Shown: piece by piece, positions 1-64,000 of the stretch
How the letters are laid out: every line of letters starts with the position of its first letter
Position numbering within the stretch: position 1 is the first letter of the stretch
Assembly (NCBI GenBank): GCA_020523885.1
Contig: JAJAPY010000003.1
Coordinates: forward strand, 186,001 to 250,000
Reading direction: 5' to 3'
DNA length: 64,000 nt
Source of the DNA: Candidatus Liberimonas magnetica
GTDB lineage: Bacteria; Elusimicrobiota; Endomicrobiia; Endomicrobiales; JAFGIL01
Made by a program: the position numbers and the translations under genes
Notes under the pieces: model-generated
What the model was told of the DNA's origin: nothing
Database searches by the model: none
What the model saw: only the letters and a program-made list of their open reading frames with translations

Positions 1-1
1 A

Positions 2-52
2 TACCTTGAAGGCAAGGAACTCCCGGGCATAGCCGTGCTCCCGGACAAATAA
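2..52 (+). CDS. pgk: Phosphoglycerate kinase, C-terminal end (partial)
   Basis: Only the last 16 codons are inside the window. They read YLEGKELPGIAVLPDK and then a stop. The 'LEGKELPGIA' segment is the very conserved C-terminal tail of phosphoglycerate kinase, which makes ATP from 1,3-bisphosphoglycerate in the cytoplasm. The next gene is a phosphoglycerate mutase, so adjacent genes encode successive steps of lower glycolysis. The rest of the gene lies upstream and cannot be judged. Confidence 0.82.
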   Translation, partial: YLEGKELPGIAVLPDK

Positions 53-72
53 ATTAGCATCGCTAATTTTAA

Positions 73-108
73 ATTACAGTGATAACTGTAATGATTACGG
101 TGATTATT
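73..108. repeat. Intergenic repeat, 'ATTACAGTGAT' family, short copy
   Basis: This AT-rich stretch between pgk and apgM repeats the words ATTACAGTGAT, CTGTAATGATTAC and GGTGATTATTA in both orientations. The same words recur at 15160-15245, 20960-21125 and 25700-25745, always between genes. The apgM ribosome site (AGAGGC) follows immediately. Confidence 0.5.
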
Positions 109-119
109 AGAGGCAAAAC

Positions 120-1325
120 ATGATAACTCAGGAATTCTTAAAGAAACTGGTAACTACTAACGAAAACAAGATTGTTATGCTTGTCTTTGACGGGCTAGGA
201 GGTTTGCCGAATGAAACCGGAAAGACTGAACTTGAAAGCGCAAAACACCCGAACCTTGATAAGTTTATAGAAAACGGTATATGCGGCTTTTCGGATCCGA
301 TCGCACCCGGCATAACTCCTGGTTCAGGCCCGGCTCATGTGGCCTTATTCGGCTATAATCCGTTGGAACACGAGATCGGCCGCGGGCTTTTGGATACTTT
401 AGGGATTGATTTTGATTTTACAAAACAAGACCTGGCAGCCCGCGGCAACTTTGCCACCTGTGATAAGAACGGAATAATTACAGATAGAAGAGCGGGAAGA
501 ATCGCAAGCGATAAAAGCGCCAGGTTTTGTAATGAAATATTAAAAGACATAGTTATCGAAGGCATAAAGACCTTTGTTTTGCCTGTAAAAGAGCACCGTT
601 TTTCTGTTATTTTCCGCGGTGAAGGTTTAAGCGATAAATTGGCTGATACAGACCCTCAAAAAGAGGGATTGAAAGCCCTGCCAGTAAAAAACTTAGACAA
701 AAATGCCGAATTTTCTGCCAAAATAGTCACCAAATTCATTCAAATAGCCAATGACAGATTGAAAAATGAGCAGCCGGCAAATACAGTACTCCTAAGGGGT
801 TTCTCAAAGATGATAGATATACCGCAATTTACAGATACATATCAGCTTAAATCAGCTGCTATAGCTCTTTATCCAATGTATAGGGGGCTTGCAAGGCTGG
901 TAGGCATGGAAGTGTTAAAGACCGGGACAACGATAGAAAGTGAGTTTCAAACCTTAAAGGAAAACTTTAATAAATACGATTTTTTCTTTATTCATATAAA
1001 ACAAACTGATTCATCAGGCGAGGATGGGGATTTCTCTAGAAAAGTAAAAGCCATAGAGGAAGCTGATGCTTCTATAAAAACCCTCGTTGAATTGAACCCT
1101 TCAGTAGTTGTTGTTACCGGGGACCATTCAACTCCGGCTGTATGGCACGGGCATTCCTGGCACCCTGTTCCTTTAATGATAAGTGCAAAGTTCTGCCGTA
1201 AAGACAACTCTAAGAGCTTTAATGAAAAAGAATGCATTACAGGCGGGCTCGGGAGAATATCTGCTCAGAGTATTATGGCATTAGCACTGGCCAATGCCGG
1301 AAAACTGAATAAATACGGTGCTTAA
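120..1325 (+). CDS. apgM: 2,3-bisphosphoglycerate-independent phosphoglycerate mutase, archaeal type
   Basis: The protein interconverts 3- and 2-phosphoglycerate in glycolysis. At 401 residues it has the length of the archaeal ApgM family rather than the roughly 510-residue bacterial GpmI. The alkaline-phosphatase-superfamily metal motifs are visible: 'LVFDGLGG' with Asp24 near the N-terminus, 'GSGPAHVALFGYNP' around residue 65, and 'GDHSTPAVWHGHSWHP' near residue 340, which supplies Asp and His metal ligands. The ATG is preceded by AGAGGC at 7 bases. It follows pgk and precedes secG, which has its own promoter beginning one base after the apgM stop. ApgM homologues occur in several bacterial phyla as well as archaea, so this alone does not prove recent transfer. 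Confidence 0.95.
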   Translation: MITQEFLKKLVTTNENKIVMLVFDGLGGLPNETGKTELESAKHPNLDKFIENGICGFSDPIAPGITPGSGPAHVALFGYNPLEHEIGRGLLDTLGIDFDFTKQDLAARGNFATCDKNGIITDRRAGRIASDKSARFCNEILKDIVIEGIKTFVLPVKEHRFSVIFRGEGLSDKLADTDPQKEGLKALPVKNLDKNAEFSAKIVTKFIQIANDRLKNEQPANTVLLRGFSKMIDIPQFTDTYQLKSAAIALYPMYRGLARLVGMEVLKTGTTIESEFQTLKENFNKYDFFFIHIKQTDSSGEDGDFSRKVKAIEEADASIKTLVELNPSVVVVTGDHSTPAVWHGHSWHPVPLMISAKFCRKDNSKSFNEKECITGGLGRISAQSIMALALANAGKLNKYGA

Positions 1326-1354
1326 TTGATTAAAATATAGTTTTTTGATAGAAT
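1326..1354 (+). promoter_or_regulatory. Sigma-70-type promoter for secG
   Basis: TTGATT, a 17-base spacer and TAGAAT begin directly after the apgM stop codon. The predicted start of transcription is near 1361, 15 bases before the secG ATG, and GAGG lies in between. Confidence 0.6.
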
Positions 1355-1375
1355 AAAACCGTGTGAGGTAATATT

Positions 1376-1678
1376 ATGTATGTAATGGTAGTAGTTCTTC
1401 ATGTAATTGTTTGTATAGGACTTGTATTAATAGTTCTTCTTCAATCAGGAAAAGGTGGAGGAATAGCCGGGTTATTTGGAGGAGGCGGTTCTGACCAGCT
1501 GTTTAGCGCACCTTCAGGAATGATCTTTATTAAAAAAGTTACCGTAGTAATGGCTATTGTGTTCATTTTGACGTCGCTTTTCCTTACTATATCGACTTCT
1601 AGAAGAGAATTCAGTTCTGTTACATCAAGGATCCCGATTCCGGTAGAAGCTCCTCAGCCTCCGGTACCCGGACAATAA
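1376..1678 (+). CDS. secG: Preprotein translocase subunit SecG
   Basis: SecG is the small integral-membrane subunit of the SecYEG channel. The 100-residue protein has two membrane segments, roughly residues 3-21 and 52-71. Between them lies the family's diagnostic stretch 'VLLQSGKGGGIAGLFGGGGS' and then the SDQLFSAPSG-type loop. The C-terminal tail is rich in Pro and Ser, as is common. The start ATG follows GTGAGG. secG next to glycolytic genes (pgk and tpiA or pgm) is a widespread bacterial arrangement. Confidence 0.95.
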   Translation: MYVMVVVLHVIVCIGLVLIVLLQSGKGGGIAGLFGGGGSDQLFSAPSGMIFIKKVTVVMAIVFILTSLFLTISTSRREFSSVTSRIPIPVEAPQPPVPGQ

Positions 1679-1697
1679 CTTAACAGAGACCAGTGAG

Positions 1698-1778
1698 CAG
1701 TAACCAGTGACCAATGAACCTTAAAGACTGGTCAATGGGAACGATTTTGGGTGTTGTCCCTCTGGTCACTGGTAACTG
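1698..1778. repeat. Intergenic inverted repeat, 'CAGTAACCAGTGACCA' family
   Basis: The arms at 1698-1713 and 1763-1778 (CAGTAACCAGTGACCA against TGGTCACTGGTAACTG) match at 15 of 16 positions. The loop holds further copies of CTGGTCA-like words. There is no T-run, so it is not an ordinary terminator. A coding copy of the same word family lies at 25187-25246. It sits between secG and tRNA-Leu. Confidence 0.65.
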
Positions 1779-1797
1779 ATTACTGTTAACTGTAAAT

Positions 1798-1879
1798 GCT
1801 GGGGTGGCGGAATTGGCATACGCGCACGTTTGAGGGGCGTGTCTCGTAAGAGATGCGGGTTCAAGTCCCGCCCCCAGCA
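1798..1879 (+). tRNA. tRNA-Leu (anticodon GAG)
   Basis: The acceptor arms GCTGGGG (1798-1804) and CCCCAGC (1872-1878) pair fully, with discriminator A. The anticodon stem CACGT/GCGTG closes a seven-base loop TTGAGGG, giving anticodon GAG at 1832-1834 and decoding CUC/CUU. A variable arm of the class II type and the T-loop GGTTCAAGTCC are present. The 3' CCA is not encoded. Confidence 0.93.
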
Positions 1880-1940
1880 CTTAATAAGTTTAGAGTTTAG
1901 AGTGAAACCAAAAGAAACACCTTAATTTCGGAGGGGTAAA

Positions 1941-2102
1941 ATGAGATACCTTTGCATGATTTTAGGTTTTATTACTGGAAAATGGTCTGTAAAGTGCCGG
2001 GAATGCAAAAATCTTGACGCTGAAAACGAATGTTACGGGCATTTAATGCCGGCAGAAATTATAGACAAAAATATATCTTGCGGATTCTGGAGTAAGAAGT
2101 AG
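1941..2102 (+). CDS. Small Cys-rich protein, 53 residues, unknown function
   Basis: The reading frame starts at ATG 1941 behind a strong ribosome site (GGAGGGG, 4 bases upstream) and encodes 53 residues. It has five cysteines: C5, the pair C19-x2-C22 in 'CREC', C31 and C47. The last four could form a small zinc site of the type CxxC-x8-C-x15-C. The end 'CGFWSKK' looks like the tail of small metal-binding proteins. A short hairpin with a T-run at the stop supports a real monocistronic gene between two tRNAs. I recognise no named family. Confidence 0.72.
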   Translation: MRYLCMILGFITGKWSVKCRECKNLDAENECYGHLMPAEIIDKNISCGFWSKK

Positions 2103-2123
2103 CCGATTCCTGTTGGCTTTTTT
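2101..2123 (+). terminator. Intrinsic terminator of the 53-residue gene
   Basis: AGCCGA (2101-2106) pairs with TTGGCT (2113-2118) around a six-base loop and is followed by a run of six T. The stem includes one G-T pair and overlaps the stop codon. Confidence 0.55.
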
Positions 2124-2169
2124 GCCTTTACTTGAAACTTATAATTTATAGCTTATTGCTGTAGTTCAT

Positions 2170-2241
2170 GCGGGTGTAGTTCAGTGGTAGAACGTCTCGT
2201 TGCCAACGAGAAGGTCGTGGGTTCAAGTCCCATCGCCCGCT
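2170..2241 (+). tRNA. tRNA-Gly (anticodon GCC)
   Basis: The acceptor arms GCGGGTG (2170-2176) and CGCCCGC (2234-2240) pair with one G-T pair. The anticodon stem TCTCG/CGAGA encloses TTGCCAA, giving GCC at 2202-2204. The T-arm GTGGGTTCAAGTCCCAT is canonical. The 3' CCA is not encoded. Confidence 0.95.
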
Positions 2242-2317
2242 CTTAACTTCAGTGCATAGTACATAGTTCTTAGTGAAACCATAAAAAACACAACATACTT
2301 ACATCTTAATAGCATAT

Positions 2318-2356
2318 AAAAAAAGCGAAATAGGAATGAATTCTTTTTCGCTTTTT
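2318..2356. terminator. Bidirectional terminator hairpin
   Basis: AAAAAGCGAAA before 2330 pairs with TTTTTCGCTTTTT at 2344-2356, with T-runs on both strands. It lies between tRNA-Gly (plus) and the end of the giant gene (minus), so it can end transcription from both sides. The flanks (2249-2265 and 2380-2398) carry GTGCATAG/CTATGTGC words that could extend the stem. Confidence 0.7.
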
Positions 2357-2400
2357 ATTTTTTATACTTTGTACTTTGCACTATGCCCTATGTGCTGCCT

Positions 2401-5400
2401 TTAAGCTGCTGACTTAATCGCTCTTATAGCAGCGGGCATTGCCTCAAGTGTCTTATTCTTGAATTTATCTACTAAACCTTTTTCTTCCCTGCCTACATAG
2501 AAAGCAAGGAGCTCTAAAGATATGGCTATTGAATCAGGCATCGCTGCCGGATCAAATTTTGAAGAACTAATATTGCCTATCAATGGGTTTAGAGCTTTTA
2601 CAGCCAGGCGGTGAACTTCAATAGGAGTTATCGGGCTGTTTTCATCTTCAGTAACTATTTTCAATCTACGGACTATATTTAAGACATCTGCATCAACGCT
2701 TGGCTTTTGTGCCGAATCATTTAACTTCTTTATTATGTCTTCTATTTTATCATTTGCGGAAATATCATAAGCAAGTTTAGCCTCTGCTATTAACTGCCCG
2801 AAGAATTTCGTATATATACCGTTCTCATCAGCAAAAGGCCTGTTACTTTCAATGTATTTATTTTGCTCAAGTCTTTCAAATAGACCTCTTACATAACCTA
2901 CGGCATACTCAACCTTCCTTGAATCCAATAATTTCAACAGGTCATCTATTTGTTTATGCTTCTTGAATTCTGCAGTTATATCACCCAGCAGGTACATGTC
3001 ATTTTCTAAACTGGATGAATCAGAAACGGTTTTTATTTTTGGAAGTTTAGCATGTTCTTTAAGCTCATAATACTTTTTCAATATAAGGATTATGGCCATT
3101 TCAGCACTGGCTGGCGGCAATAATTTATCAGGAACCTTAAGAGCCTCTGTATAACCTCTTTCAAATTGATATTTTGGATCTTTCGATAACTTCTTTTCTA
3201 TTTCTTTTAAATTATCCAGAATAAACCTTGAAAAACTGTTAGAAGAGCCGAAAAGTTCAACTCCCTTTTCAATTACTTCATAAGGAAGTTCCAAATTCAT
3301 TGAAAATTGGCTTATAATAAGCAAATCCTGCAGTTTATTTTTAAACTCTGCCAGGTCTTTAATATCAATATCGTAGCCTTTTTCAGATTTAAACCGCAAA
3401 TAGGTATTTTTATCTATAAGGCTTGCATCTACATTATCATCTATCGAAATACTTAACACTACTTTTATGCTGTTTAGTTCACAGAATTTTGACAGGTCGT
3501 TATTCAGAACCGCATGAGGAAACTCTACCGATAAATCACTAAAAGGATTACCCCTGCTTATTTTAGTCCTTATTACCTTTAAATGATCTTTGATTTCATC
3601 AATGGTCAATGTAGTATCCGATGCATCCATAATATAGCCGTCAAGGGCAAAGGCGCCAAGCTTTTCTTGGAGCTTATCGATCTTATCACCTATTTCTTTC
3701 AAATCAACTTGGCCACAATCCATCGCCACCCGCATTCCTTCCTTACGGGTTTTTTCAATTATTCCTTTTATATTTATGAGCTCTTCTCTGCTAAGGGCAT
3801 CAATTGCAAGGGAAGATAAGACTATCGTATCTATGTGTTCTTGTTTAAGGTTTTCAATAAAAGCCAAAGAATTTACATGATCCAATGAATCTTTTTGTAA
3901 ATCAACAGTTGTAGAAAGTACCGAACCTGGTTTTGAGTAGCCGGAGGATGACTTCATCTTTAACATCGTTTCTATCAGATGATATTTCTTAATTGAATCT
4001 TCTTTATTTATAATCATGTCATAATCGCTCTTGTTTTTAGGCCCTTTGTCAGTATCCGAACGGCTGCCGTCATAGACCAGCACCTCTGTGGAAAAATCAT
4101 ATTTCATATTTGCATCTATGTCATAACTTGCCTGAATTATATCTATCTTGCCGTCTTTCATTCCAAGCCGTTCTTTTATAACGGGGTTTTCATTAATGTT
4201 TCTTAGGGCATTTGAAAAAACCAAATTCAGATTTTCCAAATTAGGAGGGGAATCCACGCAAACAACTTTAACGTTATCTATTTCGGCTATAGATAATCCC
4301 CTGATAGCCAGATTATCCACCCTGGCATCCGGCCTTGCCCTCAAGAAAGATTCTTTTGTTGTTATATAAAACGAATTAATACCAAGACCCTTTAAAACTT
4401 TTGTATTGTTAAAATCTACGTCATTAAATTCCAAAGAAGATACCACCCAGTTTGTTTTGTACAAACCCGGAGCAATTGTTTTAATAGGAATTCTGGCATT
4501 AGGATAAATTCGCTTAATGAGCCCAAGGATAGAATCCTCACTAAGTTTTCCGGTTAACACAGCCTTCGGCCCGGTTATACTCTTTAGTACTTTTTTCAGA
4601 GTTGCAGCAACATTTCTTTTTTGCCGGGATTGTGATACAGCATCAATTATTGAAGACAGCTTCTGTTTTGAAATACCAGAATAGTTTTCATCCGGGATTT
4701 TAATAGAGCTGAGTAAAGGACTTGCCTCATCTTGTTTTTGTTGCTTTGGGCTTCCGTTTAGTTCCATAAGGACTTCTTCAAGCTGTTCCCTTACATAAGT
4801 CATTGTTGCTTGTTGGCTTTTGTCAGCCCTAAATAAATTAGTGCCGTTAAATAATAGGGTTGAGCTTTTAATACTTTCTAATAATCTATTTAACCTTTCA
4901 TTCTTAAAATGTTCTTCGCTCAAAGCTTCCTTTATGGTCTTACCTGCCCAATATACATCCAAAATACCAGTCTTATTCATAAAAAAGATCAATCTCTCTA
5001 AAAAGGCAAATAGGCTAAAATTACCAATTTTTGTTGCCATGCCAAAATCAATTAGCATCACGTCGCCAGATTCATTAAACAAAATATTTTTTGTTGTAAA
5101 ATCATTGTGCCAATAACCTGCTTGGTGCATAGACTCAAGTGTCTTTGAGGCCTTCACAAGAACTTCTATTTTCTTGCGGCTATCCAACGACTTCCATGAG
5201 CTGCTGTATAAATCTTTTCCATTTTCTATGCCAGCATACTTAGTCCACACTTTTCCGTCATCATCTACTCCTATCTCAATTAATTCCGGAAATCCTTGCT
5301 CCAATTTCAAACCCCTGGAATTTAGTTCAGCCACTATCCTTGCTTCTTCGATTGCATCCTTATTAGCACGCAATAGTCCGGGAGCACCGACAAATGCGGT

Positions 5401-8400
5401 TTTATAATAGGTACCTGCCGCTCCTGCAAAAACCTTTCCAAAAGCGCCTTTACCGAGCTCCCTTTTATCGCCTGTTTCAAATTTATCTGGAGATAATTTC
5501 TTTCTTAGAAATTTGTCTTCTTTTATTTTTTCTATAATGTCATCTTTTTTCGCTAAATTACTTCCGGTAGCATACATTATCAAACCAGTTGCATTACCTG
5601 CTGCAAAAGCAGCGGTATGAACTATATGAAAATTAATTAGATTGATCAGTTCCTGGAACTTTATAAATATAATGGATTGTGAATGTATTATTTGGTTCCC
5701 ATAGGCAAAAAATTCATGTTTTGTTTTAAAATGTTTTTTTTCGTGGTGTTCTATTATGCTTCTTTGTAGAGGCTCGGAAAGTTTACTAAACGCTGCGGCA
5801 TCAATGAAAATTACATTTGGCACTGACTCGACTACTTTTGCTATTTCGCCTTTTTTGAACTCCTCGCCTGCTGGAAGGTCTTTTTTATCTTTTATTTCAA
5901 CTTTATACGTGAGTGTTAATTCATCTGCAATCTTATTAGGCCCGGCCCGGGTGGGGGAACTGTCATTTAGAGCTTTCTTAATGCTTACAGCCTGATAGGC
6001 CATAAGAACTGAACCGGTTAATGGTGTTATCAGTAACGACAGGACTGTCAATACAGCCATTACTACTTTAGAGCTCTTATCAGACTTGGATAACTTATCA
6101 GCAAATATCCCTGAAAGAAAAGAAACAGCTACCGCGCCCAAGGCACCTGCTAAACCGAACAAACCTATTAAACCTATCACAGCAGCGGCACTTATCCCGG
6201 CTGCAGCACCGAACGCAATCCAGGAGCCCTTAACAGATGCCGGTTTTACTCCTTGTGAGTGTTTCCAATGAGCTTTTAAAAGCCTTTCTTTTATGACAAG
6301 ATTAATGATCTCATTTTTAATCACTTCGCTCAGTTCTCTAGGCTCGAGTTTGTTAAAATATTCTTTTCTAATATATATGGTATTGAACGTTACACCCGAA
6401 TGAATATCAAATGCCGCAGAAGCCTGGTCCTGTTCTATTAAAATAATGTTTATTTTTTTCACCCTGGCCCAGATATCAATTTCCTGAATGCCTATAAGGA
6501 AAGCTTCAATATCCGTCAGCTTTTCTCCTACAGCGATTTTATCAATATCATTATAATCAAACACTGCTGTCTGGCCTCTTAAACGCTGCACAGCTTTGGT
6601 TATTTTATCTATTTCGCTTTGAGTACCGTATTTCCACGGAGTTGTATTGAAATTTCCGAATATATAGCTTCCACTTCCTATAGAGGTAGATTCCCTTATA
6701 ACCGTATCCTGAATTTCCTCAGAAGAAAATGATTGGATGAACTCCGTTGCTCTTTTGAATCTACTTTCTATAATCTCCTCTTCATCCTTCGACTTAACAT
6801 CAGCAAATTTGTGTTTAAAACTGGTACGGGCAAGTTTTAGAATCCTTGAATATGTAAGGTTAAAAGCTTTAGCTATGGCATAGAGTTCCTGGTTGATGGT
6901 AGTCGAAAAAACTCCTGAATCGTCAGTATTTACAGACACTTCCAGTTCTCTTCCTTTATATTCACCGGAATTTTCAGAGAACCTGCCGGTGTGCTTGTAA
7001 TTTAGGAAAAACCCTATTACATGGTCCTTATAAGATTGAAATGGACCTATAAAAACATTGGAAGATGGATTTGATTCTATACAAATATCTTTTTCTATAA
7101 TCTTATTAAGCAAATATTCCCTTATTAGTTCAAGGTTATAGACCAATTCAGGAGTATAGCGTACTTTTATATTCGCTTTCAATCTTTTCTTTTCTTTATC
7201 TACCGTAAAATTGATCCTGCTTAAAATAGATTTCCTCTTTTGTGCTGATATTTTTTTTGATATCGCAAGATTTAATATCACAGCTTCTATCGTAGTTTCA
7301 CCGCTTATTATTTTGTCTTTGAATTTATTTCCCGGGTTAGTTAAAATACCGTTTAATATATTTAAATCGTCAAGTTCTTCAAGAAGGGCATTCCTATCCA
7401 TTTTAAATCCGGGATTATATTTTGCCAGCTTTTCCTGTAAATCTAACAACCATTTAACAGTCGCTATTCTTTCCTCGATTTCACAATCCTTTATTTTATT
7501 ATCCCCTATATATTTCTTAAAATTTAAGCCGATCGCTACTCCATGGCCTATTCTTTTAAGTGGCATTCTATCAGTTGAAAGCGCCATCACTTCTTCAAAA
7601 TGCATCAAAGCTGAATCAAGGGGGGCATCTCCAAAACTCTCCCCGACATGATAGGTCATCGGCAGTGTTTCTAAGCCGTATTTTTCAAGTTCAGTGCTGA
7701 ACTGGCGGACAGCTTCAAGAAATATCCGGGGCGGATTTCCTTCTTCCTTATGTGCAGCATCTATTGCCACCACTCTTTTTCTTATTTTTGGGTTTTCTTT
7801 AAGTATCTTCCCAAGGATTCTGAATTGCTCTAGGTAGGGCATTTTAAGCGGGCCTATAGGCTTCATAAACGATGGGATGATCCTGCACGTCAGTCCCGCT
7901 TCGCCTTGTTTTAAGTTTTGTGCAATCTCTTTTTCAGCATCATCATAACCTTCGGCCATGCCCAGGAATGTTGCAACAAGCATTTCTTCGGTATAATCAC
8001 CATAAAATGAAGTCCTTTCTTCCATATAGCGTACGCCGTTCCTGTAATTTGTCAAAGCTATGACCCTTGCACTCTCTCTCATATCCGCCCTGACTTGTAC
8101 AGGCGTTTTTCCCTTTGTAACGGATTTTGAAAAATCAGCTACTTTCAGGAACTCGGGCAAGCTTCCTCCCATACTCTTGTATTCAACCAAGTTAATGAAT
8201 TTATGAAGGAAAAGTGCATAAGATTTATAATTCAGTTCTATGGTTTTAACTAGGCTGGCCAAGGCTGGTTTATCCGCAGGCAAACCTTTTATAAGGTCAT
8301 AAAGTTCTTGTTCTTCGATATCGCTTTTGATGGGCGGAAGATTTACTTTTTCAAGATATTCATTAACAGAATCAATTACAATTTCACGCCATTCAATGGC

Positions 8401-11400
8401 ATTTTTAACTATATATATTGCTTCTTCGTTGCTTTCTTCTATCCAAGAGAGCGGATCCTCTTTTGCAAGCACTTGTTTCCACCTGGTAAGAGCATTCACA
8501 GAGGCTGTTAAATGCGAATGAAGCTCGGCTTTAGGAAGGGTTTCGATAAATTCGCGCACCGGGTCTTCGTCTCTTGGCCTGAAAGTCTTCACTTCAGCCT
8601 TATCCCTTTTGTATATCTTATTTAGCTGAGAGATCCTTCTTCTGGCTCTGTCAATTAAATATTCGCTTAAAAATTCCAGGTTTAAAAGATTTCCATAATG
8701 TAGGGGGTTTTCTATAAGCTCATAATTCATAATAAACTTGCCTGTTTTTTCATTAAAATTAATTTTTATATCAGCTATATTTGCAGCACCTAAGAAGTAA
8801 AAGTACCCTTCCTGGCTTATATTGGTAAATGATTCTTTGATTCTTTCATAATCCTCATCACTAATTGCTTTTGGATTTTTCAACCTGTATTCATCAAGGG
8901 ACTTAATTCCCAGATCCATGGTATATTTGCGATAATCTTCAAAATCAACCCTGTATTTAGCCTTTAACTTTTTTATTTCTAAAACCTTAAATAGCCTTAT
9001 AAACAGGCTTGCTTTTTCAAGCGCTTTAATTTCTTTTGAAATTTCCGCTAAATTCCATGATTTTTCAATAAATTTCTTATCAAGCTGTATCCTTTCAAGC
9101 AGGCTTATATAGTAAGGCTCTCTCTGCCAATTTTCAAGCCTTCTTGAACTTTGAGTCGCTTCATTTGCCAGGGTAAGAATGAAAAGGAATGTATTATCAA
9201 CATTGAATTTTTGGTTTTTAAATTTGCCAAGATATTTTACAGCCTCAAGTAAATCATGCCTTATATTATAGTTTTGATACCCCTTCAAATCTTCCGGTAA
9301 AAAATCAAGAATTTCTTCTAAATAGTCATCCCTGATCATTTCTGCACTTTTTGCCCGGTAATCATCATAGCTGAAAGGGTTGGTGGGATCAACCTTAGAA
9401 TAACCGATGCCATGAAGCAGCCCTAAAAATGACAACAGTTCCATATAACCGCTGCCATACCTTTGTTCAAGCCTATTGCGGTATTTACTCGGTGTTTGTT
9501 GGGTGATCTGAAGCAGTTGGTTATGCATTCTTATAATATGTTTTATATTATGAGGAACAAAAGCAAATTTTCTGCTCTTTAACGATATGCCTATAAGGTC
9601 GCGGATCAGTATATTTTCAAATTTTTTATACTTAACAAGAAACTCAAGCCTATCTTCGGGTTTGACGTTGATTATAAGCTGGGAGAATAATTTGTATGTT
9701 TGTTCCCTGACCAGATCTATGTCTTCTTTAAAATCGGGATAATCGCCTTCCAGGCCGAATATCAAATCAATTGAGTCATAGATACTTTTCGGTATTTCCG
9801 AGTAAATAAGGAAATTATCAACGTCAAGGCTGTCCAAGCTCATTAGTTTTTCTAAAAAAGCCGTCCTGGCAGGGACAGGAATAATAGATAATGAGTGAAT
9901 TTCTTTTTCCAGAACTTCAAGGAGACTATAAGCAAGCTCGTCTTTGCTATTAATGGTCCGTGCAGCATTGAGGTTATTTGCAAGCAGTCTTAAAACATCC
10001 CGATATTTTTTCCTAAACCCGGGAATAGTCTCAAGCTCGTGTATATCGGTAAACTTTTGCCTGTTCCTAACAATATAATCAGATATTTTCGGGCCGATTC
10101 CATTTATCTTATTAAGCTCTTTTGTCAATACATCAGTATCCATAGCTTTTAATATTTCAAGCAATATTGCTTTTCTATATTCTGCAAGCGCCTCCATTAT
10201 TTCGCCTGTCTGGGTTGAATCTTCAACTTCAACTCCTATTACACCGGTAACCCGTGCATGATAATCGTTCCCGTCTTTACTAGACATTCTGTCTCCGGTA
10301 AAGAGTATCTTTGGCCGGCTGCAACCGAACATCTTAGCTGCAATTTTCAGGCCTGTTGCCTTTGTGTATGGGGTTGCATAGATGAGCTGGTTTACCGGGT
10401 CTCTATAATTGCCTACCATGTGCCCCTGGGCAAATGGGTGGCCTTTATCAAAATCAAGCGGGATATCCAAGCCGTGCTCTGCAAAACTATTATTAAGTTC
10501 CTTCCAATATCTATTTGTAGTGGCTGCCCTTTCCTGGCTTAGCGCCAAAGCACCTGGGGAGATTTTAGCTAATCTTTGCTTATTCTTGATAATTGTAGGT
10601 ATTGGACATTCCTTATCTATAGTAAATGTTGTAATACCTGCTGTACCAGAAAGGATATCAGTTAGGTTCGGTATATGGATCAAATCATTAAAAGCATCAG
10701 CCAATTGTTCCTTTGTAATTTGCTCTAGATTTTCTAAGAAAATACCTTTTCTTTTTAAAATTTCATTTATAATTGTAATTTCAATTATGGATTCAGAATT
10801 ATTAGAATATTTAAACTCATTACAGAAAATTGCAGGATCAATTTCATCTTTTTTGTAATTAGAATACTCTGCATAGTCCTCATGAACGAATATCCTAAGT
10901 TTTCCCGGTTCTATTTCAAACCTTACTATTCCAGGCATAATATCAACCCAGTTAAACGGGTAGTTAGGAGCAACTTCTGTTTTATCATGCATCCTTTCAA
11001 TTACAGGAGTATTAGGAACATCCATCCCGGTAACTTTCTTCCAGCACTCCCCTGCCAGCTTATAAAATAGGAGTTTTTGTTCGTGCTCAAAATCATCTAC
11101 GTCCCCTTCTTCGCTTACAAAAGCCTGCTTTTCTTTATTATATCTGTATCTCTGCGCACCGTTACATGCATATAAATAAATATTATTCCTTAAATCTTCT
11201 CTTATGTAATTTAATACCTTTACCTGGGCTCTTTCCAAAGATGAACTTGTCATCAAGACAACAGGGATGCCGAGTGACAAGATCTCGTGAAGGAATGCAA
11301 GGTTATCATCAGATATTCTGTTATCCATGCCCTTTGCCAGCAAGGTACCGTCAATGTCTGAGACATAAAGTTGAATTTCACCTGATTTAATAAACTCTAT

Positions 11401-14400
11401 TATTTTGTCTCTGTCACCCTTTGCATTAAGAGGGGGTGCACGCGGGAGGATTTCTTCGGAATTGATTATTTTTTTTATGAAGAGGCCTAAGCTGGGAGAT
11501 ATTTTCTCGTTCTCTAAAGCTTTTATGTCATCTTTATTCAGATATAATATCACTTCTTGCTTGCCTTTTTTGTCTTTTTTCTTTTTGAATTCGTGCCTGG
11601 GAGACACATTGTCCTCAAACACAATCCTAAGCTCTGCATCTTTTATATTTGCAAGCATTTCATCTCTGATATCCAGAGATACCTCATCCTGTTTAAGGGC
11701 TGTGTTACCCATTAAAGAGCGGACTCTTCCCTGAAGCATCTCGGAATTATTATAGGAGCCCAGCATAAGAGAAACTGAAGCTGGCAAGGAAAGAGCCGCC
11801 TCTCGTAAATAAGCAATTAGCTCTATTTTTGTCCTGAAATGGACTTTCTCATGGTACTCGACTATCATTACTTTTAGAAAATCAGGCAGATATGAAAATG
11901 CCAGATAATCTATATAGATTATCCTTGCCTTTTTTTCAGCAGCCTTTACAAAGGCAAACCCGGCTAAAGGTGCATCCTCAAAATTTATGTCTCTTGACTT
12001 GTATTTTTTTTCAAGGAATTCCCTGGTCTCGGTGATCCTTTTCACAATTTCAGCCCATGATTCTGTGTTGCCTTTGATCACCTCTTTTGCTTGCCTTTGG
12101 GCTTTATCTATTGCAGCAGCCTGATAAACCATTAAGGCCGCACCGGTAATGGGTATAGACAAAAGCGAAATAGTTGTCAGCGCTATCACGAAATACTTGC
12201 TAAATTTATTTTTTGAATTAATGAATGTGCCGCCAATTATTCCGGCTAACAACGCAACTGCCAGTGCCGAGATTGTGCTTAGCACGCCAAAAAAAGTAAT
12301 AAAACCCGCCAACACCACCACCTCAACTCCTATTAATACGCCCGCCATTATCAATGAATTTTTAGGAGAGACATGGGAAGTTTTTTTGACATCAGGTTTT
12401 TTAGTTTTCTTACCCGTATTTCTAAGCTCCCTATCAAGATCTTTTATTGAATACGTAAAATTATATTGCGCACCATAATTGACTGTAAAACAGGATGCTT
12501 TTTCGTCATATTTAATTTTTAAACCGATCTTCCTGTTATTTTCTAAATTACTAAAGTAGTCTGCCAGCTGAACATTCGTCATATCATTGCCGTACGCCAC
12601 TGCACCCATAAGGTAATATTGAAAAGCTATTTGGAGAGCTCTTTGTTCAGTAAGCCCCTGTATTTCTTCAGTAATGGGCCTGCCCGCTATCGTACCTTCC
12701 TGTGTTGCGGATTTCGGCTTTCGGCTTTCGGGTTTATTATCCACAAATTCCGATTCCTGCCCGAATTCCGCACTTGCTACGCTTGCCTCTTTTGCCTGTT
12801 TTGCTATTAATTCATTATAAAGGGACTCGGAAAATTTTGTGTCTTTTGTAACATTTGGGGTGACTGTAAGGTATGATATTCTCTTGCTTTTTAATAAATC
12901 TGAAATTCCTTCTGTATGAAAACCGCCTGAAACTATTACGATTATCTCCTTTGCATTATCAAGAGATACTATTACTTCCCTGGAGTGATTGCATTGTGGA
13001 ATAAGACGTATGCCGTTGTCCGTATTTTTTCCACTTTCGGTTGCCGAGGAACCGGAGAGTGGGGTATTTTGGCCGAGTATCCTGTTTACAAAAACATTAT
13101 TTCTTTCAATATTTGTATTATAAAACTCGTCAAATAAAGAATAATATGAATCAAGGCCGGTAATATTATTATTTTCGATGTATTTATCCCAGGTTTTTCT
13201 GAATTCATCGATATTCTGCCTGAAATACTCATAATCGCGAGCTGACATTTTATTATCAAGATAATTTTCCATAGAGTTCTTGAAAAAATCGATTACAAAA
13301 ACCACTTCCTCTTCCGACCTGTTTTTCGACATTCTGAAGTGAAGCTCCCTGATAATTTTCTTTTCTTCGGCCACAAGTTCAACAGGGTTTATCTTGTTAT
13401 TTAATTCAATATAGGTAAAAAACTGTCCCAGTTCTTTATATTTTACTGCCATATCAAATTGGGATTCTTTTGTTATCCTTATAAGGCAGGCATAAAGCTC
13501 GTCCAGGCGCGACATGTTTTCTGTTTTGGACATTAAGGCCCTGTAAGTACTGTAAGGCAGTTTACTTTTCAGAGTAGTTAAGAGCTCTCTTAGCTGTTCT
13601 CCTATCTTTTTATACTTAAGGTCTTTTTGCACCTTACTAACTTCAATGTAAGACCTGATATTCTTATAAGCATGGAGGTCAAGGCCGGATTTACCAGCAA
13701 GGAATAGCAGTTTTCCATAATATTCTTTCGCAGCTATCTTTCCGTCTTTGTGTTTTTTCAGTATCTTTTCGAGTTTTTTATTGCCTTTGCTAAAATATTG
13801 TTCTTGAAGCGTAAAAAGCTCATCGTTTATCTGCGGCAGCTTCATTTTTATCTCATGTTTTTTATTGAATATTTTATTCAGCCTGGCTATATTGCTGTCA
13901 TACAATTGTTTATCTTCAAGGCCCAGAAGCAGGTCATCTTTGTCTTTTATTATTGAGTAATACTCTGTTCCGGTCAGCATACCTGTGTCAAGGAGGTTCT
14001 CGATGAGGGTTTTTCTTAGTTTTTCATCCTTGATAAGCCTGACCCAGGAAGTGTCTAATCTCCCGGTACTGCCTTCAACATAGACCTTAGACAAATTATA
14101 TTTATCCCCGATTATGGTCAATATCTTAGAAATATTCCTTTCTACTTCCGGGTGGTTGTGCAGCTGTTGTATGTTTACAACTATTGTTTCCTGGCCGTCC
14201 CCTGCCCCTTTTGCAGAGTATGCGTCAGTTATCCTTCCTGTAGTATAGGGAATAGAAAACTCATTTAAACTGCTGACAATTTTGCTTGTTTCCTTAACAT
14301 CCCGTACCAGAGATGCATAGCCCTGGCCCAGGACCGAAGAAATAATAAAACAAACAAGGGTAAATACAGCAACTGATTTTATGAAAAATTCCCTGCAGGT

Positions 14401-14970
14401 CTTTTTGAATAAATAAAAAAACCAAACAGAATAAATCTGTTTGGCCTTATAGGCTGTCAAGCAAGAATATCTTACTGAAGCTTCAATACCGCTCCTGGGA
14501 AGAAGCAAAAATAATAAAAGCAAGATAAGCAAAAATTGCACCGGCCCTGGGTCATACAGTGTCCTATAGTCAAATCTAGTCAAGAGTTTTTTGTCTGAAA
14601 AGTTTAGGTTGGGAGATATTGATTTTTTATTTATCGAACTTAGCCTGCCGTTTACACTGTCGGTATTTGTAGTTGTTAAAGTAGAGTCAGGAGTCTGCTT
14701 TTCATTTTTTTTATTATCTTTATTTGCCGGCCGGGAAGCACTTGGTTGAACACTGTTTCCGTGATTATCATTAATGAAAATACGGTTTACTATTGTGATA
14801 GGGATGGTTGAAAATGTAAGATATTCCAGGACAGCTTCCTGGCATTTTACTGCACTGTTTAATATATTTGTTTCAACGGAATAATTTAATACAGGAAAAA
14901 ATGTATTAAAAACCAATATTATGGAAATTGAAACTATAAGGATAATATTTGGGTTTTTAAAAATATTCAT
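2401..14970 (-). CDS. Giant multidomain membrane protein (4189 aa)
   Basis: One uninterrupted 12.57-kb frame. Domains in order (approximate residues): membrane segments 7-29, 146-160 and 197-216 around a Ser/Thr/Asn-rich stretch; a region opening with 'VVNIQQLHNHPE...VEGSTG' and closing with 'SGGFHTEG' (about 255-690), resembling ChaN/EreA-like proteins; membrane hairpins 870-952 followed by HEKVH (1040-1044); a HAD phosphatase with DIDGT (D1205, D1207) and GDRMSSKDGND (1559-1569); a helix-hairpin-helix (about 1612-1665); an HD-like stretch with HGIG (about 1850); a complete adenosine-deaminase-like domain (2140-2720; H2151, H2153, H2441, E2444, H2476, D2683, D2684); a second membrane/HExxH module (2920-2997; HEKKH 3076-3080); a kinase-like domain (3168-3400) with ELGKGAFGKV, HND (3288-3290) and DFG (3308-3310); and an unrecognised C-terminal 790 residues. 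The gene is flanked by a bidirectional terminator and an AT-rich leader. The overall function is unknown to me. Confidence 0.9.
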   Translation of the reverse strand: MNIFKNPNIILIVSISIILVFNTFFPVLNYSVETNILNSAVKCQEAVLEYLTFSTIPITIVNRIFINDNHGNSVQPSASRPANKDNKKNEKQTPDSTLTTTNTDSVNGRLSSINKKSISPNLNFSDKKLLTRFDYRTLYDPGPVQFLLILLLLFLLLPRSGIEASVRYSCLTAYKAKQIYSVWFFYLFKKTCREFFIKSVAVFTLVCFIISSVLGQGYASLVRDVKETSKIVSSLNEFSIPYTTGRITDAYSAKGAGDGQETIVVNIQQLHNHPEVERNISKILTIIGDKYNLSKVYVEGSTGRLDTSWVRLIKDEKLRKTLIENLLDTGMLTGTEYYSIIKDKDDLLLGLEDKQLYDSNIARLNKIFNKKHEIKMKLPQINDELFTLQEQYFSKGNKKLEKILKKHKDGKIAAKEYYGKLLFLAGKSGLDLHAYKNIRSYIEVSKVQKDLKYKKIGEQLRELLTTLKSKLPYSTYRALMSKTENMSRLDELYACLIRITKESQFDMAVKYKELGQFFTYIELNNKINPVELVAEEKKIIRELHFRMSKNRSEEEVVFVIDFFKNSMENYLDNKMSARDYEYFRQNIDEFRKTWDKYIENNNITGLDSYYSLFDEFYNTNIERNNVFVNRILGQNTPLSGSSATESGKNTDNGIRLIPQCNHSREVIVSLDNAKEIIVIVSGGFHTEGISDLLKSKRISYLTVTPNVTKDTKFSESLYNELIAKQAKEASVASAEFGQESEFVDNKPESRKPKSATQEGTIAGRPITEEIQGLTEQRALQIAFQYYLMGAVAYGNDMTNVQLADYFSNLENNRKIGLKIKYDEKASCFTVNYGAQYNFTYSIKDLDRELRNTGKKTKKPDVKKTSHVSPKNSLIMAGVLIGVEVVVLAGFITFFGVLSTISALAVALLAGIIGGTFINSKNKFSKYFVIALTTISLLSIPITGAALMVYQAAAIDKAQRQAKEVIKGNTESWAEIVKRITETREFLEKKYKSRDINFEDAPLAGFAFVKAAEKKARIIYIDYLAFSYLPDFLKVMIVEYHEKVHFRTKIELIAYLREAALSLPASVSLMLGSYNNSEMLQGRVRSLMGNTALKQDEVSLDIRDEMLANIKDAELRIVFEDNVSPRHEFKKKKDKKGKQEVILYLNKDDIKALENEKISPSLGLFIKKIINSEEILPRAPPLNAKGDRDKIIEFIKSGEIQLYVSDIDGTLLAKGMDNRISDDNLAFLHEILSLGIPVVLMTSSSLERAQVKVLNYIREDLRNNIYLYACNGAQRYRYNKEKQAFVSEEGDVDDFEHEQKLLFYKLAGECWKKVTGMDVPNTPVIERMHDKTEVAPNYPFNWVDIMPGIVRFEIEPGKLRIFVHEDYAEYSNYKKDEIDPAIFCNEFKYSNNSESIIEITIINEILKRKGIFLENLEQITKEQLADAFNDLIHIPNLTDILSGTAGITTFTIDKECPIPTIIKNKQRLAKISPGALALSQERAATTNRYWKELNNSFAEHGLDIPLDFDKGHPFAQGHMVGNYRDPVNQLIYATPYTKATGLKIAAKMFGCSRPKILFTGDRMSSKDGNDYHARVTGVIGVEVEDSTQTGEIMEALAEYRKAILLEILKAMDTDVLTKELNKINGIGPKISDYIVRNRQKFTDIHELETIPGFRKKYRDVLRLLANNLNAARTINSKDELAYSLLEVLEKEIHSLSIIPVPARTAFLEKLMSLDSLDVDNFLIYSEIPKSIYDSIDLIFGLEGDYPDFKEDIDLVREQTYKLFSQLIINVKPEDRLEFLVKYKKFENILIRDLIGISLKSRKFAFVPHNIKHIIRMHNQLLQITQQTPSKYRNRLEQRYGSGYMELLSFLGLLHGIGYSKVDPTNPFSYDDYRAKSAEMIRDDYLEEILDFLPEDLKGYQNYNIRHDLLEAVKYLGKFKNQKFNVDNTFLFILTLANEATQSSRRLENWQREPYYISLLERIQLDKKFIEKSWNLAEISKEIKALEKASLFIRLFKVLEIKKLKAKYRVDFEDYRKYTMDLGIKSLDEYRLKNPKAISDEDYERIKESFTNISQEGYFYFLGAANIADIKINFNEKTGKFIMNYELIENPLHYGNLLNLEFLSEYLIDRARRRISQLNKIYKRDKAEVKTFRPRDEDPVREFIETLPKAELHSHLTASVNALTRWKQVLAKEDPLSWIEESNEEAIYIVKNAIEWREIVIDSVNEYLEKVNLPPIKSDIEEQELYDLIKGLPADKPALASLVKTIELNYKSYALFLHKFINLVEYKSMGGSLPEFLKVADFSKSVTKGKTPVQVRADMRESARVIALTNYRNGVRYMEERTSFYGDYTEEMLVATFLGMAEGYDDAEKEIAQNLKQGEAGLTCRIIPSFMKPIGPLKMPYLEQFRILGKILKENPKIRKRVVAIDAAHKEEGNPPRIFLEAVRQFSTELEKYGLETLPMTYHVGESFGDAPLDSALMHFEEVMALSTDRMPLKRIGHGVAIGLNFKKYIGDNKIKDCEIEERIATVKWLLDLQEKLAKYNPGFKMDRNALLEELDDLNILNGILTNPGNKFKDKIISGETTIEAVILNLAISKKISAQKRKSILSRINFTVDKEKKRLKANIKVRYTPELVYNLELIREYLLNKIIEKDICIESNPSSNVFIGPFQSYKDHVIGFFLNYKHTGRFSENSGEYKGRELEVSVNTDDSGVFSTTINQELYAIAKAFNLTYSRILKLARTSFKHKFADVKSKDEEEIIESRFKRATEFIQSFSSEEIQDTVIRESTSIGSGSYIFGNFNTTPWKYGTQSEIDKITKAVQRLRGQTAVFDYNDIDKIAVGEKLTDIEAFLIGIQEIDIWARVKKINIILIEQDQASAAFDIHSGVTFNTIYIRKEYFNKLEPRELSEVIKNEIINLVIKERLLKAHWKHSQGVKPASVKGSWIAFGAAAGISAAAVIGLIGLFGLAGALGAVAVSFLSGIFADKLSKSDKSSKVVMAVLTVLSLLITPLTGSVLMAYQAVSIKKALNDSSPTRAGPNKIADELTLTYKVEIKDKKDLPAGEEFKKGEIAKVVESVPNVIFIDAAAFSKLSEPLQRSIIEHHEKKHFKTKHEFFAYGNQIIHSQSIIFIKFQELINLINFHIVHTAAFAAGNATGLIMYATGSNLAKKDDIIEKIKEDKFLRKKLSPDKFETGDKRELGKGAFGKVFAGAAGTYYKTAFVGAPGLLRANKDAIEEARIVAELNSRGLKLEQGFPELIEIGVDDDGKVWTKYAGIENGKDLYSSSWKSLDSRKKIEVLVKASKTLESMHQAGYWHNDFTTKNILFNESGDVMLIDFGMATKIGNFSLFAFLERLIFFMNKTGILDVYWAGKTIKEALSEEHFKNERLNRLLESIKSSTLLFNGTNLFRADKSQQATMTYVREQLEEVLMELNGSPKQQKQDEASPLLSSIKIPDENYSGISKQKLSSIIDAVSQSRQKRNVAATLKKVLKSITGPKAVLTGKLSEDSILGLIKRIYPNARIPIKTIAPGLYKTNWVVSSLEFNDVDFNNTKVLKGLGINSFYITTKESFLRARPDARVDNLAIRGLSIAEIDNVKVVCVDSPPNLENLNLVFSNALRNINENPVIKERLGMKDGKIDIIQASYDIDANMKYDFSTEVLVYDGSRSDTDKGPKNKSDYDMIINKEDSIKKYHLIETMLKMKSSSGYSKPGSVLSTTVDLQKDSLDHVNSLAFIENLKQEHIDTIVLSSLAIDALSREELINIKGIIEKTRKEGMRVAMDCGQVDLKEIGDKIDKLQEKLGAFALDGYIMDASDTTLTIDEIKDHLKVIRTKISRGNPFSDLSVEFPHAVLNNDLSKFCELNSIKVVLSISIDDNVDASLIDKNTYLRFKSEKGYDIDIKDLAEFKNKLQDLLIISQFSMNLELPYEVIEKGVELFGSSNSFSRFILDNLKEIEKKLSKDPKYQFERGYTEALKVPDKLLPPASAEMAIILILKKYYELKEHAKLPKIKTVSDSSSLENDMYLLGDITAEFKKHKQIDDLLKLLDSRKVEYAVGYVRGLFERLEQNKYIESNRPFADENGIYTKFFGQLIAEAKLAYDISANDKIEDIIKKLNDSAQKPSVDADVLNIVRRLKIVTEDENSPITPIEVHRLAVKALNPLIGNISSSKFDPAAMPDSIAISLELLAFYVGREEKGLVDKFKNKTLEAMPAAIRAIKSAA

Positions 14971-15105
14971 AGTATTATATTAATAAAAATATATATAATA
15001 TATATAAAATAATTGTAAATTATATGTAAAATTTAAGAAAATGTTATGAAAAAAATTGAAATTTAAAATATAATTTAGTAAACTACTAATATAATTATAG
15101 CCTAT

Positions 15106-15138
15106 TAAACTGATAATTCAATAGAAATTATCAGTTTA
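15106..15138. repeat. Perfect 13-bp hairpin
   Basis: TAAACTGATAATT at 15106-15118 and AATTATCAGTTTA at 15126-15138 are exact reverse complements around a seven-base loop. No T-run follows. It could be an operator or an RNA hairpin. Confidence 0.6.
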
Positions 15139-15140
15139 AG

Positions 15141-15265
15141 GCCTTTGAAAAAGTCCTCAACGGTCTGATTACACATATTATAAAATCAGATTATACAGAA
15201 ACAGTGACTGGACTTAATCAGTAAAATCTGTAATCAGAGATTGTTGGGTTTTTTCAGCAATCTCA
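15141..15265. repeat. Imperfect inverted repeat, 'CTGATTAC' family
   Basis: The left half runs TTTGAAAAAGTCC, AACGGT, CTGATTAC. The right half runs GTAATCAG, AGATTGTT, GGGTTTTTTCAGC. They pair in order with mismatches. The right end GTTGGGTTTTTT recurs at 21129-21140, where the same family makes another copy upstream of the FecR gene. Confidence 0.5.
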
Positions 15266-15287
15266 ATTTAAAACGGAGATAACAATT

Positions 15288-17885
15288 ATGAAAAAAGATT
15301 TATTTAATCAGGAACTTGAAAAGTACCCGGTAAAAAACTCCAAGGGCTATGTGATCATCCCGTCTTTGCCTGATAACCTGAAACCTTTGCTTGAGATAGC
15401 TTATAACCTCTGGTGGGTGTCAAACAGCGATGCTCTTGAACTTTTCCGGCGTGTAGACTTTGACTTATGGGAAGAAGTGAACCACAACCCTATTCAGCTT
15501 CTTGGCGCAATAAAGGAAGAGCGCCTTAATGAATTATCCAAGGACAACAGTTTTGTTTCGCATTTAGACCATATAAAACATGACATGAAACGATACATGG
15601 AATTTACAACCTGGTATGAAAAAGAATTTCCTGATAACAAAAACTGCAAAATAGCTTATTTTTCAACAGAATTCGGCCTGCACGACAGCCTTCCTTTATA
15701 TTCCGGCGGGTTAGGAATACTTTCAGGTGACCATATAAAATCAGCAAGCGACATGGGGCTTCCTCTGGTAGGTGTAGGCTTGCTTTACAGATACGGTTAT
15801 TTTAAGCAGTACCTAAGCTATGACGGCTGGCAGCAGGAAGAATATGTAGAGAATCATTTTTTTAGAATGCCGCTCATGCTTGAAAAGGACCAGCAGGGGA
15901 ATCCTTTAAAAATATTCGTTGAAATCCCTACAGGGAAGATCTATGCCCAGATCTGGAGGCTTCAAATAGGCCGCATCCCGCTATATTTGATAGATACGGA
16001 CGTTCAAGAGAACAAGCTGGAAGACAGGGAAATAACAGGCCAGTTATACGGCGGCGACAGAGAGATGCGCATAAAGCAGGAATTAATGCTTGGTGTCGGC
16101 GGCATGCGAGCGCTTAAAGCTCTCGGCATTGAACCTTCTGTTATACATATAAACGAAGGGCATTCGGCATTCCTTTTGCTTGAGAAAATCAGGTCCTTAA
16201 TGGCCGACCAAAAGATCACATTTGAACAGGCTGCGGAAGTTGTGAGGATTTCCTGCGTTTTCACTACTCATACACCCGTACCTGCGGGCAATGAAACTTT
16301 TGACCCTGTTCTGGTAGACAAATACTTATCGCCTCTCTATAAAAAACTCGGGCTGAAAAAAGAAGAGTTCCTGGCTTTGGGACGTCAAAATCCGGCAAAT
16401 CTAAATGAATTATTCTGCATGACTATACTTGCTTTAAAAATGGTTGATTCCGCAAACGGCGTCAGCAGGTTACATGGAACGATATCAAGGAACATGTGGA
16501 CGGGCATATGGCCGGAACTGCCCAAATCAGAGGTCCCGATTACCCATATAACGAACGGGATCCATACCACTACCTGGATCTCAAGGGAAATGGCACAGCT
16601 CTTTGACAGGTATTTGGGGCCGACCTGGAAAGATGAGCCCGAAGACCAAAGCATCTGGGAAAGGATAATGCAGATACCTGATGCCGAACTGTGGAGAAGC
16701 CATGAAAGAAGAAGAGAAAGACTGGTAACATTTGCCCGTAAGAGGCTGAAAAGCCAGCTTCAGAACAGGGGCGCTTCTCCAAGCGAGATAGACCTTGCCG
16801 AAGAGGTTTTAGACCCAGAAGCTTTGACGATATGCTTTGGCAGGCGGTTCGCATCATATAAAAGAGGAAACCTTATATTCCGGGATATAAACAGGCTAAA
16901 ATCAATGGTTACAAAGAAAAATATGCCTGTCCAGTTCATTTTTGGCGGGAAGGCTCATCCGAATGACAATGTGGGCAAAGAGCTTATAAAAAGTATAATT
17001 CATATTGCAAGAGACCCTGACCTGCGCGACAGGATCGTTTTCCTTGAAAATTATGATATGAGCGTATCTCATTATATGGTACAGGGCGCGGATATATGGT
17101 TAAACAACCCGAGACGGCCGTATGAAGCATCAGGTACAAGCGGCATGAAAGCCGCAGCCAACGGAACGCTGAATTTCAGCGTTCTTGACGGCTGGTGGTG
17201 CGAAGCTTACAATCCTGACAACGGCTGGGCCATAGGTTCTGGAGAAGAATACGAAAATACCGATTATCAGGATGAACTTGAGAGCAAAGCGATGTATGAT
17301 ATCCTTGAAAAAGATATTATTCCGTTATTCTACTCCCGTGGGCCCGACGGATTGCCGAGAGGGTGGACGAGCAAAATGAAATTATCAATGAGCTCGATAT
17401 GCCCGGGCTTTAACACAAACCGCATGATAGAAGAATATACAAGGAAGTTCTATAACCCGTCAAACTCCCGGTTTTGGAAGTTGGCTGCAAACGGTTTTGA
17501 ACCTGCAAAAAGAAAGGCAGAGTGGAAAAAGAAGGCATGCGATAACTGGCAGCAAATGAATATCTTGAAGGTTGAAGATAACCTCAACAGTGAACTGATC
17601 CTTGGAAAAACATTTAATATACGTGCAAAAGTACAACTCGGTGACGTCCTGGTGCCTGAAGATGTGAGCGTTCAGGTTTATTTCGGGTACCTTGATTCCA
17701 GGAACAGAATGAGCGATACCATTATTAATGAAATGAAACTTGCGGAAAAATCTCAGGACGGAACATATGTTTATGAAGCTGTCATTAAAGGCGATAGAAT
17801 AGGGCACTGCGGTTATGTGGTAAGGATACTTCCAAAATATGAAGGCCAGGTCCTGTATATTCCGAAGCTGATAACCTGGCAGTAA
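15288..17885 (+). CDS. glgP: Alpha-glucan (glycogen) phosphorylase
   Basis: A PLP enzyme that releases glucose-1-phosphate from glycogen or maltodextrins. The 865-residue protein has the N-terminal helical domain of the short bacterial/archaeal phosphorylases ('LLEIAYNLWWVSNSDALELF'), then 'PLYSGGLGILSGDHIKSASD' and 'VIHINEGHSAFL'. The PLP site is 'EASGTSGMKAAANG', with the Schiff-base lysine at about residue 621. About 100 C-terminal residues after the phosphorylase core look like an accessory beta domain. The ATG follows CGGAG. It is followed by a convergent gene. The phosphohexomutase at 19521 could take its product on to glucose-6-phosphate. Confidence 0.95.
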   Translation: MKKDLFNQELEKYPVKNSKGYVIIPSLPDNLKPLLEIAYNLWWVSNSDALELFRRVDFDLWEEVNHNPIQLLGAIKEERLNELSKDNSFVSHLDHIKHDMKRYMEFTTWYEKEFPDNKNCKIAYFSTEFGLHDSLPLYSGGLGILSGDHIKSASDMGLPLVGVGLLYRYGYFKQYLSYDGWQQEEYVENHFFRMPLMLEKDQQGNPLKIFVEIPTGKIYAQIWRLQIGRIPLYLIDTDVQENKLEDREITGQLYGGDREMRIKQELMLGVGGMRALKALGIEPSVIHINEGHSAFLLLEKIRSLMADQKITFEQAAEVVRISCVFTTHTPVPAGNETFDPVLVDKYLSPLYKKLGLKKEEFLALGRQNPANLNELFCMTILALKMVDSANGVSRLHGTISRNMWTGIWPELPKSEVPITHITNGIHTTTWISREMAQLFDRYLGPTWKDEPEDQSIWERIMQIPDAELWRSHERRRERLVTFARKRLKSQLQNRGASPSEIDLAEEVLDPEALTICFGRRFASYKRGNLIFRDINRLKSMVTKKNMPVQFIFGGKAHPNDNVGKELIKSIIHIARDPDLRDRIVFLENYDMSVSHYMVQGADIWLNNPRRPYEASGTSGMKAAANGTLNFSVLDGWWCEAYNPDNGWAIGSGEEYENTDYQDELESKAMYDILEKDIIPLFYSRGPDGLPRGWTSKMKLSMSSICPGFNTNRMIEEYTRKFYNPSNSRFWKLAANGFEPAKRKAEWKKKACDNWQQMNILKVEDNLNSELILGKTFNIRAKVQLGDVLVPEDVSVQVYFGYLDSRNRMSDTIINEMKLAEKSQDGTYVYEAVIKGDRIGHCGYVVRILPKYEGQVLYIPKLITWQ

Positions 17886-17895
17886 CAATAGTCCG

Positions 17896-17973
17896 GAGTG
17901 ATTAGTTCGGAGATAAAAATAAAAAAATTCGTTTTTACTACTAACTACGAACTCTCGTCTCCGAACTTACTCA
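17896..17973. repeat. Inverted repeat between convergent genes
   Basis: The arms GAGTGATTAGTTCGGAGA (17896-17913) and TCTCCGAACTTACTCA (17958-17973) pair with a few mismatches; AGTTCGGAGA/TCTCCGAACT is exact. It lies exactly between glgP and the minus-strand PPC gene and may act as a bidirectional terminator. It resembles the other word-like repeats of the window. Confidence 0.5.
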
Positions 17974-18396
17974 TTTCCACAACGGCAGGCCTGTGGAAGG
18001 ATCAGGGACTCTTTTTAAAGCTTCTCCTTCCATTTCCTGTATAAAAAACTCTGCTGCAAAAACTATAGTACCGGGCATTAAATGCCCGCCAAATGCCTTT
18101 CCGTCATAATCAGCCAGGACTATGTGCGCATGCACAAAAACCTTTTCATCTTTTAGAGAAACATTCCCGATACAGGAAGCGATCTCAAGTTTTTTATCTA
18201 ATTCCACGCAACCGGTATATTTTTTCTCGCTTTGGCTGTAATAACCCATCTTTGCTTTCTGGACAGCTCCTATCACCTGAACAGCCCCGATTTTTATACC
18301 ATGTTCTTTGCAAAAACTATTTAATTTATCAAGCAAATCATCGCCATAGTTAAAGCGTCCCATGAAGTTTCTTTTTACCTTTGTTTCTATATACAT
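17971..18396 (-). CDS. PPC/DUF296-domain protein
   Basis: A 141-residue stand-alone PPC (DUF296) domain. The conserved features are the 'HAHIVLADYDGKAFGGHLMPGTIVFAAEFFI' stretch (about residues 89-120), with its HxH and GGHL histidines that can form a metal site in bacterial members, and an N-terminal 'GDDLLDKLNSFCKEHGI' segment. Bacterial PPC proteins form trimers. Their biochemical role is not established, and AT-hook fusions in plants bind DNA. It is transcribed after the dCMP deaminase gene with a hairpin in the 55-bp gap. Confidence 0.88.
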   Translation of the reverse strand: MYIETKVKRNFMGRFNYGDDLLDKLNSFCKEHGIKIGAVQVIGAVQKAKMGYYSQSEKKYTGCVELDKKLEIASCIGNVSLKDEKVFVHAHIVLADYDGKAFGGHLMPGTIVFAAEFFIQEMEGEALKRVPDPSTGLPLWK

Positions 18397-18415
18397 TTTT
18401 TTCTCTCTTTACACT

Positions 18416-18453
18416 CTAACCAGTACCGATCCCGCATCGGTATTGGCTTGGTT
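18416..18453. other. Strong hairpin between dCMP deaminase and PPC genes
   Basis: TACCGAT and ATCGGTA form a perfect 7-bp stem around CCCGC, extended by AACCA/TGGTT with a bulge. On the minus strand it lies between two co-directional genes and has no T-run, so it may be an RNA-processing or stability hairpin rather than a terminator. Confidence 0.5.
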
Positions 18454-18946
18454 ACTCTAGTACAGATATTTTCAGGTCCGGCATTTTCATTTGTTTATAC
18501 TCTATATCGGCTTCCTTGAAAAGCTCTTTAAAAGACGGGTCTGCATAACCCTGACATGCTACAAATATTTTAATTCTTGCATTGACTAACATTTTAGCAC
18601 ATAAAATGCAGGGGGAATGTGTGCAATAAATAGTTGCATGTCTTATGCTTATCCCGTGGAGGCTGGCCTGGATTATGGCGTTTTGTTCAGCATGTATGGC
18701 TCTGCAAATCTCGTGCCGTGTACCTGAAGGTATCTTCAGCTTATCTCTTAAACAACCGAGCTCAAGACAATCCCTTACCCCTGCAGCAGCGCCGTTATAC
18801 CCGGTTGTAAGAATCTTTTTGTCGGCAACAATGACTGCTCCGACATGATGCCTCAAGCAAGTGGACCTTTCGCTGACAAGGAAAGCCAGCTTCATAAAAT
18901 ACTCGTCCCAGCCAGGCCTTTGTGTTTTTTTATTTGTATTTTTCAT
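18452..18946 (-). CDS. comEB: dCMP deaminase (ComEB family)
   Basis: Zinc-dependent deamination of dCMP to dUMP for thymidylate synthesis. The 164-residue protein carries the cytidine-deaminase signature: 'HAEQNAI' (zinc His and catalytic Glu) and 'SPCILCAKML' (PCxxC zinc ligands), plus the extra 'GYNGAAAGVRDC' loop with Cys and His residues typical of dCMP deaminases. There is no ribosome site before the ATG. The promoter at 18955-18983 predicts a transcript starting only 1-3 bases before the ATG, so this mRNA may be leaderless. Confidence 0.9.
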   Translation of the reverse strand: MKNTNKKTQRPGWDEYFMKLAFLVSERSTCLRHHVGAVIVADKKILTTGYNGAAAGVRDCLELGCLRDKLKIPSGTRHEICRAIHAEQNAIIQASLHGISIRHATIYCTHSPCILCAKMLVNARIKIFVACQGYADPSFKELFKEADIEYKQMKMPDLKISVLE

Positions 18947-18954
18947 GATGAGAA

Positions 18955-18983
18955 ATTAAACCAAAAATGAAAGCTATTGTCAA
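18955..18983 (-). promoter_or_regulatory. Promoter of dCMP deaminase (minus), -35 shared with the divergent promoter
   Basis: On the minus strand TTGACA (18983-18978), a 17-base spacer and TTTAAT (18960-18955). Predicted start near 18948, next to the ATG at 18946. The -35 overlaps the plus-strand TTGTCA of the facing promoter by five bases. Confidence 0.6.
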
Positions 18984-19005
18984 ATCAGTGATATTTTTCT
19001 ATAAT
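18977..19005 (+). promoter_or_regulatory. Promoter of the cupin/phosphohexomutase operon
   Basis: TTGTCA (18977-18982), a 17-base spacer and a perfect TATAAT (19000-19005). Transcription should begin near 19012, giving a leader of about 110 bases that contains the 19017-19077 hairpin. Confidence 0.72.
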
Positions 19006-19016
19006 AATGGCTCATG

Positions 19017-19077
19017 CTCTGGCGGAAATATGCCCACAGTGTTAGGAGTCCTGCTATTAGGGCATTTATTTCCAGAG
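19017..19077 (+). other. Long hairpin in the 5' leader of the cupin gene
   Basis: The arms CTCTGGCGGAAATATGCCC (19017-19035) and GGGCATTTATTTCCAGAG (19060-19077) pair over most of their length with small bulges. The loop contains GGAGTCC. It begins a few bases after the predicted transcription start. I could not match it to a known riboswitch class. Confidence 0.55.
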
Positions 19078-19120
19078 TTTCCTGCCGGGCTTAATTAAAA
19101 ACAATAAAAGGATGAATTAC

Positions 19121-19480
19121 ATGCAAAAAGTTAAGGTCGTAAAAAAACCGTGGGGAAGAGAATTGTGGTTTGCCTTGTCAAAAAAATATGCAGGCAAGAT
19201 CCTTATAATAAGAAAAGGCCACCGTTCAAGCCTCCAATACCATAAATTAAAAGAAGAAAGCATGCTGTTAGACTATGGCCTTTTAAAATTGGAAATCGGA
19301 AAAAAACCTGATCAGCTTAAAACAAGAATAATAAGGCCTGGTACAGCATTTCACCTGCCTCCAAAAACTATCCACAGGATGCAAGCACTGAAAGACTGCC
19401 GGTTGATAGAAGTCTCCACTCCTCAACTCACGGATGTAGTCCGCATTGACGACGATTACAATAGAATCAGTATTAAGTGA
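19121..19480 (+). CDS. Cupin protein, mannose-6-phosphate isomerase type II-like
   Basis: A single-domain cupin of about 119 residues resembling the isomerase domain of type II mannose-6-phosphate isomerase/GDP-mannose pyrophosphorylase. It opens with 'KKPWGRELWFA', then 'ILIIRKGHRSSLQYHKLKEESM' (metal-binding His/Glu of cupin motif 1) and 'PGTAFHLPPKTIHRMQA' (motif 2). An upstream ATG at 19112 is possible, but the AAAGG lies only two bases from it and nine bases from the ATG at 19121, which I prefer. It is followed after 40 bases by a phosphohexomutase, a pairing that suggests hexose-phosphate interconversion for polysaccharide precursors. Confidence 0.8.
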   Translation: MQKVKVVKKPWGRELWFALSKKYAGKILIIRKGHRSSLQYHKLKEESMLLDYGLLKLEIGKKPDQLKTRIIRPGTAFHLPPKTIHRMQALKDCRLIEVSTPQLTDVVRIDDDYNRISIK

Positions 19481-19520
19481 TAAGCTCTAAGAATTAAGCA
19501 AAATAAAATCAGGAAAAATA

Positions 19521-20933
19521 ATGAAAGCTATAAAATTCGGGACCGACGGCTGGCGTGGAATAATTGCCGACGATTTTACTTTTGATAACGTAAGACAAGT
19601 AGCTGGCGCTATAGGGCTATACCTTAAAGAAAATACAAAATCAGCTCCTAAGGTGATAGTCGGTTATGATACAAGGTTCGCTTCAAAAGATTTTGCCGCA
19701 GCAGCAGGTAATGAGCTTGTAAAAGCCGGCTGCATCGTTATCTTAAGCAGCGATTTCCTTTCAACCCCTGCGGTTTCCTTAAATATCGTAAAAAGCAAGG
19801 CGGACGGGGGGGTAGTCATATCCGCAAGCCATAACCCTTCAGAATTTAACGGGATAAAGTTTAAAACCCGCAACGGGTCCTCAGCCCCGTCTTCTGCAAC
19901 AAAAAGGATCGAAGAGCTTTTAAGCAGCAAACCGGACATAACTCCACAAACCGGCAGTATCGAAACCAGGGACCTTACAGCCGTATACCTTAAAGCTATT
20001 TCTTCTTTTGTTGACCTAAAACTTATAAAAAGAAAATATTTAAAAATAATATCTGACCCTATGTATGGGGCCGCTGTAGGCTATATCCCTTCGATATTCA
20101 ACAAATCTAAATGCAAGGCTATAGAAATACACGGTGTTTTAGACCCTAATTTCGGCGGCCTGCACCCGGAACCGATAGAAGGTTATCTTTCAGACCTGAA
20201 AATATCCGTAAAGCAGAACGGAGCCGACATCGGCCTTGCAACTGACGGAGATGCTGACAGGATAGGTGTTGTAGATGAAAGGGGCACTTATTATCCGCCT
20301 CACCTGGTTTTTCCGATCCTGCTTTATTACCTTTGCAGATATAAAAACCTAAAAGGCAAAGTCGTCCAAACGATATCTCTCGGATATTTGAGCGAGCGTA
20401 TAGCAAAGGATTTCGGCCTTGAATGGGAAGAAGTTTCCGTAGGGTTTAAATATATAGCAGATAAGATATTAACCGAAAATATTCTGATAGGCGGCGAAGA
20501 AAGCGGCGGCTACGGCTACGGCAATTTTTTGCCTGAGCGCGACGGAGTATTGAATTCGCTTGTACTTATAGAAATGCTTGCCGCAACAAAGAAGTCTTTG
20601 TCTGCGATACGCAAAGAGATAGAAAAAGATTACGGGACATCTTCATATTTAAGGACTGACTTTCAAAAACCCAAAAATGCGGCTTGGACAAAAGAAGAGT
20701 TCGTCCAAACCTTAAAATTAAAAACCCCGGACAAAATAGCAGGCCTTAAAATAAAACAGGTAAAAGATTATGACGGCATAGAGTTTGTCCTGGAAGACGA
20801 TTCCTGGCTGCTCCTAAGGCCTTCGGGCACAGAACCCGTCATTCGTGTCTACTGCGAGTCACCCTCTTTAAAACATACAAAAACCATAATCGCCAGCGGG
20901 GAAAAACTAGTAACAAACAGTTTCCTTAAATAA
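19521..20933 (+). CDS. Phosphoglucomutase/phosphomannomutase
   Basis: A 470-residue alpha-D-phosphohexomutase. All four domain signatures are present: the active serine loop 'SASHNPSEFNG' (Ser103), the metal loop 'TDGDADRIG' (D242-D246), the sugar-binding 'GGEESGGYGYGNF' and the phosphate-binding 'RPSGTEPVIRVYCE' near the C-terminus. It moves phosphate between C1 and C6 of glucose or mannose. It would connect glycogen phosphorolysis upstream with the isomerase-like cupin. The ATG follows AGGA. Glucose versus mannose preference cannot be read from the sequence. Confidence 0.92.
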   Translation: MKAIKFGTDGWRGIIADDFTFDNVRQVAGAIGLYLKENTKSAPKVIVGYDTRFASKDFAAAAGNELVKAGCIVILSSDFLSTPAVSLNIVKSKADGGVVISASHNPSEFNGIKFKTRNGSSAPSSATKRIEELLSSKPDITPQTGSIETRDLTAVYLKAISSFVDLKLIKRKYLKIISDPMYGAAVGYIPSIFNKSKCKAIEIHGVLDPNFGGLHPEPIEGYLSDLKISVKQNGADIGLATDGDADRIGVVDERGTYYPPHLVFPILLYYLCRYKNLKGKVVQTISLGYLSERIAKDFGLEWEEVSVGFKYIADKILTENILIGGEESGGYGYGNFLPERDGVLNSLVLIEMLAATKKSLSAIRKEIEKDYGTSSYLRTDFQKPKNAAWTKEEFVQTLKLKTPDKIAGLKIKQVKDYDGIEFVLEDDSWLLLRPSGTEPVIRVYCESPSLKHTKTIIASGEKLVTNSFLK

Positions 20934-20939
20934 AGACCT

Positions 20940-21140
20940 CTTTTTCAAAAGATTCAGCGGCCTTTGATTACTGTGATTAACTTCCGATTACAGTGATACT
21001 TCGACACTTAAAAAGTATTTTCTTTGCGACAAAAAAAGAACCGTAGAAATATTAAAATTCTGCGGTTCTTTTTATATTCAATTAATCACTGTAATCTAAA
21101 GAAGCTAATCACCGTAATTAAGGAACTGTTGGGTTTTTTA
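20940..21140. repeat. Composite intergenic repeat, 'GATTACAGTGAT' family
   Basis: The left half carries TTTGATTACTGTGATTAACTTC and CGATTACAGTGATACT; the right half carries AATCACTGTAATCTAAAG and AATCACCGTAATTAAGG, in inverted order. It ends with GTTGGGTTTTTT as at 15241-15252. A terminator hairpin is nested inside. The whole 214-bp gap between the phosphohexomutase and FecR genes consists of these elements. Confidence 0.55.
21031..21073. terminator. Bidirectional terminator
   Basis: AAAAAAAGAACCGTAGAA (21031-21048) pairs with TTCTGCGGTTCTTTTT (21058-21073), giving a stem with A- and T-runs on both sides. It separates the plus-strand phosphohexomutase from the minus-strand FecR gene. Confidence 0.8.
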
Positions 21141-21147
21141 ATGGTTC

Positions 21148-22092
21148 CTATTTCTTTTCCTGCGCATCTGCAGGTTTCTGCTCCGTCTTACTATCACCAC
21201 CCATATTCTCCTGTGAAGGGGGGACTGCCGCCGGTTCATTAGCTGGAGGCACTACGGTTCCAGATGTTTTATTTTCATTTTCTGCAGGTACTGCTTCTTC
21301 TTGCTGTTCCTCTTTAGCCGGAGTACCGTGTAATTTTTCTTCTCTTTTCTGTTCCCATTCTTTCAGGTGTTTCTCTCTCTGCGCTATCCTGTCCTGAATA
21401 TAATTATTATGTTCTTTCAGCTTCTTGCGCTGCTCTTCGGCAAATTCTTTCAGTTTCTGACAGCGTGCTTTTTGTTTCTGCATGTTTGACGATAAAAAAT
21501 CGCTTTTTTCAGGGCTTTTGCCTTTTGCGATATTTACTTCCTGGTCAGGTTTAAGGGCGATTTCCTGGTTTTCATTTTCAGAACTTGCCACACCCATCTC
21601 TCCGTCAAATAATCCGACCTGGGTCTTATTGCCTTTCACTGAAACAGCGAAATCCGTGCCTCTTATAGACATGACTGCGATAGGAGTTCGGACCTTGAAT
21701 TTTGCGCCCTGGTCTCCTTTTTTGTTGAATACCGAAAGAAGCACTCCAAAATCTACTTTTAGATGGTAAGTCTGTACCTTTACATCATTCTTTTTTTCGA
21801 TCTTAAGCTCCTGAAGGTTTAACTGGCTGTCTGCATCAAGCCTGAATGCAGATCCATCATCTAATATAAGCTGGCAAAAAGATAGTTTTCCGGTTTTTAT
21901 AGTATCTTTTTCTTCAACAGGTATCAGCTTTTGGGCAGGCACCCATAAGTTCTTTGAAGCTTTGAATATCTTAACATCTCCGCGCATATTATCAATGCAT
22001 CCTACAAAATACTGCTGTTGAGAAAATGCAACAGCTGTAAAAATACAAACGATCATACTGATAAACATTGACAAAAAACATTGTTTTTTCAT
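21148..22092 (-). CDS. FecR-domain secreted protein
   Basis: 314 residues from the preferred start. An upstream ATG at 22143 exists, but the one at 22092 has GAGGGG seven bases before it and opens a signal peptide (MKKQCFLSMFISMIVCIFTAVAFS). A FecR domain follows (about residues 30-190) with the hallmark 'VRTPIAVMSIRGTDFAV'. After it comes a charged coiled coil (about 205-260) and a Pro/Glu/Ala-rich disordered tail. Stand-alone FecR domains of this kind are exported and are not iron-signalling anti-sigma factors. It is last in a three-gene run with two lipoproteins. Confidence 0.85.
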   Translation of the reverse strand: MKKQCFLSMFISMIVCIFTAVAFSQQQYFVGCIDNMRGDVKIFKASKNLWVPAQKLIPVEEKDTIKTGKLSFCQLILDDGSAFRLDADSQLNLQELKIEKKNDVKVQTYHLKVDFGVLLSVFNKKGDQGAKFKVRTPIAVMSIRGTDFAVSVKGNKTQVGLFDGEMGVASSENENQEIALKPDQEVNIAKGKSPEKSDFLSSNMQKQKARCQKLKEFAEEQRKKLKEHNNYIQDRIAQREKHLKEWEQKREEKLHGTPAKEEQQEEAVPAENENKTSGTVVPPANEPAAVPPSQENMGGDSKTEQKPADAQEKK

Positions 22093-22112
22093 ATAAAAAC
22101 CCCTCAAGTTAT

Positions 22113-22260
22113 AGCCGCCCAAGGCGGCATAACTTAAATGCAAAATGATAATTGTAAAATGAAAAATAGTGGTATCCCGCTTTGCGGGATTAATTTAAAT
22201 AAATCCGCCAAAGCGGACACCTTAATTTTGCATTTTTCATTTTGCATTTTGCATTTCCTA
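22113..22260. repeat. Composite palindromic repeat before the FecR gene
   Basis: Outer arms are built of AAATGCAAAATG-type words (22135-22166) and their complements (22225-22257). Inside are two exact palindromes, ATCCCGC/GCGGGAT (22174-22190) and TCCGC/GCGGA (22204-22217), and GCCGCC/GGCGGC lies at 22113-22127. It fills the gap between the FlgT-like and FecR genes. No coding potential is visible. Confidence 0.6.
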
Positions 22261-22271
22261 TACATCTACAT

Positions 22272-23417
22272 CTATTTTTTCTCAGAAAGAATTTCAGCTT
22301 CTATTTCGTACTTACCGCTGTTCGCTATCTTAATGTTAAAATTTTCATTTATGGTAAGCATCTTAGAAACCTCGTCTAAAGCACCGCGTTTCAGGTCAAG
22401 AGAGATAACAGCTACGCCTTCGGAGTAGTTCTTGACCCAGCAGTCCTTCACGGTCGGGAAGGTCTTTATGCTGTTGATCATCTTTTTTACCTGAGCAATG
22501 TCTTTCACGTTCTTAATAACGATCGACGAGAATGCCCGTTCCTTCAAGTATTTCAAGACTTCATCAGGCATGCCTATAGAAACTTTTTGGGCCACTTCTT
22601 CTAAAGCTTTTTTTGCAGCCGCTGGCTTGTTGATGTCTATTCCGCTTGCGACTGTGTTCTTTGTTGTGATTATCTCTTTTGTAGCGGTCATAAGTATCTT
22701 CAAAGAGAGGTTTGCCCTGTAAGACACCAATCCGCCGAGGCCCTGGTCAGTGTTAAACGTCGAATCCGCATCTCCGATAACCACGATATCTGCTTTCAAC
22801 TTCTGCAGGTTATCTGTATTGTCATTTAAAATAGCAGAAGCGCTTGAGTAGTATTCCTGCGGTTTCTGGTCAGAGACCACAAAACCCGCATCTACGAATG
22901 ATTTCATGAGGCTTAGTTCTGCCAGATGCGAGTTTTGAGATTGTGAATCTATCTTCTCGTTAATCCAGAACGACATAAGCGGGTTGCCGTATTTCTTGGG
23001 ATTAACGTCCATTTCCGATAATTTTTTGCTCAAATCTTCGCTTTTAACCCAGGCTTTTATGCTTACTTTGTAAAAATCATTGTCTTTTTTCTCTTTTATT
23101 ATTTTGTAATCCTGAATATACCCTTCGGTCTGGCTGGTAATATTGTCTTCGAGCATCTGGGCTTTGGAAACGAGCGAAGCTGCTGATACATAAACTCCTA
23201 CAACTGACTCTACGGCCCTTTTTTGTGCTTCGTTTATGGCATTTTTACGTGCCAGCCCTAAGTCATCCCCCAAAGGGGCCAAACCTTCTGCCTCCACAAC
23301 TTCCACTTTATAGCCCTGCGGTGCAGTTTTAACCTGCCCTGAGGCACAACCTGATGTAATTAAAACAAACGCAATAAAAGCACACAATAACGGACTAACG
23401 TTGTTCAATCTAAGCAT
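22272..23417 (-). CDS. FlgT-like/LPP20-type lipoprotein
   Basis: 381 residues from ATG 23417, which has GGGGAT upstream; a further upstream ATG (23462) would lie inside the 15-bp hairpin and is unlikely. The N-terminus is a lipoprotein signal ending 'LITSGC'. The domain at about 45-130, 'LGLARKNAINEAQKRAVESVVGVYV', resembles the FlgT N-terminal/LPP20 fold. It is followed by a long region with repeated 'VVIGDADS' and 'VKDCWVKNYSEGVAVISLDL' segments that looks like a surface-protein assembly factor. It is probably anchored to the outer membrane. There are no flagellar genes nearby, so flagellar function is not implied. Confidence 0.75.
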   Translation of the reverse strand: MLRLNNVSPLLCAFIAFVLITSGCASGQVKTAPQGYKVEVVEAEGLAPLGDDLGLARKNAINEAQKRAVESVVGVYVSAASLVSKAQMLEDNITSQTEGYIQDYKIIKEKKDNDFYKVSIKAWVKSEDLSKKLSEMDVNPKKYGNPLMSFWINEKIDSQSQNSHLAELSLMKSFVDAGFVVSDQKPQEYYSSASAILNDNTDNLQKLKADIVVIGDADSTFNTDQGLGGLVSYRANLSLKILMTATKEIITTKNTVASGIDINKPAAAKKALEEVAQKVSIGMPDEVLKYLKERAFSSIVIKNVKDIAQVKKMINSIKTFPTVKDCWVKNYSEGVAVISLDLKRGALDEVSKMLTINENFNIKIANSGKYEIEAEILSEKK

Positions 23418-23444
23418 ATTCAGTATCCCCAAATAAAATAATTT

Positions 23445-23483
23445 GAGATTTAAGGTGAACAAAACACATTCACCTTAAATCTC
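23445..23483. terminator. Perfect 15-bp hairpin between two lipoprotein genes
   Basis: GAGATTTAAGGTGAA and TTCACCTTAAATCTC are exact reverse complements around a nine-base loop. On the minus strand it lies between the LPP20 and FlgT-like genes and is followed by an A/T-rich but weak T-tract, so it may be a partial terminator or an mRNA-stabilising hairpin. Confidence 0.6.
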
Positions 23484-23517
23484 TTTTGAACCCTAAAAGT
23501 TTGAGCTTGAAGTGATC

Positions 23518-23979
23518 TTATTTAAAATCTTTTACATTCAGGCCCATTGATTTTAGCCTGGTTTTGGGAAGCCTTATGGTAGTTACGCAGCCGTCATCTG
23601 CTGTCCATTCCGACTTTACCACTTCAGCGCCTTTTATTTCTGCATCTATCTTTGTAGCAAGGAGGGAATCTGTTTCCATGGCTTTTTCTACCGTAATACC
23701 GCCTTCAAGTTTTACTCCTTTAACCAGCGACAACAAGTTATATTGAGCACCAACTATAGCAGCGTTGCGGGAAGTGGCCATTTTCTGCGTCTTACTCGTC
23801 ATCGTCTGGTCAGCGGCACCTATGCCTGTTGCAAAAATAAAATTGTCCGTGATCCCCTGTTCGGTCCATTCTCTTGCGATCTCACCGTCTTTCGATACAC
23901 GGCTTTTTGAACCGTCTGTTGCACAACTACTTAATAAAAAACATACAGGAAGCAAAATACAAACTAAATACTTAAGCAT
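23518..23979 (-). CDS. LPP20-family lipoprotein
   Basis: A 153-residue lipoprotein. The signal peptide ends in the lipobox 'LLSSC' at residues 15-19. The mature part contains 'FATGIGAADQTMTSKTQKMATSRNAAIVGAQYNLLSLVKGV', the LPP20-type segment, and ends with 'GCVTTIRLPKTRLKSMGL'. A strong ribosome site (GGGAGGG) and a consensus promoter precede it, suggesting high expression. First gene of the LPP20, FlgT-like, FecR operon. Confidence 0.82.
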   Translation of the reverse strand: MLKYLVCILLPVCFLLSSCATDGSKSRVSKDGEIAREWTEQGITDNFIFATGIGAADQTMTSKTQKMATSRNAAIVGAQYNLLSLVKGVKLEGGITVEKAMETDSLLATKIDAEIKGAEVVKSEWTADDGCVTTIRLPKTRLKSMGLNVKDFK

Positions 23980-24017
23980 AATACCCTCCCTTTTTTAATA
24001 TATACACTTCTTTTTTG

Positions 24018-24046
24018 ATTATATAATAAAAGACCCATGATGTCAA
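24018..24046 (-). promoter_or_regulatory. Consensus sigma-70 promoter of the lipoprotein operon
   Basis: On the minus strand TTGACA (24046-24041), exactly 17 bases, then TATAAT (24023-24018): a perfect match to the consensus. Predicted start near 24011, with the ATG at 23979. Confidence 0.85.
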
Positions 24047-24061
24047 TCAAACTAAAATACA

Positions 24062-25615
24062 CTAAAGGAAAACAAACATTAATACCGATAAAACCAGGAA
24101 CAAAATCCCGGTTAAAAGCTTAACCAGCCTCACATCTTTTCTTCCCAAAGCCTGCATCCTTCCTGACCTTGAACTGATCAGCACTGTAACGAATATGAAA
24201 ACCAGGGGGAGAATAAAAACGAATGAATAGATTATAAGATAAAAAAAAGCTTTCGCTATCAACTCAGGGATACTGGCCATGTACATTATTGTTGGAAGAT
24301 AGATCTGTCCGGTGCAAAAAAACTCCATAAACGAAATTACAACGCCGAGAAAAAAACCAAAGGGTATCAAGTACCGTACATTGGCATATTTTTGTATGAA
24401 ATCATGCATTCTGACCTTTAACCACATAGGCAGCTGAAGAGTGACCTTTGCCTCTTTTCCAAGCTCAGCCCCTTTGAGCGAAAAATAGTCCTGGAAACTA
24501 AAATAGGCAAGTACCAAAGTAATGCAACCCATAACTATATATAGAGTCTTTGATACATATTTTAAGGCGCTAAGCGCGACAAATACTTTTGCAAGGCCAA
24601 GCCCGATTAAGAAGTAAACAACAAAGATACCAAAGATAAACATCATTCCTGTCCAGAAAACCTCAAAAAAAGGCTTTTTCTGTATCAGGCTCAAGTATGC
24701 CACAAGAAAAAGAATACCTGCAAATGCACACGGGTTTACCCCGTCTATTAGGGCAGCGGCTATTATGGGCAAAACTTTCATAGATCTTATTCTTTCAGCC
24801 GTTTCCTGCTTTACTATCTTTTCATCGGGCATGAACAAAACCTGTTTTGCCTGTCCGGGATTATTTTTTAATGTCAATAAGTACTTTTCAAATTCCGTTT
24901 CGATTTCTGCCTCTCCTCCGAATATCTCACCCGCGACAACGATCGCAGGCAGCTTGTTGCCTTTCTTCTTAAGCTTATTTTCTACAAACAAAAGCCTTTC
25001 ATAATTCGCTTTAACATTAAGCATATATTCTGTTATTTTAAATTCCAGGCCGTATTTTTTTGAAATCCCGGGAATGATAGTTTCTTTTAATTTTTTGCAG
25101 TATGAACATCCGGGAGTGGAATAGATCTCGATAGGTATTTTGTTTCCAGTATTTTGTATATGTTCTGTTTCTTGTTTTGAAGTTTGAAGTCTGTTGTCTG
25201 TCTCCTGTCCCCTGGTAACCGGTAACTGGTCACTGGTCACTATTTTTTCTACTACCTCGCCTTCTATAAGCCAGGTCACGGATTCGTTGGCAGGGTCATT
25301 GGTATCAATGAAAATATATTCGCTCTTTTTGCCAAGGGATTGTTCTCTTGAATCAAAAGAAATCTTAAAATCATATTTTTGGCCGGGTTTTATGGCAGAT
25401 TTTGAAGGTGTAATTGAAATGCAGGGACATGAACTTCTTGCCGATACTTCCAGGTCAGTTGTCCCGGAATTACGTACAGCGAGGGTTTCTGTGAGAATAG
25501 TCCCTTTATTTATCTTTCCGGGCTCCCAATAAGCCTTTGATAAGGAAATTTTAGGCTGGGCATAGGAACATACCGGGAGCAAAATAAGCAGATAAAATAT
25601 TTTAATATATCTCAT
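24062..25615 (-). CDS. DUF1573 - glutaredoxin - CcdA/DsbD-like fusion protein
   Basis: 517 residues in three parts. After a signal peptide, residues 20-125 form a DUF1573/immunoglobulin-like domain ('NSGTTDLEVSARSSCPCISI'). Residues 160-250 are a glutaredoxin-like domain with 'STPGCSYCKK'. From about 275 a CcdA/DsbD-type membrane domain has several helices, with the redox cysteines in 'GVNPCAFAG' and 'EFFCTGQ'. This design can pass electrons from the cytoplasm through the membrane to an outward thiol domain. The linker (about 128-162) is derived from an intergenic repeat (25187-25246). The next gene upstream on the same strand is another thiol-redox fusion. Confidence 0.85.
   Translation of the reverse strand: MRYIKIFYLLILLPVCSYAQPKISLSKAYWEPGKINKGTILTETLAVRNSGTTDLEVSARSSCPCISITPSKSAIKPGQKYDFKISFDSREQSLGKKSEYIFIDTNDPANESVTWLIEGEVVEKIVTSDQLPVTRGQETDNRLQTSKQETEHIQNTGNKIPIEIYSTPGCSYCKKLKETIIPGISKKYGLEFKITEYMLNVKANYERLLFVENKLKKKGNKLPAIVVAGEIFGGEAEIETEFEKYLLTLKNNPGQAKQVLFMPDEKIVKQETAERIRSMKVLPIIAAALIDGVNPCAFAGILFLVAYLSLIQKKPFFEVFWTGMMFIFGIFVVYFLIGLGLAKVFVALSALKYVSKTLYIVMGCITLVLAYFSFQDYFSLKGAELGKEAKVTLQLPMWLKVRMHDFIQKYANVRYLIPFGFFLGVVISFMEFFCTGQIYLPTIMYMASIPELIAKAFFYLIIYSFVFILPLVFIFVTVLISSRSGRMQALGRKDVRLVKLLTGILFLVLSVLMFVFL
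25187..25246. repeat. Copy of the 'GTAACCGGTAACTGGTCAC' repeat inside a gene
   Basis: This stretch consists of the same words as the intergenic inverted repeat at 1698-1778 (CTGGTAACC, GTAACTGGTCACTGG). Read on the minus strand it encodes 'SDQLPVTRG'; the intergenic copy would read 'SNQLPVTRG' in the same frame. It makes up the linker between the DUF1573 and glutaredoxin parts. Confidence 0.7.
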
Positions 25616-25777
25616 ATTTCAGCACAGATCCCACTTCTGAGGAGGGATAATATAAGTTTATGGAATTTCCTTTACTGGGACAGTAATTCAGGGGTTTTGG
25701 GAGTATCACTGTAATCTGAATTTATTATTCGCTGTAATCAAAGAGCTTTGCCTGCAGGAGTCATTTGGACAAAGATC

Positions 25778-27166
25778 TCATTTAACTAATTCTTTGGCTT
25801 TTTCTTTAAGTTCTTTTTTGTACTTTTCTAATAAAACGACTGCTTTCGGATCTCCTGCAATATCCTTATTTAAAAGTACAAAGTCGTTACTATAAGAAAG
25901 TATCTGCTTTTTATCGCCGAGCTTGAACTTTATTATTCCCACTCTGTGGCTGTTCTGCCCGCCCTGTACTATTAAAGTATTATTTACCTTAAGTGGTATC
26001 TTATTAAATGTCTGAGAATGGCCGCCTATTATCAAATCAATACCCTCTATATCCTGTGCTATTTTGTTATCCTGTTCATCCCCGCAGTGCGAAACCAGCA
26101 CTACGATATCCGCTTCCTTCTTTATGCCGGGGATAATATCTTTTAAATATTCCATCATATTAAGTATCTTGACGTCTTTGAGCTTATCTTTCGGGAATAG
26201 AAAGAATATTTCAGGATTTAGTACGCTTATTATTCCGATCTTTACATCGCCCACTTTTTTTATAATATACCTGTCTTTGTTAAATGGATAGCACATTTTA
26301 TCATCGCAGGTGGTCAAATTCGAAGAATAGAACGGAATTTCTTTTGCTTTATCCTTTAAGTAGTCAATGCCCTGCAGTATTTCCTGGTCGCCTACTGATA
26401 TCATATCGTAAGCTATCATCTTTATCATGTTACAACTGTATTCAGCTAATACCTTATCTGGCCTTGGAGGCAAATAATCGCCTGAATCAAGGAGTATAGC
26501 GTCAGGGTTATCACTTTTTATTTTATTTAAAGCAGCTACCTTCCTTACGATCCCGCCGAAGGGGTTCTGAGGGCAATCACAGGACTCAAGCAGGCCGTTA
26601 GAACTACCCGCATAAACGATCTCGATCGCCGTTTCTTTCGGCTTTACGTAAGTTTGTGCGCTTAATTCTGTAATATCTTTTGAAAGCAGCTCTTCTATAT
26701 CTTCATGATAGCCTTTATAATGCCGATGAACCCTTCCGTCTTTGCCTATAACGAACAACTGTGGTATTTCCGCAGCTCCGAACTTTATCACGCCGTATTT
26801 TTCTCCGGCCCGGTACCCTAACGGGTCTGACAATATCGGAATTTCCACTTTATTCTGTTTTAAATACTCCGGCATGACGTTTTCCGGCTTTTCATCGAGG
26901 CATACCATATATATCTTGGCGAGATTTGCATGCTTTTTAGAAAGAGTGTTCAATTTAGGTATCTCTTTTTTGCACGGCTCGCAGTGGGAATCAAAAAAAT
27001 TCAGGATTATTATGTTTTTATTGTCAACTAAACTGCTTAAGGCGACACTATTTTCAGTGCCGTATTCCTGCAGCTTGAAATCCGGGGCAGGCGTATTTAC
27101 TGTTTCGCAAAAAGCACTTACTAAAGAAAAACATAGCACAAAAAACATCGTTAAATAGCATTTCAT
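25778..27166 (-). CDS. TlpA-like thioredoxin fused to 5'-nucleotidase-like phosphoesterase
   Basis: 462 residues from ATG 27166 (GGGAT upstream). A start at 27202 would lie within the -10 box of the promoter and is rejected. A signal peptide leads into a TlpA/AhpC-type thioredoxin domain (about 22-180) with CEPC (C62, C65). The second half (about 185-460) is a UshA-like calcineurin-fold phosphoesterase: 'LLDSGDYL', 'ADIVVLVSHCGDEQDN', 'IDLIIGGHSQT'. The metal-binding start, 'YAGSSNGLLESCDCPQNPFGG', contains an extra Cys pair instead of the usual DxH. This suggests an extracytoplasmic thiol-linked enzyme; the substrate is unknown. It probably works with the adjacent CcdA fusion. Confidence 0.82.
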   Translation of the reverse strand: MKCYLTMFFVLCFSLVSAFCETVNTPAPDFKLQEYGTENSVALSSLVDNKNIIILNFFDSHCEPCKKEIPKLNTLSKKHANLAKIYMVCLDEKPENVMPEYLKQNKVEIPILSDPLGYRAGEKYGVIKFGAAEIPQLFVIGKDGRVHRHYKGYHEDIEELLSKDITELSAQTYVKPKETAIEIVYAGSSNGLLESCDCPQNPFGGIVRKVAALNKIKSDNPDAILLDSGDYLPPRPDKVLAEYSCNMIKMIAYDMISVGDQEILQGIDYLKDKAKEIPFYSSNLTTCDDKMCYPFNKDRYIIKKVGDVKIGIISVLNPEIFFLFPKDKLKDVKILNMMEYLKDIIPGIKKEADIVVLVSHCGDEQDNKIAQDIEGIDLIIGGHSQTFNKIPLKVNNTLIVQGGQNSHRVGIIKFKLGDKKQILSYSNDFVLLNKDIAGDPKAVVLLEKYKKELKEKAKELVK

Positions 27167-27200
27167 TTTTATATCCCTTTCTATCATAGATTTGTTGAAC

Positions 27201-27229
27201 ATTATAATAAATTAACCCGTACAATGCAA
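27201..27229 (-). promoter_or_regulatory. Sigma-70-type promoter of the thioredoxin-phosphoesterase gene
   Basis: On the minus strand TTGCAT (27229-27224), 17 bases, TATAAT (27206-27201). Predicted start near 27194, 28 bases before the ATG at 27166. Confidence 0.7.
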
Positions 27230-27291
27230 ACTAATAGATTAAAAAAATAATACCTGCTATCTTAAGGATGGCCTTCATTTGGGGAGAAAGG

Positions 27292-28524
27292 TTAAATATC
27301 TTTCTTCGGGCTTGACATTCCTGTATTTTCGTTCGGCAGTCTAATAATGACTTCGCATCCCTGCCCCGGTTTACTTTTGATCTCTATTGAACCGCCGTGA
27401 TTTTGCACGGTCCCGTATGAAACAAACAAGCCAAGCCCCGTACCGGGCACAGTTCCGCTCCCGATGGAACCCTTGGTAGAATAAAAAGGTTCAAAAACCC
27501 TTTTCTGGCTTTCTTCGTCCAAACCTTTGCCCGTATCAAAAAAAGATATCTCTATGAAACCATCTGTTTTAGAAACACTGATTATCAAGTCACCGCCGTT
27601 TGGAGACATTGCGTCATTTGCATTCATTATTAAGTTTAAAAAAACCTGCTGCATTTCGTCTTTGTTAACAGAAACAGTAAAAGACGGGCTTTCATATTTT
27701 TTTATGATACTAATATTGTTCTTTTTCAAAAACCTTCCCGTGATCACAAGGACAAAATCTATCAGATCCGTAAGATTACAAAGCTCTATATTGATCCTTT
27801 CCTGCCTGGAAAATACCAATAAGTTCCTTACTATTTTTACCGCTTCTTCAGAAGTTTCAGTGATGACTGACAAAGCTTCTTCCACCTCTTTGGATGTTTT
27901 GGCTTTTTTTGCCCGTTCAATGTACCCGTTTATGACCTGCAGCATATTATTGAATTCATGAGCCACACCCGCTGCAAGCGTACCGATGCCGGCCATCTTT
28001 TCTTTTCTAATAAGCTCTTTTAAGAATCTGTCCTTTTCATTTAAGGTACGTTTGTGAAGCTCTTCAATACCTACGGCAGATGCTATTATCCCCATTATCA
28101 ATTTATCATCTTCGTTAACTTCATAACTTTTACAATAAAGCACGCACATTGTCCCGATTATTTTATTGCCTATTTCAACTTTATGACCTATATATGTTTC
28201 CAGTTTTAATTTTTTCACGCCCGCATCTGTTAAATTATATTTTGTTTTAGAAAGGTTGTTTACTATAAATATTTTATCTTTTTCGTTTTTTATCAGGTCA
28301 TAACATATATGGCCTTTTGCTTTGCTCCTGGGATTAGAAACATCGGGCACATTCCACTTGCCAATGGTAACGAGCATATCATCTTCAAGGACATTATATA
28401 GGGCATAGTCTGCGTTCATAAGTTCGCCGCATAAGTTGATAAGGCTGTCAATGTTCTTATCCGGATTGGAAACGAAATTAATAAAACATTTGTTTATCTT
28501 TACGATCTTTTCTTCAATTTTCAT
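27292..28524 (-). CDS. Soluble GAF-domain sensor histidine kinase
   Basis: 410 residues without membrane segments, so a cytoplasmic sensor. A GAF domain (about 10-155) is followed by a HisKA dimerisation helix with 'AAGVAHEFNNMLQVI' (His189) and an HATPase domain with the N-box 'NLIMNANDAM', 'FFDTGKGLDEE', and 'GTGLGLFVSYGTV'. The HEFNN-type H-box is typical of kinases paired with NtrC-family regulators. It is divergent from the sigma-54-like gene and the NtrC-type regulator, its most likely partner. The C-terminus ends about 50 residues after the last G-box. Confidence 0.88.
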   Translation of the reverse strand: MKIEEKIVKINKCFINFVSNPDKNIDSLINLCGELMNADYALYNVLEDDMLVTIGKWNVPDVSNPRSKAKGHICYDLIKNEKDKIFIVNNLSKTKYNLTDAGVKKLKLETYIGHKVEIGNKIIGTMCVLYCKSYEVNEDDKLIMGIIASAVGIEELHKRTLNEKDRFLKELIRKEKMAGIGTLAAGVAHEFNNMLQVINGYIERAKKAKTSKEVEEALSVITETSEEAVKIVRNLLVFSRQERINIELCNLTDLIDFVLVITGRFLKKNNISIIKKYESPSFTVSVNKDEMQQVFLNLIMNANDAMSPNGGDLIISVSKTDGFIEISFFDTGKGLDEESQKRVFEPFYSTKGSIGSGTVPGTGLGLFVSYGTVQNHGGSIEIKSKPGQGCEVIIRLPNENTGMSSPKKDI

Positions 28525-28649
28525 ATCTCCCTTCCTAAAACTTATTTTTTTAAATTAAATCAAAATAGCATCAAAAAAGCAAGTTTTTGCCTAAATCTTC
28601 CAGTATGTTGATTTTAATTATGCGTATGATTTAGTTTATTTTAAAAATT

Positions 28650-28669
28650 ATGGTATAATCTTACCATAC
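28650..28669. promoter_or_regulatory. Extended -10 promoter overlapped by a palindromic operator
   Basis: TGGTATAAT (28651-28659) is an extended -10 box for the sigma-54-like gene. TATGGTA (28650-28656) and TACCATA (28663-28669) are perfect reverse complements that straddle it. A protein bound there would block this promoter and could also affect the divergent kinase gene. No good -35 box is visible. Confidence 0.6.
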
Positions 28670-28685
28670 AAACCATATTACTCCA

Positions 28686-29747
28686 ATGAAAATTAAATTA
28701 AAACAAAGCACCGGATCCAAATTAAAGCAGAATATCTATGAAAAGATGCGCTTTTCTGCGTTTATGAAGAGTGACGAAAAAGAATTCGTGGATTTTATCA
28801 ATAAAGTTGAAAATGACCCGCTGTTCAAAAAACTGTGCTTCTCCAAGGACAGAGACCAAAGAATAATCAGTTTAAAAAAATTCCACAGAAACAACTATTT
28901 GTCCTATTCCAATGAACTTAAGATCAATTTCGAAAAAGACGGCACGTTTTACGATATCGGCTCGCTGATAAACAATAAGGCTGCAGCAAAGATACAAAAA
29001 CTGGGATTAAAGAATTTTGAGAAGTATTTTCTATTTGACGAAGATAGGCTTTTATCAGATAGGGAGATCAGCAGAAAATGTAAAATACCTGAACCTGACG
29101 TAAAAGAAATTAAAGGCCTTGTCGATGAATTATCCGTGCGGTCGGAATTTTATTTTCCATCAAATATAACTGTCAGCCCGGGCATTAATTCCTATAAAAT
29201 AGCTGTAATAGACAATATTTCAGGAAAATTACGCACAATTTTTTGTTCACTAAAATTTGTGCAGGGGACTTATGTTATTAATTATTCAAAGCTTGAATCA
29301 TTGAAAAAACAATCAGTTTTTAGTATAATTGAATACAAAAAAATTACGGAACTATTAAAAGACCTGGAGTTGATTAATAAAAGAAAATCAACGATTCAAA
29401 AGATATTGGATTTTATTATTGAAAAACAAGAAGATTATTTAGTATCCGGTAATGGTTCCAAACTAAAGCCCTGTACTCAAAGAGAATTAGCTCATGAAAT
29501 CAACATCGATGAAAGTGTAGTGAGCAGGGCCGTTTACGGAAGGAGCATCCAAATACCGGACGGTTCCGAAAGACCTCTAAATTTTTTCTTCCCGAGCAGA
29601 ATAGATGTTTGTAAAAACATTCTCAGAAATATAATGACAGATAATAAAATCGATTGCTCAGATAAAACGTTCTGCCACATCCTTAGAGATGAGTACGGGA
29701 TCAATATTTCAAGAAGAACGGTCTCCTACTGCAGGAAACACATGTAA
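28686..29747 (+). CDS. Divergent, short sigma-54 (RpoN-like) factor
   Basis: 353 residues, shorter than ordinary RpoN (about 430-500). The C-terminal half is clearly sigma-54: 'RKSTIQKILDFIIEKQEDYL', the helix-turn-helix segment 'CTQRELAHEINIDESVVSRA' (about 263-282) followed by 'PLNFFFPSRI', and a terminal RpoN box 'ISRRTVSYCRKHM' matching ARRTVAKYR. The N-terminus lacks the Gln-rich start of region I, keeping only a vague match ('DFINKVENDPLFKK', compare ELEENPLLE), and the acidic region II is short. Region I contacts the activator, so its divergence may mean a dedicated activator; the adjacent NtrC-type gene, 12 bases downstream, is the candidate. No ribosome site is visible. Confidence 0.82.
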   Translation: MKIKLKQSTGSKLKQNIYEKMRFSAFMKSDEKEFVDFINKVENDPLFKKLCFSKDRDQRIISLKKFHRNNYLSYSNELKINFEKDGTFYDIGSLINNKAAAKIQKLGLKNFEKYFLFDEDRLLSDREISRKCKIPEPDVKEIKGLVDELSVRSEFYFPSNITVSPGINSYKIAVIDNISGKLRTIFCSLKFVQGTYVINYSKLESLKKQSVFSIIEYKKITELLKDLELINKRKSTIQKILDFIIEKQEDYLVSGNGSKLKPCTQRELAHEINIDESVVSRAVYGRSIQIPDGSERPLNFFFPSRIDVCKNILRNIMTDNKIDCSDKTFCHILRDEYGINISRRTVSYCRKHM

Positions 29748-29759
29748 AGGACTAAAATA

Positions 29760-31133
29760 ATGGACGACAAAGCAACCATTCTTGTTGTTGATGATGAAGA
29801 AAACATGAGAGAGTCCTACAATATTATTCTTAAGGATAAGTACAATGTCCTTTTAAGTGCCGGCGGAAAAGAAGCGCTGGAGATATTGAACCGCGAACAG
29901 GTTGACATTGTTCTTTTGGATATTCTTATGCCTGATATGGACGGTATTGAGGTACTTAAAGAGGTTAAAAAGAACCACGATACCGAAGTTATCATGATCA
30001 CTGCTGTAAACGCAGTGAAAACAGCTATCCAGGCTATTAAGTCCGGAGCCTACGATTATATCCCTAAACCGTTTGAAGTAGCTGATTTATTGGCAGTAAT
30101 ACAAAAAGCTTTAGAGAAGCGTGATCTGACAAGGGAAATAATCTATTTAAAATCTGAGTTAGAACAATATACATTTGAAAATATGCTGGGCAACAGTAAG
30201 CAAATGCTTGGGCTTTTCGATTTGATCTCGCAGGCAGGACAGAATCAATCTACGATACTGATCTCCGGAGAAAGCGGCACAGGCAAAGAACTGGTTGCGC
30301 GGGCGATCCATAAAAACGGGACAAGGAAAAACAAGCCGTTTATCGCAGTAGACTGTTCAGCTATCCCGGAAAACCTTGTTGAAAGCGAGCTTTTCGGGCA
30401 TGAGAAAGGGGCCTTTACTGATGCCACGGTCCAAAAGCTTGGTAAATTCGAACTGGCAGGCCAGGGCACGATATTCCTGGACGAAATAGGCAACCTGCCT
30501 CTTGATATACAGAGTAAAATACTCAGAGCCATAGAGTCCAGGGAAATAACACGGGTAGGGGGTAATAAAACCATTAATATCGGGGCAAGAATAATCACTG
30601 CCACAAATATCGATTTAACAAAAGCCATTAAAGACGGGAAATTCAGGGAGGATCTTTATTATAGGCTGAATGTTATACCTATATTAGTTCCGCCTCTCCG
30701 GGACAGGAAAGAAGACATACCCTTGCTGATTGAACACTTTATCGGGTATTTTAACAAAATACTCAAAAAAAATGTTAAAGGGATATCAAAGGAAGCATTA
30801 CAACTTATGATGAAATATAACTGGCCCGGGAATGTAAGGGAATTACGTAATATAATAGAAAGGCTGGTAGCATTGGGCAGCGAGGATACTATATCGCATA
30901 CGCGCTTACCGTTCGAGATTTTGTTAAGTGAAGAAAATGCTGTTTCATCTCAGGAGCTGAATTCATTGAAAAAGGCTCGTGCTGAGTTTGAAAAACGCTT
31001 TATTTTAAAAGTATTAGAAAAAACCAACTGGAATCAAACAAAAGCCGCTAAACTGCTCAACATTCACAGGAACGCCTTAATATATAAAATAAATGTTTTA
31101 AACCTCCGCCCCAAATTTCACAATTCAAAATAG
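29760..31133 (+). CDS. NtrC-family sigma-54-dependent response regulator
   Basis: 457 residues with the standard three domains: receiver (1-120, phospho-acceptor Asp54 in 'VLLDILMPDMDG'), AAA+ ATPase (about 140-380; Walker A 'GESGTGKE', Walker B 'GTIFLDEIGN', 'WPGNVRELRN'), and a Fis-type helix-turn-helix at the end ('KAAKLLNIHRNALIYKI'). The sigma-54-contacting loop reads GAFTDA (217-222) instead of the canonical GAFTGA. It activates transcription at -24/-12 promoters by remodelling sigma-54 polymerase. It is co-transcribed with the divergent sigma-54-like gene and ends 94 bases before a -24/-12 promoter. Confidence 0.93.
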   Translation: MDDKATILVVDDEENMRESYNIILKDKYNVLLSAGGKEALEILNREQVDIVLLDILMPDMDGIEVLKEVKKNHDTEVIMITAVNAVKTAIQAIKSGAYDYIPKPFEVADLLAVIQKALEKRDLTREIIYLKSELEQYTFENMLGNSKQMLGLFDLISQAGQNQSTILISGESGTGKELVARAIHKNGTRKNKPFIAVDCSAIPENLVESELFGHEKGAFTDATVQKLGKFELAGQGTIFLDEIGNLPLDIQSKILRAIESREITRVGGNKTINIGARIITATNIDLTKAIKDGKFREDLYYRLNVIPILVPPLRDRKEDIPLLIEHFIGYFNKILKKNVKGISKEALQLMMKYNWPGNVRELRNIIERLVALGSEDTISHTRLPFEILLSEENAVSSQELNSLKKARAEFEKRFILKVLEKTNWNQTKAAKLLNIHRNALIYKINVLNLRPKFHNSK

Positions 31134-31153
31134 ATGCCAAACCCCTTGCATAC

Positions 31154-31179
31154 GTTTTTGTGCTCCTTGCACAAAAAAC
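31154..31179. promoter_or_regulatory. Palindromic upstream activator site candidate
   Basis: GTTTTTGTGC (31154-31163) and GCACAAAAAAC (31169-31179) form an inverted repeat centred about 87 bases upstream of the predicted sigma-54 start. The absence of a T-run argues against a terminator for the upstream gene. The TTTGTGC half-site recurs before the second -24/-12 promoter. Confidence 0.55.
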
Positions 31180-31226
31180 ATAGAAACAGTTACTTATTAC
31201 CTATATTAAAACCTCTCTTAAGCTAA

Positions 31227-31242
31227 TGGCAATAAATTTGCA
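31227..31242 (+). promoter_or_regulatory. Sigma-54 (-24/-12) promoter of the radical SAM locus
   Basis: TGGCAATAAATTTGCA fits the TGGCAC-N5-TTGCA consensus, with GG and GC exactly at the required 12-base separation. Predicted transcription start is 31253, 85 bases before the first radical SAM gene. No sigma-70 promoter is evident in this gap. Confidence 0.8.
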
Positions 31243-31337
31243 TAATTTAATTGCAATAGCTTTTTTTGACATCAAATCTTTTATAAGAGGTCTATCCTCA
31301 AAGACAATAATTTTTAAATTGACTCGACTTAATAATT

Positions 31338-32744
31338 ATGAAGATTCTATTAATAACACCTAAAAGCAAATCAGGGACCACAGAAAAGGAGTTTTGGGAT
31401 TACGAATTTATGTCTTTGATTATTGGAGAAAAACAGCATAGTCTTGCATCCCTGGCCCTGCCTACCTTAGCAGCATTAACCCCTCCAGACGTTCAAGTGG
31501 AAATAAATGACGAAAATATTGAAAATATAGATTTTAATTCTACTGCAGACTTAGTAGGCATAACAACTAATACTCATTTATCTTTAAGGGCCTATGAAAT
31601 CGCGGATCTGTTCAGAGAAAAAGGCAAAAAAGTAGTACTTGGAGGAATTCATGCTTCAATGTTGCCTCAAGAAGCGATCAAGCATTCAGATGCGGTCGTA
31701 ATAGGTGAAGCTGAAAATACCTGGGCAGGCTTGGTTGATGATTTTAAAAATAATAAATTAAAAAAATATTATGAGTCTTCCAGCAGGCCTGAGTTATCAA
31801 ACCAGCCTTTTCCGCGATGGGATCTGGTCCATACAGATAAATACGCTCTAATTTCATTGCAGACCACAAGGGGATGCCCTTATGACTGTGAATTTTGTTC
31901 CGTAAAAGCATTTTCCGGGTTAAGTTACCGGCGGAAACCGATCGAAAGCATATTAAGGGAAATTGAGTTGATTTCCAAAAAAGGGAAAAAACTTATTTTT
32001 TTTGCTGATGACAATTTAATCGGGCATAAAGAATTTGGGAAAGAACTGGTTGAAGGAATTACTCCGTATAATATTGCTTATAGTGCTCAATCTTCAATTG
32101 ATATAGCTCATGATGAAAATATGCTAAAGCTTATGGCAAAAAGCGGCTGTAAAAAAGTAATAATAGGATTTGAATCTTTATGCGAGGCAAATCTAAAGCA
32201 GCTTAATAAGGCCAAAGCCTATAAATCTGACAAATATATTAATGACATAGAAAAAATACAGTCCTATGGCATTGAGGTAAAGGGTTCTTTTATTGTTGGC
32301 TGTGATTTCGATGATGAATCCGTATTCGAAAAAACTGCGAATTTTATTGAGTCCTCCGGGATAGCTTCGGTTGTAATAAATATTCTTACACCGTACCCGG
32401 GAACACGCCTTTTTAGCAGGTTTGAACAAGAAAATAGACTCATTCATAAAGATTGGTCTAAATATGATAACAGTCATGTTTGTTTTTATCCTAAATTAAT
32501 GAGCCCTGAAGCACTTCAAAACGGCTATAACTGGTTAATAAGAAAGATATTTTCCTATGATTCTATTTTTAAAAGAATGAATGATTTATGGATGTTGTGG
32601 GACAAGTACGGAGTAAGGCGGCGGGACAGGGTGTCACCGCTTTTAGTAAATTTAAGTTCTCACGACATAGCTCAAAGCTATCCTAGGGGAGTCCATCCTG
32701 CCTTATCATTAAAAAAGTTAGCAGTAGGAGGAGTTGATGAGTAA
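31338..32744 (+). CDS. B12-binding radical SAM protein with DUF4070-like C-terminus
   Basis: 468 residues. An N-terminal cobalamin-binding Rossmann domain (1-150; 'VVLGGIHASMLPQEA') is followed by a radical SAM barrel with the [4Fe-4S] motif CPYDCEFC at about residues 180-187. The C-terminal part ('RKIFSYDSIFKRM') resembles DUF4070, the extension seen in hopanoid methylases such as HpnP. Such enzymes use cobalamin and SAM for methylation or other radical steps on unactivated carbon, often on lipids. First gene after the sigma-54 promoter; its end overlaps the ketosynthase start. Substrate not predictable. Confidence 0.85.
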   Translation: MKILLITPKSKSGTTEKEFWDYEFMSLIIGEKQHSLASLALPTLAALTPPDVQVEINDENIENIDFNSTADLVGITTNTHLSLRAYEIADLFREKGKKVVLGGIHASMLPQEAIKHSDAVVIGEAENTWAGLVDDFKNNKLKKYYESSSRPELSNQPFPRWDLVHTDKYALISLQTTRGCPYDCEFCSVKAFSGLSYRRKPIESILREIELISKKGKKLIFFADDNLIGHKEFGKELVEGITPYNIAYSAQSSIDIAHDENMLKLMAKSGCKKVIIGFESLCEANLKQLNKAKAYKSDKYINDIEKIQSYGIEVKGSFIVGCDFDDESVFEKTANFIESSGIASVVINILTPYPGTRLFSRFEQENRLIHKDWSKYDNSHVCFYPKLMSPEALQNGYNWLIRKIFSYDSIFKRMNDLWMLWDKYGVRRRDRVSPLLVNLSSHDIAQSYPRGVHPALSLKKLAVGGVDE

Positions 32745-34017
32745 TAGAGTGGTTATTACAGGTTTAGGTATCATTGCTCCAAACGGAGTGGGGAAAGATA
32801 ATTTCTGGAAATCGACTTGTTCGGGTATATCCGGGATAAAAAAAGTCTCTCGTTTCGATACTCACGACTGCCCTACTAACATAGCAGGAGAAATCGATGA
32901 TTTCGAGCCTAAGGAATATATGGAGAAAAAAACAGCTAACCATTTAAGCAGGTTTGCCCAGTTTGCATTAGCCGCTTCTAATATGGCAATCGAAGACGCC
33001 AAAATTAATATTTCACTGGAGGATCCTTATCGTATCGGCATAGCGATAGGTAATACAATCGGCGGTAAAGAAGTAGACGAAAAACAGCAGAGAGTTTCCA
33101 GCGAAAGCGGCTGGTCAAAAATTCACCCGTTTTCGGTGTCTCTAATCAGCAACAGTTATGCGGTGGGCGCTGTTGCTTCCGAACTGGGTATCAGGGGGCC
33201 GAATAATACATTCAGTACAGGATGTTCCTCAGCTTCATCAGCAATCGTTTACGGATTTGACAATATAAAAAATGGAACTGCGGATATTTTCCTATCAGGC
33301 GGAACAGAGGCTCCGCTGGTGCCTTTTGTCTTTAACGCATTTTGCGCATCAGGGGTGCTTAGTCAAAATAACGGCGACAGGCCCGGATCGGCAAGCAGGC
33401 CTTTTGACAAAAAAAGAAACGGTTATGTTCTTTCTGAAGGCTGCGGAATTGTGATATTGGAAAGTTTAAACCATGCGGTTAAAAGAAAAGCAAAAATATA
33501 TGCCGAGATAGGGGGGTATGGAGTTACCAATGATGGTTATAACTTGGTAAAAATGGAACCTACCGGCCGGGATGCTGCAAGGGCGATAAAAATCGCATTA
33601 AATAACAGTAATGTAAAGCCGACTGATGTGGATTATATTAATGCACACGGGAGCTCTTCTCAAGTCTCCGATAAAAGAGAAACCAGCGCCATAAAACAGG
33701 TTTTCGGAGAATATGCATATAAGATTCCAATCAGCTCTGTAAAATCAATGGTTGGACAGGCTTTAGGAGCATCAGGCGGGATACAGGTAATAGCAACAGC
33801 CCTATCGATTTACAATTCGAAGATATCACCTACAATTAATTACGAAGAGCAGGACCCCGAGTGCGATCTGGACTATACCCCAAATAAACCGAGGACCTAT
33901 CAAACAAATACTGCGCTTATCAACTCGTTTGGCCTCGGCGGGAACAATGTTTCAATGGTTATGAAAAAGTATTCAGAACCAAAAGCAAGTTTCCCCTGGG
34001 CACTAAATCTTTTTTGA
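32737..34017 (+). CDS. Beta-ketoacyl synthase (FabF-like) with His-to-Gln change
   Basis: 427-residue frame; the ATG at 32737 lies five bases after GGAGG, and the TTG at 32734 would be too close. The fold is FabF/KAS II. The catalytic triad should be Cys-His-His: Cys163 ('STGCSSAS') and His304 ('NAHGSSS') are present, but the second histidine (usual 'KSMxGHxxGAxG') is Gln341 ('KSMVGQALGASG'), read directly as CAG at 33757. That His normally assists malonyl decarboxylation, so the enzyme may only transfer or condense without decarboxylation, or use an unusual extender. No acyl carrier protein or reductase is adjacent. It overlaps the previous gene by 8 bases. Confidence 0.88.
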   Translation: MSNRVVITGLGIIAPNGVGKDNFWKSTCSGISGIKKVSRFDTHDCPTNIAGEIDDFEPKEYMEKKTANHLSRFAQFALAASNMAIEDAKINISLEDPYRIGIAIGNTIGGKEVDEKQQRVSSESGWSKIHPFSVSLISNSYAVGAVASELGIRGPNNTFSTGCSSASSAIVYGFDNIKNGTADIFLSGGTEAPLVPFVFNAFCASGVLSQNNGDRPGSASRPFDKKRNGYVLSEGCGIVILESLNHAVKRKAKIYAEIGGYGVTNDGYNLVKMEPTGRDAARAIKIALNNSNVKPTDVDYINAHGSSSQVSDKRETSAIKQVFGEYAYKIPISSVKSMVGQALGASGGIQVIATALSIYNSKISPTINYEEQDPECDLDYTPNKPRTYQTNTALINSFGLGGNNVSMVMKKYSEPKASFPWALNLF

Positions 34018-34036
34018 AAAAATGTGAGGTATACAA

Positions 34037-35461
34037 ATGAAAATATTATTAGTATTGCCGCCAAGTAAAAGGCTTATCGGAATTCAAGAACAAATCTTCC
34101 CTGTAGGATTAGGGTATTTGGCTGCTGTTTTGGAAAAAGAGGGCTATGATGCTCATATTTACAACATAGATATGGATCCTAATGAAAATAATTTCGAACT
34201 AAATGCAGCTTTAAACAGTGAAGAACACCTAAAGGCAAATTACCAAATGCATAAAATTGAAGCTGAGTTAAATAATGATAGCCATATTGTATGGCACGAA
34301 ATATTTGAAACATTAAATATTTATATACCTGATATTGTTGGAATTTCAGTTACAACTATGACTTTTAAAGCGGCATTGAAAGTTGCAGAAATTTGCAAAA
34401 AATGGAAACCTGATGTTAAAATCGTATTTGGAGGGCATCATCCGACTATTGATTCGGAAATGACTCTGATGAACAATGATGTAGACTTTGTTATAAGGGG
34501 CGAAGGTGAAGAAACTTTAAAAGAGCTGGTTAACAAAATAAATCAAAAAAGCGATAATTTTAGTGAAATTGATGGCCTCTCATTTAAATTGGATGGAAAG
34601 ATAATTCATAATAGAAATAGAGGTTTAATAAATGATTTAAATACAATACCATATCCAGCCAGGCACTTGCTCATAAATAAAAACAAATTCCCCGATCTTT
34701 TTACTAAAAATTCCGTAATGGGTATAGGAAGAGGCTGCCCATGGAAATGTACCTTTTGTTCCAGCTCAGCAATATGGGGAAGGAATGTTCGAATTAGGAA
34801 TATTAGCAATATAATTGGCGAAATAAGAATGCTTGTTGATAAGTATGGAGCGCAAAAAATATCTTTTTATGATGATACATTTAGTGTCAATAAGGATTTT
34901 GTATCAAGTTTATGTGAAAGAATAATTGATGAAGGAATAAAAATAAAATGGATATGTCTAAGCAGGGCGGATTGTTTAGATGATAAAATAATCAGGCTTA
35001 TGAAAAAAGCAGGATGTATTGCGATTGCGCTTGGCGTAGAATCTGGCAGTGATAAAATATTGGAATTTTTAGACAAGAAAGAGGATTTAGAAAAAATTAA
35101 AGCGGTTTCAAAGTTGATAAAGTCCAATGGTATCTGGCTTACTACATTTTTTATGATTGGGATTCCAACCGAGTCGAAAAATGACATAGAAAAATCCCTG
35201 AATTTAATGAAAGAAGTCGGCCCTAATGAGATTTATTTGTCTTCTTTTAAGGCGAATCCTGGAACAATGGCCTTTGAATACATTGTAAATAATAAAATAA
35301 TGTCTCAAAATGAATTAATGAACACTAATTCTGACATATATAGAAATCATAAATTTATGGACAATATAAGCAGGGAAGAATATAAGAATATTTTTGATAA
35401 TGCTTATAATTTTATTAGCGAATATAACAGAAATTATAAAATTCAAGCTAGACATAATTAA
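34037..35461 (+). CDS. B12-binding radical SAM protein
   Basis: 474 residues. Cobalamin-binding domain at about 1-190 with 'PDVKIVFGGHHPTIDSE' and 'VIRGEGEETL', then a radical SAM domain with CPWKCTFC (about 235-242) and 'GVESGSDKILEFL'. The family, with BchE-type layout, includes methylases and cyclases. It lies 19 bases after the ketosynthase gene, with GTGAGG as ribosome site. It has low similarity to the 550-residue pair downstream, so it is probably a different step of the same pathway. Confidence 0.87.
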   Translation: MKILLVLPPSKRLIGIQEQIFPVGLGYLAAVLEKEGYDAHIYNIDMDPNENNFELNAALNSEEHLKANYQMHKIEAELNNDSHIVWHEIFETLNIYIPDIVGISVTTMTFKAALKVAEICKKWKPDVKIVFGGHHPTIDSEMTLMNNDVDFVIRGEGEETLKELVNKINQKSDNFSEIDGLSFKLDGKIIHNRNRGLINDLNTIPYPARHLLINKNKFPDLFTKNSVMGIGRGCPWKCTFCSSSAIWGRNVRIRNISNIIGEIRMLVDKYGAQKISFYDDTFSVNKDFVSSLCERIIDEGIKIKWICLSRADCLDDKIIRLMKKAGCIAIALGVESGSDKILEFLDKKEDLEKIKAVSKLIKSNGIWLTTFFMIGIPTESKNDIEKSLNLMKEVGPNEIYLSSFKANPGTMAFEYIVNNKIMSQNELMNTNSDIYRNHKFMDNISREEYKNIFDNAYNFISEYNRNYKIQARHN

Positions 35462-35489
35462 TTTAACGTTATAAGGAGGAATCTTATCC

Positions 35490-36050
35490 ATGCAGTTTAC
35501 TTTAATTGCTCCCATTGTACTATTCTTAGTAGGTCTTATTCATCTATTTGAAACATTTTATTTAGAAAAAAACAAAGAAAAAGGAAAAACCTATGCAAAA
35601 TGGACATTGCCGGCTCTAAGTATGGGTTTTGTTCTTGTGCTTGCTAGCAGCCTGAGTGAATTTTATTCGGTAAACCGAACAATTGATTCTATTATTTCAG
35701 GGATGGGCCTTTTGATAACATTGATTAGGATTCCTATTAAACTTTGGGCAGCAAAAACTTTGGGTCAATACTGGAGCCCACATGTAAAGATACGTAGTAA
35801 CCATATGGTAATAAAATCTGGACCGTATAAGTATCTGCGTCATCCTGTATACTTCGCAGCTTCAATGGAATTGGTAGGGATACCTTTGTTTGTTAATGCA
35901 TATTATACTTTAGTTTCTACATCACTGGTGCTGGTTTCATTAATTGTAGCGCGTATGTATATCGAAGAAAAAGTATTATTAGCAGAATTAGGTGAACAAT
36001 ATATTGAATACAAAAAAGAAACATGGGGTATGATCCCATTGATACATTGA
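35490..36050 (+). CDS. ICMT/PEMT-like membrane methyltransferase
   Basis: 186 residues with about five membrane segments. The cytoplasmic C-terminal part has the isoprenylcysteine carboxyl methyltransferase pattern: 'GPYKYLRHPVYFA' followed by 'EEKVLLAELGEQYIEYKK', the SAM-binding RHPxY and EExxL signature. Bacterial members methylate lipids or small isoprenoid-like substrates; protein prenylation is not expected here. The ribosome site AAGGAGG is strong. Same operon as the radical SAM genes (29 bases downstream of the previous gene). Confidence 0.85.
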   Translation: MQFTLIAPIVLFLVGLIHLFETFYLEKNKEKGKTYAKWTLPALSMGFVLVLASSLSEFYSVNRTIDSIISGMGLLITLIRIPIKLWAAKTLGQYWSPHVKIRSNHMVIKSGPYKYLRHPVYFAASMELVGIPLFVNAYYTLVSTSLVLVSLIVARMYIEEKVLLAELGEQYIEYKKETWGMIPLIH

Positions 36051-36141
36051 TTTTTATTAAACAATTCTTTAATAAAATCTTAGAAATGAAAATAGCAAAA
36101 ATGGGATATAATTAATATCTACAAACAATATTTAAATTAGG

Positions 36142-36168
36142 TGCCACCTACGCGGTGGAACATGGTTC
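36142..36168. repeat. Copy of the 'CCACCTACGCGGTGG' hairpin
   Basis: GCCACC and GGTGG enclose TACGC, followed by AACATGGTT. The same sequence, with its middle reversed (GCGTA), forms the strong terminator at 46065-46100. The outer arm is not complementary here and there is no T-run. It lies in the 154-bp gap before the ThiF-like gene, which otherwise holds only an AT-rich stretch with a TATAAT-like word. Confidence 0.55.
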
Positions 36169-36204
36169 AAAAGTTAGCGAAATTAATAAGAGAGGGATTA
36201 CATT

Positions 36205-36978
36205 ATGACCAAAAGCTTTAGCAGGAATATCGGACTAATATCCGAGAAAGAACAGGATAAACTTCAAAATTCAACAGTTGCTATAGCAGGGGTTGGAGGA
36301 GTCGGAGGGTTCCCTGCAGAACGTTTAGCCCGTTTAGGTATTGGGCATTTGAAAATAGCGGACCCGGAAAGTTTTTCCGAAACCGATATTAACAGGCAGT
36401 TCGGAGCTACAAAGGAAACCATAGGTAAAAAGAAAGTAGACGTAATTGAAAAATTAGTAAAAGAAATAAACCCGGACATAGTTGTCAATAAATTCGGCGA
36501 CGGTATTAAGGAAAATAATGTTAATGAATTCCTCAAGGGGACCGATCTCGTCATAGACGCTATAGAATTTTTTATATTTGGACCAAGAATGTTGTTATAC
36601 CCAAAGGCCAGAAAAACAGGGAAGATTATTCTGCTTTCAGGAGCGGTCGGCTTCGGCGCACCTCTTTTTGTGTTCTCGCCCGAAGGCATGACTATGGAAG
36701 AATATTTTAATGTCCCCAAGGACAAAAACAGACTTGATAAATTTCAGATCCCTCTAAATAAAATGTGCCCGGTTGCCTTAGACTATATACCAAAAGAATT
36801 GATAGAAGACATTTATAAAGGAAAACACCATGTACCTACCTTAAGCCCTATATGCGCATTGGCCGGCAGCCTGTTAGCTATGGAAACGGTATTCAGGCTT
36901 CTTGGTAAAAGAACTGGTGGCTATGTCCCTTATCATACTTATATCGATTTATATAAACAAGAATTAATAATTCTATAA
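36205..36978 (+). CDS. E1/ThiF/MoeB-like adenylyltransferase
   Basis: 257 residues. The N-terminal Rossmann motif 'VAIAGVGGVGGFPAERLARLGIG' and 'DPESFSETDINRQFGA' are those of ThiF/MoeB/ubiquitin-E1 enzymes (the Asp and Arg bind ATP). They activate a carboxyl end by adenylation, usually of a small protein, sometimes of an amino acid or peptide. The CxxC zinc pairs common in ThiF are absent and there is no rhodanese domain. There is no ubiquitin-like or precursor-peptide gene nearby. It sits between the methyltransferase and the tandem radical SAM pair. Ribosome site GAGAGGG. Confidence 0.85.
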   Translation: MTKSFSRNIGLISEKEQDKLQNSTVAIAGVGGVGGFPAERLARLGIGHLKIADPESFSETDINRQFGATKETIGKKKVDVIEKLVKEINPDIVVNKFGDGIKENNVNEFLKGTDLVIDAIEFFIFGPRMLLYPKARKTGKIILLSGAVGFGAPLFVFSPEGMTMEEYFNVPKDKNRLDKFQIPLNKMCPVALDYIPKELIEDIYKGKHHVPTLSPICALAGSLLAMETVFRLLGKRTGGYVPYHTYIDLYKQELIIL

Positions 36979-37002
36979 TTGACAAATTACAAGGCGGCCT
37001 TT

Positions 37003-38655
37003 ATGTCTACAAAAAGTATTTTGATAAATTACGGTGGATATCCGCGTTCAACGCGCAACTTTGTTCCTGACAACGGAGTTGCTTCTTTAGCCGGGGCACT
37101 ATTGGCTAAAGGACACACGACTACGATATTAGACTATTCTACAGTAGATATTGTTAAGAGAATATTTCCTCACCAATATAAAGATGAATTGGAAAAAATA
37201 ACGGAAAGAATAAAAATACATATTAGACAAGGAATTGATCCTGATAGAAAAGATTTGGAAGCTTTTCGCTTTATTGATAACCTGATAGAAAAATATGAGT
37301 ATGATAAAATGCTTGAAATTGCGCAGGAAATTTTTGAATATATTGAGTCTCATAAAGTTGATTTTGTCGGTATAAAATTATTTTTAGGCGATTCCTTTGA
37401 AGGTTCTGTCAGGATTGCTCAATACCTGAAAATAAAGAAGCCCGGGCTGCCTATTTTTGCAGGCGGGCCCCATGTTGATGCTTTTATGTCGAGAATATTT
37501 GATATAACAAAAGTATTTGACGTTCTCGCTTACGGTGAAGGCGAAGAAACAATATTTATGCTGGCAGAATTTGTTGAAGGAAAGAAAAGGCTTGAAGAGA
37601 TACCAAATATATTGTATCGTTCAGGCACAAAAGTGGTAATCAATCCGATGAAAAGAATCGAAGATTTGAATGCATTACCTTATCCCGTATATGATGAAGA
37701 AATTTATCCAGCTATGAAAGGCGACCAGAAAGTTAAGGTGATACTTATTGACGAAAGCAGAGGATGCCCGAATGCATGCAATTTCTGCTGCCATCCGTCT
37801 AAAAGCGGGAAAAAGGTACGGGTACGCAACCACAAGACAGTTGTTGATATTATGGAATCAATGAAGACAAAACATGACATAAAAGCATTTCGTTTTGCCG
37901 GCTCAAGCCCGCCTCCGGTGCATAAAAAACTTATTGCGCAAGAGCTATTAGATAGGAAATTAGATTTTCAATACACTACCTTTTGTGCTGTTAAAGGGGG
38001 TAAACTGGAAGATTTTGAGCTTTTGAAAAACTCGGGATGTTTTGCTATACTTTTTGGCATTGAATCAGGCAGCCAGGAAATCTTAAATAGAAGCATGAAC
38101 AAGAACGTAACCCTGGAGCAAGTCAAAAACGCTGTTGCCTTGTGCAAGAAATCCGGCATAGCAACCGTAGGAAGCGTTATAGTGCCGGCACCTTTTGAAT
38201 CCGAGGTAACAAAAAACGAAACATTGAATTTACTTAACGAGCTTGTCCTTGATTCAACTACTGTCTGTTTACCTACGCCTATCCCTGGTACAAAATGGGG
38301 AGATGACTTATTGAAATATAATTTTAACATTCCAGATGAGCGGCAATTCTGGAAAGATGCAATTGTTTTTAACTTAAAAAACTATTATCCGCAATTCTTG
38401 TGGAAACCGATGCCCGGCTACCGGCTTAATAATAAGCCGTTTAACGAAATAGCCCAAGAGACATCAGAGTTTGTGCGGAAATTAGAAAGCAGAGGATTAA
38501 CAACTCAAGCCAGCGATGAGATACTTCTTTTAGCGCATTATGCAGGGCTTTCCACAAGAGAATTCAGGGATAAAAATGACCAGTATTTCAGCGAAGGTAA
38601 TTACCAGGCTATCAGCCGAATGGTAAGCGGTATAAACAAAAATATTCTAAACTGA
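37003..38655 (+). CDS. B12-binding radical SAM protein, tandem paralogue 1
   Basis: 550 residues from ATG 37003 (AAGGCGG upstream; the open frame reaches back to a TTG at 36979 directly after the ThiF-like stop). This start matches the start of the paralogue. An insertion-rich N-terminal cobalamin-binding part (1-235; 'LPIFAGGPHVDAF', 'AYGEGEETI') precedes the radical SAM motif CPNACNFC and 'GIESGSQEILNRSM'. About 100 extra C-terminal residues follow ('KPMPGYRLNNKPFNEI'). It shares most of its length with the next gene, so the pair arose by tandem duplication. Confidence 0.86.
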   Translation: MSTKSILINYGGYPRSTRNFVPDNGVASLAGALLAKGHTTTILDYSTVDIVKRIFPHQYKDELEKITERIKIHIRQGIDPDRKDLEAFRFIDNLIEKYEYDKMLEIAQEIFEYIESHKVDFVGIKLFLGDSFEGSVRIAQYLKIKKPGLPIFAGGPHVDAFMSRIFDITKVFDVLAYGEGEETIFMLAEFVEGKKRLEEIPNILYRSGTKVVINPMKRIEDLNALPYPVYDEEIYPAMKGDQKVKVILIDESRGCPNACNFCCHPSKSGKKVRVRNHKTVVDIMESMKTKHDIKAFRFAGSSPPPVHKKLIAQELLDRKLDFQYTTFCAVKGGKLEDFELLKNSGCFAILFGIESGSQEILNRSMNKNVTLEQVKNAVALCKKSGIATVGSVIVPAPFESEVTKNETLNLLNELVLDSTTVCLPTPIPGTKWGDDLLKYNFNIPDERQFWKDAIVFNLKNYYPQFLWKPMPGYRLNNKPFNEIAQETSEFVRKLESRGLTTQASDEILLLAHYAGLSTREFRDKNDQYFSEGNYQAISRMVSGINKNILN

Positions 38656-38667
38656 CAGGAATTTAAT

Positions 38668-40320
38668 ATGTCGACAAAGAGTCTATTGATAAACTTTTCA
38701 GGCTACCCTAATGAACCATACAGCTTTGTGCCGGACAACGGCCTTGCTAATTTGGCTGCGTGTTTGATAAAAGCAAATCATTCTACAATTATTTGGGATT
38801 ATTCGAAAGTAGATATTATAAATAACTTATTTCCGTATCAGTATAATAAGTTATATCAAGATGCACTGATAAAAATAACAAGTAATTTAAAAAGTGGAGA
38901 CAATCTTTCAGGAAAAGATTTATACGAATTTCATAAATTGGAAGACGAAATAGACGCTTTTCAACATGAGAAAATGAATGAAATTGCCATTGAATTAAGC
39001 AGTTATATCGGCAAAAACTCTATAGATTTTGTCGGCATGAAATTGTGGACAGGCTTGGGATTTTATGGTGCGATGATAATTGCTAAACAGATAAAAAAAG
39101 ACCATCCAAATATCCCTATTTTCGGCGGGGGGCCGCATGTCGATTGGTTTAAGGAAATGATCTATAAAGTTACCGACGTGTTTGATGCTTTGGTGTACGG
39201 GGACGGCGAAGAAGTTATTGTAAAATTGGCAGAGCATGTGCAGGGGAAGACAAAACTTAAAGATATTCCGAATCTAATTTATAGAGAAAATGGCAGCATA
39301 TTGACTAATCCTGTAAAATGGATAGAAAATCCGGACGAACTGCCTATGCCTGTATATGACGAAGACGTTTATCCTGCCATGAAAGGAGACCAGAAAGTAA
39401 AAGTTTTTTTAGTTGATGAAAGCAGAGGGTGCCCAAATTCTTGCAGTTTTTGCATACATTCAAGAAAAGACAAAAAAAAATGGGTGACAAGAGATGCGAA
39501 TAAATTTGTTGATCAAATTGAATACCTGTCTAAAAAATACAAGGCCAGAGCTTTCAGGTTTGCCGGCACAAATACACCGCCTTCTTTTATGAAAAGCATT
39601 GCGCAAGAAATACTTAAAAGAAACCTGTCTATTATTTATTCATCCTTTATGCATGTGAGAGGCGTGTCAAAAGATTTTTTTGAGCTGCTAAAAAAGTCAG
39701 GTTGCTCTGCCCTCGCCTTCGGAGTTGAATCCGGAAGCCAAAGGATTTTAAATGAATGTATGGATAAAAAAGTGTCTGTTGAACAGATAAAAAGTGCAGT
39801 CATTTTATGTAAGCAGGCAGGTATTAAAACCGTTGTGAGTTTAATAGTTCCTGCTCCTATGGAAACCGCAGTAACACAAGAGGAGACGATGCAGTTATTG
39901 CTCGAACTTAAACCGGATTCAACTGTTGTATTTTTCCCAACATTGATTTTAGGCACAAGATGGGAAAGAGAATATGAAAAATACGGATTTACTATTAAAA
40001 ATCGGGAAGATGTTTTTAAAATAGCAATGACCCACAGGGTTAATCACTTATGCCCGCCTTTATTATGGCGCGATTTGTCCGGTTATTCATTAGACGGTAA
40101 AACATTTAAGGAACTTGGAGCGGAAACTTCAAGGTTTGTTCAAAAATTAAAGAACAGCGGTTTGGTTACGCAATTATTTGACAGCACGCTTTTAATAGCA
40201 GATTATGCCAGAATACCGCCAGGAGAACTGGCTAATCAAACTCATTCTTTTCTTTCAACCGGCGATTATGCTGCAATGGGAAAACTCATCTCTTCAATTA
40301 ATTCCTGCATGGTCAATTAA
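38668..40320 (+). CDS. B12-binding radical SAM protein, tandem paralogue 2
   Basis: 550 residues. It begins MSTKSLLINFSGYP, parallel to MSTKSILINYGGYP of the gene before it, and keeps matching blocks throughout: 'GGGPHVDWF', 'DEDVYPAMKGDQKVKV', the cluster motif CPNSCSFC, 'GVESGSQRILNECM', and a similar C-terminal extension. Both copies keep all cluster cysteines, so both should be active, perhaps in successive radical steps or on related substrates. It is the last gene of the sigma-54 locus. Confidence 0.86.
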   Translation: MSTKSLLINFSGYPNEPYSFVPDNGLANLAACLIKANHSTIIWDYSKVDIINNLFPYQYNKLYQDALIKITSNLKSGDNLSGKDLYEFHKLEDEIDAFQHEKMNEIAIELSSYIGKNSIDFVGMKLWTGLGFYGAMIIAKQIKKDHPNIPIFGGGPHVDWFKEMIYKVTDVFDALVYGDGEEVIVKLAEHVQGKTKLKDIPNLIYRENGSILTNPVKWIENPDELPMPVYDEDVYPAMKGDQKVKVFLVDESRGCPNSCSFCIHSRKDKKKWVTRDANKFVDQIEYLSKKYKARAFRFAGTNTPPSFMKSIAQEILKRNLSIIYSSFMHVRGVSKDFFELLKKSGCSALAFGVESGSQRILNECMDKKVSVEQIKSAVILCKQAGIKTVVSLIVPAPMETAVTQEETMQLLLELKPDSTVVFFPTLILGTRWEREYEKYGFTIKNREDVFKIAMTHRVNHLCPPLLWRDLSGYSLDGKTFKELGAETSRFVQKLKNSGLVTQLFDSTLLIADYARIPPGELANQTHSFLSTGDYAAMGKLISSINSCMVN

Positions 40321-40347
40321 TCCTTTTTTTAAACTCACATAATATGA

Positions 40348-40445
40348 TATAATTCTCTTTAGTAAATACGTGCTTATGCGGTGCAATAAGACGTCTTATA
40401 TAACCTCCCCGCAGCAAACTACGGGAAATAGTCAGGTTTAATTAA
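40348..40445 (+). promoter_or_regulatory. Extended -10 promoter and structured leader of a sensor kinase gene
   Basis: TGATATAAT (40345-40353) is an extended -10 box with predicted start near 40361. The leader of about 100 bases contains the palindrome ATAAGACGTCTTAT, CCCCGCAGCAAACTACGGG and a following TAGTCAGG. These words partly resemble cobalamin-riboswitch and c-di-GMP-I cores but do not fit either class completely. No obvious ribosome site precedes the ATG. Confidence 0.4.
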
Positions 40446-40460
40446 ATAAATACCCGAATT

Positions 40461-42629
40461 ATGAATAATAAATATCTGCAGGTATCAAAATACATCGGAA
40501 TATCTCTTGCAATTGGAGTATTTATATACGCTCTTTTTTTTGTCGGTAAGGCTAACCCACATTCTATTCCCTGGTTTCTATCTTTTATCTTTAATGCATT
40601 CCTATGTATTTTTGTATATCTCAATAACCGGTTTAACAAAGTTAACAGGATATTCACCATATTTAATTTATGTGGTACTCTATGGATTTTGGGGGCATTT
40701 ATCCTGCATATAGCACCCAGCGAAAGATTTGCATATAATTATACCCGGTTCTTTTCTATCGGTATGATTTTTATTCCTCCGACATTTTTACATTTTGTTA
40801 TTATTCTTACCCAGAGCAAGAACCTAACATTAAAGAAAGCCCTTAATATTGCATATATCTTTGCAGTTATATTATATGTTTTAAGCCTTAACGGCTTATT
40901 TGTTAAGGAATTTACGTGGATTGGCTGGAAGTATTATCCGCAGCCGTATATTGTTTATAAATTTTATATAATTAACTTTGTTTTCTGGATGATATTTTCA
41001 TTACTACACGTCTTTCGCAGTTACAAAAATGCGAAATCATATAAAATCAAGAATCAGCTTAAATATTTTTTCTTAGCTATTTCGGTAGGTACATTTTTCG
41101 GGTCAATGAATCTACTAACCTCCTTTGGTTTTAAAATATACCCTATAGGAGGTTTTGCAAATATCATTACACCTGCAATTTTGGCATACGCTATTGTTAA
41201 GCATCAGCTTCTTGATATTCAGGTAATTATCCGAAAAAGCGCTATCTATGGTACTTTAACTATATCATTAATAGGTATTTATGCGCTTATAGTAGGCGGT
41301 TTAACTGCTGTTTTTGGAGTAGTAGGACATTCTGGCAGTTGGTTCATCAACGGAATAGCTGGCCTTTCCATAGCTGTTCTGTTTTTACCGATGAGAGAAA
41401 AAATACAGCTTGTTATAGATAAATTATTCTTTAAAGTCAGGTATGATTATCATCAGACCCTATCGAATCTAAGCGCAGAGCTGACTTCCATAATCAGGCT
41501 GGAGAATTTGCTTGAATTATTGGTTACTCAGGTCGTAGAAACAATGCAGGTTCAAAAAGGATTTATAATGCTCTTTGACAGACAAAAAGAAGTTTTTAGT
41601 ACAATTAGCCAGCTGGGCATGGATAAGGAAGCTATTTTAAATTTTTCTATTGATAAAAATGATAAGTTTATTTCTTTTCTTGCCAAAAACAAGAAAATAG
41701 TTTATCTGGATGAAATACAAGACAGTTTTGTTGTGCCTTTAAAACAGTTGACTATGTCCTTATGCGTGCCTCTCATCACAAAAGGCAATTTAGTGGGCAT
41801 TTTAAATCTTGGTTATAGATTATCCGAGGACCAATACACAAAAGAAGATATAGAGCTCCTTACAACAATATCCAATCAAGCAGCCATCGCAGTTGAGAAT
41901 GCACAATTACACAGACAAATAATGGATACGGAAAAGGACCTTCTATCCTCAGATAAGTTCTCAGCTTTGGACACTTTCGCGGCAAACATAGCGCACGAAA
42001 TAAAAAATCCTCTTACTTCCATAAAAACATTCTGCCAGCTCCTTTACGATAAATTCAATGATAAATTATTCGTTGAAAAATTTAACAGCATAATCCCAAA
42101 AGAAATAGAACGTTTAGAAAACGTGCTGGAGAATATGCTGCATTTTAATAAAACCTTAAATGTCTCATTCGGCAAGGTGGACATTAAGCAGGTACTTGAG
42201 GAATTGATAGGTTTGTTATATTACGAGATCTATAAACAAAATATAGCGTTAAAAAAACAGTATCCCGAAACTTCTTTGGAAGTAAAAGGGAACGCAGAAC
42301 AATTAAAACAAGTCTTTATGAACCTGATATTGAACTCCATACAGGCTATGCCAAAAGGAGGCAGTTTATCTATCTCTATCAAAGAACTCATGGAAGACAA
42401 GAATAATACTCAATTTATTGAAGTTTCAGTTACAGATACAGGCTGCGGAATACCTAAAGAATCTTTGAATAAACTCTTTAAACCTTTTTATACAACTAAA
42501 CCAAAAGGTACAGGTTTAGGCCTATCTATAACCCGCAAGATCGTAAGAGAACATGAAGGGACAATAAGTGTAGAGAGCATACCTAATAGCGGGACCACCT
42601 TTATAGTTAAACTGCCTGTTTACCAATAG
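40461..42629 (+). CDS. 7TM-GAF sensor histidine kinase
   Basis: 722 residues. The first 320 or so contain about eight hydrophobic helices, the layout of the 7TM histidine-kinase N-terminal sensor. A GAF domain follows (about 340-490), then HisKA with 'AANIAHEIKNPLTSIKTF' (His512) and HATPase with 'NLILNSIQAMPKGG', 'VTDTGCGIPKE' and 'GTGLGLSITRKIV'. It senses an unknown membrane-linked or intracellular signal. The next genes are a response regulator and a hybrid kinase, separated by their own sigma-54-type promoter. Confidence 0.9.
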   Translation: MNNKYLQVSKYIGISLAIGVFIYALFFVGKANPHSIPWFLSFIFNAFLCIFVYLNNRFNKVNRIFTIFNLCGTLWILGAFILHIAPSERFAYNYTRFFSIGMIFIPPTFLHFVIILTQSKNLTLKKALNIAYIFAVILYVLSLNGLFVKEFTWIGWKYYPQPYIVYKFYIINFVFWMIFSLLHVFRSYKNAKSYKIKNQLKYFFLAISVGTFFGSMNLLTSFGFKIYPIGGFANIITPAILAYAIVKHQLLDIQVIIRKSAIYGTLTISLIGIYALIVGGLTAVFGVVGHSGSWFINGIAGLSIAVLFLPMREKIQLVIDKLFFKVRYDYHQTLSNLSAELTSIIRLENLLELLVTQVVETMQVQKGFIMLFDRQKEVFSTISQLGMDKEAILNFSIDKNDKFISFLAKNKKIVYLDEIQDSFVVPLKQLTMSLCVPLITKGNLVGILNLGYRLSEDQYTKEDIELLTTISNQAAIAVENAQLHRQIMDTEKDLLSSDKFSALDTFAANIAHEIKNPLTSIKTFCQLLYDKFNDKLFVEKFNSIIPKEIERLENVLENMLHFNKTLNVSFGKVDIKQVLEELIGLLYYEIYKQNIALKKQYPETSLEVKGNAEQLKQVFMNLILNSIQAMPKGGSLSISIKELMEDKNNTQFIEVSVTDTGCGIPKESLNKLFKPFYTTKPKGTGLGLSITRKIVREHEGTISVESIPNSGTTFIVKLPVYQ

Positions 42630-42717
42630 TTAACCCAATTTATACTTATTTATATTAACTAATAAATAAGCTTTAAATATCAAGCTTTTTGTACTATTAT
42701 ACCATATTAATTGTACT

Positions 42718-42742
42718 ATCTTTGTGCATAATGCATAAAGAT
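42718..42742. promoter_or_regulatory. Palindromic upstream activator site candidate
   Basis: ATCTTTGTGCAT and ATGCATAAAGAT are 12-base arms around a single A, with one mismatch. It is centred about 76 bases upstream of the second predicted sigma-54 start. Another TTTGTGCA follows at 42742-42749. The half-site TTTGTGC is shared with 31154-31179. Confidence 0.5.
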
Positions 42743-42779
42743 TTGTGCAATTAATAGAATGCTTGTATTTAAAAATTAC

Positions 42780-42795
42780 TGGTAATCTTTTTGCT
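42780..42795 (+). promoter_or_regulatory. Second sigma-54-type (-24/-12) promoter
   Basis: TGGTAATCTTTTTGCT has GG and GC at the strict 12-base separation and matches the consensus except T for C after TGG. Predicted start is 42806, 32 bases before the response-regulator ATG. Confidence 0.6.
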
Positions 42796-42837
42796 TATTA
42801 TTATGTAAGGGAGAAAATTGAAAAAAGGAGTTATTCA

Positions 42838-43392
42838 ATGATTAACAAAAACGTATTGATTATTGATGACGAATGTGGCGTAAGAGAATCTTTATCTGTA
42901 GCTTTGCAGAACGATTGTAGAGTAACAACAGCAGAAAGCGGAGAAGAAGGACTGAAGCTTATTAAAGAGAACTTACCCGGCCTGGTAGTACTTGATATCA
43001 ATCTACCCGGAATGGATGGAATTGAGGCCTTAAGAAATTTCAGGATCATTGATGCTTCTTTGCCTGTAATAATGATATCCGGAATGGAAGAAATTAAAAA
43101 TATCGCAGCATCCTTTCGGTTAGGCGTCATAGACTTCTTCTGTAAACCTTTTAATATAAATGAATTTAGTAGAGTTGTTAATCAAGCCCTGAGCAAAGAG
43201 GAAGAAGCAAATACAAATAACGGAGAAAACACTGTTTCTTCCGGCCTTGACGACTTTATCGAAAAAAAAGTAGATACTGCGTTACAAGACAACCTTGAAC
43301 TAAAAGACGCTCTTAAAAGTTTCGACGACCAATTTGTCGATGAAATCTTAAATGGAAATATCCGCAATACCAATAAGAACCGGCCAAGTTAA
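42838..43392 (+). CDS. Response regulator, receiver domain with short C-terminal extension
   Basis: 184 residues from ATG 42838, which has AAAGGAG seven bases upstream; the frame could open earlier at 42745, but that would place the -24/-12 promoter inside the gene. Receiver domain 1-120 with Asp53 ('LVVLDINLPGMDG') and the conserved 'CKPF' lysine loop. The last 60 residues are acidic and helical without a DNA-binding fold, so output is probably through protein contact. It is followed by a hybrid kinase. Confidence 0.87.
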   Translation: MINKNVLIIDDECGVRESLSVALQNDCRVTTAESGEEGLKLIKENLPGLVVLDINLPGMDGIEALRNFRIIDASLPVIMISGMEEIKNIAASFRLGVIDFFCKPFNINEFSRVVNQALSKEEEANTNNGENTVSSGLDDFIEKKVDTALQDNLELKDALKSFDDQFVDEILNGNIRNTNKNRPS

Positions 43393-43431
43393 ATATATTA
43401 TTTTATCGATGTCTGGTTAAAAAGGAAAACT

Positions 43432-45009
43432 ATGCCTGATGATTTCAGTACAAAGCCATCGAAAGTATATTTGAAACCGTCCTTGGAATGGTCTTCTATG
43501 CTAATTGACAACCTTAGGGAGGGGTATGCCAACTGTAAAATGCTTTACAACGGGCATAACGAGCCAGTGGATTGGACATATTTAGATGTCAACAAGGCCT
43601 TTGAAGAAATTATCGGAATAAAAAAAATTACCGGCAAAAAAACAACTGAAATTATGCCTTACCTTAAAGAATCAAACCCTGAGATATTTGAAGTTTTTGG
43701 AAGGGTGGCCTTGACAGGAAAATCAGAACAATTCAAAACCGAAATTTATCTTTTAAATAAGTGGCTGGATATAACAACTTTAAGTTCTTCTAAAGGATAC
43801 TTTTTAGCTATTTTCCAAAATATCACAGAACAAAGGCATTCGGAAGAAGAAAAGAATAAACTGCACGAGCAGCTGCTGCAATCTCAGAAAATGGACGCCA
43901 TTGGAAGGCTGGTCGGAGGTATTGCTCACGATTTCAATAACCAACTAACTGCAATATTGGGGTTTTGTAATATAGCTTTAGGAGACTTGGGCCCGGACAA
44001 TCCTGCAAGCCAGGACCTGATAGAAATAACAAAAGCCGGCGAAAAATCAGCATCATTAATACGCCAGCTGATGGCCTTTGCTCGCAAACAAGTGCTCATT
44101 CCAAAGATCCTGAACCTAAATGAGTTGATAACTGATATAAAAAAAATGCTCAGTCAGCTTATAAGTGAAAATATAAAAATCGAATTGAATCTTGAGAATA
44201 GCCTGGGTTCCATTAAGGTCGACCCGGCTCAGATCGAACAGGTCCTTCTTAATCTTATCGTAAACGCCCGCGATGCTATGCCAAAAGGCGGGCTGCTTAT
44301 TATTGAAACAAAAAATGTTGAGCTTGATGAAGAATATGCAATTATCCACCCGGAAGTACATCCTGGCCCCTACGTCAAGCTGGAGGTCGCTGATACAGGT
44401 CATGGAATGACCCAAGAAGTATTATCACATATATTTGAACCTTTTTATACTACCAAAGAATACGGGAAAGGAACAGGCCTTGGTTTATCCACTGTACACG
44501 GAATAGTAAAACAGAGCGGAGGGCACATTTCTGTTTACAGCGAGATCGGAAAAGGAACAAGCTTCAGGATATACTTTCCGCAAATTTTTGACAAAGCGCA
44601 TGTTTTACATGAAAAAGAAAGTATAAAAAATTATACAGGCAATGAGACGATTCTGCTCGTAGAAGACGAAGACGGAGTAAAAACTGTAATTAAGCGTATT
44701 TTAGAATCAAATGGTTATAAAGTAATTGAAGCATCGAGCAGTGAAGATGCCCTTAAAATATGCAGGCTGGGCGACAAAAAGATCCACTTATTGATAACTG
44801 ATGTTATTATGTCAGGCATGGACGGCAGTGAGCTTTCAACCCAAATAAAAAAAGAGTACCCTGATATAAAGGTCCTGTTTATGTCCGGCTATATAGAAGA
44901 ATATATAGTCCATAGAGGTGTATTGGACGAAGGGATCAATTTTATGCAGAAACCTATAATGCAAAAAGACCTGCTGATAAAAGTACGTGAAGTTCTGGAG
45001 AAAAAATAA
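43432..45009 (+). CDS. PAS hybrid histidine kinase with C-terminal receiver
   Basis: 525 residues, no membrane segment. PAS domain (about 20-135, 'GYANCKMLYNGHNEPVDWTYLDVNKAFEEIIGI'), HisKA with 'VGGIAHDFNNQLTAIL' (His166), HATPase ('NLIVNARDAMPKGG', 'GKGTGLGLSTVHGIV'), then a receiver domain (about 405-525) with Asp457 in 'LLITDVIMSGMDG'. This is the common PAS-HisKA-HATPase-REC layout. It is 39 bases after the response regulator, so the two probably form one unit, with phosphate passing between the receivers. Confidence 0.9.
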   Translation: MPDDFSTKPSKVYLKPSLEWSSMLIDNLREGYANCKMLYNGHNEPVDWTYLDVNKAFEEIIGIKKITGKKTTEIMPYLKESNPEIFEVFGRVALTGKSEQFKTEIYLLNKWLDITTLSSSKGYFLAIFQNITEQRHSEEEKNKLHEQLLQSQKMDAIGRLVGGIAHDFNNQLTAILGFCNIALGDLGPDNPASQDLIEITKAGEKSASLIRQLMAFARKQVLIPKILNLNELITDIKKMLSQLISENIKIELNLENSLGSIKVDPAQIEQVLLNLIVNARDAMPKGGLLIIETKNVELDEEYAIIHPEVHPGPYVKLEVADTGHGMTQEVLSHIFEPFYTTKEYGKGTGLGLSTVHGIVKQSGGHISVYSEIGKGTSFRIYFPQIFDKAHVLHEKESIKNYTGNETILLVEDEDGVKTVIKRILESNGYKVIEASSSEDALKICRLGDKKIHLLITDVIMSGMDGSELSTQIKKEYPDIKVLFMSGYIEEYIVHRGVLDEGINFMQKPIMQKDLLIKVREVLEKK

Positions 45010-45024
45010 CGATAGTGGCCCGGA

Positions 45025-45059
45025 CTATTGGGTAAACCCACCCATGGTTTAGGCAATAG
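45025..45059 (+). other. Hairpin before the SIR2-like gene
   Basis: CTATTG (45025-45030) pairs with CAATAG (45054-45059), and the interior contains GGGTAAACCC. It ends directly before the ribosome site (GAGGA) of the SIR2-like gene and might influence its translation. Confidence 0.35.
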
Positions 45060-45067
45060 AGGAATCT

Positions 45068-46024
45068 ATGGCAAAAGAACTTTACATCATTGGTGCCGGG
45101 GCATCTCACGCAGCCGCTCAACTGCCCCTGGGGCGTGAGCTGGGCTGGTTGAATTTTTTAGAGGGTTCAACCTCCTACCCCGATATTCCTGGTCAACGAA
45201 AAAACTATTTCTTTGATCAAATGTTGGCTTATTCCTATGACCAAAAAAACTGGAAAGCTTTTAAAAATCTAAAAAAAGCCATTTACGCCCATATATCAAT
45301 TAAATGTATTTATGAGTATCAAAATGTAATATTTGATAATTTTCTCAAAAACAAAAACCCTTCAGAAACTTCAATTATAACTTTCAATTTTGATACCCTC
45401 ATAAGAGATAACTCCGAGAATAATGTCTATATAGATTATCTGATAAATTTTAATAACAAAAAGAGAAATAGTATTTTCAAAAAGATCCAGCAAAAATTAC
45501 CGCTTATAAAGTTACACGGGTCAATAGAATGGGCCTATTGTTATAAGTGCGGCAAACTTATTCTGCTCGAACCCTGGGTTAAGCCGGAGACATATAATAA
45601 CTATATGTGCACTTGCGGCGGTTTATATGAGCCTTTTATAGCCGTACCCCATGAAAATATAATCCAATTACCGGTATGGTTTCAGGAGTTGTGGAATTTG
45701 GCGGCTCATGAGCTGAAAAAAGCTGAAAAGATATATTTTATAGGTTACTCTTTTCCTGAGTACGACACGGAAGCAATTAAGTTATTGCAGGATAACATCG
45801 ATAAAGATACCGCTATCGTTGTTGTTGACCCGCATTCAGAAACCGTAAAAGACAGGCTGGCGGAATTAGGCTTCAAAAGAAATAACATATTATCAGAAAA
45901 CATGGGTTTTAAAGACTATGTAGAGAAAACTATTCAAAAAACCGGAGTAGCGTCAGGTTCAACTAAGGAGAATATTAGCACTTTTGACAAAGCAAAGGAT
46001 TTATCTTTCAATGGCAACTTTTAA
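45068..46024 (+). CDS. SIR2-like protein with a zinc-ribbon
   Basis: 318 residues. The nucleotide-binding start 'YIIGAGASHAAA', 'ITFNFDTLI' (Asn107, Asp109), 'IKLHGSIEW' (His150) and 'IYFIGYSFPEYDTEAIKLL' are the marks of the SIR2-like Rossmann family. Cysteines 158, 161, 181 and 183 (CYKC and CTC) form a probable zinc ribbon. Members act as protein deacylases or as NAD-degrading enzymes, some in antiphage defence. No partner gene of a known defence system is present. The last 30 residues look disordered. It follows the hybrid kinase by 58 bases and ends at a strong terminator. Confidence 0.78.
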   Translation: MAKELYIIGAGASHAAAQLPLGRELGWLNFLEGSTSYPDIPGQRKNYFFDQMLAYSYDQKNWKAFKNLKKAIYAHISIKCIYEYQNVIFDNFLKNKNPSETSIITFNFDTLIRDNSENNVYIDYLINFNNKKRNSIFKKIQQKLPLIKLHGSIEWAYCYKCGKLILLEPWVKPETYNNYMCTCGGLYEPFIAVPHENIIQLPVWFQELWNLAAHELKKAEKIYFIGYSFPEYDTEAIKLLQDNIDKDTAIVVVDPHSETVKDRLAELGFKRNNILSENMGFKDYVEKTIQKTGVASGSTKENISTFDKAKDLSFNGNF

Positions 46025-46064
46025 ATTGAAATAGAAATAAAAGGTTTCAAGAAAACAATATATG

Positions 46065-46100
46065 ACCATCTTCCACCGCGTAGGTGGAACATGGTTTTTT
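46065..46100. terminator. Strong terminator between convergent genes
   Basis: ACCAT, C, TTCCACC pair with GGTGGAA, C, ATGGT around GCGTA, followed by seven T. It serves the SIR2-like gene on the plus strand and perhaps the holin-like gene on the minus strand. A partial copy lies at 36142-36168. Confidence 0.85.
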
Positions 46101-46561
46101 TATTTGTCTTGTATTTGTTTGGTGTCTTTGGGGTGGACTACTTCGGCATCTACTACATTACCGTACGGCCCGGGGGCGGATGGCTGGCGGGTAGCTGCGT
46201 GAAAAAGGACCTCGGAACTTTTTGTTTTAAAAAATATATCTAAAAAGAAGTTTATAAAACCGAAAAGGAGCGCTGCAAGTATTGCTTGCCAGAAATTTTC
46301 CACACTAAAACCGCTCACGAACTTCGGTATCAGGTAAAACAAAAAACCGTTAATAATGAACGTAAAAATGCCCAGCGTAACAAGGGTGATGGGAAGGGTA
46401 ATAATAAAGAGTATAGGCTTAAGAAGAAGGTTCAAAAGCCAGATGACGATAGAAGCTGATATAAGAACCGAGAACCCTTCGGCTTGTATTCCCGGCAGAA
46501 CAAGGGTAATTAACTTAAGCGATATTATATTCCTAACGATAGTTAAAGCTAATTTTATCAT
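46100..46561 (-). CDS. Phage-holin-superfamily-IV-like membrane protein
   Basis: 153 residues with four hydrophobic helices in the first 115 ('GFSVLISASIVIWLLNLLLKPILFIITLPIT' is the family's typical segment with 'LNLLLKPIL' and 'LPITLVTLGIF'). The tail is polar. Despite the name, such proteins are common chromosomal membrane proteins of unknown role, and there are no phage genes around. No clear ribosome site is visible before the ATG. Confidence 0.8.
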   Translation of the reverse strand: MIKLALTIVRNIISLKLITLVLPGIQAEGFSVLISASIVIWLLNLLLKPILFIITLPITLVTLGIFTFIINGFLFYLIPKFVSGFSVENFWQAILAALLFGFINFFLDIFFKTKSSEVLFHAATRQPSAPGPYGNVVDAEVVHPKDTKQIQDK

Positions 46562-46628
46562 ATATATAGGCCAGTAAGGTTTTTTAACGGCTATATTTTA
46601 CAAAATATTTCATTAAAACACTAATACG

Positions 46629-46657
46629 TTGAAAATTTATATTTAAAGAAGTATAAT
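46629..46657 (+). promoter_or_regulatory. Sigma-70-type promoter of the single-domain response regulator
   Basis: TTGAAA (46629-46634), 17 bases, TATAAT (46652-46657). Predicted start near 46664, about 49 bases before the ATG at 46713. Confidence 0.68.
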
Positions 46658-46712
46658 TTCATAAGGGATTTTCATGGATTTTAGGATCATTTTATAGAAT
46701 AGTGAAATCATA

Positions 46713-47072
46713 ATGGCAAAACTACTTATAGTTGAAGATGAAAGGAGTGTAAGCGAGCTTCTAAGGCTGAGGCTGACAGCTTCCGGCCATAAAATTACTC
46801 TTGCCGATAACGGCGAGGAAGGCTGGGAAAAAGTGCAGTCGCAAAAACCTGACCTTGTTATCCTTGATATAGGAATACCGCTTTTAAACGGCATAGACCT
46901 CTGCCGTTTAATAAAGAACAGCGAGCAATTAAAAAAAACACCCATAATCATGCTGACCTCAAGAAAGACTCTGGGTGACTGGGAAAAAGGCCTTGATGCC
47001 GGAGCAGATGCCTACCTTAACAAACCCTATAACATGAACGAGCTCATAGAAAACATCGAAAAACTATTATAA
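46713..47072 (+). CDS. Single-domain response regulator
   Basis: 119 residues: only a receiver domain. Acidic pocket 'IVEDERS', phospho-acceptor Asp52 ('LVILDIGIPLLNG'), Thr in 'IIMLTSRKT' and Lys in 'YLNKPYN'. Without an output domain it must act by protein contact or as a phosphate relay. It lies 84 bases upstream of the phosphate-regulated pst promoter, but there is no proof of a functional link. Confidence 0.88.
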   Translation: MAKLLIVEDERSVSELLRLRLTASGHKITLADNGEEGWEKVQSQKPDLVILDIGIPLLNGIDLCRLIKNSEQLKKTPIIMLTSRKTLGDWEKGLDAGADAYLNKPYNMNELIENIEKLL

Positions 47073-47155
47073 TTCCTTTTTACACCAGATATCATTACTT
47101 CACCCTGGGGTGTACCCCTTAGGTATGGACACCAAAAGGTATGAAGTTGCTATAG

Positions 47156-47211
47156 TCTTAACAATCTCTTAATACCATCTTAACACAATCTTAACACAAA
47201 AAAACTATACT
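47156..47211 (+). promoter_or_regulatory. PHO-box promoter of the first pst operon
   Basis: Four consecutive 11-bp units: TCTTAACAATC, TCTTAATACCA, TCTTAACACAA, TCTTAACACAA (47156-47199), then six bases and the -10 box TATACT (47206-47211). This is the arrangement of PhoB/PhoP-type boxes with TTAACA half-sites at 11-bp spacing, replacing the -35. The same geometry is found at 54929 and 55459. Confidence 0.85.
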
Positions 47212-47289
47212 TTAAGCGGATTATTTTTTGTATCGAAAAGTATCGGACAACAGGAGATGCAGAATTAAATCCTAAAAAGGAGGGAAGTT

Positions 47290-48141
47290 ATGAAAGGTTT
47301 ATTAAGATTAGTTGTAGTTTTTGTTCTGTCTTTAGGTTTGTTTAGTTTTGCTGGTGGAGATCAAAACTCCAAAAGAAAAACAATCACTATCAAGGGTTCT
47401 GATACGATGGTAATTTTGGGGCAGAGATGGGCGGAAGATTATATGAAATCCCATCCCGATATCATTGTACAAGTTACAGGAGGCGGTTCCGGGACAGGCA
47501 TCGCAGCTTTGATCAACGGGTCTACGGATATATGCCAGGCTTCAAGGCCTTTAAAAGATGAGGAAAATAAACTCATTATTCAAAAACGGGGTAAAGGGTC
47601 TAAGGAAATACCTGTAGCGCAGGATGGTATAGCTATATATTGCAACGAAAAAAATCCGGTAATTTCTTTAACCATAGAACAGCTGAAACAAATTTACCAG
47701 GGGAAAATAAATAACTGGTCGCAACTCGGCTGGGATAAAAAGGAAATAGTCCTCTATGGAAGAGAAAATAACTCCGGAACTTATACATACTTTAAAGAAC
47801 ATGTTCTAAAAGGCGAAGATTTCTATAATATGGTGCAGTCTTTACCCGGTACAGCAGCTGTTGTAAATGCGATCAGTAAAGATAAGTATTCTATAGGGTA
47901 CGGCGGAATGGCTTATGCAAAAGGTATTAAAGAAATCGGAGTAAAAAAAGATGATAAAAGCCCTGCCTTGCTGCCTTCAATCAAGAATATCGTATCTGGA
48001 GTATATCCTGTAAGCAGAAAATTATATTTTTATACGGTTGCTGAACCTGCGGGAGTTACAAAAGATTTTATAGAATGGGTTTTGGCTAAAGAAGGCCAAG
48101 AAATATGTCAGGAAGTCGGTTATGTCTGTTTAAAAAAATGA
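47290..48141 (+). CDS. pstS: Phosphate-binding protein PstS (operon 1)
   Basis: 283 residues with an N-terminal signal peptide ending near residue 23. Binds inorganic phosphate outside the cytoplasmic membrane for the Pst importer. Recognised by 'ITIKGSDTMVILGQRWAEDYM', 'VTGGGSGTGIAALINGSTDICQASRP' and 'YGRENNSGTYTYFKEHVL', the three phosphate-contact loops. Ribosome site AGGAGGG. Its stop overlaps the pstC start (ATGA). The phosphate regulon promoter lies upstream. It differs clearly from the second PstS at 57141, which suggests distinct affinities. Confidence 0.93.
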   Translation: MKGLLRLVVVFVLSLGLFSFAGGDQNSKRKTITIKGSDTMVILGQRWAEDYMKSHPDIIVQVTGGGSGTGIAALINGSTDICQASRPLKDEENKLIIQKRGKGSKEIPVAQDGIAIYCNEKNPVISLTIEQLKQIYQGKINNWSQLGWDKKEIVLYGRENNSGTYTYFKEHVLKGEDFYNMVQSLPGTAAVVNAISKDKYSIGYGGMAYAKGIKEIGVKKDDKSPALLPSIKNIVSGVYPVSRKLYFYTVAEPAGVTKDFIEWVLAKEGQEICQEVGYVCLKK

Positions 48142-49070
48142 AACGAATAAAAAATACTTTTATAGAACTATCGATTAAGCTTAGCGCATTTATCGTTATC
48201 GGCACTTTGATACTTATATTCATATTTATTGCCAAGGAGTCCTTGCCGATATTTACTTCACCTGAGCTTCATAAAGAAACTGACCTTTTGAGGCTTTTTC
48301 TCCCGCAACAATATAATCCCGGTGAAGGGAAAGTCTTTTTATGGCAGCCGATCTCGAATATCCCGAAATATTCTATTATAGTGCTTTTGCTCGGAACCTT
48401 AAAGGTTACCTTTGTAGCCCTTCTTTTTGCCATACCTATCTCTATTGCCGCAGCGATCTATACAAGTGAATTTGCCCCAAACTTTATCAGGGAATTTATA
48501 AAACCGGTCATAGAACTTTTAGCCGGATTTCCTTCTGTTGTCTTAGGTTTCTTTGCACTGATGGTGCTTGCAAGTTGGCTGCAGGGGCTTTTTGGCTGGA
48601 CTTTCAGGCTAAATGCTATTACTGCCGGTTTGGCAATGGGTTTGGCTGTAATCCCTATTGTCTATACAATAACTGAAGATTCGCTTAATGCAGTACCTAA
48701 AATATACAGGGATGGCGCCCTTGCTTTGGGTGCGGATAAATGGCAAACGGCTTATAGAGTTGTTTTGCCGGCTGCATTCCCGGGCATATTTGCCGCGTGT
48801 GTTTTAGGGCTTGGAAGAGCCATAGGTGAAACCATGATAGTTTTAATGGCAAGCGGTAATGCCGCTATTATGTCAGGTAAATTGTATTATTCCGTACGTA
48901 CGCTTTCAGCAACTATAGCTGCCGAGCTTGCAGAGGTAGTTGTAGGCAGCACTCATTACAGCGTTTTGTTTTTTATCGGCACTTTTCTTTTTATAGTAAC
49001 CTTTTTTGTAAACTTGTTCGGTTACTGGTTTGTAGGCAGGCTCAAAGATAAATTAGAGGGAAAAATATGA
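48138..49070 (+). CDS. pstC: Phosphate ABC transporter permease PstC (operon 1)
   Basis: 310 residues from ATG 48138, which overlaps the pstS stop as ATGA; the frame continues upstream to an ATG at 48105, but that start would lie inside pstS. About six membrane segments; the EAA loop 'IYRDGALALGADKWQTAYRVVLPAAFPGI' contacts PstB. 'EFIKPVIELLAGFPSVVLGFFAL' is the typical PstC segment. Pairs with PstA. Confidence 0.93.
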   Translation: MKRIKNTFIELSIKLSAFIVIGTLILIFIFIAKESLPIFTSPELHKETDLLRLFLPQQYNPGEGKVFLWQPISNIPKYSIIVLLLGTLKVTFVALLFAIPISIAAAIYTSEFAPNFIREFIKPVIELLAGFPSVVLGFFALMVLASWLQGLFGWTFRLNAITAGLAMGLAVIPIVYTITEDSLNAVPKIYRDGALALGADKWQTAYRVVLPAAFPGIFAACVLGLGRAIGETMIVLMASGNAAIMSGKLYYSVRTLSATIAAELAEVVVGSTHYSVLFFIGTFLFIVTFFVNLFGYWFVGRLKDKLEGKI

Positions 49071-49945
49071 AATTTTTCCAGTTACTTACAGGGATTGCCT
49101 GTTTAATAATAGTGGCGCTAGTCTGTTTAATTATGGGTAATATAATTTATTTCGGGTGGAGCAATATTTCAATAGATTTTTTGACTAAAGCCCCGGAGAT
49201 GGGAATGACAAAAGGCGGTATCTTTCCCGCGATATTTGGCACGGTCGCTCTTGTTATCCTTATGACTATCATTGTAATTCCTCTAGGTGTGTTTACAGCT
49301 GTTTATCTACATGAATACGCACCGAAAAATTCTAAACTTCTTTATATTGTAAGGCTTGCCTTACAAAACCTGGCAGGCGTTCCGTCTATTGTATTCGGCC
49401 TGTTCGGTTTGGGGTTCTTTGTTCAGTTTATTGGAAGAGGAATAGATACCGTAATATTCGGCAATAACCTGGTTTTCGGCCAGCCAGCTATTATCTGGGC
49501 TGCTTTGACAATGGCCGTGCTCACTTTGCCTACGGTTGTTGTAGCAACAGAAGAATCTCTAAGAGCTGTGCCTGATTCTTACAGGGAAGTAGCCTATTCT
49601 CTGGGAGCTACAAAATTACAGATGATATTTAAAGTAGTCCTGCCAAACTCGGTCAGCGGGATACTTACAGGCGGGGTCTTGGCTATAAGCCGCGGTGCAG
49701 GAGAAGTAGCTCCGATAATGTTTACCGGCGCCGCCTACTTCCTGCCCTATCTGCCTAAAAAGCTTAACGACCAGTTTATGGAACTTGGTTATCATATATA
49801 TGTTATGGCCACGCAGTCGCCGGATGTTGAGGCTACAAAGCCAATCCTCTATTCAACCGTGCTGGTATTATTAGTTTTAACTTTTGCGCTTAATTTTACC
49901 GCAATTCTGATCCGTGCACAGATAAGAGCAAGAGCCAGGAGATAG
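49067..49945 (+). CDS. pstA: Phosphate ABC transporter permease PstA (operon 1)
   Basis: 292 residues, about six membrane segments. Typical PstA features: 'TKAPEMGMTKGGIFPAIFGTVAL', 'LQNLAGVPSIVFGLFGLGFF' and the EAA loop 'SYREVAYSLGATKLQMIFKVVLPNSVSGI'. ATGA overlap with pstC, and the pstB gene follows after one base. Forms the membrane channel together with PstC. Confidence 0.93.
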   Translation: MKFFQLLTGIACLIIVALVCLIMGNIIYFGWSNISIDFLTKAPEMGMTKGGIFPAIFGTVALVILMTIIVIPLGVFTAVYLHEYAPKNSKLLYIVRLALQNLAGVPSIVFGLFGLGFFVQFIGRGIDTVIFGNNLVFGQPAIIWAALTMAVLTLPTVVVATEESLRAVPDSYREVAYSLGATKLQMIFKVVLPNSVSGILTGGVLAISRGAGEVAPIMFTGAAYFLPYLPKKLNDQFMELGYHIYVMATQSPDVEATKPILYSTVLVLLVLTFALNFTAILIRAQIRARARR

Positions 49946-49946
49946 T

Positions 49947-50726
49947 ATGGCGCAGGAATTTGATTTAAAGAATAAAGTTAAGATCAGGGTAAGTAATTTC
50001 TCCTTTAAATATGGAGATGTTAATGCTTTGGATAACCTTACTTTTGATACCTATGAAAACACCATTCTCTCTATTATAGGGCCTGCTAAGAGCGGAAAAA
50101 CAACATTCTTAAGGTGTTTAAACCGGCTTAATGACCTTAATTTGACTTCAACGATTACCGGTGAAATATTTTTAGATGATAAAAGCATTTATTCAAACGA
50201 CATGAACGTTTCATTACTGCGCAAGAAAATGGGCATGGTTTTTGCCGTGCCCGTGCCTTTACCGGGTTCTATTTATAATAATATGGCTCTGGGCCCGAGA
50301 TTGCACGGAATAACCAATAAAGAAGATCTTGATGGCATAATAGAAAAAAGCTTAAAGTCTTCAGTTTTATGGGAGGAAGTAAAAGACAGGCTGGATGAAA
50401 ACGTAACTAACTTAAGCGGAGGCCAGCAGCAAAGATTGTGCCTGGCAAGGGTCCTTGCTCTGGAGCCTGAAGTTATCCTGCTTGATGAGCCATGTTCGGG
50501 TCTTGACCCCATATCAACAGCAAAAATAGAAGAGGCGCTCCAGGAACTGAAAAACAATCATACTGTTATACTAGTGACTAATAATGTAAATCAGGCGGCG
50601 AGGGCTTCTGATCTGACCATATTTTTTTACCTGGGAAAGATCATCGAATACAATAAGACCTCTGAGATATTTACAAAACCAAAAAATAAGCAGACCGAGG
50701 ACTATCTTCAGGGGAAGTTCGGATAA
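49947..50726 (+). CDS. pstB: PstB-like ATPase with degenerate Q-loop and H-loop
   Basis: 259 residues, ATP-binding subunit of the first phosphate importer. Walker A is 'GPAKSGKTT' (45-53) instead of GPSGCGKST. The Q-loop Gln is replaced by Ala100 ('MVFAVPVPLPGS', normal [10 protein letters not shown]). The signature 'LSGGQ' (156-160) and Walker B 'VILLDEP' (176-182) are intact. The H-loop His is replaced by Asn212 ('LVTNNVNQA', normal VTHNMQQA). By itself it should be a poor ATPase. The next gene encodes a second PstB with the opposite defects, predicting a heterodimer. Start ATG one base after the pstA stop, with AGGAG within the pstA end. Confidence 0.92.
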   Translation: MAQEFDLKNKVKIRVSNFSFKYGDVNALDNLTFDTYENTILSIIGPAKSGKTTFLRCLNRLNDLNLTSTITGEIFLDDKSIYSNDMNVSLLRKKMGMVFAVPVPLPGSIYNNMALGPRLHGITNKEDLDGIIEKSLKSSVLWEEVKDRLDENVTNLSGGQQQRLCLARVLALEPEVILLDEPCSGLDPISTAKIEEALQELKNNHTVILVTNNVNQAARASDLTIFFYLGKIIEYNKTSEIFTKPKNKQTEDYLQGKFG

Positions 50727-50734
50727 ACTAGGAG

Positions 50735-50834
50735 CCCAGCCCTTCCTGAAATGTTTTATTATAGGCAGAGTTTGGATGAGATTCATAATTAGATGAGAGT
50801 TAGTATATTAATTGGTTTACAAGGAAGGGCTGGG
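50735..50834 (+). promoter_or_regulatory. Inverted repeat hiding the ribosome site of the second pstB
   Basis: CCCAGCCCTTCCT (50735-50747) and AGGAAGGGCTGGG (50822-50834) are exact 13-bp complements. The right arm contains the ribosome site AAGGAAGGG and the first base of the GTG start codon. In the mRNA the pairing would block translation of the second PstB. The 74-base loop is AT-rich and codes for nothing visible. Confidence 0.65.
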
Positions 50835-51586
50835 TGAGCATAATAAAAACTGAAAATCTTAATGTTTACTATAAAAAATTCCATGCTTTGAAAGATGTAA
50901 ATGTCCAGATAAATGAAAAGACTGTAACCAGTATTATCGGGCCTTCAGGGTGCGGTAAGTCTACTCTTTTAAGGTGTTTTAACCGCATGAATGACACTGT
51001 TATCGGTTTTAGGTCAACCGGAAAAATATTTATCAACAATAATGATATCTGCCTTAAGTCAACAAATCTTACTAATTTACGAAAAAAAGTGGGTATGGTT
51101 TTCCAAAGGCCCAACCCTTTCCCATTGACTGTTTTTGAAAACATCGCTTTTGGCCTTAGAATACATCACTCAGAGAATAAGGATTCCCTTGAGCACATCG
51201 TCAAAATAAGCCTTGAATCAACACGGCTTTGGAATGAACTGAAGGATAAACTTAAGTCACCGGCGCTTAGCCTCTCGCCTGAACAACAGCAGAGGTTATG
51301 CATCTCAAGAGTCCTTACAGTAATGCCCGACATAATACTTATGGATGAGCCTTGCTCAGCTCTTGACCCTATCTCAACAGCGCACATTGAAGAACTTATC
51401 AGGGAACTTAAGGAAAACTATACTATAGTTATTGTAACTCACAATATGCAGCAGGCCGCAAGAGTATCCGATTATACAGCCTATATGTATCTTGGAGAAT
51501 TAATAGAATCCGGTCAGACAGACAAGATATTTACTGTTCCTAAGGATAAAAGGACAGAGGATTACTTGTCCGGGAAATTCGGATAA
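50834..51586 (+). CDS. pstB: PstB-like ATPase with degenerate signature motif
   Basis: 250 residues from a GTG start. Walker A 'GPSGCGKST' (36-44), Q-loop Gln91 ('MVFQRPNPFP'), Walker B 'IILMDEP' and H-loop His203 ('VTHNMQQA') are all canonical. However, the ABC signature is LSPEQ (147-151) instead of LSGGQ. In a dimer with the preceding PstB, its intact Walker A, Q and H face the intact LSGGQ of the partner and make a working site; the opposite site is degenerate on both sides. GTG start with AAGGAAGGG directly upstream, inside an inverted repeat. Confidence 0.92.
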   Translation: MSIIKTENLNVYYKKFHALKDVNVQINEKTVTSIIGPSGCGKSTLLRCFNRMNDTVIGFRSTGKIFINNNDICLKSTNLTNLRKKVGMVFQRPNPFPLTVFENIAFGLRIHHSENKDSLEHIVKISLESTRLWNELKDKLKSPALSLSPEQQQRLCISRVLTVMPDIILMDEPCSALDPISTAHIEELIRELKENYTIVIVTHNMQQAARVSDYTAYMYLGELIESGQTDKIFTVPKDKRTEDYLSGKFG

Positions 51587-51595
51587 TGTTTTAAC

Positions 51596-51688
51596 GTAGG
51601 GGCAGGCCTTGCGTCTGCCCATTTATATGTTTGTTTAAATTTTAAAAATCACGAATATTATACGGGCAGACGCAAGGCCCGCCCCTAC
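51596..51688. repeat. Palindromic element, copy 1, between pstB and phoU
   Basis: Nearly exact 25-bp arms at 51596-51620 and 51664-51688 (starting GTAGGGGCAGGCC and ending GGCCCGCCCCTAC) enclose about 43 bp of AT-rich sequence. A copy in reversed orientation lies at 60617-60697 in the same position of the second pst operon. It is MITE-like and non-coding. Confidence 0.8.
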
Positions 51689-51716
51689 AGTGACAATAAA
51701 TTTTAAGGAGAACTTC

Positions 51717-52388
51717 ATGTTAGAAGAAAAATTAATTAGTTTAAAGAAAGAACTTGTTGAATACGCAAGCCTGGTGGAATCCATGGTTGAAAAGAGCAGC
51801 AAAGGGCTGTTGAACAAGGAAAAGTCTCTGCTTAAAGAAGTGATAGAAAAAGACGAGCCCAAAGCCAATAATTATGAAATAGAGATGGATGAATTATGTA
51901 CGAACATAATAGCCCAATACCAGCCTAAAGCCAGGAGCTTGCGCACAGTGTTGATGGTCCTTAAGATGAGCAATGACCTTGAACGCATGGGCGACCATGC
52001 AGTTAACATAGTGGAAAGCGCCCTTTTCCTGATAGAAAGGCCTTGGGTAAAACCAATGATAGATATCCCTAAGATGGCAGAAACAACTATCTCTATGTTA
52101 AGAGACAGCATAAACTCATTTATAAACGAAGATGCTGTATTGGCAAGAAATGTGTGCCAAAGAGATAATATTGTTGATGACCTTAAAGATAAGATAGTTA
52201 TAGAATTAAGCGCTGTTATGAGTTCGGATACTACTGCCATAGAGCGTTCCCTGCATCTTTTGAGAATATCCGGCAACCTTGAAAGAATAGCTGATCTGTC
52301 AACTAATATTTGTGAAGAAGTTATGTTTATGGTAGAAGGAAAAGTCATTAAGCATCATAACGATGAAACAAAAGACCATCATCAGTAG
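51717..52388 (+). CDS. phoU: Phosphate signalling protein PhoU (operon 1)
   Basis: 223 residues from ATG 51717 (AAGGAG upstream; an earlier in-frame start overlaps the repeat and lacks a ribosome site). Two repeats of a three-helix bundle, with metal-binding signatures 'DLERMGDHAVNIVES' (about 89-103) and 'NLERIADLSTNICEEV' (about 191-206). PhoU ties the Pst transporter to the PhoR kinase, keeping the regulon silent when phosphate is plentiful. It is highly similar to the second PhoU at 60728. phoB and phoR follow directly. Confidence 0.94.
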   Translation: MLEEKLISLKKELVEYASLVESMVEKSSKGLLNKEKSLLKEVIEKDEPKANNYEIEMDELCTNIIAQYQPKARSLRTVLMVLKMSNDLERMGDHAVNIVESALFLIERPWVKPMIDIPKMAETTISMLRDSINSFINEDAVLARNVCQRDNIVDDLKDKIVIELSAVMSSDTTAIERSLHLLRISGNLERIADLSTNICEEVMFMVEGKVIKHHNDETKDHHQ

Positions 52389-52396
52389 AAATAGTT

Positions 52397-52425
52397 TTGA
52401 AAAGTTTATTTCTATAATGTATAAT
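52397..52425 (+). promoter_or_regulatory. Sigma-70-type promoter of phoB-phoR
   Basis: TTGAAA (52397-52402), 17 bases, TATAAT (52420-52425). It lies directly after phoU and should give phoB-phoR basal expression independent of the PHO box. Predicted start near 52432, 20 bases before the ATG. Confidence 0.68.
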
Positions 52426-52451
52426 ATTGTTGTTTCCAGGTTTAAAAGCAA

Positions 52452-53126
52452 ATGAATGAACTAATAGCAGTTGTTGATGATGAAGAAGATATATTGGAGC
52501 TGGTATCAGTGAACCTGAAGAAGAATGGGTATGCAGTTAAGGGGTTTAGTGATTCAAAGGGTTTTTATCGTTTTCTTAAAAATAAAACTCCAGACTTAAT
52601 AGTGCTTGATTTGATGCTTCCTGATATGAATGGCCTGGAGTTATGCAAACTATTAAAAAATGACAACAAATACGCTACTGTGCCTGTAATAATGCTTACT
52701 GCAAAAGCCGACGAATCTGATAAGATTGTAGGTCTTGAACTCGGAGCGGATGATTATGTAACAAAACCATTTTCTCCCAAAGAACTTGTGGCAAGGGTAA
52801 AAGCTGTTTTGAGAAGGTTTGAGAATAAGAAAAGCATAAATAAAAAGAATAAATTGTTTGAAATAAATACAGACAAATTCGAGGTTCATGTTGATGGAGT
52901 AAAAATTGAACTTACAACAACTGAATTTAAGCTTCTGGAATTTCTTTATTCAAAAAGAGGCAAAGTTTATTCAAGAGAAGAGCTTATGAATAATATATGG
53001 GATGAAGATAAGATAATAATTGACAGGACAATTGATGTGCATATTAAAAACCTGAGAGAAAAACTTGGAAAAGCGGGCGGTTTAATAAAAAACATCAGGG
53101 GTATTGGTTATAAAATGGAAGAATAG
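52452..53126 (+). CDS. phoB: Phosphate regulon response regulator (PhoB/PhoP type)
   Basis: 224 residues. Receiver domain with 'VVDDEED', Asp53 ('LIVLDLMLPDMNG') and 'YVTKPFSPKEL', then an OmpR/PhoB winged helix ('ELTTTEFKLLEFLYSKRGKVYSREELMNNIWDED' and 'RTIDVHIKNLREKLGKAGGLIKNIRGIGYKM'). It should bind the TTAACA-type direct repeats found at three promoters in this window. The kinase gene follows by one base. Identification as PhoB rests on family plus position after pst-phoU. Confidence 0.9.
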   Translation: MNELIAVVDDEEDILELVSVNLKKNGYAVKGFSDSKGFYRFLKNKTPDLIVLDLMLPDMNGLELCKLLKNDNKYATVPVIMLTAKADESDKIVGLELGADDYVTKPFSPKELVARVKAVLRRFENKKSINKKNKLFEINTDKFEVHVDGVKIELTTTEFKLLEFLYSKRGKVYSREELMNNIWDEDKIIIDRTIDVHIKNLREKLGKAGGLIKNIRGIGYKMEE

Positions 53127-53127
53127 T

Positions 53128-54864
53128 ATGAGAAAGACTATTTTCTTTAAAATATTTTCAGGATATTTGTTAATTGCACTGGGACTTTCGGTTTTAGTGC
53201 TATTTTTTTCATATGGTGCCATCAAACAGAATTATATAAGTACCTTTACCAACGAACTTACAGACCTGTGTAAAGTAGTGAACCCACAGGCATTGGCATA
53301 TATAAAATCCAACAATATAAACGGGCTTGATCAGTATATAAAGAAGCTTGAAGTCCAAACACATAAGCGCATAACTATTATTGATCTAGAAGGAAATGTT
53401 CTGGCTGACTCTGAAGCAGATCCTAAAACTATGAGTAATCATAAAACCCGGCCTGAAGTGCAGCAGGTTTTAAACGGGAATAACTACAATATAGGTAAAT
53501 CACTAAGATACAGCTCTACAGTAAAGGAAAAAATGCTTTATATTGCCATGCCAATAGAATATAACGGCAAAATAATCGGTATTTTGCGTGCAAGCACATT
53601 TTTAAGGGATATTAATGTATTGATTAATAATGTAATGACACACATAATAAGCGTAACGGGCATAGTCCTGTTAATTTCTCTGATTATAGCCTTTTTGTTT
53701 TCAAAGAGTATGTCAGTGCCTATTGGCAGGCTTAAAGAAGCTTCACTGAAAATAGCATCTGGTAATTTTGGTGCCAAAGTTACATTAAAAAACAATGATG
53801 AATTGAATGATTTGGCTCATATTTTTAACCAAATGGCTGAAAAGCTTGGTTTTCTTTTTAATGACATTTCAAATAAAAAAGATGAGCTGAATACTATAAT
53901 TAATTCTATAACAGAAGTGCTTTTTGTAATCGATTCAAATGATAAAATAGTAATATACAATGAAAGTTTTAAGAAAGTTGTACTAAATGAAGAAATAGAC
54001 GGAAGGTTCTACTGGGAAATCTTTAGGGCTCAAGGTTTAAAGGAATTAATAGACAAGGCAAAAGAATATAAGAAAGCTGTTGTTGATGAAATTGAGATTT
54101 CAGGCAAGATATACGCTTCCAGTGCTGTACCCCTGTCAAATGAAAGTAACTATATTATTGTTATGCATGATATAACTCAGGTTAGAAACCTTGAAAATAA
54201 GAAGAAAGAATTTGTGGCAAATGTTTCGCATGAATTAAGGACGCCTCTTACGGCAATAAAAGGTTTTGCGGAAACACTTGAGGATGAAACAAGCCCTGAA
54301 GGCAGGCGCTATCTGGATATAATAATAAAGCATTCAGAACGTTTGCTAAGCATTGTAGAAGACCTTTTGCTCTTATCGCAAATTGAAGAAAAAGGGTTTA
54401 AGCTTGAGGTTGCTAAAACGGATATAAAAGCTATTATAGAATCTGTTATCAAAATGTTTGAGCCTAAAATAAAGGAAAAAAATATTACTATTAATCTTTC
54501 CGCCCCAGGTAATGTTCAATCCTTAACTGCGGATCAATTCAAATTGGAGCAGATGTTTGTCAATCTTATTGATAATGCCATTAAGTATACAGATAAAGGC
54601 AATGTGGATATTTCAGTAAAACAGGACAATAAACTAACTACTATTATAATTTCAGACTCCGGCATAGGAATTCCTCAAGAACATATGCCCTATATATTTG
54701 AAAGGTTTTACGTAGTTGATAAATCCCGTTCACGGAAAGCCGGCGGTACCGGCCTGGGGCTTTCAATAGTAAAACATATCGTTATGCTGCACGGTGGAGC
54801 GGTAAACTTTGAAAGCGCTTTAGGTATCGGCACAAAAATCACAATCACTCTCCCAAATCATTAA
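53128..54864 (+). CDS. phoR: Phosphate regulon sensor kinase (PhoR type)
   Basis: 578 residues from ATG 53128 (GGAAG upstream). Two membrane segments (about 5-30 and 172-192) flank an extracytoplasmic sensor region of about 140 residues, followed by HAMP (195-250), PAS (about 258-350), HisKA with 'FVANVSHELRTPLTAIKGF' (His368) and HATPase ('NLIDNAIKYTDKG', 'ISDSGIGIP', 'GGTGLGLSIVKHIV'). This is the layout of Gram-positive-type PhoR/WalK kinases. Adjacent to phoB. It controls PhoB according to the Pst-PhoU state. Confidence 0.9.
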   Translation: MRKTIFFKIFSGYLLIALGLSVLVLFFSYGAIKQNYISTFTNELTDLCKVVNPQALAYIKSNNINGLDQYIKKLEVQTHKRITIIDLEGNVLADSEADPKTMSNHKTRPEVQQVLNGNNYNIGKSLRYSSTVKEKMLYIAMPIEYNGKIIGILRASTFLRDINVLINNVMTHIISVTGIVLLISLIIAFLFSKSMSVPIGRLKEASLKIASGNFGAKVTLKNNDELNDLAHIFNQMAEKLGFLFNDISNKKDELNTIINSITEVLFVIDSNDKIVIYNESFKKVVLNEEIDGRFYWEIFRAQGLKELIDKAKEYKKAVVDEIEISGKIYASSAVPLSNESNYIIVMHDITQVRNLENKKKEFVANVSHELRTPLTAIKGFAETLEDETSPEGRRYLDIIIKHSERLLSIVEDLLLLSQIEEKGFKLEVAKTDIKAIIESVIKMFEPKIKEKNITINLSAPGNVQSLTADQFKLEQMFVNLIDNAIKYTDKGNVDISVKQDNKLTTIIISDSGIGIPQEHMPYIFERFYVVDKSRSRKAGGTGLGLSIVKHIVMLHGGAVNFESALGIGTKITITLPNH

Positions 54865-54928
54865 ATCTTATATTCTCAAAACCTTCTAACTTTCTTCGAC
54901 TACTTGTGCCATAAAACATTCCATCTTT

Positions 54929-54984
54929 TCTAAACAAAATCTTTACAATACCTTCATTTTTGCTTAACCCAAAATTGCTATGCT
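54929..54984 (+). promoter_or_regulatory. PHO-box promoter of the sigma-factor gene
   Basis: 11-bp units TCTAAACAAAA, TCTTTACAATA, CCTTCATTTTT, GCTTAACCCAA (54929-54972), then six bases (AATTGC) and TATGCT (54979-54984). Spacing is identical to the pst promoter, though the third unit is poor. Predicted start about 54991, two bases before an ATG. Confidence 0.72.
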
Positions 54985-54992
54985 ATTGGCAA

Positions 54993-55475
54993 ATGAATAG
55001 CGAAATGTATTTTGATGATTGCATGCCTCTGGTTAAATCTATAGCCGGCAAATATTACAGGTATGGCGTTGAATTTGATGATCTCGTGCAAGAGGGGATG
55101 CTTGGGGTTCTGGAAGCCAGAAAAAACTTTAATACAGGCAAAAAAACAAAATTCAGCACCTACGCTGTATTTTGGATTAAGAAAAAAATGTTGGAATACC
55201 TTAATAAAGAAAAAAGGATATCGCTTAATGCTGCTGAAATAGATGATGCAATTGAGATAACCGGTATCAATGATCAGCCATCAATGAATCCAATTGATTT
55301 TCCTGATGATATGCCCGAGATTGAAAAACAGGTTTTAAAGTATATTTACGAAGAAAAGAAATCATTAAAAGTAATAGCTGAAATACTAGGAATAAGAAGA
55401 GAAAAAGCAAGGCAAATAAAATTTAAAGCTTTGAGAAGATTAAAATCAAAGAAAATATTCTTAACGCAGAATTAA
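54993..55475 (+). CDS. Sigma-70-family factor with regions 2 and 4 only
   Basis: 160 residues from ATG 54993; the frame extends upstream to a TTG at 54960, but that lies inside the PHO box and before the predicted start of transcription. Region 2: 'MPLVKSIAGKYYRYGVEFDDLVQEGMLGVLEARKNF' and 'FSTYAVFWIKKKMLEYL' (core binding and -10 recognition). Region 4: 'VLKYIYEEKKSLKVIAEILGIRREKARQIKFKALRRLK' (-35 helix-turn-helix). Region 3 is missing, with an acidic linker instead. No ribosome site precedes it, so the mRNA may be leaderless. Its promoter suggests induction by phosphate starvation. Targets unknown. Confidence 0.85.
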   Translation: MNSEMYFDDCMPLVKSIAGKYYRYGVEFDDLVQEGMLGVLEARKNFNTGKKTKFSTYAVFWIKKKMLEYLNKEKRISLNAAEIDDAIEITGINDQPSMNPIDFPDDMPEIEKQVLKYIYEEKKSLKVIAEILGIRREKARQIKFKALRRLKSKKIFLTQN

Positions 55476-55514
55476 CAACCCCTTTATTTTGTCTTAACGC
55501 ACAATACGTATAAT
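55459..55514 (+). promoter_or_regulatory. PHO-box promoter of the porin/second pst operon
   Basis: Units TCTTAACGCAG, AATTAACAACC, CCTTTATTTTG, TCTTAACGCAC (55459-55502), then six bases (AATACG) and a perfect TATAAT (55509-55514). It begins inside the end of the sigma-factor gene. Predicted start near 55521. Confidence 0.83.
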
Positions 55515-55560
55515 AGGAACGAGAAGGATAAGGAATAAAAGCCAAGGAGGTGAATTGTAT

Positions 55561-55752
55561 ATGGTTGGTAGGATTTCACAGGCCTTATTGAAAGAAATAA
55601 CGATAAGGAACCTTAAAGACAGCATTGAAGTCCTTTCGGTAGCGCTAGATCATTTCAGAAATGAAGATTTTACTAGTGAATGGAAAGACATGGACGAGAT
55701 GCTGAGAAAAATCGAACGCGATGCACGCGTAACACGTTTGATTTTGCAGTAA
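55561..55752 (+). CDS. Small PHO-regulated protein, unknown function
   Basis: 63 residues from ATG 55561; a TTG at 55555 is also possible but sits only four bases after the AAGGAGG. The ribosome site is unusually strong (AAGGAGGTGA). The product is helical and charged ('LLKEITIRNLKDSIEVLSVALDHF', 'DMDEMLRKIERDARVTRLIL'), with no membrane segment, cysteine or signal. I recognise no family. It is the first gene after a PHO-box promoter and ahead of the porin, so it probably belongs to the phosphate-starvation response. Confidence 0.7.
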   Translation: MVGRISQALLKEITIRNLKDSIEVLSVALDHFRNEDFTSEWKDMDEMLRKIERDARVTRLILQ

Positions 55753-55761
55753 AGACTAAAA

Positions 55762-55786
55762 AACAGGATATATTAATTGTCCTGTT
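55762..55786 (+). other. Hairpin between the small gene and the porin gene
   Basis: AACAGGA and TCCTGTT pair around an 11-base AT loop. No T-run follows. It may be a leaky terminator or stabilise the upstream message. Confidence 0.45.
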
Positions 55787-55841
55787 AAATCTAAAATAAC
55801 CAAACTATAATGGTTTAAAAAAGATAAGAGAGGAATAAAAA

Positions 55842-57104
55842 ATGAAAATGAAAGCAATATTAGCAGCAATAGTAATGATGTCAACAGGTATAGCCTATGC
55901 AGGAGAGGCAGATATGCTCATTAATAAGCTCGCTGAAAAAGGCATAATATCATACGGCGAAGCCCAGCAGATTCTTACTGAGGGAAAGGAAGAGGCGAGA
56001 AAGGATTTGGCAAAAGGCAAGATAGCAACGCTTCCGGCATGGATTCAAAATTTATCTCTTAAAGGTGATTTACGTTTAAGGCATCAGCTTGACTGGGACT
56101 CAAGCAAGACATATCCAAGGATAAGGGAAAGAGCTCGTTTAAGAATGGGTTTTGAATCTAGGATGGCAGAAAACATGCAGGCAGGGTTTGGCCTTGCAAC
56201 AGGCGGTGAAACCCTGTCAGGAGCTACGGTATCAGGCACAACTGCATCAGGCGGTTCAATAATAGATTCTGAACCAACATCTACGAACCATACTTTCACT
56301 AACGGTTTTGCAAAATCCATGCTGATGGTGGATTATATGTATTTGAAATACAACCCATTTTCGTTTCTTAGTATTAACGCAGGAAAAATGAAATCAGGCG
56401 ATCATGTCTGGAATCCTACGGATTTATTATGGGATACTGACATTAATCCAGATGGCGTTGCTGTTAAGTACTCAAAAGACATTACTGAAAAGCTTAACAT
56501 CGATGTTGTAGGCAGCTGGCTTGTATTCTGTGAAAAAAACGCTGTGGCAGATAACCCAATAGCATACATAGCACAGCCGATAGTAAAATATACAGTAAAT
56601 GATAATATAAGCATAAAGGCTGCGGCAGCACTGCAGTCTCTGCAGGTTAAAGGGAAAAGCACTGTATACTATGATACCAATCCGGCATTTGACTATAATG
56701 GCACAAATTTCAGCTTTGAGGCAAAATACCTTAATATAATAGGTTCAAATATGTTGTGCGTATATGGCGATACTATAACAAATGGCGATTCAAAGCCAAC
56801 AACGGATAAAGACGGATCAGCAATAGGTGTTAAATTTGGAGCTGATAAGATATCCGAATTCGGCCAGTGGCAGGTTGCATATATGGCTCGCGAGTTAAAA
56901 GCAAACGCATGGTTAAATAAGTTGGGTGATTCAGATGCCTATGGCGGAGCAAACAACAGCAAAGGATTTGAGGCTGTTTTTACAATGGGTCTTACAAAAG
57001 CTTGTTCGCTTGGCATAGACTACTATGCAATGGACAAAATAAACAGCGCAACAGCTACAACGCCGAAAAGCCTTGTACAGGCTGATGTAGTTTATAAGTT
57101 TTAA
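55842..57104 (+). CDS. Outer-membrane porin of the phosphate regulon
   Basis: 420 residues: signal peptide (1-20, ending AYA), a short helical part (about 22-60, 'LINKLAEKGIISYGEAQQILTEG'), then a beta-barrel rich in alternating strands ('SLKGDLRLRHQLDWD', 'RIRERARLRMGFES') ending in a C-terminal Phe, the signal for outer-membrane insertion. It resembles the 'putative porin' families of Gram-negative bacteria. Position after a PHO box and just upstream of pstS2 (36 bases) suggests an anion or phosphate channel, analogous to OprP or PhoE but not homologous as far as I can see. It is evidence for an outer membrane. Confidence 0.85.
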   Translation: MKMKAILAAIVMMSTGIAYAGEADMLINKLAEKGIISYGEAQQILTEGKEEARKDLAKGKIATLPAWIQNLSLKGDLRLRHQLDWDSSKTYPRIRERARLRMGFESRMAENMQAGFGLATGGETLSGATVSGTTASGGSIIDSEPTSTNHTFTNGFAKSMLMVDYMYLKYNPFSFLSINAGKMKSGDHVWNPTDLLWDTDINPDGVAVKYSKDITEKLNIDVVGSWLVFCEKNAVADNPIAYIAQPIVKYTVNDNISIKAAAALQSLQVKGKSTVYYDTNPAFDYNGTNFSFEAKYLNIIGSNMLCVYGDTITNGDSKPTTDKDGSAIGVKFGADKISEFGQWQVAYMARELKANAWLNKLGDSDAYGGANNSKGFEAVFTMGLTKACSLGIDYYAMDKINSATATTPKSLVQADVVYKF

Positions 57105-57140
57105 TGAAGTAACATTAAATTATTTTAAAAGGAGAGCTAA

Positions 57141-57947
57141 ATGAAAAGATTAATTAATGCAGTTTTAAGTGTAGTTATGTTTACCTCAGTTGCAATTGCA
57201 GGACAAAAAATAGTTATTGAGGGTTCAACAACAGTGCTTCCAATAGCCCAAAAAGCCGCGGAAGAGTTCATGAACAACGACTCAAGCATAGATATTAATG
57301 TACGCGGCGGCGGATCAGGTGTTGGTATTACTTCGATTATTGAAGGTACATGCGACATAGCGGATTCCTCAAGGCCGATAAAAGATGCAGAGCTTGCCAA
57401 AGCCGCAGGAAAAGGCAGGGACATCAAGGCTAATGTGGTTGCCATGGATGGAATAGCCGTGATAGTTAATCCTCAGAACCCAGTTTCAGCACTTACTAAA
57501 CAACAGGTTATGACGATTTTCTCAAGTTCGATATCTAATTGGTCGAAGTTTGGCGGCAATAACGATAAAATAGTTGTCGTTTCGCGCGACAGCGCTTCAG
57601 GAACTTTTGAAGCATTTGGAGCGCTTGCACTAGCTGGCAGAAAAGTCCGTTCGGATGCTCTTATGCAGGCATCAAACCAGGCTGTGGCTACGACTGTTGC
57701 TAATACACCAGGAGCTATAGGCTATGTCGGAGTAGGATATATCACGTCTTCGGTAAAGGCTGTTCCAATTGACGGCATAGCAGCTTCCAAAGTCACAGTT
57801 CTTACAGGAAAATACCCTTATTCAAGAGCTCTTTTCATGTATACCAACGGCCAGCCGCAAGGCAAAGTGAAAGATTTCATAGATTTCATTCTAAGCAAAG
57901 ACGGACAAAAGATAGTTGAAGAAGAAGGTTTTGTCGGACTTAAGTAA
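57141..57947 (+). CDS. pstS: Phosphate-binding protein PstS (operon 2)
   Basis: 268 residues with a signal peptide ending AIAG. Loops 'VIEGSTTVLPIAQKAAEEFM', 'VRGGGSGVGITSIIEGTCDIADSSRP' and 'VVSRDSASGTFEAF' contact phosphate. This GSTTV-type belongs to a different PstS subgroup from the GSDTM-type protein of operon 1. The ribosome site is AAGGAG. It probably shares a transcript with the porin. A strong hairpin follows before pstC, which may raise PstS over the membrane subunits. Confidence 0.93.
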   Translation: MKRLINAVLSVVMFTSVAIAGQKIVIEGSTTVLPIAQKAAEEFMNNDSSIDINVRGGGSGVGITSIIEGTCDIADSSRPIKDAELAKAAGKGRDIKANVVAMDGIAVIVNPQNPVSALTKQQVMTIFSSSISNWSKFGGNNDKIVVVSRDSASGTFEAFGALALAGRKVRSDALMQASNQAVATTVANTPGAIGYVGVGYITSSVKAVPIDGIAASKVTVLTGKYPYSRALFMYTNGQPQGKVKDFIDFILSKDGQKIVEEEGFVGLK

Positions 57948-57966
57948 TTCAGCTTCAAAATTATTT

Positions 57967-58011
57967 AATGTACCGGGGGCAGCACTATTGAATAGCTGCT
58001 TCCGGTACATT
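57967..58011 (+). other. Strong hairpin between pstS and pstC (operon 2)
   Basis: AATGTACCGG and CAGC pair with GCTG and CCGGTACATT around ACTATTGAATA, with a small internal loop. The following bases are A/T but not a clean T-run. It may be a partial terminator or an mRNA-protecting stem. Confidence 0.65.
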
Positions 58012-58024
58012 ATTATTTATTAAA

Positions 58025-58906
58025 ATGAAGATAAAAGAAAAACTGTACGAATATATCTTTACAATACTGGCATTTTCTTCCTTGCTGTTCTTGCTGGGTA
58101 TAATTATAGTGCTTTTTAAGGAAGGGCTACCGGTTTTTAATATGGTCGGAGTTAAGAATTTCATCCTTGGCAAAAGCTGGTACCCTACATATGATCCGCC
58201 TTTGTATGGGATTCTGCCTCTGATTCTTGCTTCTTTCTGGATAACCATAGGAGCTATGTTTGTATGTGTGCCTCTTGGTATAGGAAGCGCACTTTATATT
58301 CATGAACTTGCAGGCAAAAAAGAGAAAATGGTTTTAAAGCCGCTCATAGAAATTCTTTCTGCAATTCCTTCAATTGTTTTTGGTTTCTTTGGGATGGTTA
58401 TAGTAGCGCCGTTCCTTCAAAACTTGCTTAAAATCCCTACAGGTTTATGCGGGTTAACGGCGAGCGTAGTGCTGGGCATCATGGCGATACCGGTTGTCTC
58501 AAGTATTGCCGAAGATGCTTTGAATTATGTCCCAAGAAGTTTTAAAGAAGCATCTTATGCTCTTGGCGCTAACAGGTGGCAGACGCTTATTAAAGTTGTA
58601 ATCCCAGCAGCAGGTTCAGGTATTTCTACTTCAATAATACTTGGTATGTCAAGGATAGTAGGCGAAACAATGACTGTATTAATGGTGTCCGGCGGAGCTG
58701 CGGTAATACCAAAGTCATTTCTTGAACCGATAAGGCCGATGACATCAACTATCGCGGCTGAAATGGGAGAGGCGGTCATGGGAAGCCCTCATTACAATGC
58801 TTTATTTGCCATCGGGCTTGTACTTTTTTTAATAACCATGGTTTTTAATGTTGTTGCTGAGCTTATAAGCAGGAAATATAGATTGAAACTTGGGCTGAAT
58901 AGATAG
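58025..58906 (+). CDS. pstC: Phosphate ABC transporter permease PstC (operon 2)
   Basis: 293 residues, about six membrane segments. Typical motifs: 'VLKPLIEILSAIPSIVFGFFGM' and the EAA loop 'SFKEASYALGANRWQTLIKVVIPAAGSGI'. Shorter than PstC of operon 1 because the first extracytoplasmic loop lacks about 20 residues. No clear ribosome site precedes the ATG, unusual for this window; translation may depend on the hairpin region upstream. Confidence 0.92.
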   Translation: MKIKEKLYEYIFTILAFSSLLFLLGIIIVLFKEGLPVFNMVGVKNFILGKSWYPTYDPPLYGILPLILASFWITIGAMFVCVPLGIGSALYIHELAGKKEKMVLKPLIEILSAIPSIVFGFFGMVIVAPFLQNLLKIPTGLCGLTASVVLGIMAIPVVSSIAEDALNYVPRSFKEASYALGANRWQTLIKVVIPAAGSGISTSIILGMSRIVGETMTVLMVSGGAAVIPKSFLEPIRPMTSTIAAEMGEAVMGSPHYNALFAIGLVLFLITMVFNVVAELISRKYRLKLGLNR

Positions 58907-58911
58907 CGTTC

Positions 58912-58986
58912 AGCGTAGAGCGTATAGCGGATAGGAAGGTCAAAGTCTTTGTTGTTCTATACGCTAAACGCTATCCGCTCCACGCT
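58912..58986. repeat. Intergenic inverted repeat, 'GCGTAGAGCG' family
   Basis: AGCGTAGAGCG (58912-58922) and CGCTCCACGCT (58976-58986) pair at 10 of 11 positions, with inner words TATAGCGGATAG and CTATACGC/CTATCCGC. It fills the gap between pstC and pstA of operon 2; these genes overlap in operon 1. Confidence 0.65.
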
Positions 58987-59001
58987 AACAAGGATAGATT
59001 G

Positions 59002-59853
59002 ATGAAGAATAAAATTATCCAGAATATAGGTTTCATAGCATTGTTCATTTGTATATTAATTACGTTGTTTTTTCTTGGGTCAATAATATATTTTATTGTA
59101 GTCAGAGGTTACGGTGTGCTCTCCTGGGAGTTTCTGACTGAAGTCCCAAGAAGAGGCATGACTCAAGGCGGTGTTGCGCCTGCTATAGTAGGCACTATTT
59201 ACTTAACACTAGGGTCTATTCTAATCGCACTGCCTCTGGGCCTTGCAACCTCTATTTATCTGTGTGAATACAGCCCGAAAGGTTTTATTGTAAATATCAT
59301 TCGTATGAGCATAAACAACCTTGCAGGCGTACCGTCTGTGGTCTTTGGCCTTTTTGGATTGGCTGTTTTTGTAAAATACTTCGGGTTTGGAGTATCGATA
59401 CTATCGGGAAGCCTTACGCTTGCTATTCTTGTTCTTCCCGGCATAATCTCAGCCTGCCAGGAAGCGCTTATAGCTGTTCCTTTCAGTTTAAGGGAAGCAT
59501 CGTTAGCCGTTGGGGCAACTCACTGGCAGACAATTAAGAAAATAGTCCTGCCGACAGCTTTACCCGGTATACTTACTGGAGTTATCTTAAGCATAGGAAG
59601 AGCTGCCGGTGAAACAGCCCCTATTCTTTTTACAGCCGCAACATTTTATACAAGAAGATACCCTGGCTCAATTTTTTCAGATACCATGGTCCTGCCGTAC
59701 CATATCTATGCCCTTATGACCGAAGGCACGCATCCTGATCAGCAGAAAGCCATTGCTTATGGCTGCTCGCTTTTACTTTTGGTTTTAGTATTATCAATAT
59801 CAGGCGCTGCAATTTATATAAGACAAAAACGGAGCGTAACTTATGGACATTAA
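59002..59853 (+). CDS. pstA: Phosphate ABC transporter permease PstA (operon 2)
   Basis: 283 residues from ATG 59002 (AAGGA upstream; a TTG at 58999 is less likely). Six membrane segments, '[23 protein letters not shown]', '[21 protein letters not shown]' and the EAA loop '[29 protein letters not shown]'. It overlaps pstB by 11 bases. Related to, but clearly distinct from, PstA of operon 1. Confidence 0.93.
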
Positions 59854-60607
59854 TTTAGCAAGAATTACTGTAGAGAATCTTAACTTTTATTACGGCCAGA
59901 AACAGGCGCTTAATAATATTAATATGAATTTATTTGACCGCAAAGTAACTGCAATTATCGGGCCGTCCGGCTGTGGTAAATCAACATTTATCAGGCTTTT
60001 TAACAGGATGAATGATTTGGTGCTGAACTCGCGTTTGGAGGGCAAAATACTGCTTGATGGCAAAGATATAAACAATAAGAAAACAGATGTCGTTGAAATA
60101 AGAAGAAAGGTCGGGATGGTTTTTCAAAAACCTAACCCTTTTCCAAAAAGCATTTATCAAAACATTGCTTACGGGCTTGAGATCAATGGAATAACAAACA
60201 ATGAATTTATAACGGAGAAAATAGAGGATTCACTAAAAAAGGCAGCTCTTTGGGAAGAAGTTAAAGACAGGCTTGACCAGAGTGCGCTTATGCTTTCCGG
60301 AGGCCAGCAGCAGAGGCTTTGCATAGCCCGTTGCCTGGCAGTTGAACCGGAAGTTATTCTTTTTGATGAGCCTTGCGCAAGTTTAGATCCTATTTCTACA
60401 AAAAAAATAGAAGAATTAATTGAAGAGCTGGAAAAAGATTATACAATAATAATAGTTACTCATAATATGCAGCAGGCAGCAAGAATTTCAGACTATACAG
60501 CATTTATGTACCTGGGCGAACTTGTTGAGTTCGGCAATACTGAGAAAGTATTTACTGTGCCAAAAGAAAAAAGGACAGAAGAATATTTGTCCGGAAAATT
60601 CGGATAA
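59843..60607 (+). CDS. pstB: Phosphate ABC transporter ATPase PstB (operon 2)
   Basis: 254 residues with every motif canonical: 'GPSGCGKST', Q-loop '[10 protein letters not shown]', signature '[13 protein letters not shown]', Walker B '[13 protein letters not shown]', H-loop 'VTHNMQQAA'. It should work as a normal homodimer, in contrast to the two degenerate PstB proteins of operon 1. The end '[11 protein letters not shown]' is shared with both of those, so all three are close paralogues. The ATG overlaps the end of pstA. Confidence 0.95.
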
Positions 60608-60616
60608 CGTCTTAAC

Positions 60617-60697
60617 GTAGGGGCGGGCCTTGCGTCCGCCTATATTATAGAAATTTAAACAAACATATAAACGGGCAGACGCAAGGCCTGCCCCTAC
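60617..60697. repeat. Palindromic element, copy 2, reversed relative to copy 1
   Basis: Arms at 60617-60640 and 60673-60697. The right arm plus the adjoining inner sequence (about 47 bases) is, in reverse complement, almost identical to the left arm plus inner sequence of copy 1 (51596-51642). So the element lies in opposite orientation at the same pstB-phoU position of the two operons. Confidence 0.8.
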
Positions 60698-60727
60698 AAC
60701 GTAAATAAATTTTAAGGGAGAAAGACA

Positions 60728-61399
60728 ATGCTTGAAGAAAGGCTGGTTAATTTAAAAAAAGAGCTTATAGAGTATGCAACAATTGTTGAGTCAATGGTAG
60801 ATAAAAGTATAAAAGGTTTATCTCAGAAAGATAAGAATATATTAATTGAAGTGATAAAGCGCGATGAGCCTAAAGTTAATAATTATGAAATAGAAATAGA
60901 CGAGTTATGCACGAACCTAATAGCGCAGTATAAACCGAGTGCAAAGAATTTAAGGACTCTTTTAATGATACTTAAAATGGGCGGTGATCTGGAAAGAACA
61001 GGAGATCATGCAGTAAATATCGTTGAGAGCAGCATGTTTTTAATAGAAAGGCCGAATATTAAGCCTTATATTGACATTCCCAAGATGGGAGAAATAGTAA
61101 TAAAAATGCTTGGTGACAGCATACGGTCATTTATTGACGAGAACCCTGTGTTAGCCAAGGAAGTCTGTTCAAGCGATGATATTGTAGATGACTTGAAAGA
61201 TAGAATTGTTGTAGAACTCAGTAAACTTATGACAGAAGACTCAACAACAGTTGACCGGGCCTTGCACCTCTTAAGAATTACGGGCAACCTGGAACGTATT
61301 GCGGATTTATCAACCAATATAAGCGAGGAAGTTATGTATATGGTAGAAGGAAGAGTCATTAAACATCATAAGGAGGATGAAACAAATGAAAGAGAATAA
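60728..61399 (+). CDS. phoU: Phosphate signalling protein PhoU (operon 2)
   Basis: 223 residues, same length as PhoU of operon 1 and very similar along the whole chain. Signatures 'DLERTGDHAVNIVESSMF' and 'NLERIADLSTNISEEVMYMVEGRVIKHH'. Ribosome site AAGGGAG. The next gene overlaps its end by 14 bases. Two PhoU copies may report separately on the two transporters. Confidence 0.94.
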   Translation: MLEERLVNLKKELIEYATIVESMVDKSIKGLSQKDKNILIEVIKRDEPKVNNYEIEIDELCTNLIAQYKPSAKNLRTLLMILKMGGDLERTGDHAVNIVESSMFLIERPNIKPYIDIPKMGEIVIKMLGDSIRSFIDENPVLAKEVCSSDDIVDDLKDRIVVELSKLMTEDSTTVDRALHLLRITGNLERIADLSTNISEEVMYMVEGRVIKHHKEDETNERE

Positions 61400-61661
61400 A
61401 CCCTGGTATTCAGGTCAAACACCTATAGGGGATGCTTTTGAGCGTCTTTTTGATACCGCTGGCAATAAAAGTGTTTTAGATATAAAAACAAAAACGCTTA
61501 TACGCCTTACAGCATCGTCAGTTTTAGGATGCAACCAATGTATAAAAAAATATTCTAAGGATGCGCTCATGCAAGGCATTAGTGAACAAGAAATAACGGA
61601 AACCGTACTTATTTCGGCCTTGCAAGCCGCAGAAGCACAATTAATACTCTCAAAAAATTGA
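61386..61661 (+). CDS. AhpD-like/carboxymuconolactone decarboxylase-family protein
   Basis: 91 residues from ATG 61386; the ATG at 61377 touches the AGGAGG directly, while 61386 has a nine-base spacing. The AhpD-like core is '[37 protein letters not shown]' with a CxxC thiol pair. The usual His four residues after the second Cys is Tyr here, so peroxidase-type proton relay may be absent. It overlaps phoU and precedes arsC; a thiol partner for the arsenate reductase is conceivable but unproven. Confidence 0.82.
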
Positions 61662-61674
61662 TAGGAGCTTACAT

Positions 61675-64000: not shown

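What the first reader, a model, noticed from the sequence alone, without database searches (positions are those of the whole stretch)
28686..29747. Short, divergent sigma-54 factor with a degraded activator-contact region
The C-terminal half has the RpoN helix-turn-helix and RpoN box, but region I lacks its Gln-rich sequence and the total length is only 353 residues. Lying 12 bases from its own NtrC-type activator, it looks like a private sigma-54 for a local regulon.
Basis: partly seen in the sequence, partly recalled or inferred. Interest (0 to 1): 0.82.

Follow-up and report, generated by a model that had tools for sequence, protein, structure and literature searches.

The report
Compact sigma-54 switch for one cluster
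This gene encodes an unusually small, heavily rewritten version of the bacterial gene-switching factor sigma-54 that is found throughout the phylum Elusimicrobiota in place of the standard one, is usually encoded beside its own activator, and appears to switch on only nearby genes; a sister copy in the same genome sits in the cluster that builds magnetic organelles.

Summary
The ORF is real (353 aa, 12 nt before an NtrC-type activator, EBP). It is a functional-looking but strongly diverged sigma-54: Sigma54_DBD 66.9 bits, no Pfam AID or CBD, and an AlphaFold model whose top PDB matches are all sigma-54. Region I is rewritten, not lost: a two-helix element with an invariant E...E..PLF.K signature. 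Region II and the N-terminal half of the core-binding domain are missing. The genome has no canonical rpoN. It has two such factors, each beside its own EBP, the only two strong EBPs present. Across 341 Elusimicrobiota genomes, 142 have a sigma-54 DBD; every one inspected but one is this compact type, and 140 of the 142 also carry an EBP (1.2 EBPs per sigma). A -24/-12 promoter with an upstream palindrome (TTGTGC-N5-GCACAA) precedes the radical-SAM/ketosynthase operon next door, and a second pair precedes a response regulator in the same cluster; related clusters in other genomes have matching sites. The sister pair lies in a magnetosome gene cluster with three near-identical -24/-12 promoters; its counterpart in Ca. 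Obscuribacterium magneticum also sits beside mam genes. Best reading: local sigma-54/EBP switches. Insulation between the two pairs is unproven.

The parts
28686..29747 (+). compact divergent sigma-54 (353 aa)
   Evidence: fold search top hits all sigma-54; hhalign to canonical RpoN 99.6%, E 1.3e-24 over the C-terminal two thirds
28686..28838 (+). rewritten region I (residues 1-51): predicted helices 3-28, 31-42 and 45-51, conserved E..F..(11)E.DPLFKKL
28974..29147 (+). remaining (C-terminal) part of the core-binding domain, helices 97-154; region II and the N-terminal half of the CBD are missing
   Evidence: model residue ~94 corresponds to residue ~207 of solved sigma-54; no PF04963 hit
29325..29426 (+). 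predicted extra-long helix (residues 214-247)
   Evidence: AlphaFold model
29478..29534 (+). helix-turn-helix (residues 265-283), invariant R281
29709..29738 (+). RpoN box SRRTVSYCRK (residues 342-351)
29760..31133 (+). NtrC-type response regulator / enhancer-binding protein: receiver with Asp54, AAA+, Fis HTH
   Evidence: receiver Asp intact in alignment
30408..30425 (+). sigma-54 contact loop of the EBP: GAFTDA instead of GAFTGA
27292..28524 (-). divergently transcribed soluble histidine kinase (HisKA + HATPase), likely partner of the EBP
   Evidence: a HK accompanies many relatives of the pair
31158..31174 (+). palindrome TTGTGC-N5-GCACAA, candidate EBP enhancer, 69 bp upstream of the -24/-12 site
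   Evidence: the only exact match in the window; similar sites upstream of the KS promoters in L102, L109, L093
31227..31242 (+). -24/-12 promoter TGGCAATAAATTTGCA, 111 bp upstream of the first gene of the cluster
   Evidence: conserved upstream of related KS clusters (L046, L093, L102, L109)
31338..42629 (+). predicted target operon: B12-radical SAM (31338, 34037, 36979, 38668), FabF-like ketosynthase (32734), ICMT-like (35490), ThiF-like (36205), 7TM-GAF histidine kinase (40461)
   Evidence: synteny in other genomes
42722..42738 (+). second palindrome TTGTGC-N5-GCATAA (1 mismatch), 58 bp upstream of the second -24/-12 site
42780..42794 (+). second -24/-12 site TGGTAATCTTTTTGC, upstream of the response-regulator start at 42838
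42838..43392 (+). response regulator, predicted second target (true start 42838)

Best explanation
A compact, enhancer-dependent sigma-54. The divergent histidine kinase phosphorylates the adjacent NtrC-type EBP. The EBP binds TTGTGC-N5-GCACAA palindromes about 60-70 bp upstream of -24/-12 (TGGYA-N6-TTGC) promoters. There its AAA+ ring, with a GAFTDA loop, remodels the rewritten region I of the compact sigma on RNA polymerase and opens the promoters of the neighbouring radical-SAM/ketosynthase operon and its response regulator. The genome has no general RpoN; it has two such modules, one for this cluster and one inside a magnetosome gene cluster. Shown by sequence: domains, model, absence of canonical rpoN, co-occurrence, promoter and palindrome placement, co-inheritance. 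Inferred: core binding, ATP dependence, the kinase-EBP pairing, and which sigma serves which promoter.
For: Top 24 PDB fold hits (E <= 0.001) are all sigma-54, VIA Z up to 15.1 over model residues 12-353 against chain 11-465. Own genome: two compact sigmas and two strong EBPs, each pair adjacent. Phylum: 140 of 142 sigma genomes have an EBP, 194 of 341 have neither; 235 sigma against 280 EBP copies, Spearman 0.67. Promoters: 16 of 276 upstream regions near sigma/EBP genes score >= 13.3 against 0.85 in shuffles (max 4 of 200) and 2 in the wrong orientation. Genome-wide, of 14 exact TGGCAN6TTGCW sites, 11 are coding and the 3 intergenic ones all sit at the sigma loci. In the 64 kb window only 3 palindromes have <= 1 mismatch; two lie 69 and 58 bp upstream of the two -24/-12 sites. 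Trees: magnetosome-linked sigmas pair (85/86) and so do their EBPs (100/99); the window sigma and window EBP each group with copies from the same two other genomes, G004 and G007.
Against: No Pfam AID or CBD match. Half the CBD is absent, so core binding is not certain. The model is middling (pLDDT 76.6, pTM 0.65). Many inner branches of the sigma tree are open. Four well-covered sigma loci lack an adjacent EBP (L047, L050/L098, L093, L100). No expression or biochemical data. The scoring weights of the promoter scan were set by hand.
Confidence: 0.8

Rival explanations
1. The compact factors are simply the phylum's ordinary sigma-54: any of them works with any EBP of the cell and on any -24/-12 promoter, and adjacency reflects only operon inheritance.
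For: It is the only sigma-54 type in the phylum apart from one genome; the same TGGCA-N6-TTGC core is used at both loci; some genomes have different numbers of sigma and EBP or unlinked genes.
Against: About one EBP per sigma; more than half of the genomes (78 of 142) keep several sigmas; pair members are co-inherited and cluster-specific; the C6 promoters share an extended consensus TGGCATWAAAGTTGC, and the palindrome was found only at KS-type promoters.
Confidence: 0.35
2. An activator-independent or weakly dependent sigma: the rewritten region I no longer locks the complex, so the factor transcribes constitutively.
For: Pfam AID not recognised; region I is known to impose the inhibition in canonical sigma-54 (PMC7057263).
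Against: EBP presence tracks the sigma almost perfectly; region I helices and the E...PLF.K signature are strongly conserved.
Confidence: 0.1
3. A DNA-binding repressor or decayed paralogue derived from sigma-54 that no longer binds RNA polymerase.
For: N-terminal half of the CBD missing.
Against: No other sigma-54 exists for the EBPs or -24/-12 promoters to use; conserved full-length reading frames across the phylum; retained region I would be pointless.
Confidence: 0.05

Closest known systems
Canonical RpoN / sigma-54 (E. coli, Klebsiella, Aquifex)
   Same: HTH and RpoN box, extra-long helix, two-helix region I, -24/-12 spacing, dependence on AAA+ EBPs (inferred)
   Different: no Gln-rich region I, no region II, N-terminal half of the CBD missing, 353 aa against ~430-480; below the TIGR02395 cut-off; several copies each with an EBP rather than one global factor with many EBPs
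Specialised rpoN paralogues (Rhodobacter sphaeroides with four rpoN genes, as told in PMC12316311; plasmid rpoN of rhizobia)
   Same: several sigma-54 genes in one genome, each devoted to a process
   Different: those are, as far as I know, normal full-length RpoN; here all copies are compact and no general copy exists
rpoN genes inside functional clusters (for example the Ponticoccus copy near a monooxygenase gene, L134; the Celeribacter copy near a sigma-54-interacting regulator, L130)
   Same: sigma-54 encoded beside its likely regulon or a sigma-54-interacting regulator
   Different: unrelated full-length or only moderately diverged RpoN of Alphaproteobacteria
EBPs with GAFTDA loops (for example DVU2106 of Desulfovibrio vulgaris, PMC4641369)
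   Same: same loop variant, considered compatible with sigma-54 activation
   Different: they work with a canonical RpoN

Membership tests
sigma-54 superfamily (PF04552 DBD) | DNA-binding domain with HTH and RpoN box | tested here: met
   66.9 bits, cut-off 22.8; hhalign 99.6%
sigma-54 superfamily | overall sigma-54 fold including extra-long helix and region I | tested here: met
   AlphaFold model; top PDB hits all sigma-54, Z 15.1
canonical RpoN (TIGR02395 equivalog) | full-length model above curated cut-off | tested here: not met
   72.5 bits against 277.35
canonical RpoN | activator-interacting domain PF00309 | tested here: not met
   no hit; remote profile similarity to region I only: E 0.0039, probability 8.6%
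canonical RpoN | core-binding domain PF04963 | tested here: not met
   no hit; N-terminal half missing in the structural alignment
sigma-54 system | -24/-12 promoters (GG-N10-GC) upstream of targets | tested here: met
sigma-54 system | AAA+ EBP with GAFTGA-type loop | tested here: met
   PF00158 228 bits; GAFTDA; variant accepted in PMC4641369
sigma-54 system | enhancer upstream of the promoter | tested here: inconclusive
   palindromes at -69 and -58 relative to the TGG; that the EBP binds them is untested
sigma-54 system | binds core RNA polymerase; ATP- and EBP-dependent open complex | not testable with these tools
   needs biochemistry

The most novel reading that the evidence does not exclude
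Elusimicrobiota have broken up the global sigma-54 system into insulated modules: each compact sigma answers only to its own EBP, through a co-evolved region I and contact loop, and to its own cluster, so that sigma-54 works like a set of local switches. One of these modules controls the building of an organelle, the magnetosome, through a sigma factor and EBP (with a receiver lacking the phosphorylated Asp) encoded in the magnetosome cluster.
Probability: 0.4. Interest if true: 0.87.

Novelty: new variant of a known kind. Interest (0 to 1): 0.74.

Why it matters
Sigma-54 is taught as one global factor served by many activators. Here nearly a whole phylum carries only a compact, rewritten form, about one activator per sigma, with local targets. 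That gives a natural minimal sigma-54 (about 350 aa) for asking which parts are needed for core binding, inhibition and activation, and natural sigma/EBP pairs for asking whether region I and the GAFTGA loop can encode specificity. It also gives a concrete, testable regulator for magnetosome genes in a deep-branching phylum; the library search here found no earlier report linking magnetosomes and sigma-54.

Tried and rejected
The idea that region I is lost was rejected after alignments of relatives and the model. The idea that a normal rpoN coexists was rejected for this genome (97.8% complete). I considered G002's canonical RpoN as the ancestral form of the phylum: it is a single case without any strong EBP in its genome and could be contamination or transfer; left open. 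A charge match between GAFTDA and the basic N-terminus was considered and dropped: GAFTGA/GSFTGA EBPs also occur beside compact sigmas. Kinship of the four loci labelled Clostridia could not be resolved. The main description of magnetotactic Elusimicrobiota (PMC9859788) is not held.

Full report
Observation. The ORF at 28686-29747 is as described: 353 aa, sigma-54 DNA-binding domain at residues 228-353, no Pfam AID or CBD, 12 nt before an NtrC-type EBP. A soluble histidine kinase is transcribed away from it (27292-28524).

What the protein is. A profile of 19 relatives matches canonical RpoN with 99.6% probability over residues ~127 to the end, and a 17-sequence profile matches PDB sigma-54 chains by sequence. 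An AlphaFold model (pLDDT 76.6, pTM 0.65) has two N-terminal helices (3-28, 31-42), a short helix at DPLF, a helical piece (97-154), a beta element, a 34-residue long helix (214-247), an HTH and a C-terminal RpoN domain. The 24 Foldseek hits at E <= 0.001 are all sigma-54. VIA-align reaches Z 15.1 with model 12-353 on chain 11-465, and in open-complex structures residue ~94 maps to ~207. So region II and the N-terminal half of the CBD are gone, while region I remains in rewritten form. Region I similarity to canonical region I is weak but in register (E 0.0039, hhalign probability 8.6%, above all of 60 column shuffles), and some relatives start MKQRLGMKL... or MKQHLGLRVEQRLA..., close to MKQGLQLRLSQQLA of Klebsiella RpoN.

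Genome context. The own genome (3.39 Mb, 97.8% complete) holds exactly two sigma-54 DBDs, both compact, no AID and no CBD. Only two EBPs match at E below 1e-60, each next to one of the sigmas.

Phylum. Record titles and taxonomy place the relatives in Elusimicrobiota, except a few loci in MAGs labelled Clostridia or unnamed, whose placement I could not check. Of 341 genomes 142 have the DBD. The canonical AID passes its cut-off in one genome only, G002, whose RpoN is full length (CBD 178 bits). The listed DBD scores of all others are <= 93 bits, against 171 for G002. Not every one of the 142 was inspected for length. EBPs are found in 145 genomes; 140 have both, 194 neither, and there are 1.19 EBP copies per sigma copy. 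Related genomes share ancestry, so the Fisher value overstates independence. Of sigma loci with enough flank, about 23 of 27 have an EBP within about 5 kb (my count). Loop motifs are GAFTDA, GSFTDA, GAYTDA, GAFTGA or GSFTGA, with GAFTDS in the Obscuribacterium EBP. The absence of sigma-54 in Elusimicrobium minutum was noted by Francke et al. (PMC3162934) and agrees with family f6, in which none of the genomes searched has a sigma-54 DBD or a strong EBP.

Promoters and enhancers. In the EBP-rSAM1 gap lies TGGCAATAAATTTGCA (31227), the second-best -24/-12 match in 64 kb and the best outside coding sequence. Upstream regions near sigma/EBP genes are strongly enriched for such sites (16 against 0.85 expected), including the KS clusters of four other genomes. 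In the own genome, 3 of 14 exact sites are intergenic and oriented to a gene, all at the sigma loci. With a looser pattern (80 hits, 47 in the reversed control), the 30 sites inspected include three with a gene downstream: window 31227, window 42780 and one elsewhere, at C2:299008. The remaining 50 were not inspected apart from those also found by the strict pattern. A palindrome TTGTGC-N5-GCACAA lies 69 bp before the first and, with one mismatch, 58 bp before the second window promoter. There are only three such sites in the window, and similar ones precede the KS promoters in G084, G090 and G007. I chose this motif after seeing the first copy and some of the others, so it is not an independent test; the low background rate (0.012 sites per 250 bp) is the control. 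L046, L094 and the magnetosome promoters lack it.

The sister module. The second pair, on contig C6, lies among MamA-, MamE-, two MamQ- and MamB/MamM-like genes. These are the best NCBIfam family assignments but fall below the equivalog cut-offs. Three -24/-12 sites there share TGGCATWAAAGTTGC: upstream of the sigma gene, of mamQ-mamB and downstream of the EBP. Ca. Obscuribacterium magneticum has the same arrangement, with a site 88 bp before a mamQ-like gene. Both magnetosome EBPs lack the receiver Asp and group together; the two sigmas also group, with moderate support.

Conclusion. A new, compact variant of sigma-54 that works as a local module. The kind of system is known; the form, its distribution and its use are not described in the papers I could search.

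Noticed in passing
G000 contig C6:3974-23324 (L092, L124, L125): A magnetosome gene cluster (MamE-, MamA-, two MamQ-, MamB/MamM-like) surrounds the second compact sigma-54/EBP pair; the genome probably belongs to a magnetotactic Elusimicrobiota.
   Followed up: partly
L092:8324-9754 and L051:9116-10447: Both magnetosome-linked EBPs have a receiver domain without the phosphorylated Asp (VVLLARN / VVLLGMN); the Obscuribacterium one also lacks a recognisable Fis HTH.
   Followed up: partly
L008 / L108 (G002:C115): The only canonical RpoN found in 341 Elusimicrobiota genomes, in a genome without any strong EBP; contamination, transfer or relic not resolved.
   Followed up: partly
L045, L049, L058, L065: Compact sigma-54 loci in MAGs labelled 'Clostridia'; L045 is close to L047 from an unnamed bacterium. 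Mislabelled MAGs or transfer between phyla.
   Followed up: partly
window 47290-52388 and 57141-61399: Two phosphate-uptake operons (PstS, PstC, PstA, PstB, PhoU-like) with a PhoB/PhoR-like pair between them, judged by eye from the translations.
   Followed up: no
window 2401-14970 (-): A 4189-aa ORF that looks like a fusion or mosaic (HAD-phosphatase-, adenosine deaminase- and kinase-like stretches by eye).
   Followed up: no
L102, just before the KS promoter at 7450 (-): A perfect hairpin with 19-bp arms between the EBP gene and the KS promoter in G084, probably the EBP terminator; it overlaps the palindrome.
   Followed up: no
family f18 genomes: Several compact sigma-54 frames in genus g58 are reported with 1-2 internal stops (mostly TGA); pseudogenes, frame-call artefacts or recoding not examined.
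   Followed up: no

Follow-up and report, generated by a model that had tools for sequence, protein, structure and literature searches.

The 64,000-nucleotide stretch of Candidatus Liberimonas magnetica DNA analyzed here (the window) carries a locus in which a run of biosynthetic enzymes is flanked on both sides by regulators. Between 31338 and 40320, the list of open reading frames (ORFs) and Pfam place seven same-strand genes encoding four B12-binding radical SAM proteins (rS1 to rS4), a FabF-like ketosynthase (KS), an ICMT-like methyltransferase, and a ThiF/E1 protein. The seven ORFs exist in the order and on the strand given in a first-pass annotation of this DNA, the observation of which we confirm overall. 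Its boundaries of 31227 to 40320 do not hold as those of the full unit, as they omit a sigma-54 gene and an NtrC-type gene on the 5' side (28686 to 31133) and a histidine kinase and a response regulator on the 3' side. The real unit is larger than first described and extends from 28686 to 43392, with the following features.

28686 to 29747, + strand: sigma-54 paralogue, divergent and short, 353 aa (PF04552, E 2e-18)
29760 to 31133, + strand: NtrC-type response regulator, REC-AAA+-Fis, with a GAFTDA loop (Pfam)
31146 to 31175, no strand: candidate upstream activator site, dyad TTGCATAC-N4-TTGTGC plus an inverted repeat (shuffles)
31227 to 31241, + strand: sigma-54 -24/-12 promoter TGGCAATAAATTTGC, 13/14 of the weighted consensus, with an equivalent in 9/10 loci
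31338 to 32744, + strand: rS1, B12-binding radical SAM protein of type A1 with a partial DUF4070 C terminus (Pfam, tree)
32737 to 34017, + strand: FabF-like KS with Cys164-His305-Gln342 (Pfam ketoacyl-synt N and C, tree, alignment)
34037 to 35461, + strand: rS2, B12-binding radical SAM protein, HpnJ/BchE-like (Pfam, NCBIfam, tree)
35490 to 36050, + strand: ICMT/PEMT-like membrane methyltransferase (PF04140, E 7e-20)
36205 to 36978, + strand: ThiF/E1-like adenylyltransferase, PRK08223-like (PF00899, E 8e-40)
37003 to 38655, + strand: rS3, B12-binding radical SAM protein of type B (Pfam, tree)
38668 to 40320, + strand: rS4, B12-binding radical SAM protein of type B, an rS3 paralogue with 47% identity (Pfam, tree)
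40461 to 42629, + strand: 7TM-GAF sensor histidine kinase with a PrsK-like N terminus (HisKA_7TM, GAF, HisKA, HATPase)
42731 to 42794, + strand: second NtrC-type dyad, 14/16 (42731 to 42750), and sigma-54-like element, 12/14 (42780 to 42794)
42838 to 43392, + strand: response regulator 3' of the kinase (Response_reg)

The enzyme genes are codirectional, as first proposed, but their run is not strictly uninterrupted: 5' of the E1 gene lies a 154-nt gap that could harbor an internal promoter. The more likely start codons are ATG 32737 for the KS, whose gene then overlaps the end of rS1 by 8 nt, and ATG 37003 for rS3. A simple scan revealed no terminator between the enzymes and the kinase gene, and an Rfam scan of 28 to 46 kb gave no match and thus no B12 riboswitch in that region. 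No ACP, reductase, dehydratase, or chain-length factor gene was found in the window's locus. Elsewhere in the window, the - strand carries at 2401 to 14970 an ORF of 4189 aa with matches of the adenosine-deaminase and protein-kinase types; Pfam covers almost nothing else of it. Two ABC transporter sets of the phosphate type, each with a PBP_like_2 binding protein and a BPD_transp_1 permease, lie at 47290 to 51586, where ABC ATPases were also seen, and at 57141 to 60607; the interval between the two sets encodes a Porin_5 protein and a histidine kinase.

A KS census across 341 genomes of the phylum, probably Elusimicrobiota (individual genomes are labeled by G-numbers, G000 being the source genome) recovered 10 members, always in a similar neighborhood. 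The nine other KSs are 54 to 62% identical to that of the window and were matched at E values of 1e-149 or lower versus 1e-126 for FabF, a gap of more than 20 orders of magnitude. When 295 phylum genomes were searched with rS3, all four close relatives found lay in the same type of neighborhood. Whether the genes might be unlinked in all relatives was also checked, and linkage was found in relatives. The NtrC gene is present in 9/10 loci, and those for ICMT, the kinase, and sigma-54 are present in 7/10 each, absences in draft genomes possibly reflecting contig ends; the KS itself and at least one B12 radical SAM gene occur in all ten, G057 counted. The G057 locus comprises two contigs that are not joined, which we infer to be one locus from an outer-membrane-type ORF that is cut off at the end of each. 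The minimal version, sigma-54, NtrC, KS, ICMT, one B12 radical SAM enzyme, and the kinase, is found in G042 and G148. Beside the KS in G047 (17039 to 17989), and also in G057, lies an outer-membrane-barrel-like protein without a Pfam match, possibly an exit route for a hydrophobic product.

The KS had been described as a modified ketosynthase, correctly so, as its second active-site His is replaced by Gln342. This Cys-His-Gln triad (C164, H305, and Q342) is invariant in 10/10 cluster KSs, which therefore lack the Cys-His-His triad that defines FabF and that is present in twelve FabFs of the phylum, including the FabF of the source genome. The nucleophile Cys164, within an STGC motif, His305, and Lys337 are retained. 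KASIII and type III polyketide synthase (PKS) enzymes carry Cys-His-Asn and still condense, so that a KS lacking the second His could still do so. The ten proteins form a clade of their own (100/100 support), nearer to FabF (87/81) than to the two KSalpha sequences used. The window's KS scores 472.8 bits against the FabF model TIGR03150, below the cut-off of 493.75, and passes the more general model NF005589 (455 versus 387). In its STGC and S-I/V-K-S-M-G motifs, the cluster KS is closer to the KSalpha of type II PKS than to FabF; it differs from KSalpha in its separate clade and in its Gln at the second His, and no chain-length factor, ACP, or cyclase gene is near it, the paired chain-length factor and ACP that mark KSalpha systems being absent from all ten loci. 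The KS structure model gave no information beyond the sequence. Among plasmids, all KS matches were below 60% identity, the best ranked at about 42%, and GTDB contigs yielded just two weak sphingomonad matches as named homologues.

Pfam B12-binding and Radical_SAM matches in rS1 to rS4 bear out the four B12-binding radical SAM proteins originally proposed, the B12-binding match of rS4 being marginal (31.8 bits versus a cut-off of 32.1). All four contain the CxxxCxxC motif, and a DxHxxG motif was found in none of them. The hopanoid-methylase-like C terminus attributed to rS1 exists as a DUF4070 match, but this match is partial and covers 66/144 positions. Phylogenetically, three radical SAM types recur among the loci: A2 (the core type, HpnR-like), A1 (rS1), and B (rS3 and rS4). 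The orthologues of rS1 in two homologous loci are 52% identical and form a clade with it (100/100), whereas in the radical SAM tree the type of rS2 is seen in the window's locus only. Type A2 is present in 9/10 KS genomes, missing only from the window's locus, and outside the KS genomes the phylum search found just a distant match of 41% in G021; the hypergeometric value for cooccurrence of A2 and the KS is 6e-17, a value that ignores genome kinship. Type B is confined to KS-bearing genomes among the 295 searched with rS3. The number of radical SAM genes varies from 1 to 4 per locus, with a single one in the G148 and G042 loci and the G067 stretch, which does not support four such enzymes as the essence of the system. 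In G047, a RAYT-like transposase ORF lies between two radical SAM genes, which we take to be an insertion.

HpnR, HpnP, HpnJ, and BchE are the closest named families, core type A2 reaching 250 bits to HpnR. All locus radical SAM scores fall far below the curated cut-offs for HpnR, HpnJ, and BchE (650, 578, and 481, respectively), and the locus has no hopanoid or bacteriochlorophyll context. We rejected the identification of any of these proteins as a hopanoid C-3 or C-2 methylase or as HpnJ because the curated scores are all well below cut-off. FabF-like enzymes also accompany B12 radical SAM proteins in ladderane-type lipid clusters, which differ from the locus in that the latter has no ACP, FabZ, FabG, or desaturase gene and in that its matches to the ladder-type radical SAM models, at 92 to 137 bits, are far under the 360-bit cut-off.

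The membrane methyltransferase and the ThiF-family protein of the earlier description were likewise recovered by Pfam. Six other loci have ICMT orthologues with 35 to 40% identity, and the gene is missing in the G047 and G057 stretches. Type III PKS and ICMT-family methyltransferase pairs, such as BpsA/BpsB, similarly place a condensing enzyme beside an ICMT-like O-methyltransferase; the locus differs in that its KS is FabF-like and that B12 radical SAM enzymes belong to its core. The E1 protein combines PF00899 with a GVGGVGG nucleotide-binding motif, as is characteristic of ThiF/MoeB E1-like enzymes, and no sulfur-carrier partner was found at the locus. Its orthologues recur only in G067 (51%) and G057 (56%), so that this gene, present in 3/10 loci, is an optional tailoring gene rather than the defining part that it had been taken to be. 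By inspection, a PqqD-like protein of 88 aa lies beside a radical SAM protein 3' of the kinase in G067 (25902 to 27186), and in G057 (602 to 2056), before the E1-like gene, a PP-loop-like match with an SGGKDS-type motif has a PqqD-like N terminus.

The E1 gene raises the question of a RiPP cluster, in which the E1 protein and the B12 radical SAM enzymes would modify a small precursor peptide. ThiF-like proteins such as MccB and PaaA and B12 radical SAM enzymes are known in RiPP pathways, and the structural matches of the E1 protein include MccB and PaaA. The match to these two is weak, however, no convincing small precursor ORF is present in 31130 to 42700, and among the enzymes it is the KS that is best conserved, the E1 gene being optional. 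We rejected this reading on the grounds of the missing precursor, the optional E1 gene, and the weak MccB/PaaA match, and consider it very improbable. The combination of a constant core with variable tailoring (1 to 4 radical SAM enzymes, an optional E1, and PP-loop/PqqD-like genes in G057) has the look of secondary metabolism and could be that of a specialized antibiotic or defense metabolite cluster under stress control. We deem this unlikely, as neither a transporter nor a resistance gene was found at the locus and a putative outer-membrane barrel is present in just two loci, G047 and G057.

The NtrC-type protein has orthologues with 54 to 64% identity in the other loci save G007. Its GAFTDA loop was considered as a special trait and rejected, being common in activators of the phylum. 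The sigma-54 gene lies adjacent in 7/10 loci, with no adjacent copy in G067, G085, and G057, and in a tree these genes form no clean clade by locus. The source genome encodes two sigma-54-like proteins and two activators, each sigma-54-like gene having one activator gene as its neighbor, with one such pair on contig 3 and the other on contig 6 (at 11323 to 13945). Adjacent pairs also occur on contig 14 of G047 and contig 5 of G085, which suggests that one-to-one sigma-54/activator pairing is a habit of the phylum. Six loci besides that of the window have a kinase orthologue 3' of the enzymes; the kinase is absent from the G007 stretch, and the contigs of G055 and G085 end too early to tell. 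Its N terminus is membrane embedded, its 7TM model being of low confidence (pLDDT 70) and the likeness of this model to 7TM receptors below significance. In G049, the 7TM region of the kinase is duplicated, giving a protein of 982 aa (20050 to 22998). Response regulators also follow the kinase in G049, G047, G042, and G057, and long kinase and response regulator arrays follow the locus in G047 and G049. The response regulator at 42838 is likely a second output of the circuit.

As judged by comparison of components, PrsK-PrsR-RpoN1, which regulates PEP-CTERM genes in Aquincola, is the closest regulatory analogue, sharing with the locus a 7TM-GAF kinase, an NtrC-type regulator, an RpoN paralogue, a -24/-12 promoter, and an upstream enhancer-like sequence (PMC9850573). 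The likeness to a system that also employs an RpoN paralogue (PMC9850573), together with scores of 199 bits for the kinase against the PrsK model and 395 bits for the activator against the PrsR model, might indicate a PEP-CTERM/exosortase system under PrsK-PrsR control. Yet both scores lie under the curated cut-offs of 300 and 503, the exosortase family PF09721 is unmatched in the source genome and above cut-off in 1/10 KS genomes, and the targets at the locus are biosynthetic enzymes instead of PEP-CTERM genes. With no exosortase in the source genome and both cut-offs missed, this possibility was rejected and appears scarcely credible.

The first-pass annotation had placed all enzymes behind one -24/-12 promoter. 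Such a promoter does precede them, but it is not the only one, as a second sigma-54-like promoter lies downstream. The first, TGGCAATAAATTTGC at 31227, is 111 nt 5' of rS1 (p about 0.004 or less versus intergenic shuffles) and, given this score and its conservation in relatives, is more than chance: in 9/10 loci, a sigma-54 element scoring 12 to 14 of 14 lies 34 to 111 nt 5' of the first enzyme gene (p at most 0.044 versus shuffles in every case), that of G148 being weak. Upstream, the perfect inverted repeat TTTGTGC-TCCTT-GCACAAA at 31157 to 31175 had 0 matches in 300 shuffles. At seven promoters, four of them before enzymes and three before the gene after the kinase, a dyad TTGCACAA-N4-TTGTGCAA, which we take to resemble NtrC sites in form, ends 56 to 68 nt 5' of the -24 element. 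The form of the dyad was chosen post hoc from the sites, so that its p-values are descriptive, both for TTGCATAC-N4-TTGTGC (0.02 versus shuffles) and for the dyad of the window's second promoter (0.002, as for the accompanying sigma-54-like element), where the spacing of 29 nt is shorter than elsewhere. Elements matching this second promoter occupy the same place in G049, G047, and G042, making four loci in all with one before the postkinase gene. The strict dyad pattern occurs at three other sites in the genome, all inside ORFs. A genome-wide regulon drawn from the promoter pattern was rejected as too weak, with 10 matches versus 5 in the control.

A -24/-12 promoter, an upstream dyad, and an NtrC-type AAA+ activator together mark a sigma-54 enhancer-dependent regulon, and the idea of a coregulated sigma-54 biosynthetic locus is supported. 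On the evidence of gene content, the sigma-54 paralogue, the NtrC-type activator, the Cys-His-Gln KS, the ICMT-like enzyme, 1 to 4 B12 radical SAM enzymes, and the 7TM-GAF kinase travel together, and predicted sigma-54 promoters are conserved before both the enzymes and the downstream response regulator. With its own sigma-54 paralogue, activator, sensor kinase, and second sigma-54-like promoter, the locus is a regulatory circuit no less than a pathway. The first interpretation is partly supported: no literature text combining these genes was found, in line with the claim that the set has no described match, and a lipid- or polyketide-like product was a reasonable guess.

Such a product might serve the membrane itself. 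The locus could be a membrane-lipid remodeling regulon that makes a structural lipid with a methylated, cyclized, or otherwise modified chain, the kinase sensing the state of the membrane and not the product. The FabF-like KS, the membrane methyltransferase, and the HpnR/HpnP/HpnJ-like radical SAM proteins are lipid-type enzymes, the ladder-lipid radical SAM family is among the weak NCBIfam matches, and the membrane-embedded N terminus of the kinase also fits. We nevertheless see this as a secondary candidate of limited probability, since none of the ten loci contains a glycerolipid gene, an acyltransferase, or an ACP, the sporadic spread (10/341) is unlike that of a structural lipid, and both the large phosphorelay arrays and the second sigma-54 promoter, with a response regulator under its control, speak for signaling.

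We lean modestly toward a self-contained biosynthetic and regulatory module for a membrane-soluble methylated acyl- or polyketide-type molecule, which may act as a signal to the module's own kinase in a positive loop; the identity of the product and its feedback onto the kinase are what we infer. In this module, the kinase would phosphorylate the NtrC-type protein, which would occupy the dyads and open both promoters together with the local sigma-54. The KS would then condense or transfer an acyl chain from the general fatty-acid ACP, and the ICMT-like enzyme would methylate the chain, through carboxyl or enol O-methylation or at another position. The B12 radical SAM enzymes may add C-methyl groups or ring closures, and in some species the E1 protein would activate a carboxylate. 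The methylated product may be the signal read by the adjacent 7TM kinase, closing the positive loop. In Ralstonia, the methyltransferase PhcB makes a fatty-acid methyl ester that the histidine kinase PhcS senses, both within one circuit (PMC8578825). By its description, this methyl-ester sensing is the closest functional analogue for the proposed reading of the product by the kinase. The likeness is one of function, a methyltransferase and a kinase in a circuit, with signaling at the locus only proposed; the locus differs in its ICMT-like methyltransferase, in the addition of a KS and B12 radical SAM enzymes, and in an output through NtrC and sigma-54.

More speculatively, and with rather low expectation on our part, the locus may represent a new kind of bacterial circuit for communication or development, in which a methylated lipid or polyketide signal, made by the Cys-His-Gln KS, the ICMT-like enzyme, and the B12 radical SAM enzymes, is sensed by the linked 7TM-GAF kinase, amplified by a private sigma-54/NtrC pair, and passed to a downstream phosphorelay. 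If the proposed module is real, a nearly uncultured phylum would gain a pathway of its own to a secreted or membrane lipid, along with a receptor that can be tested. The sigma-54 paralogues kept beside single dedicated activators represent a modular use of sigma-54, and the six-gene minimal set (sigma-54, NtrC, KS, ICMT, radical SAM, and kinase) is small enough for a laboratory host. The KSs of these loci also define a subfamily, all ten recovered members of which carry Gln in place of the second catalytic His.
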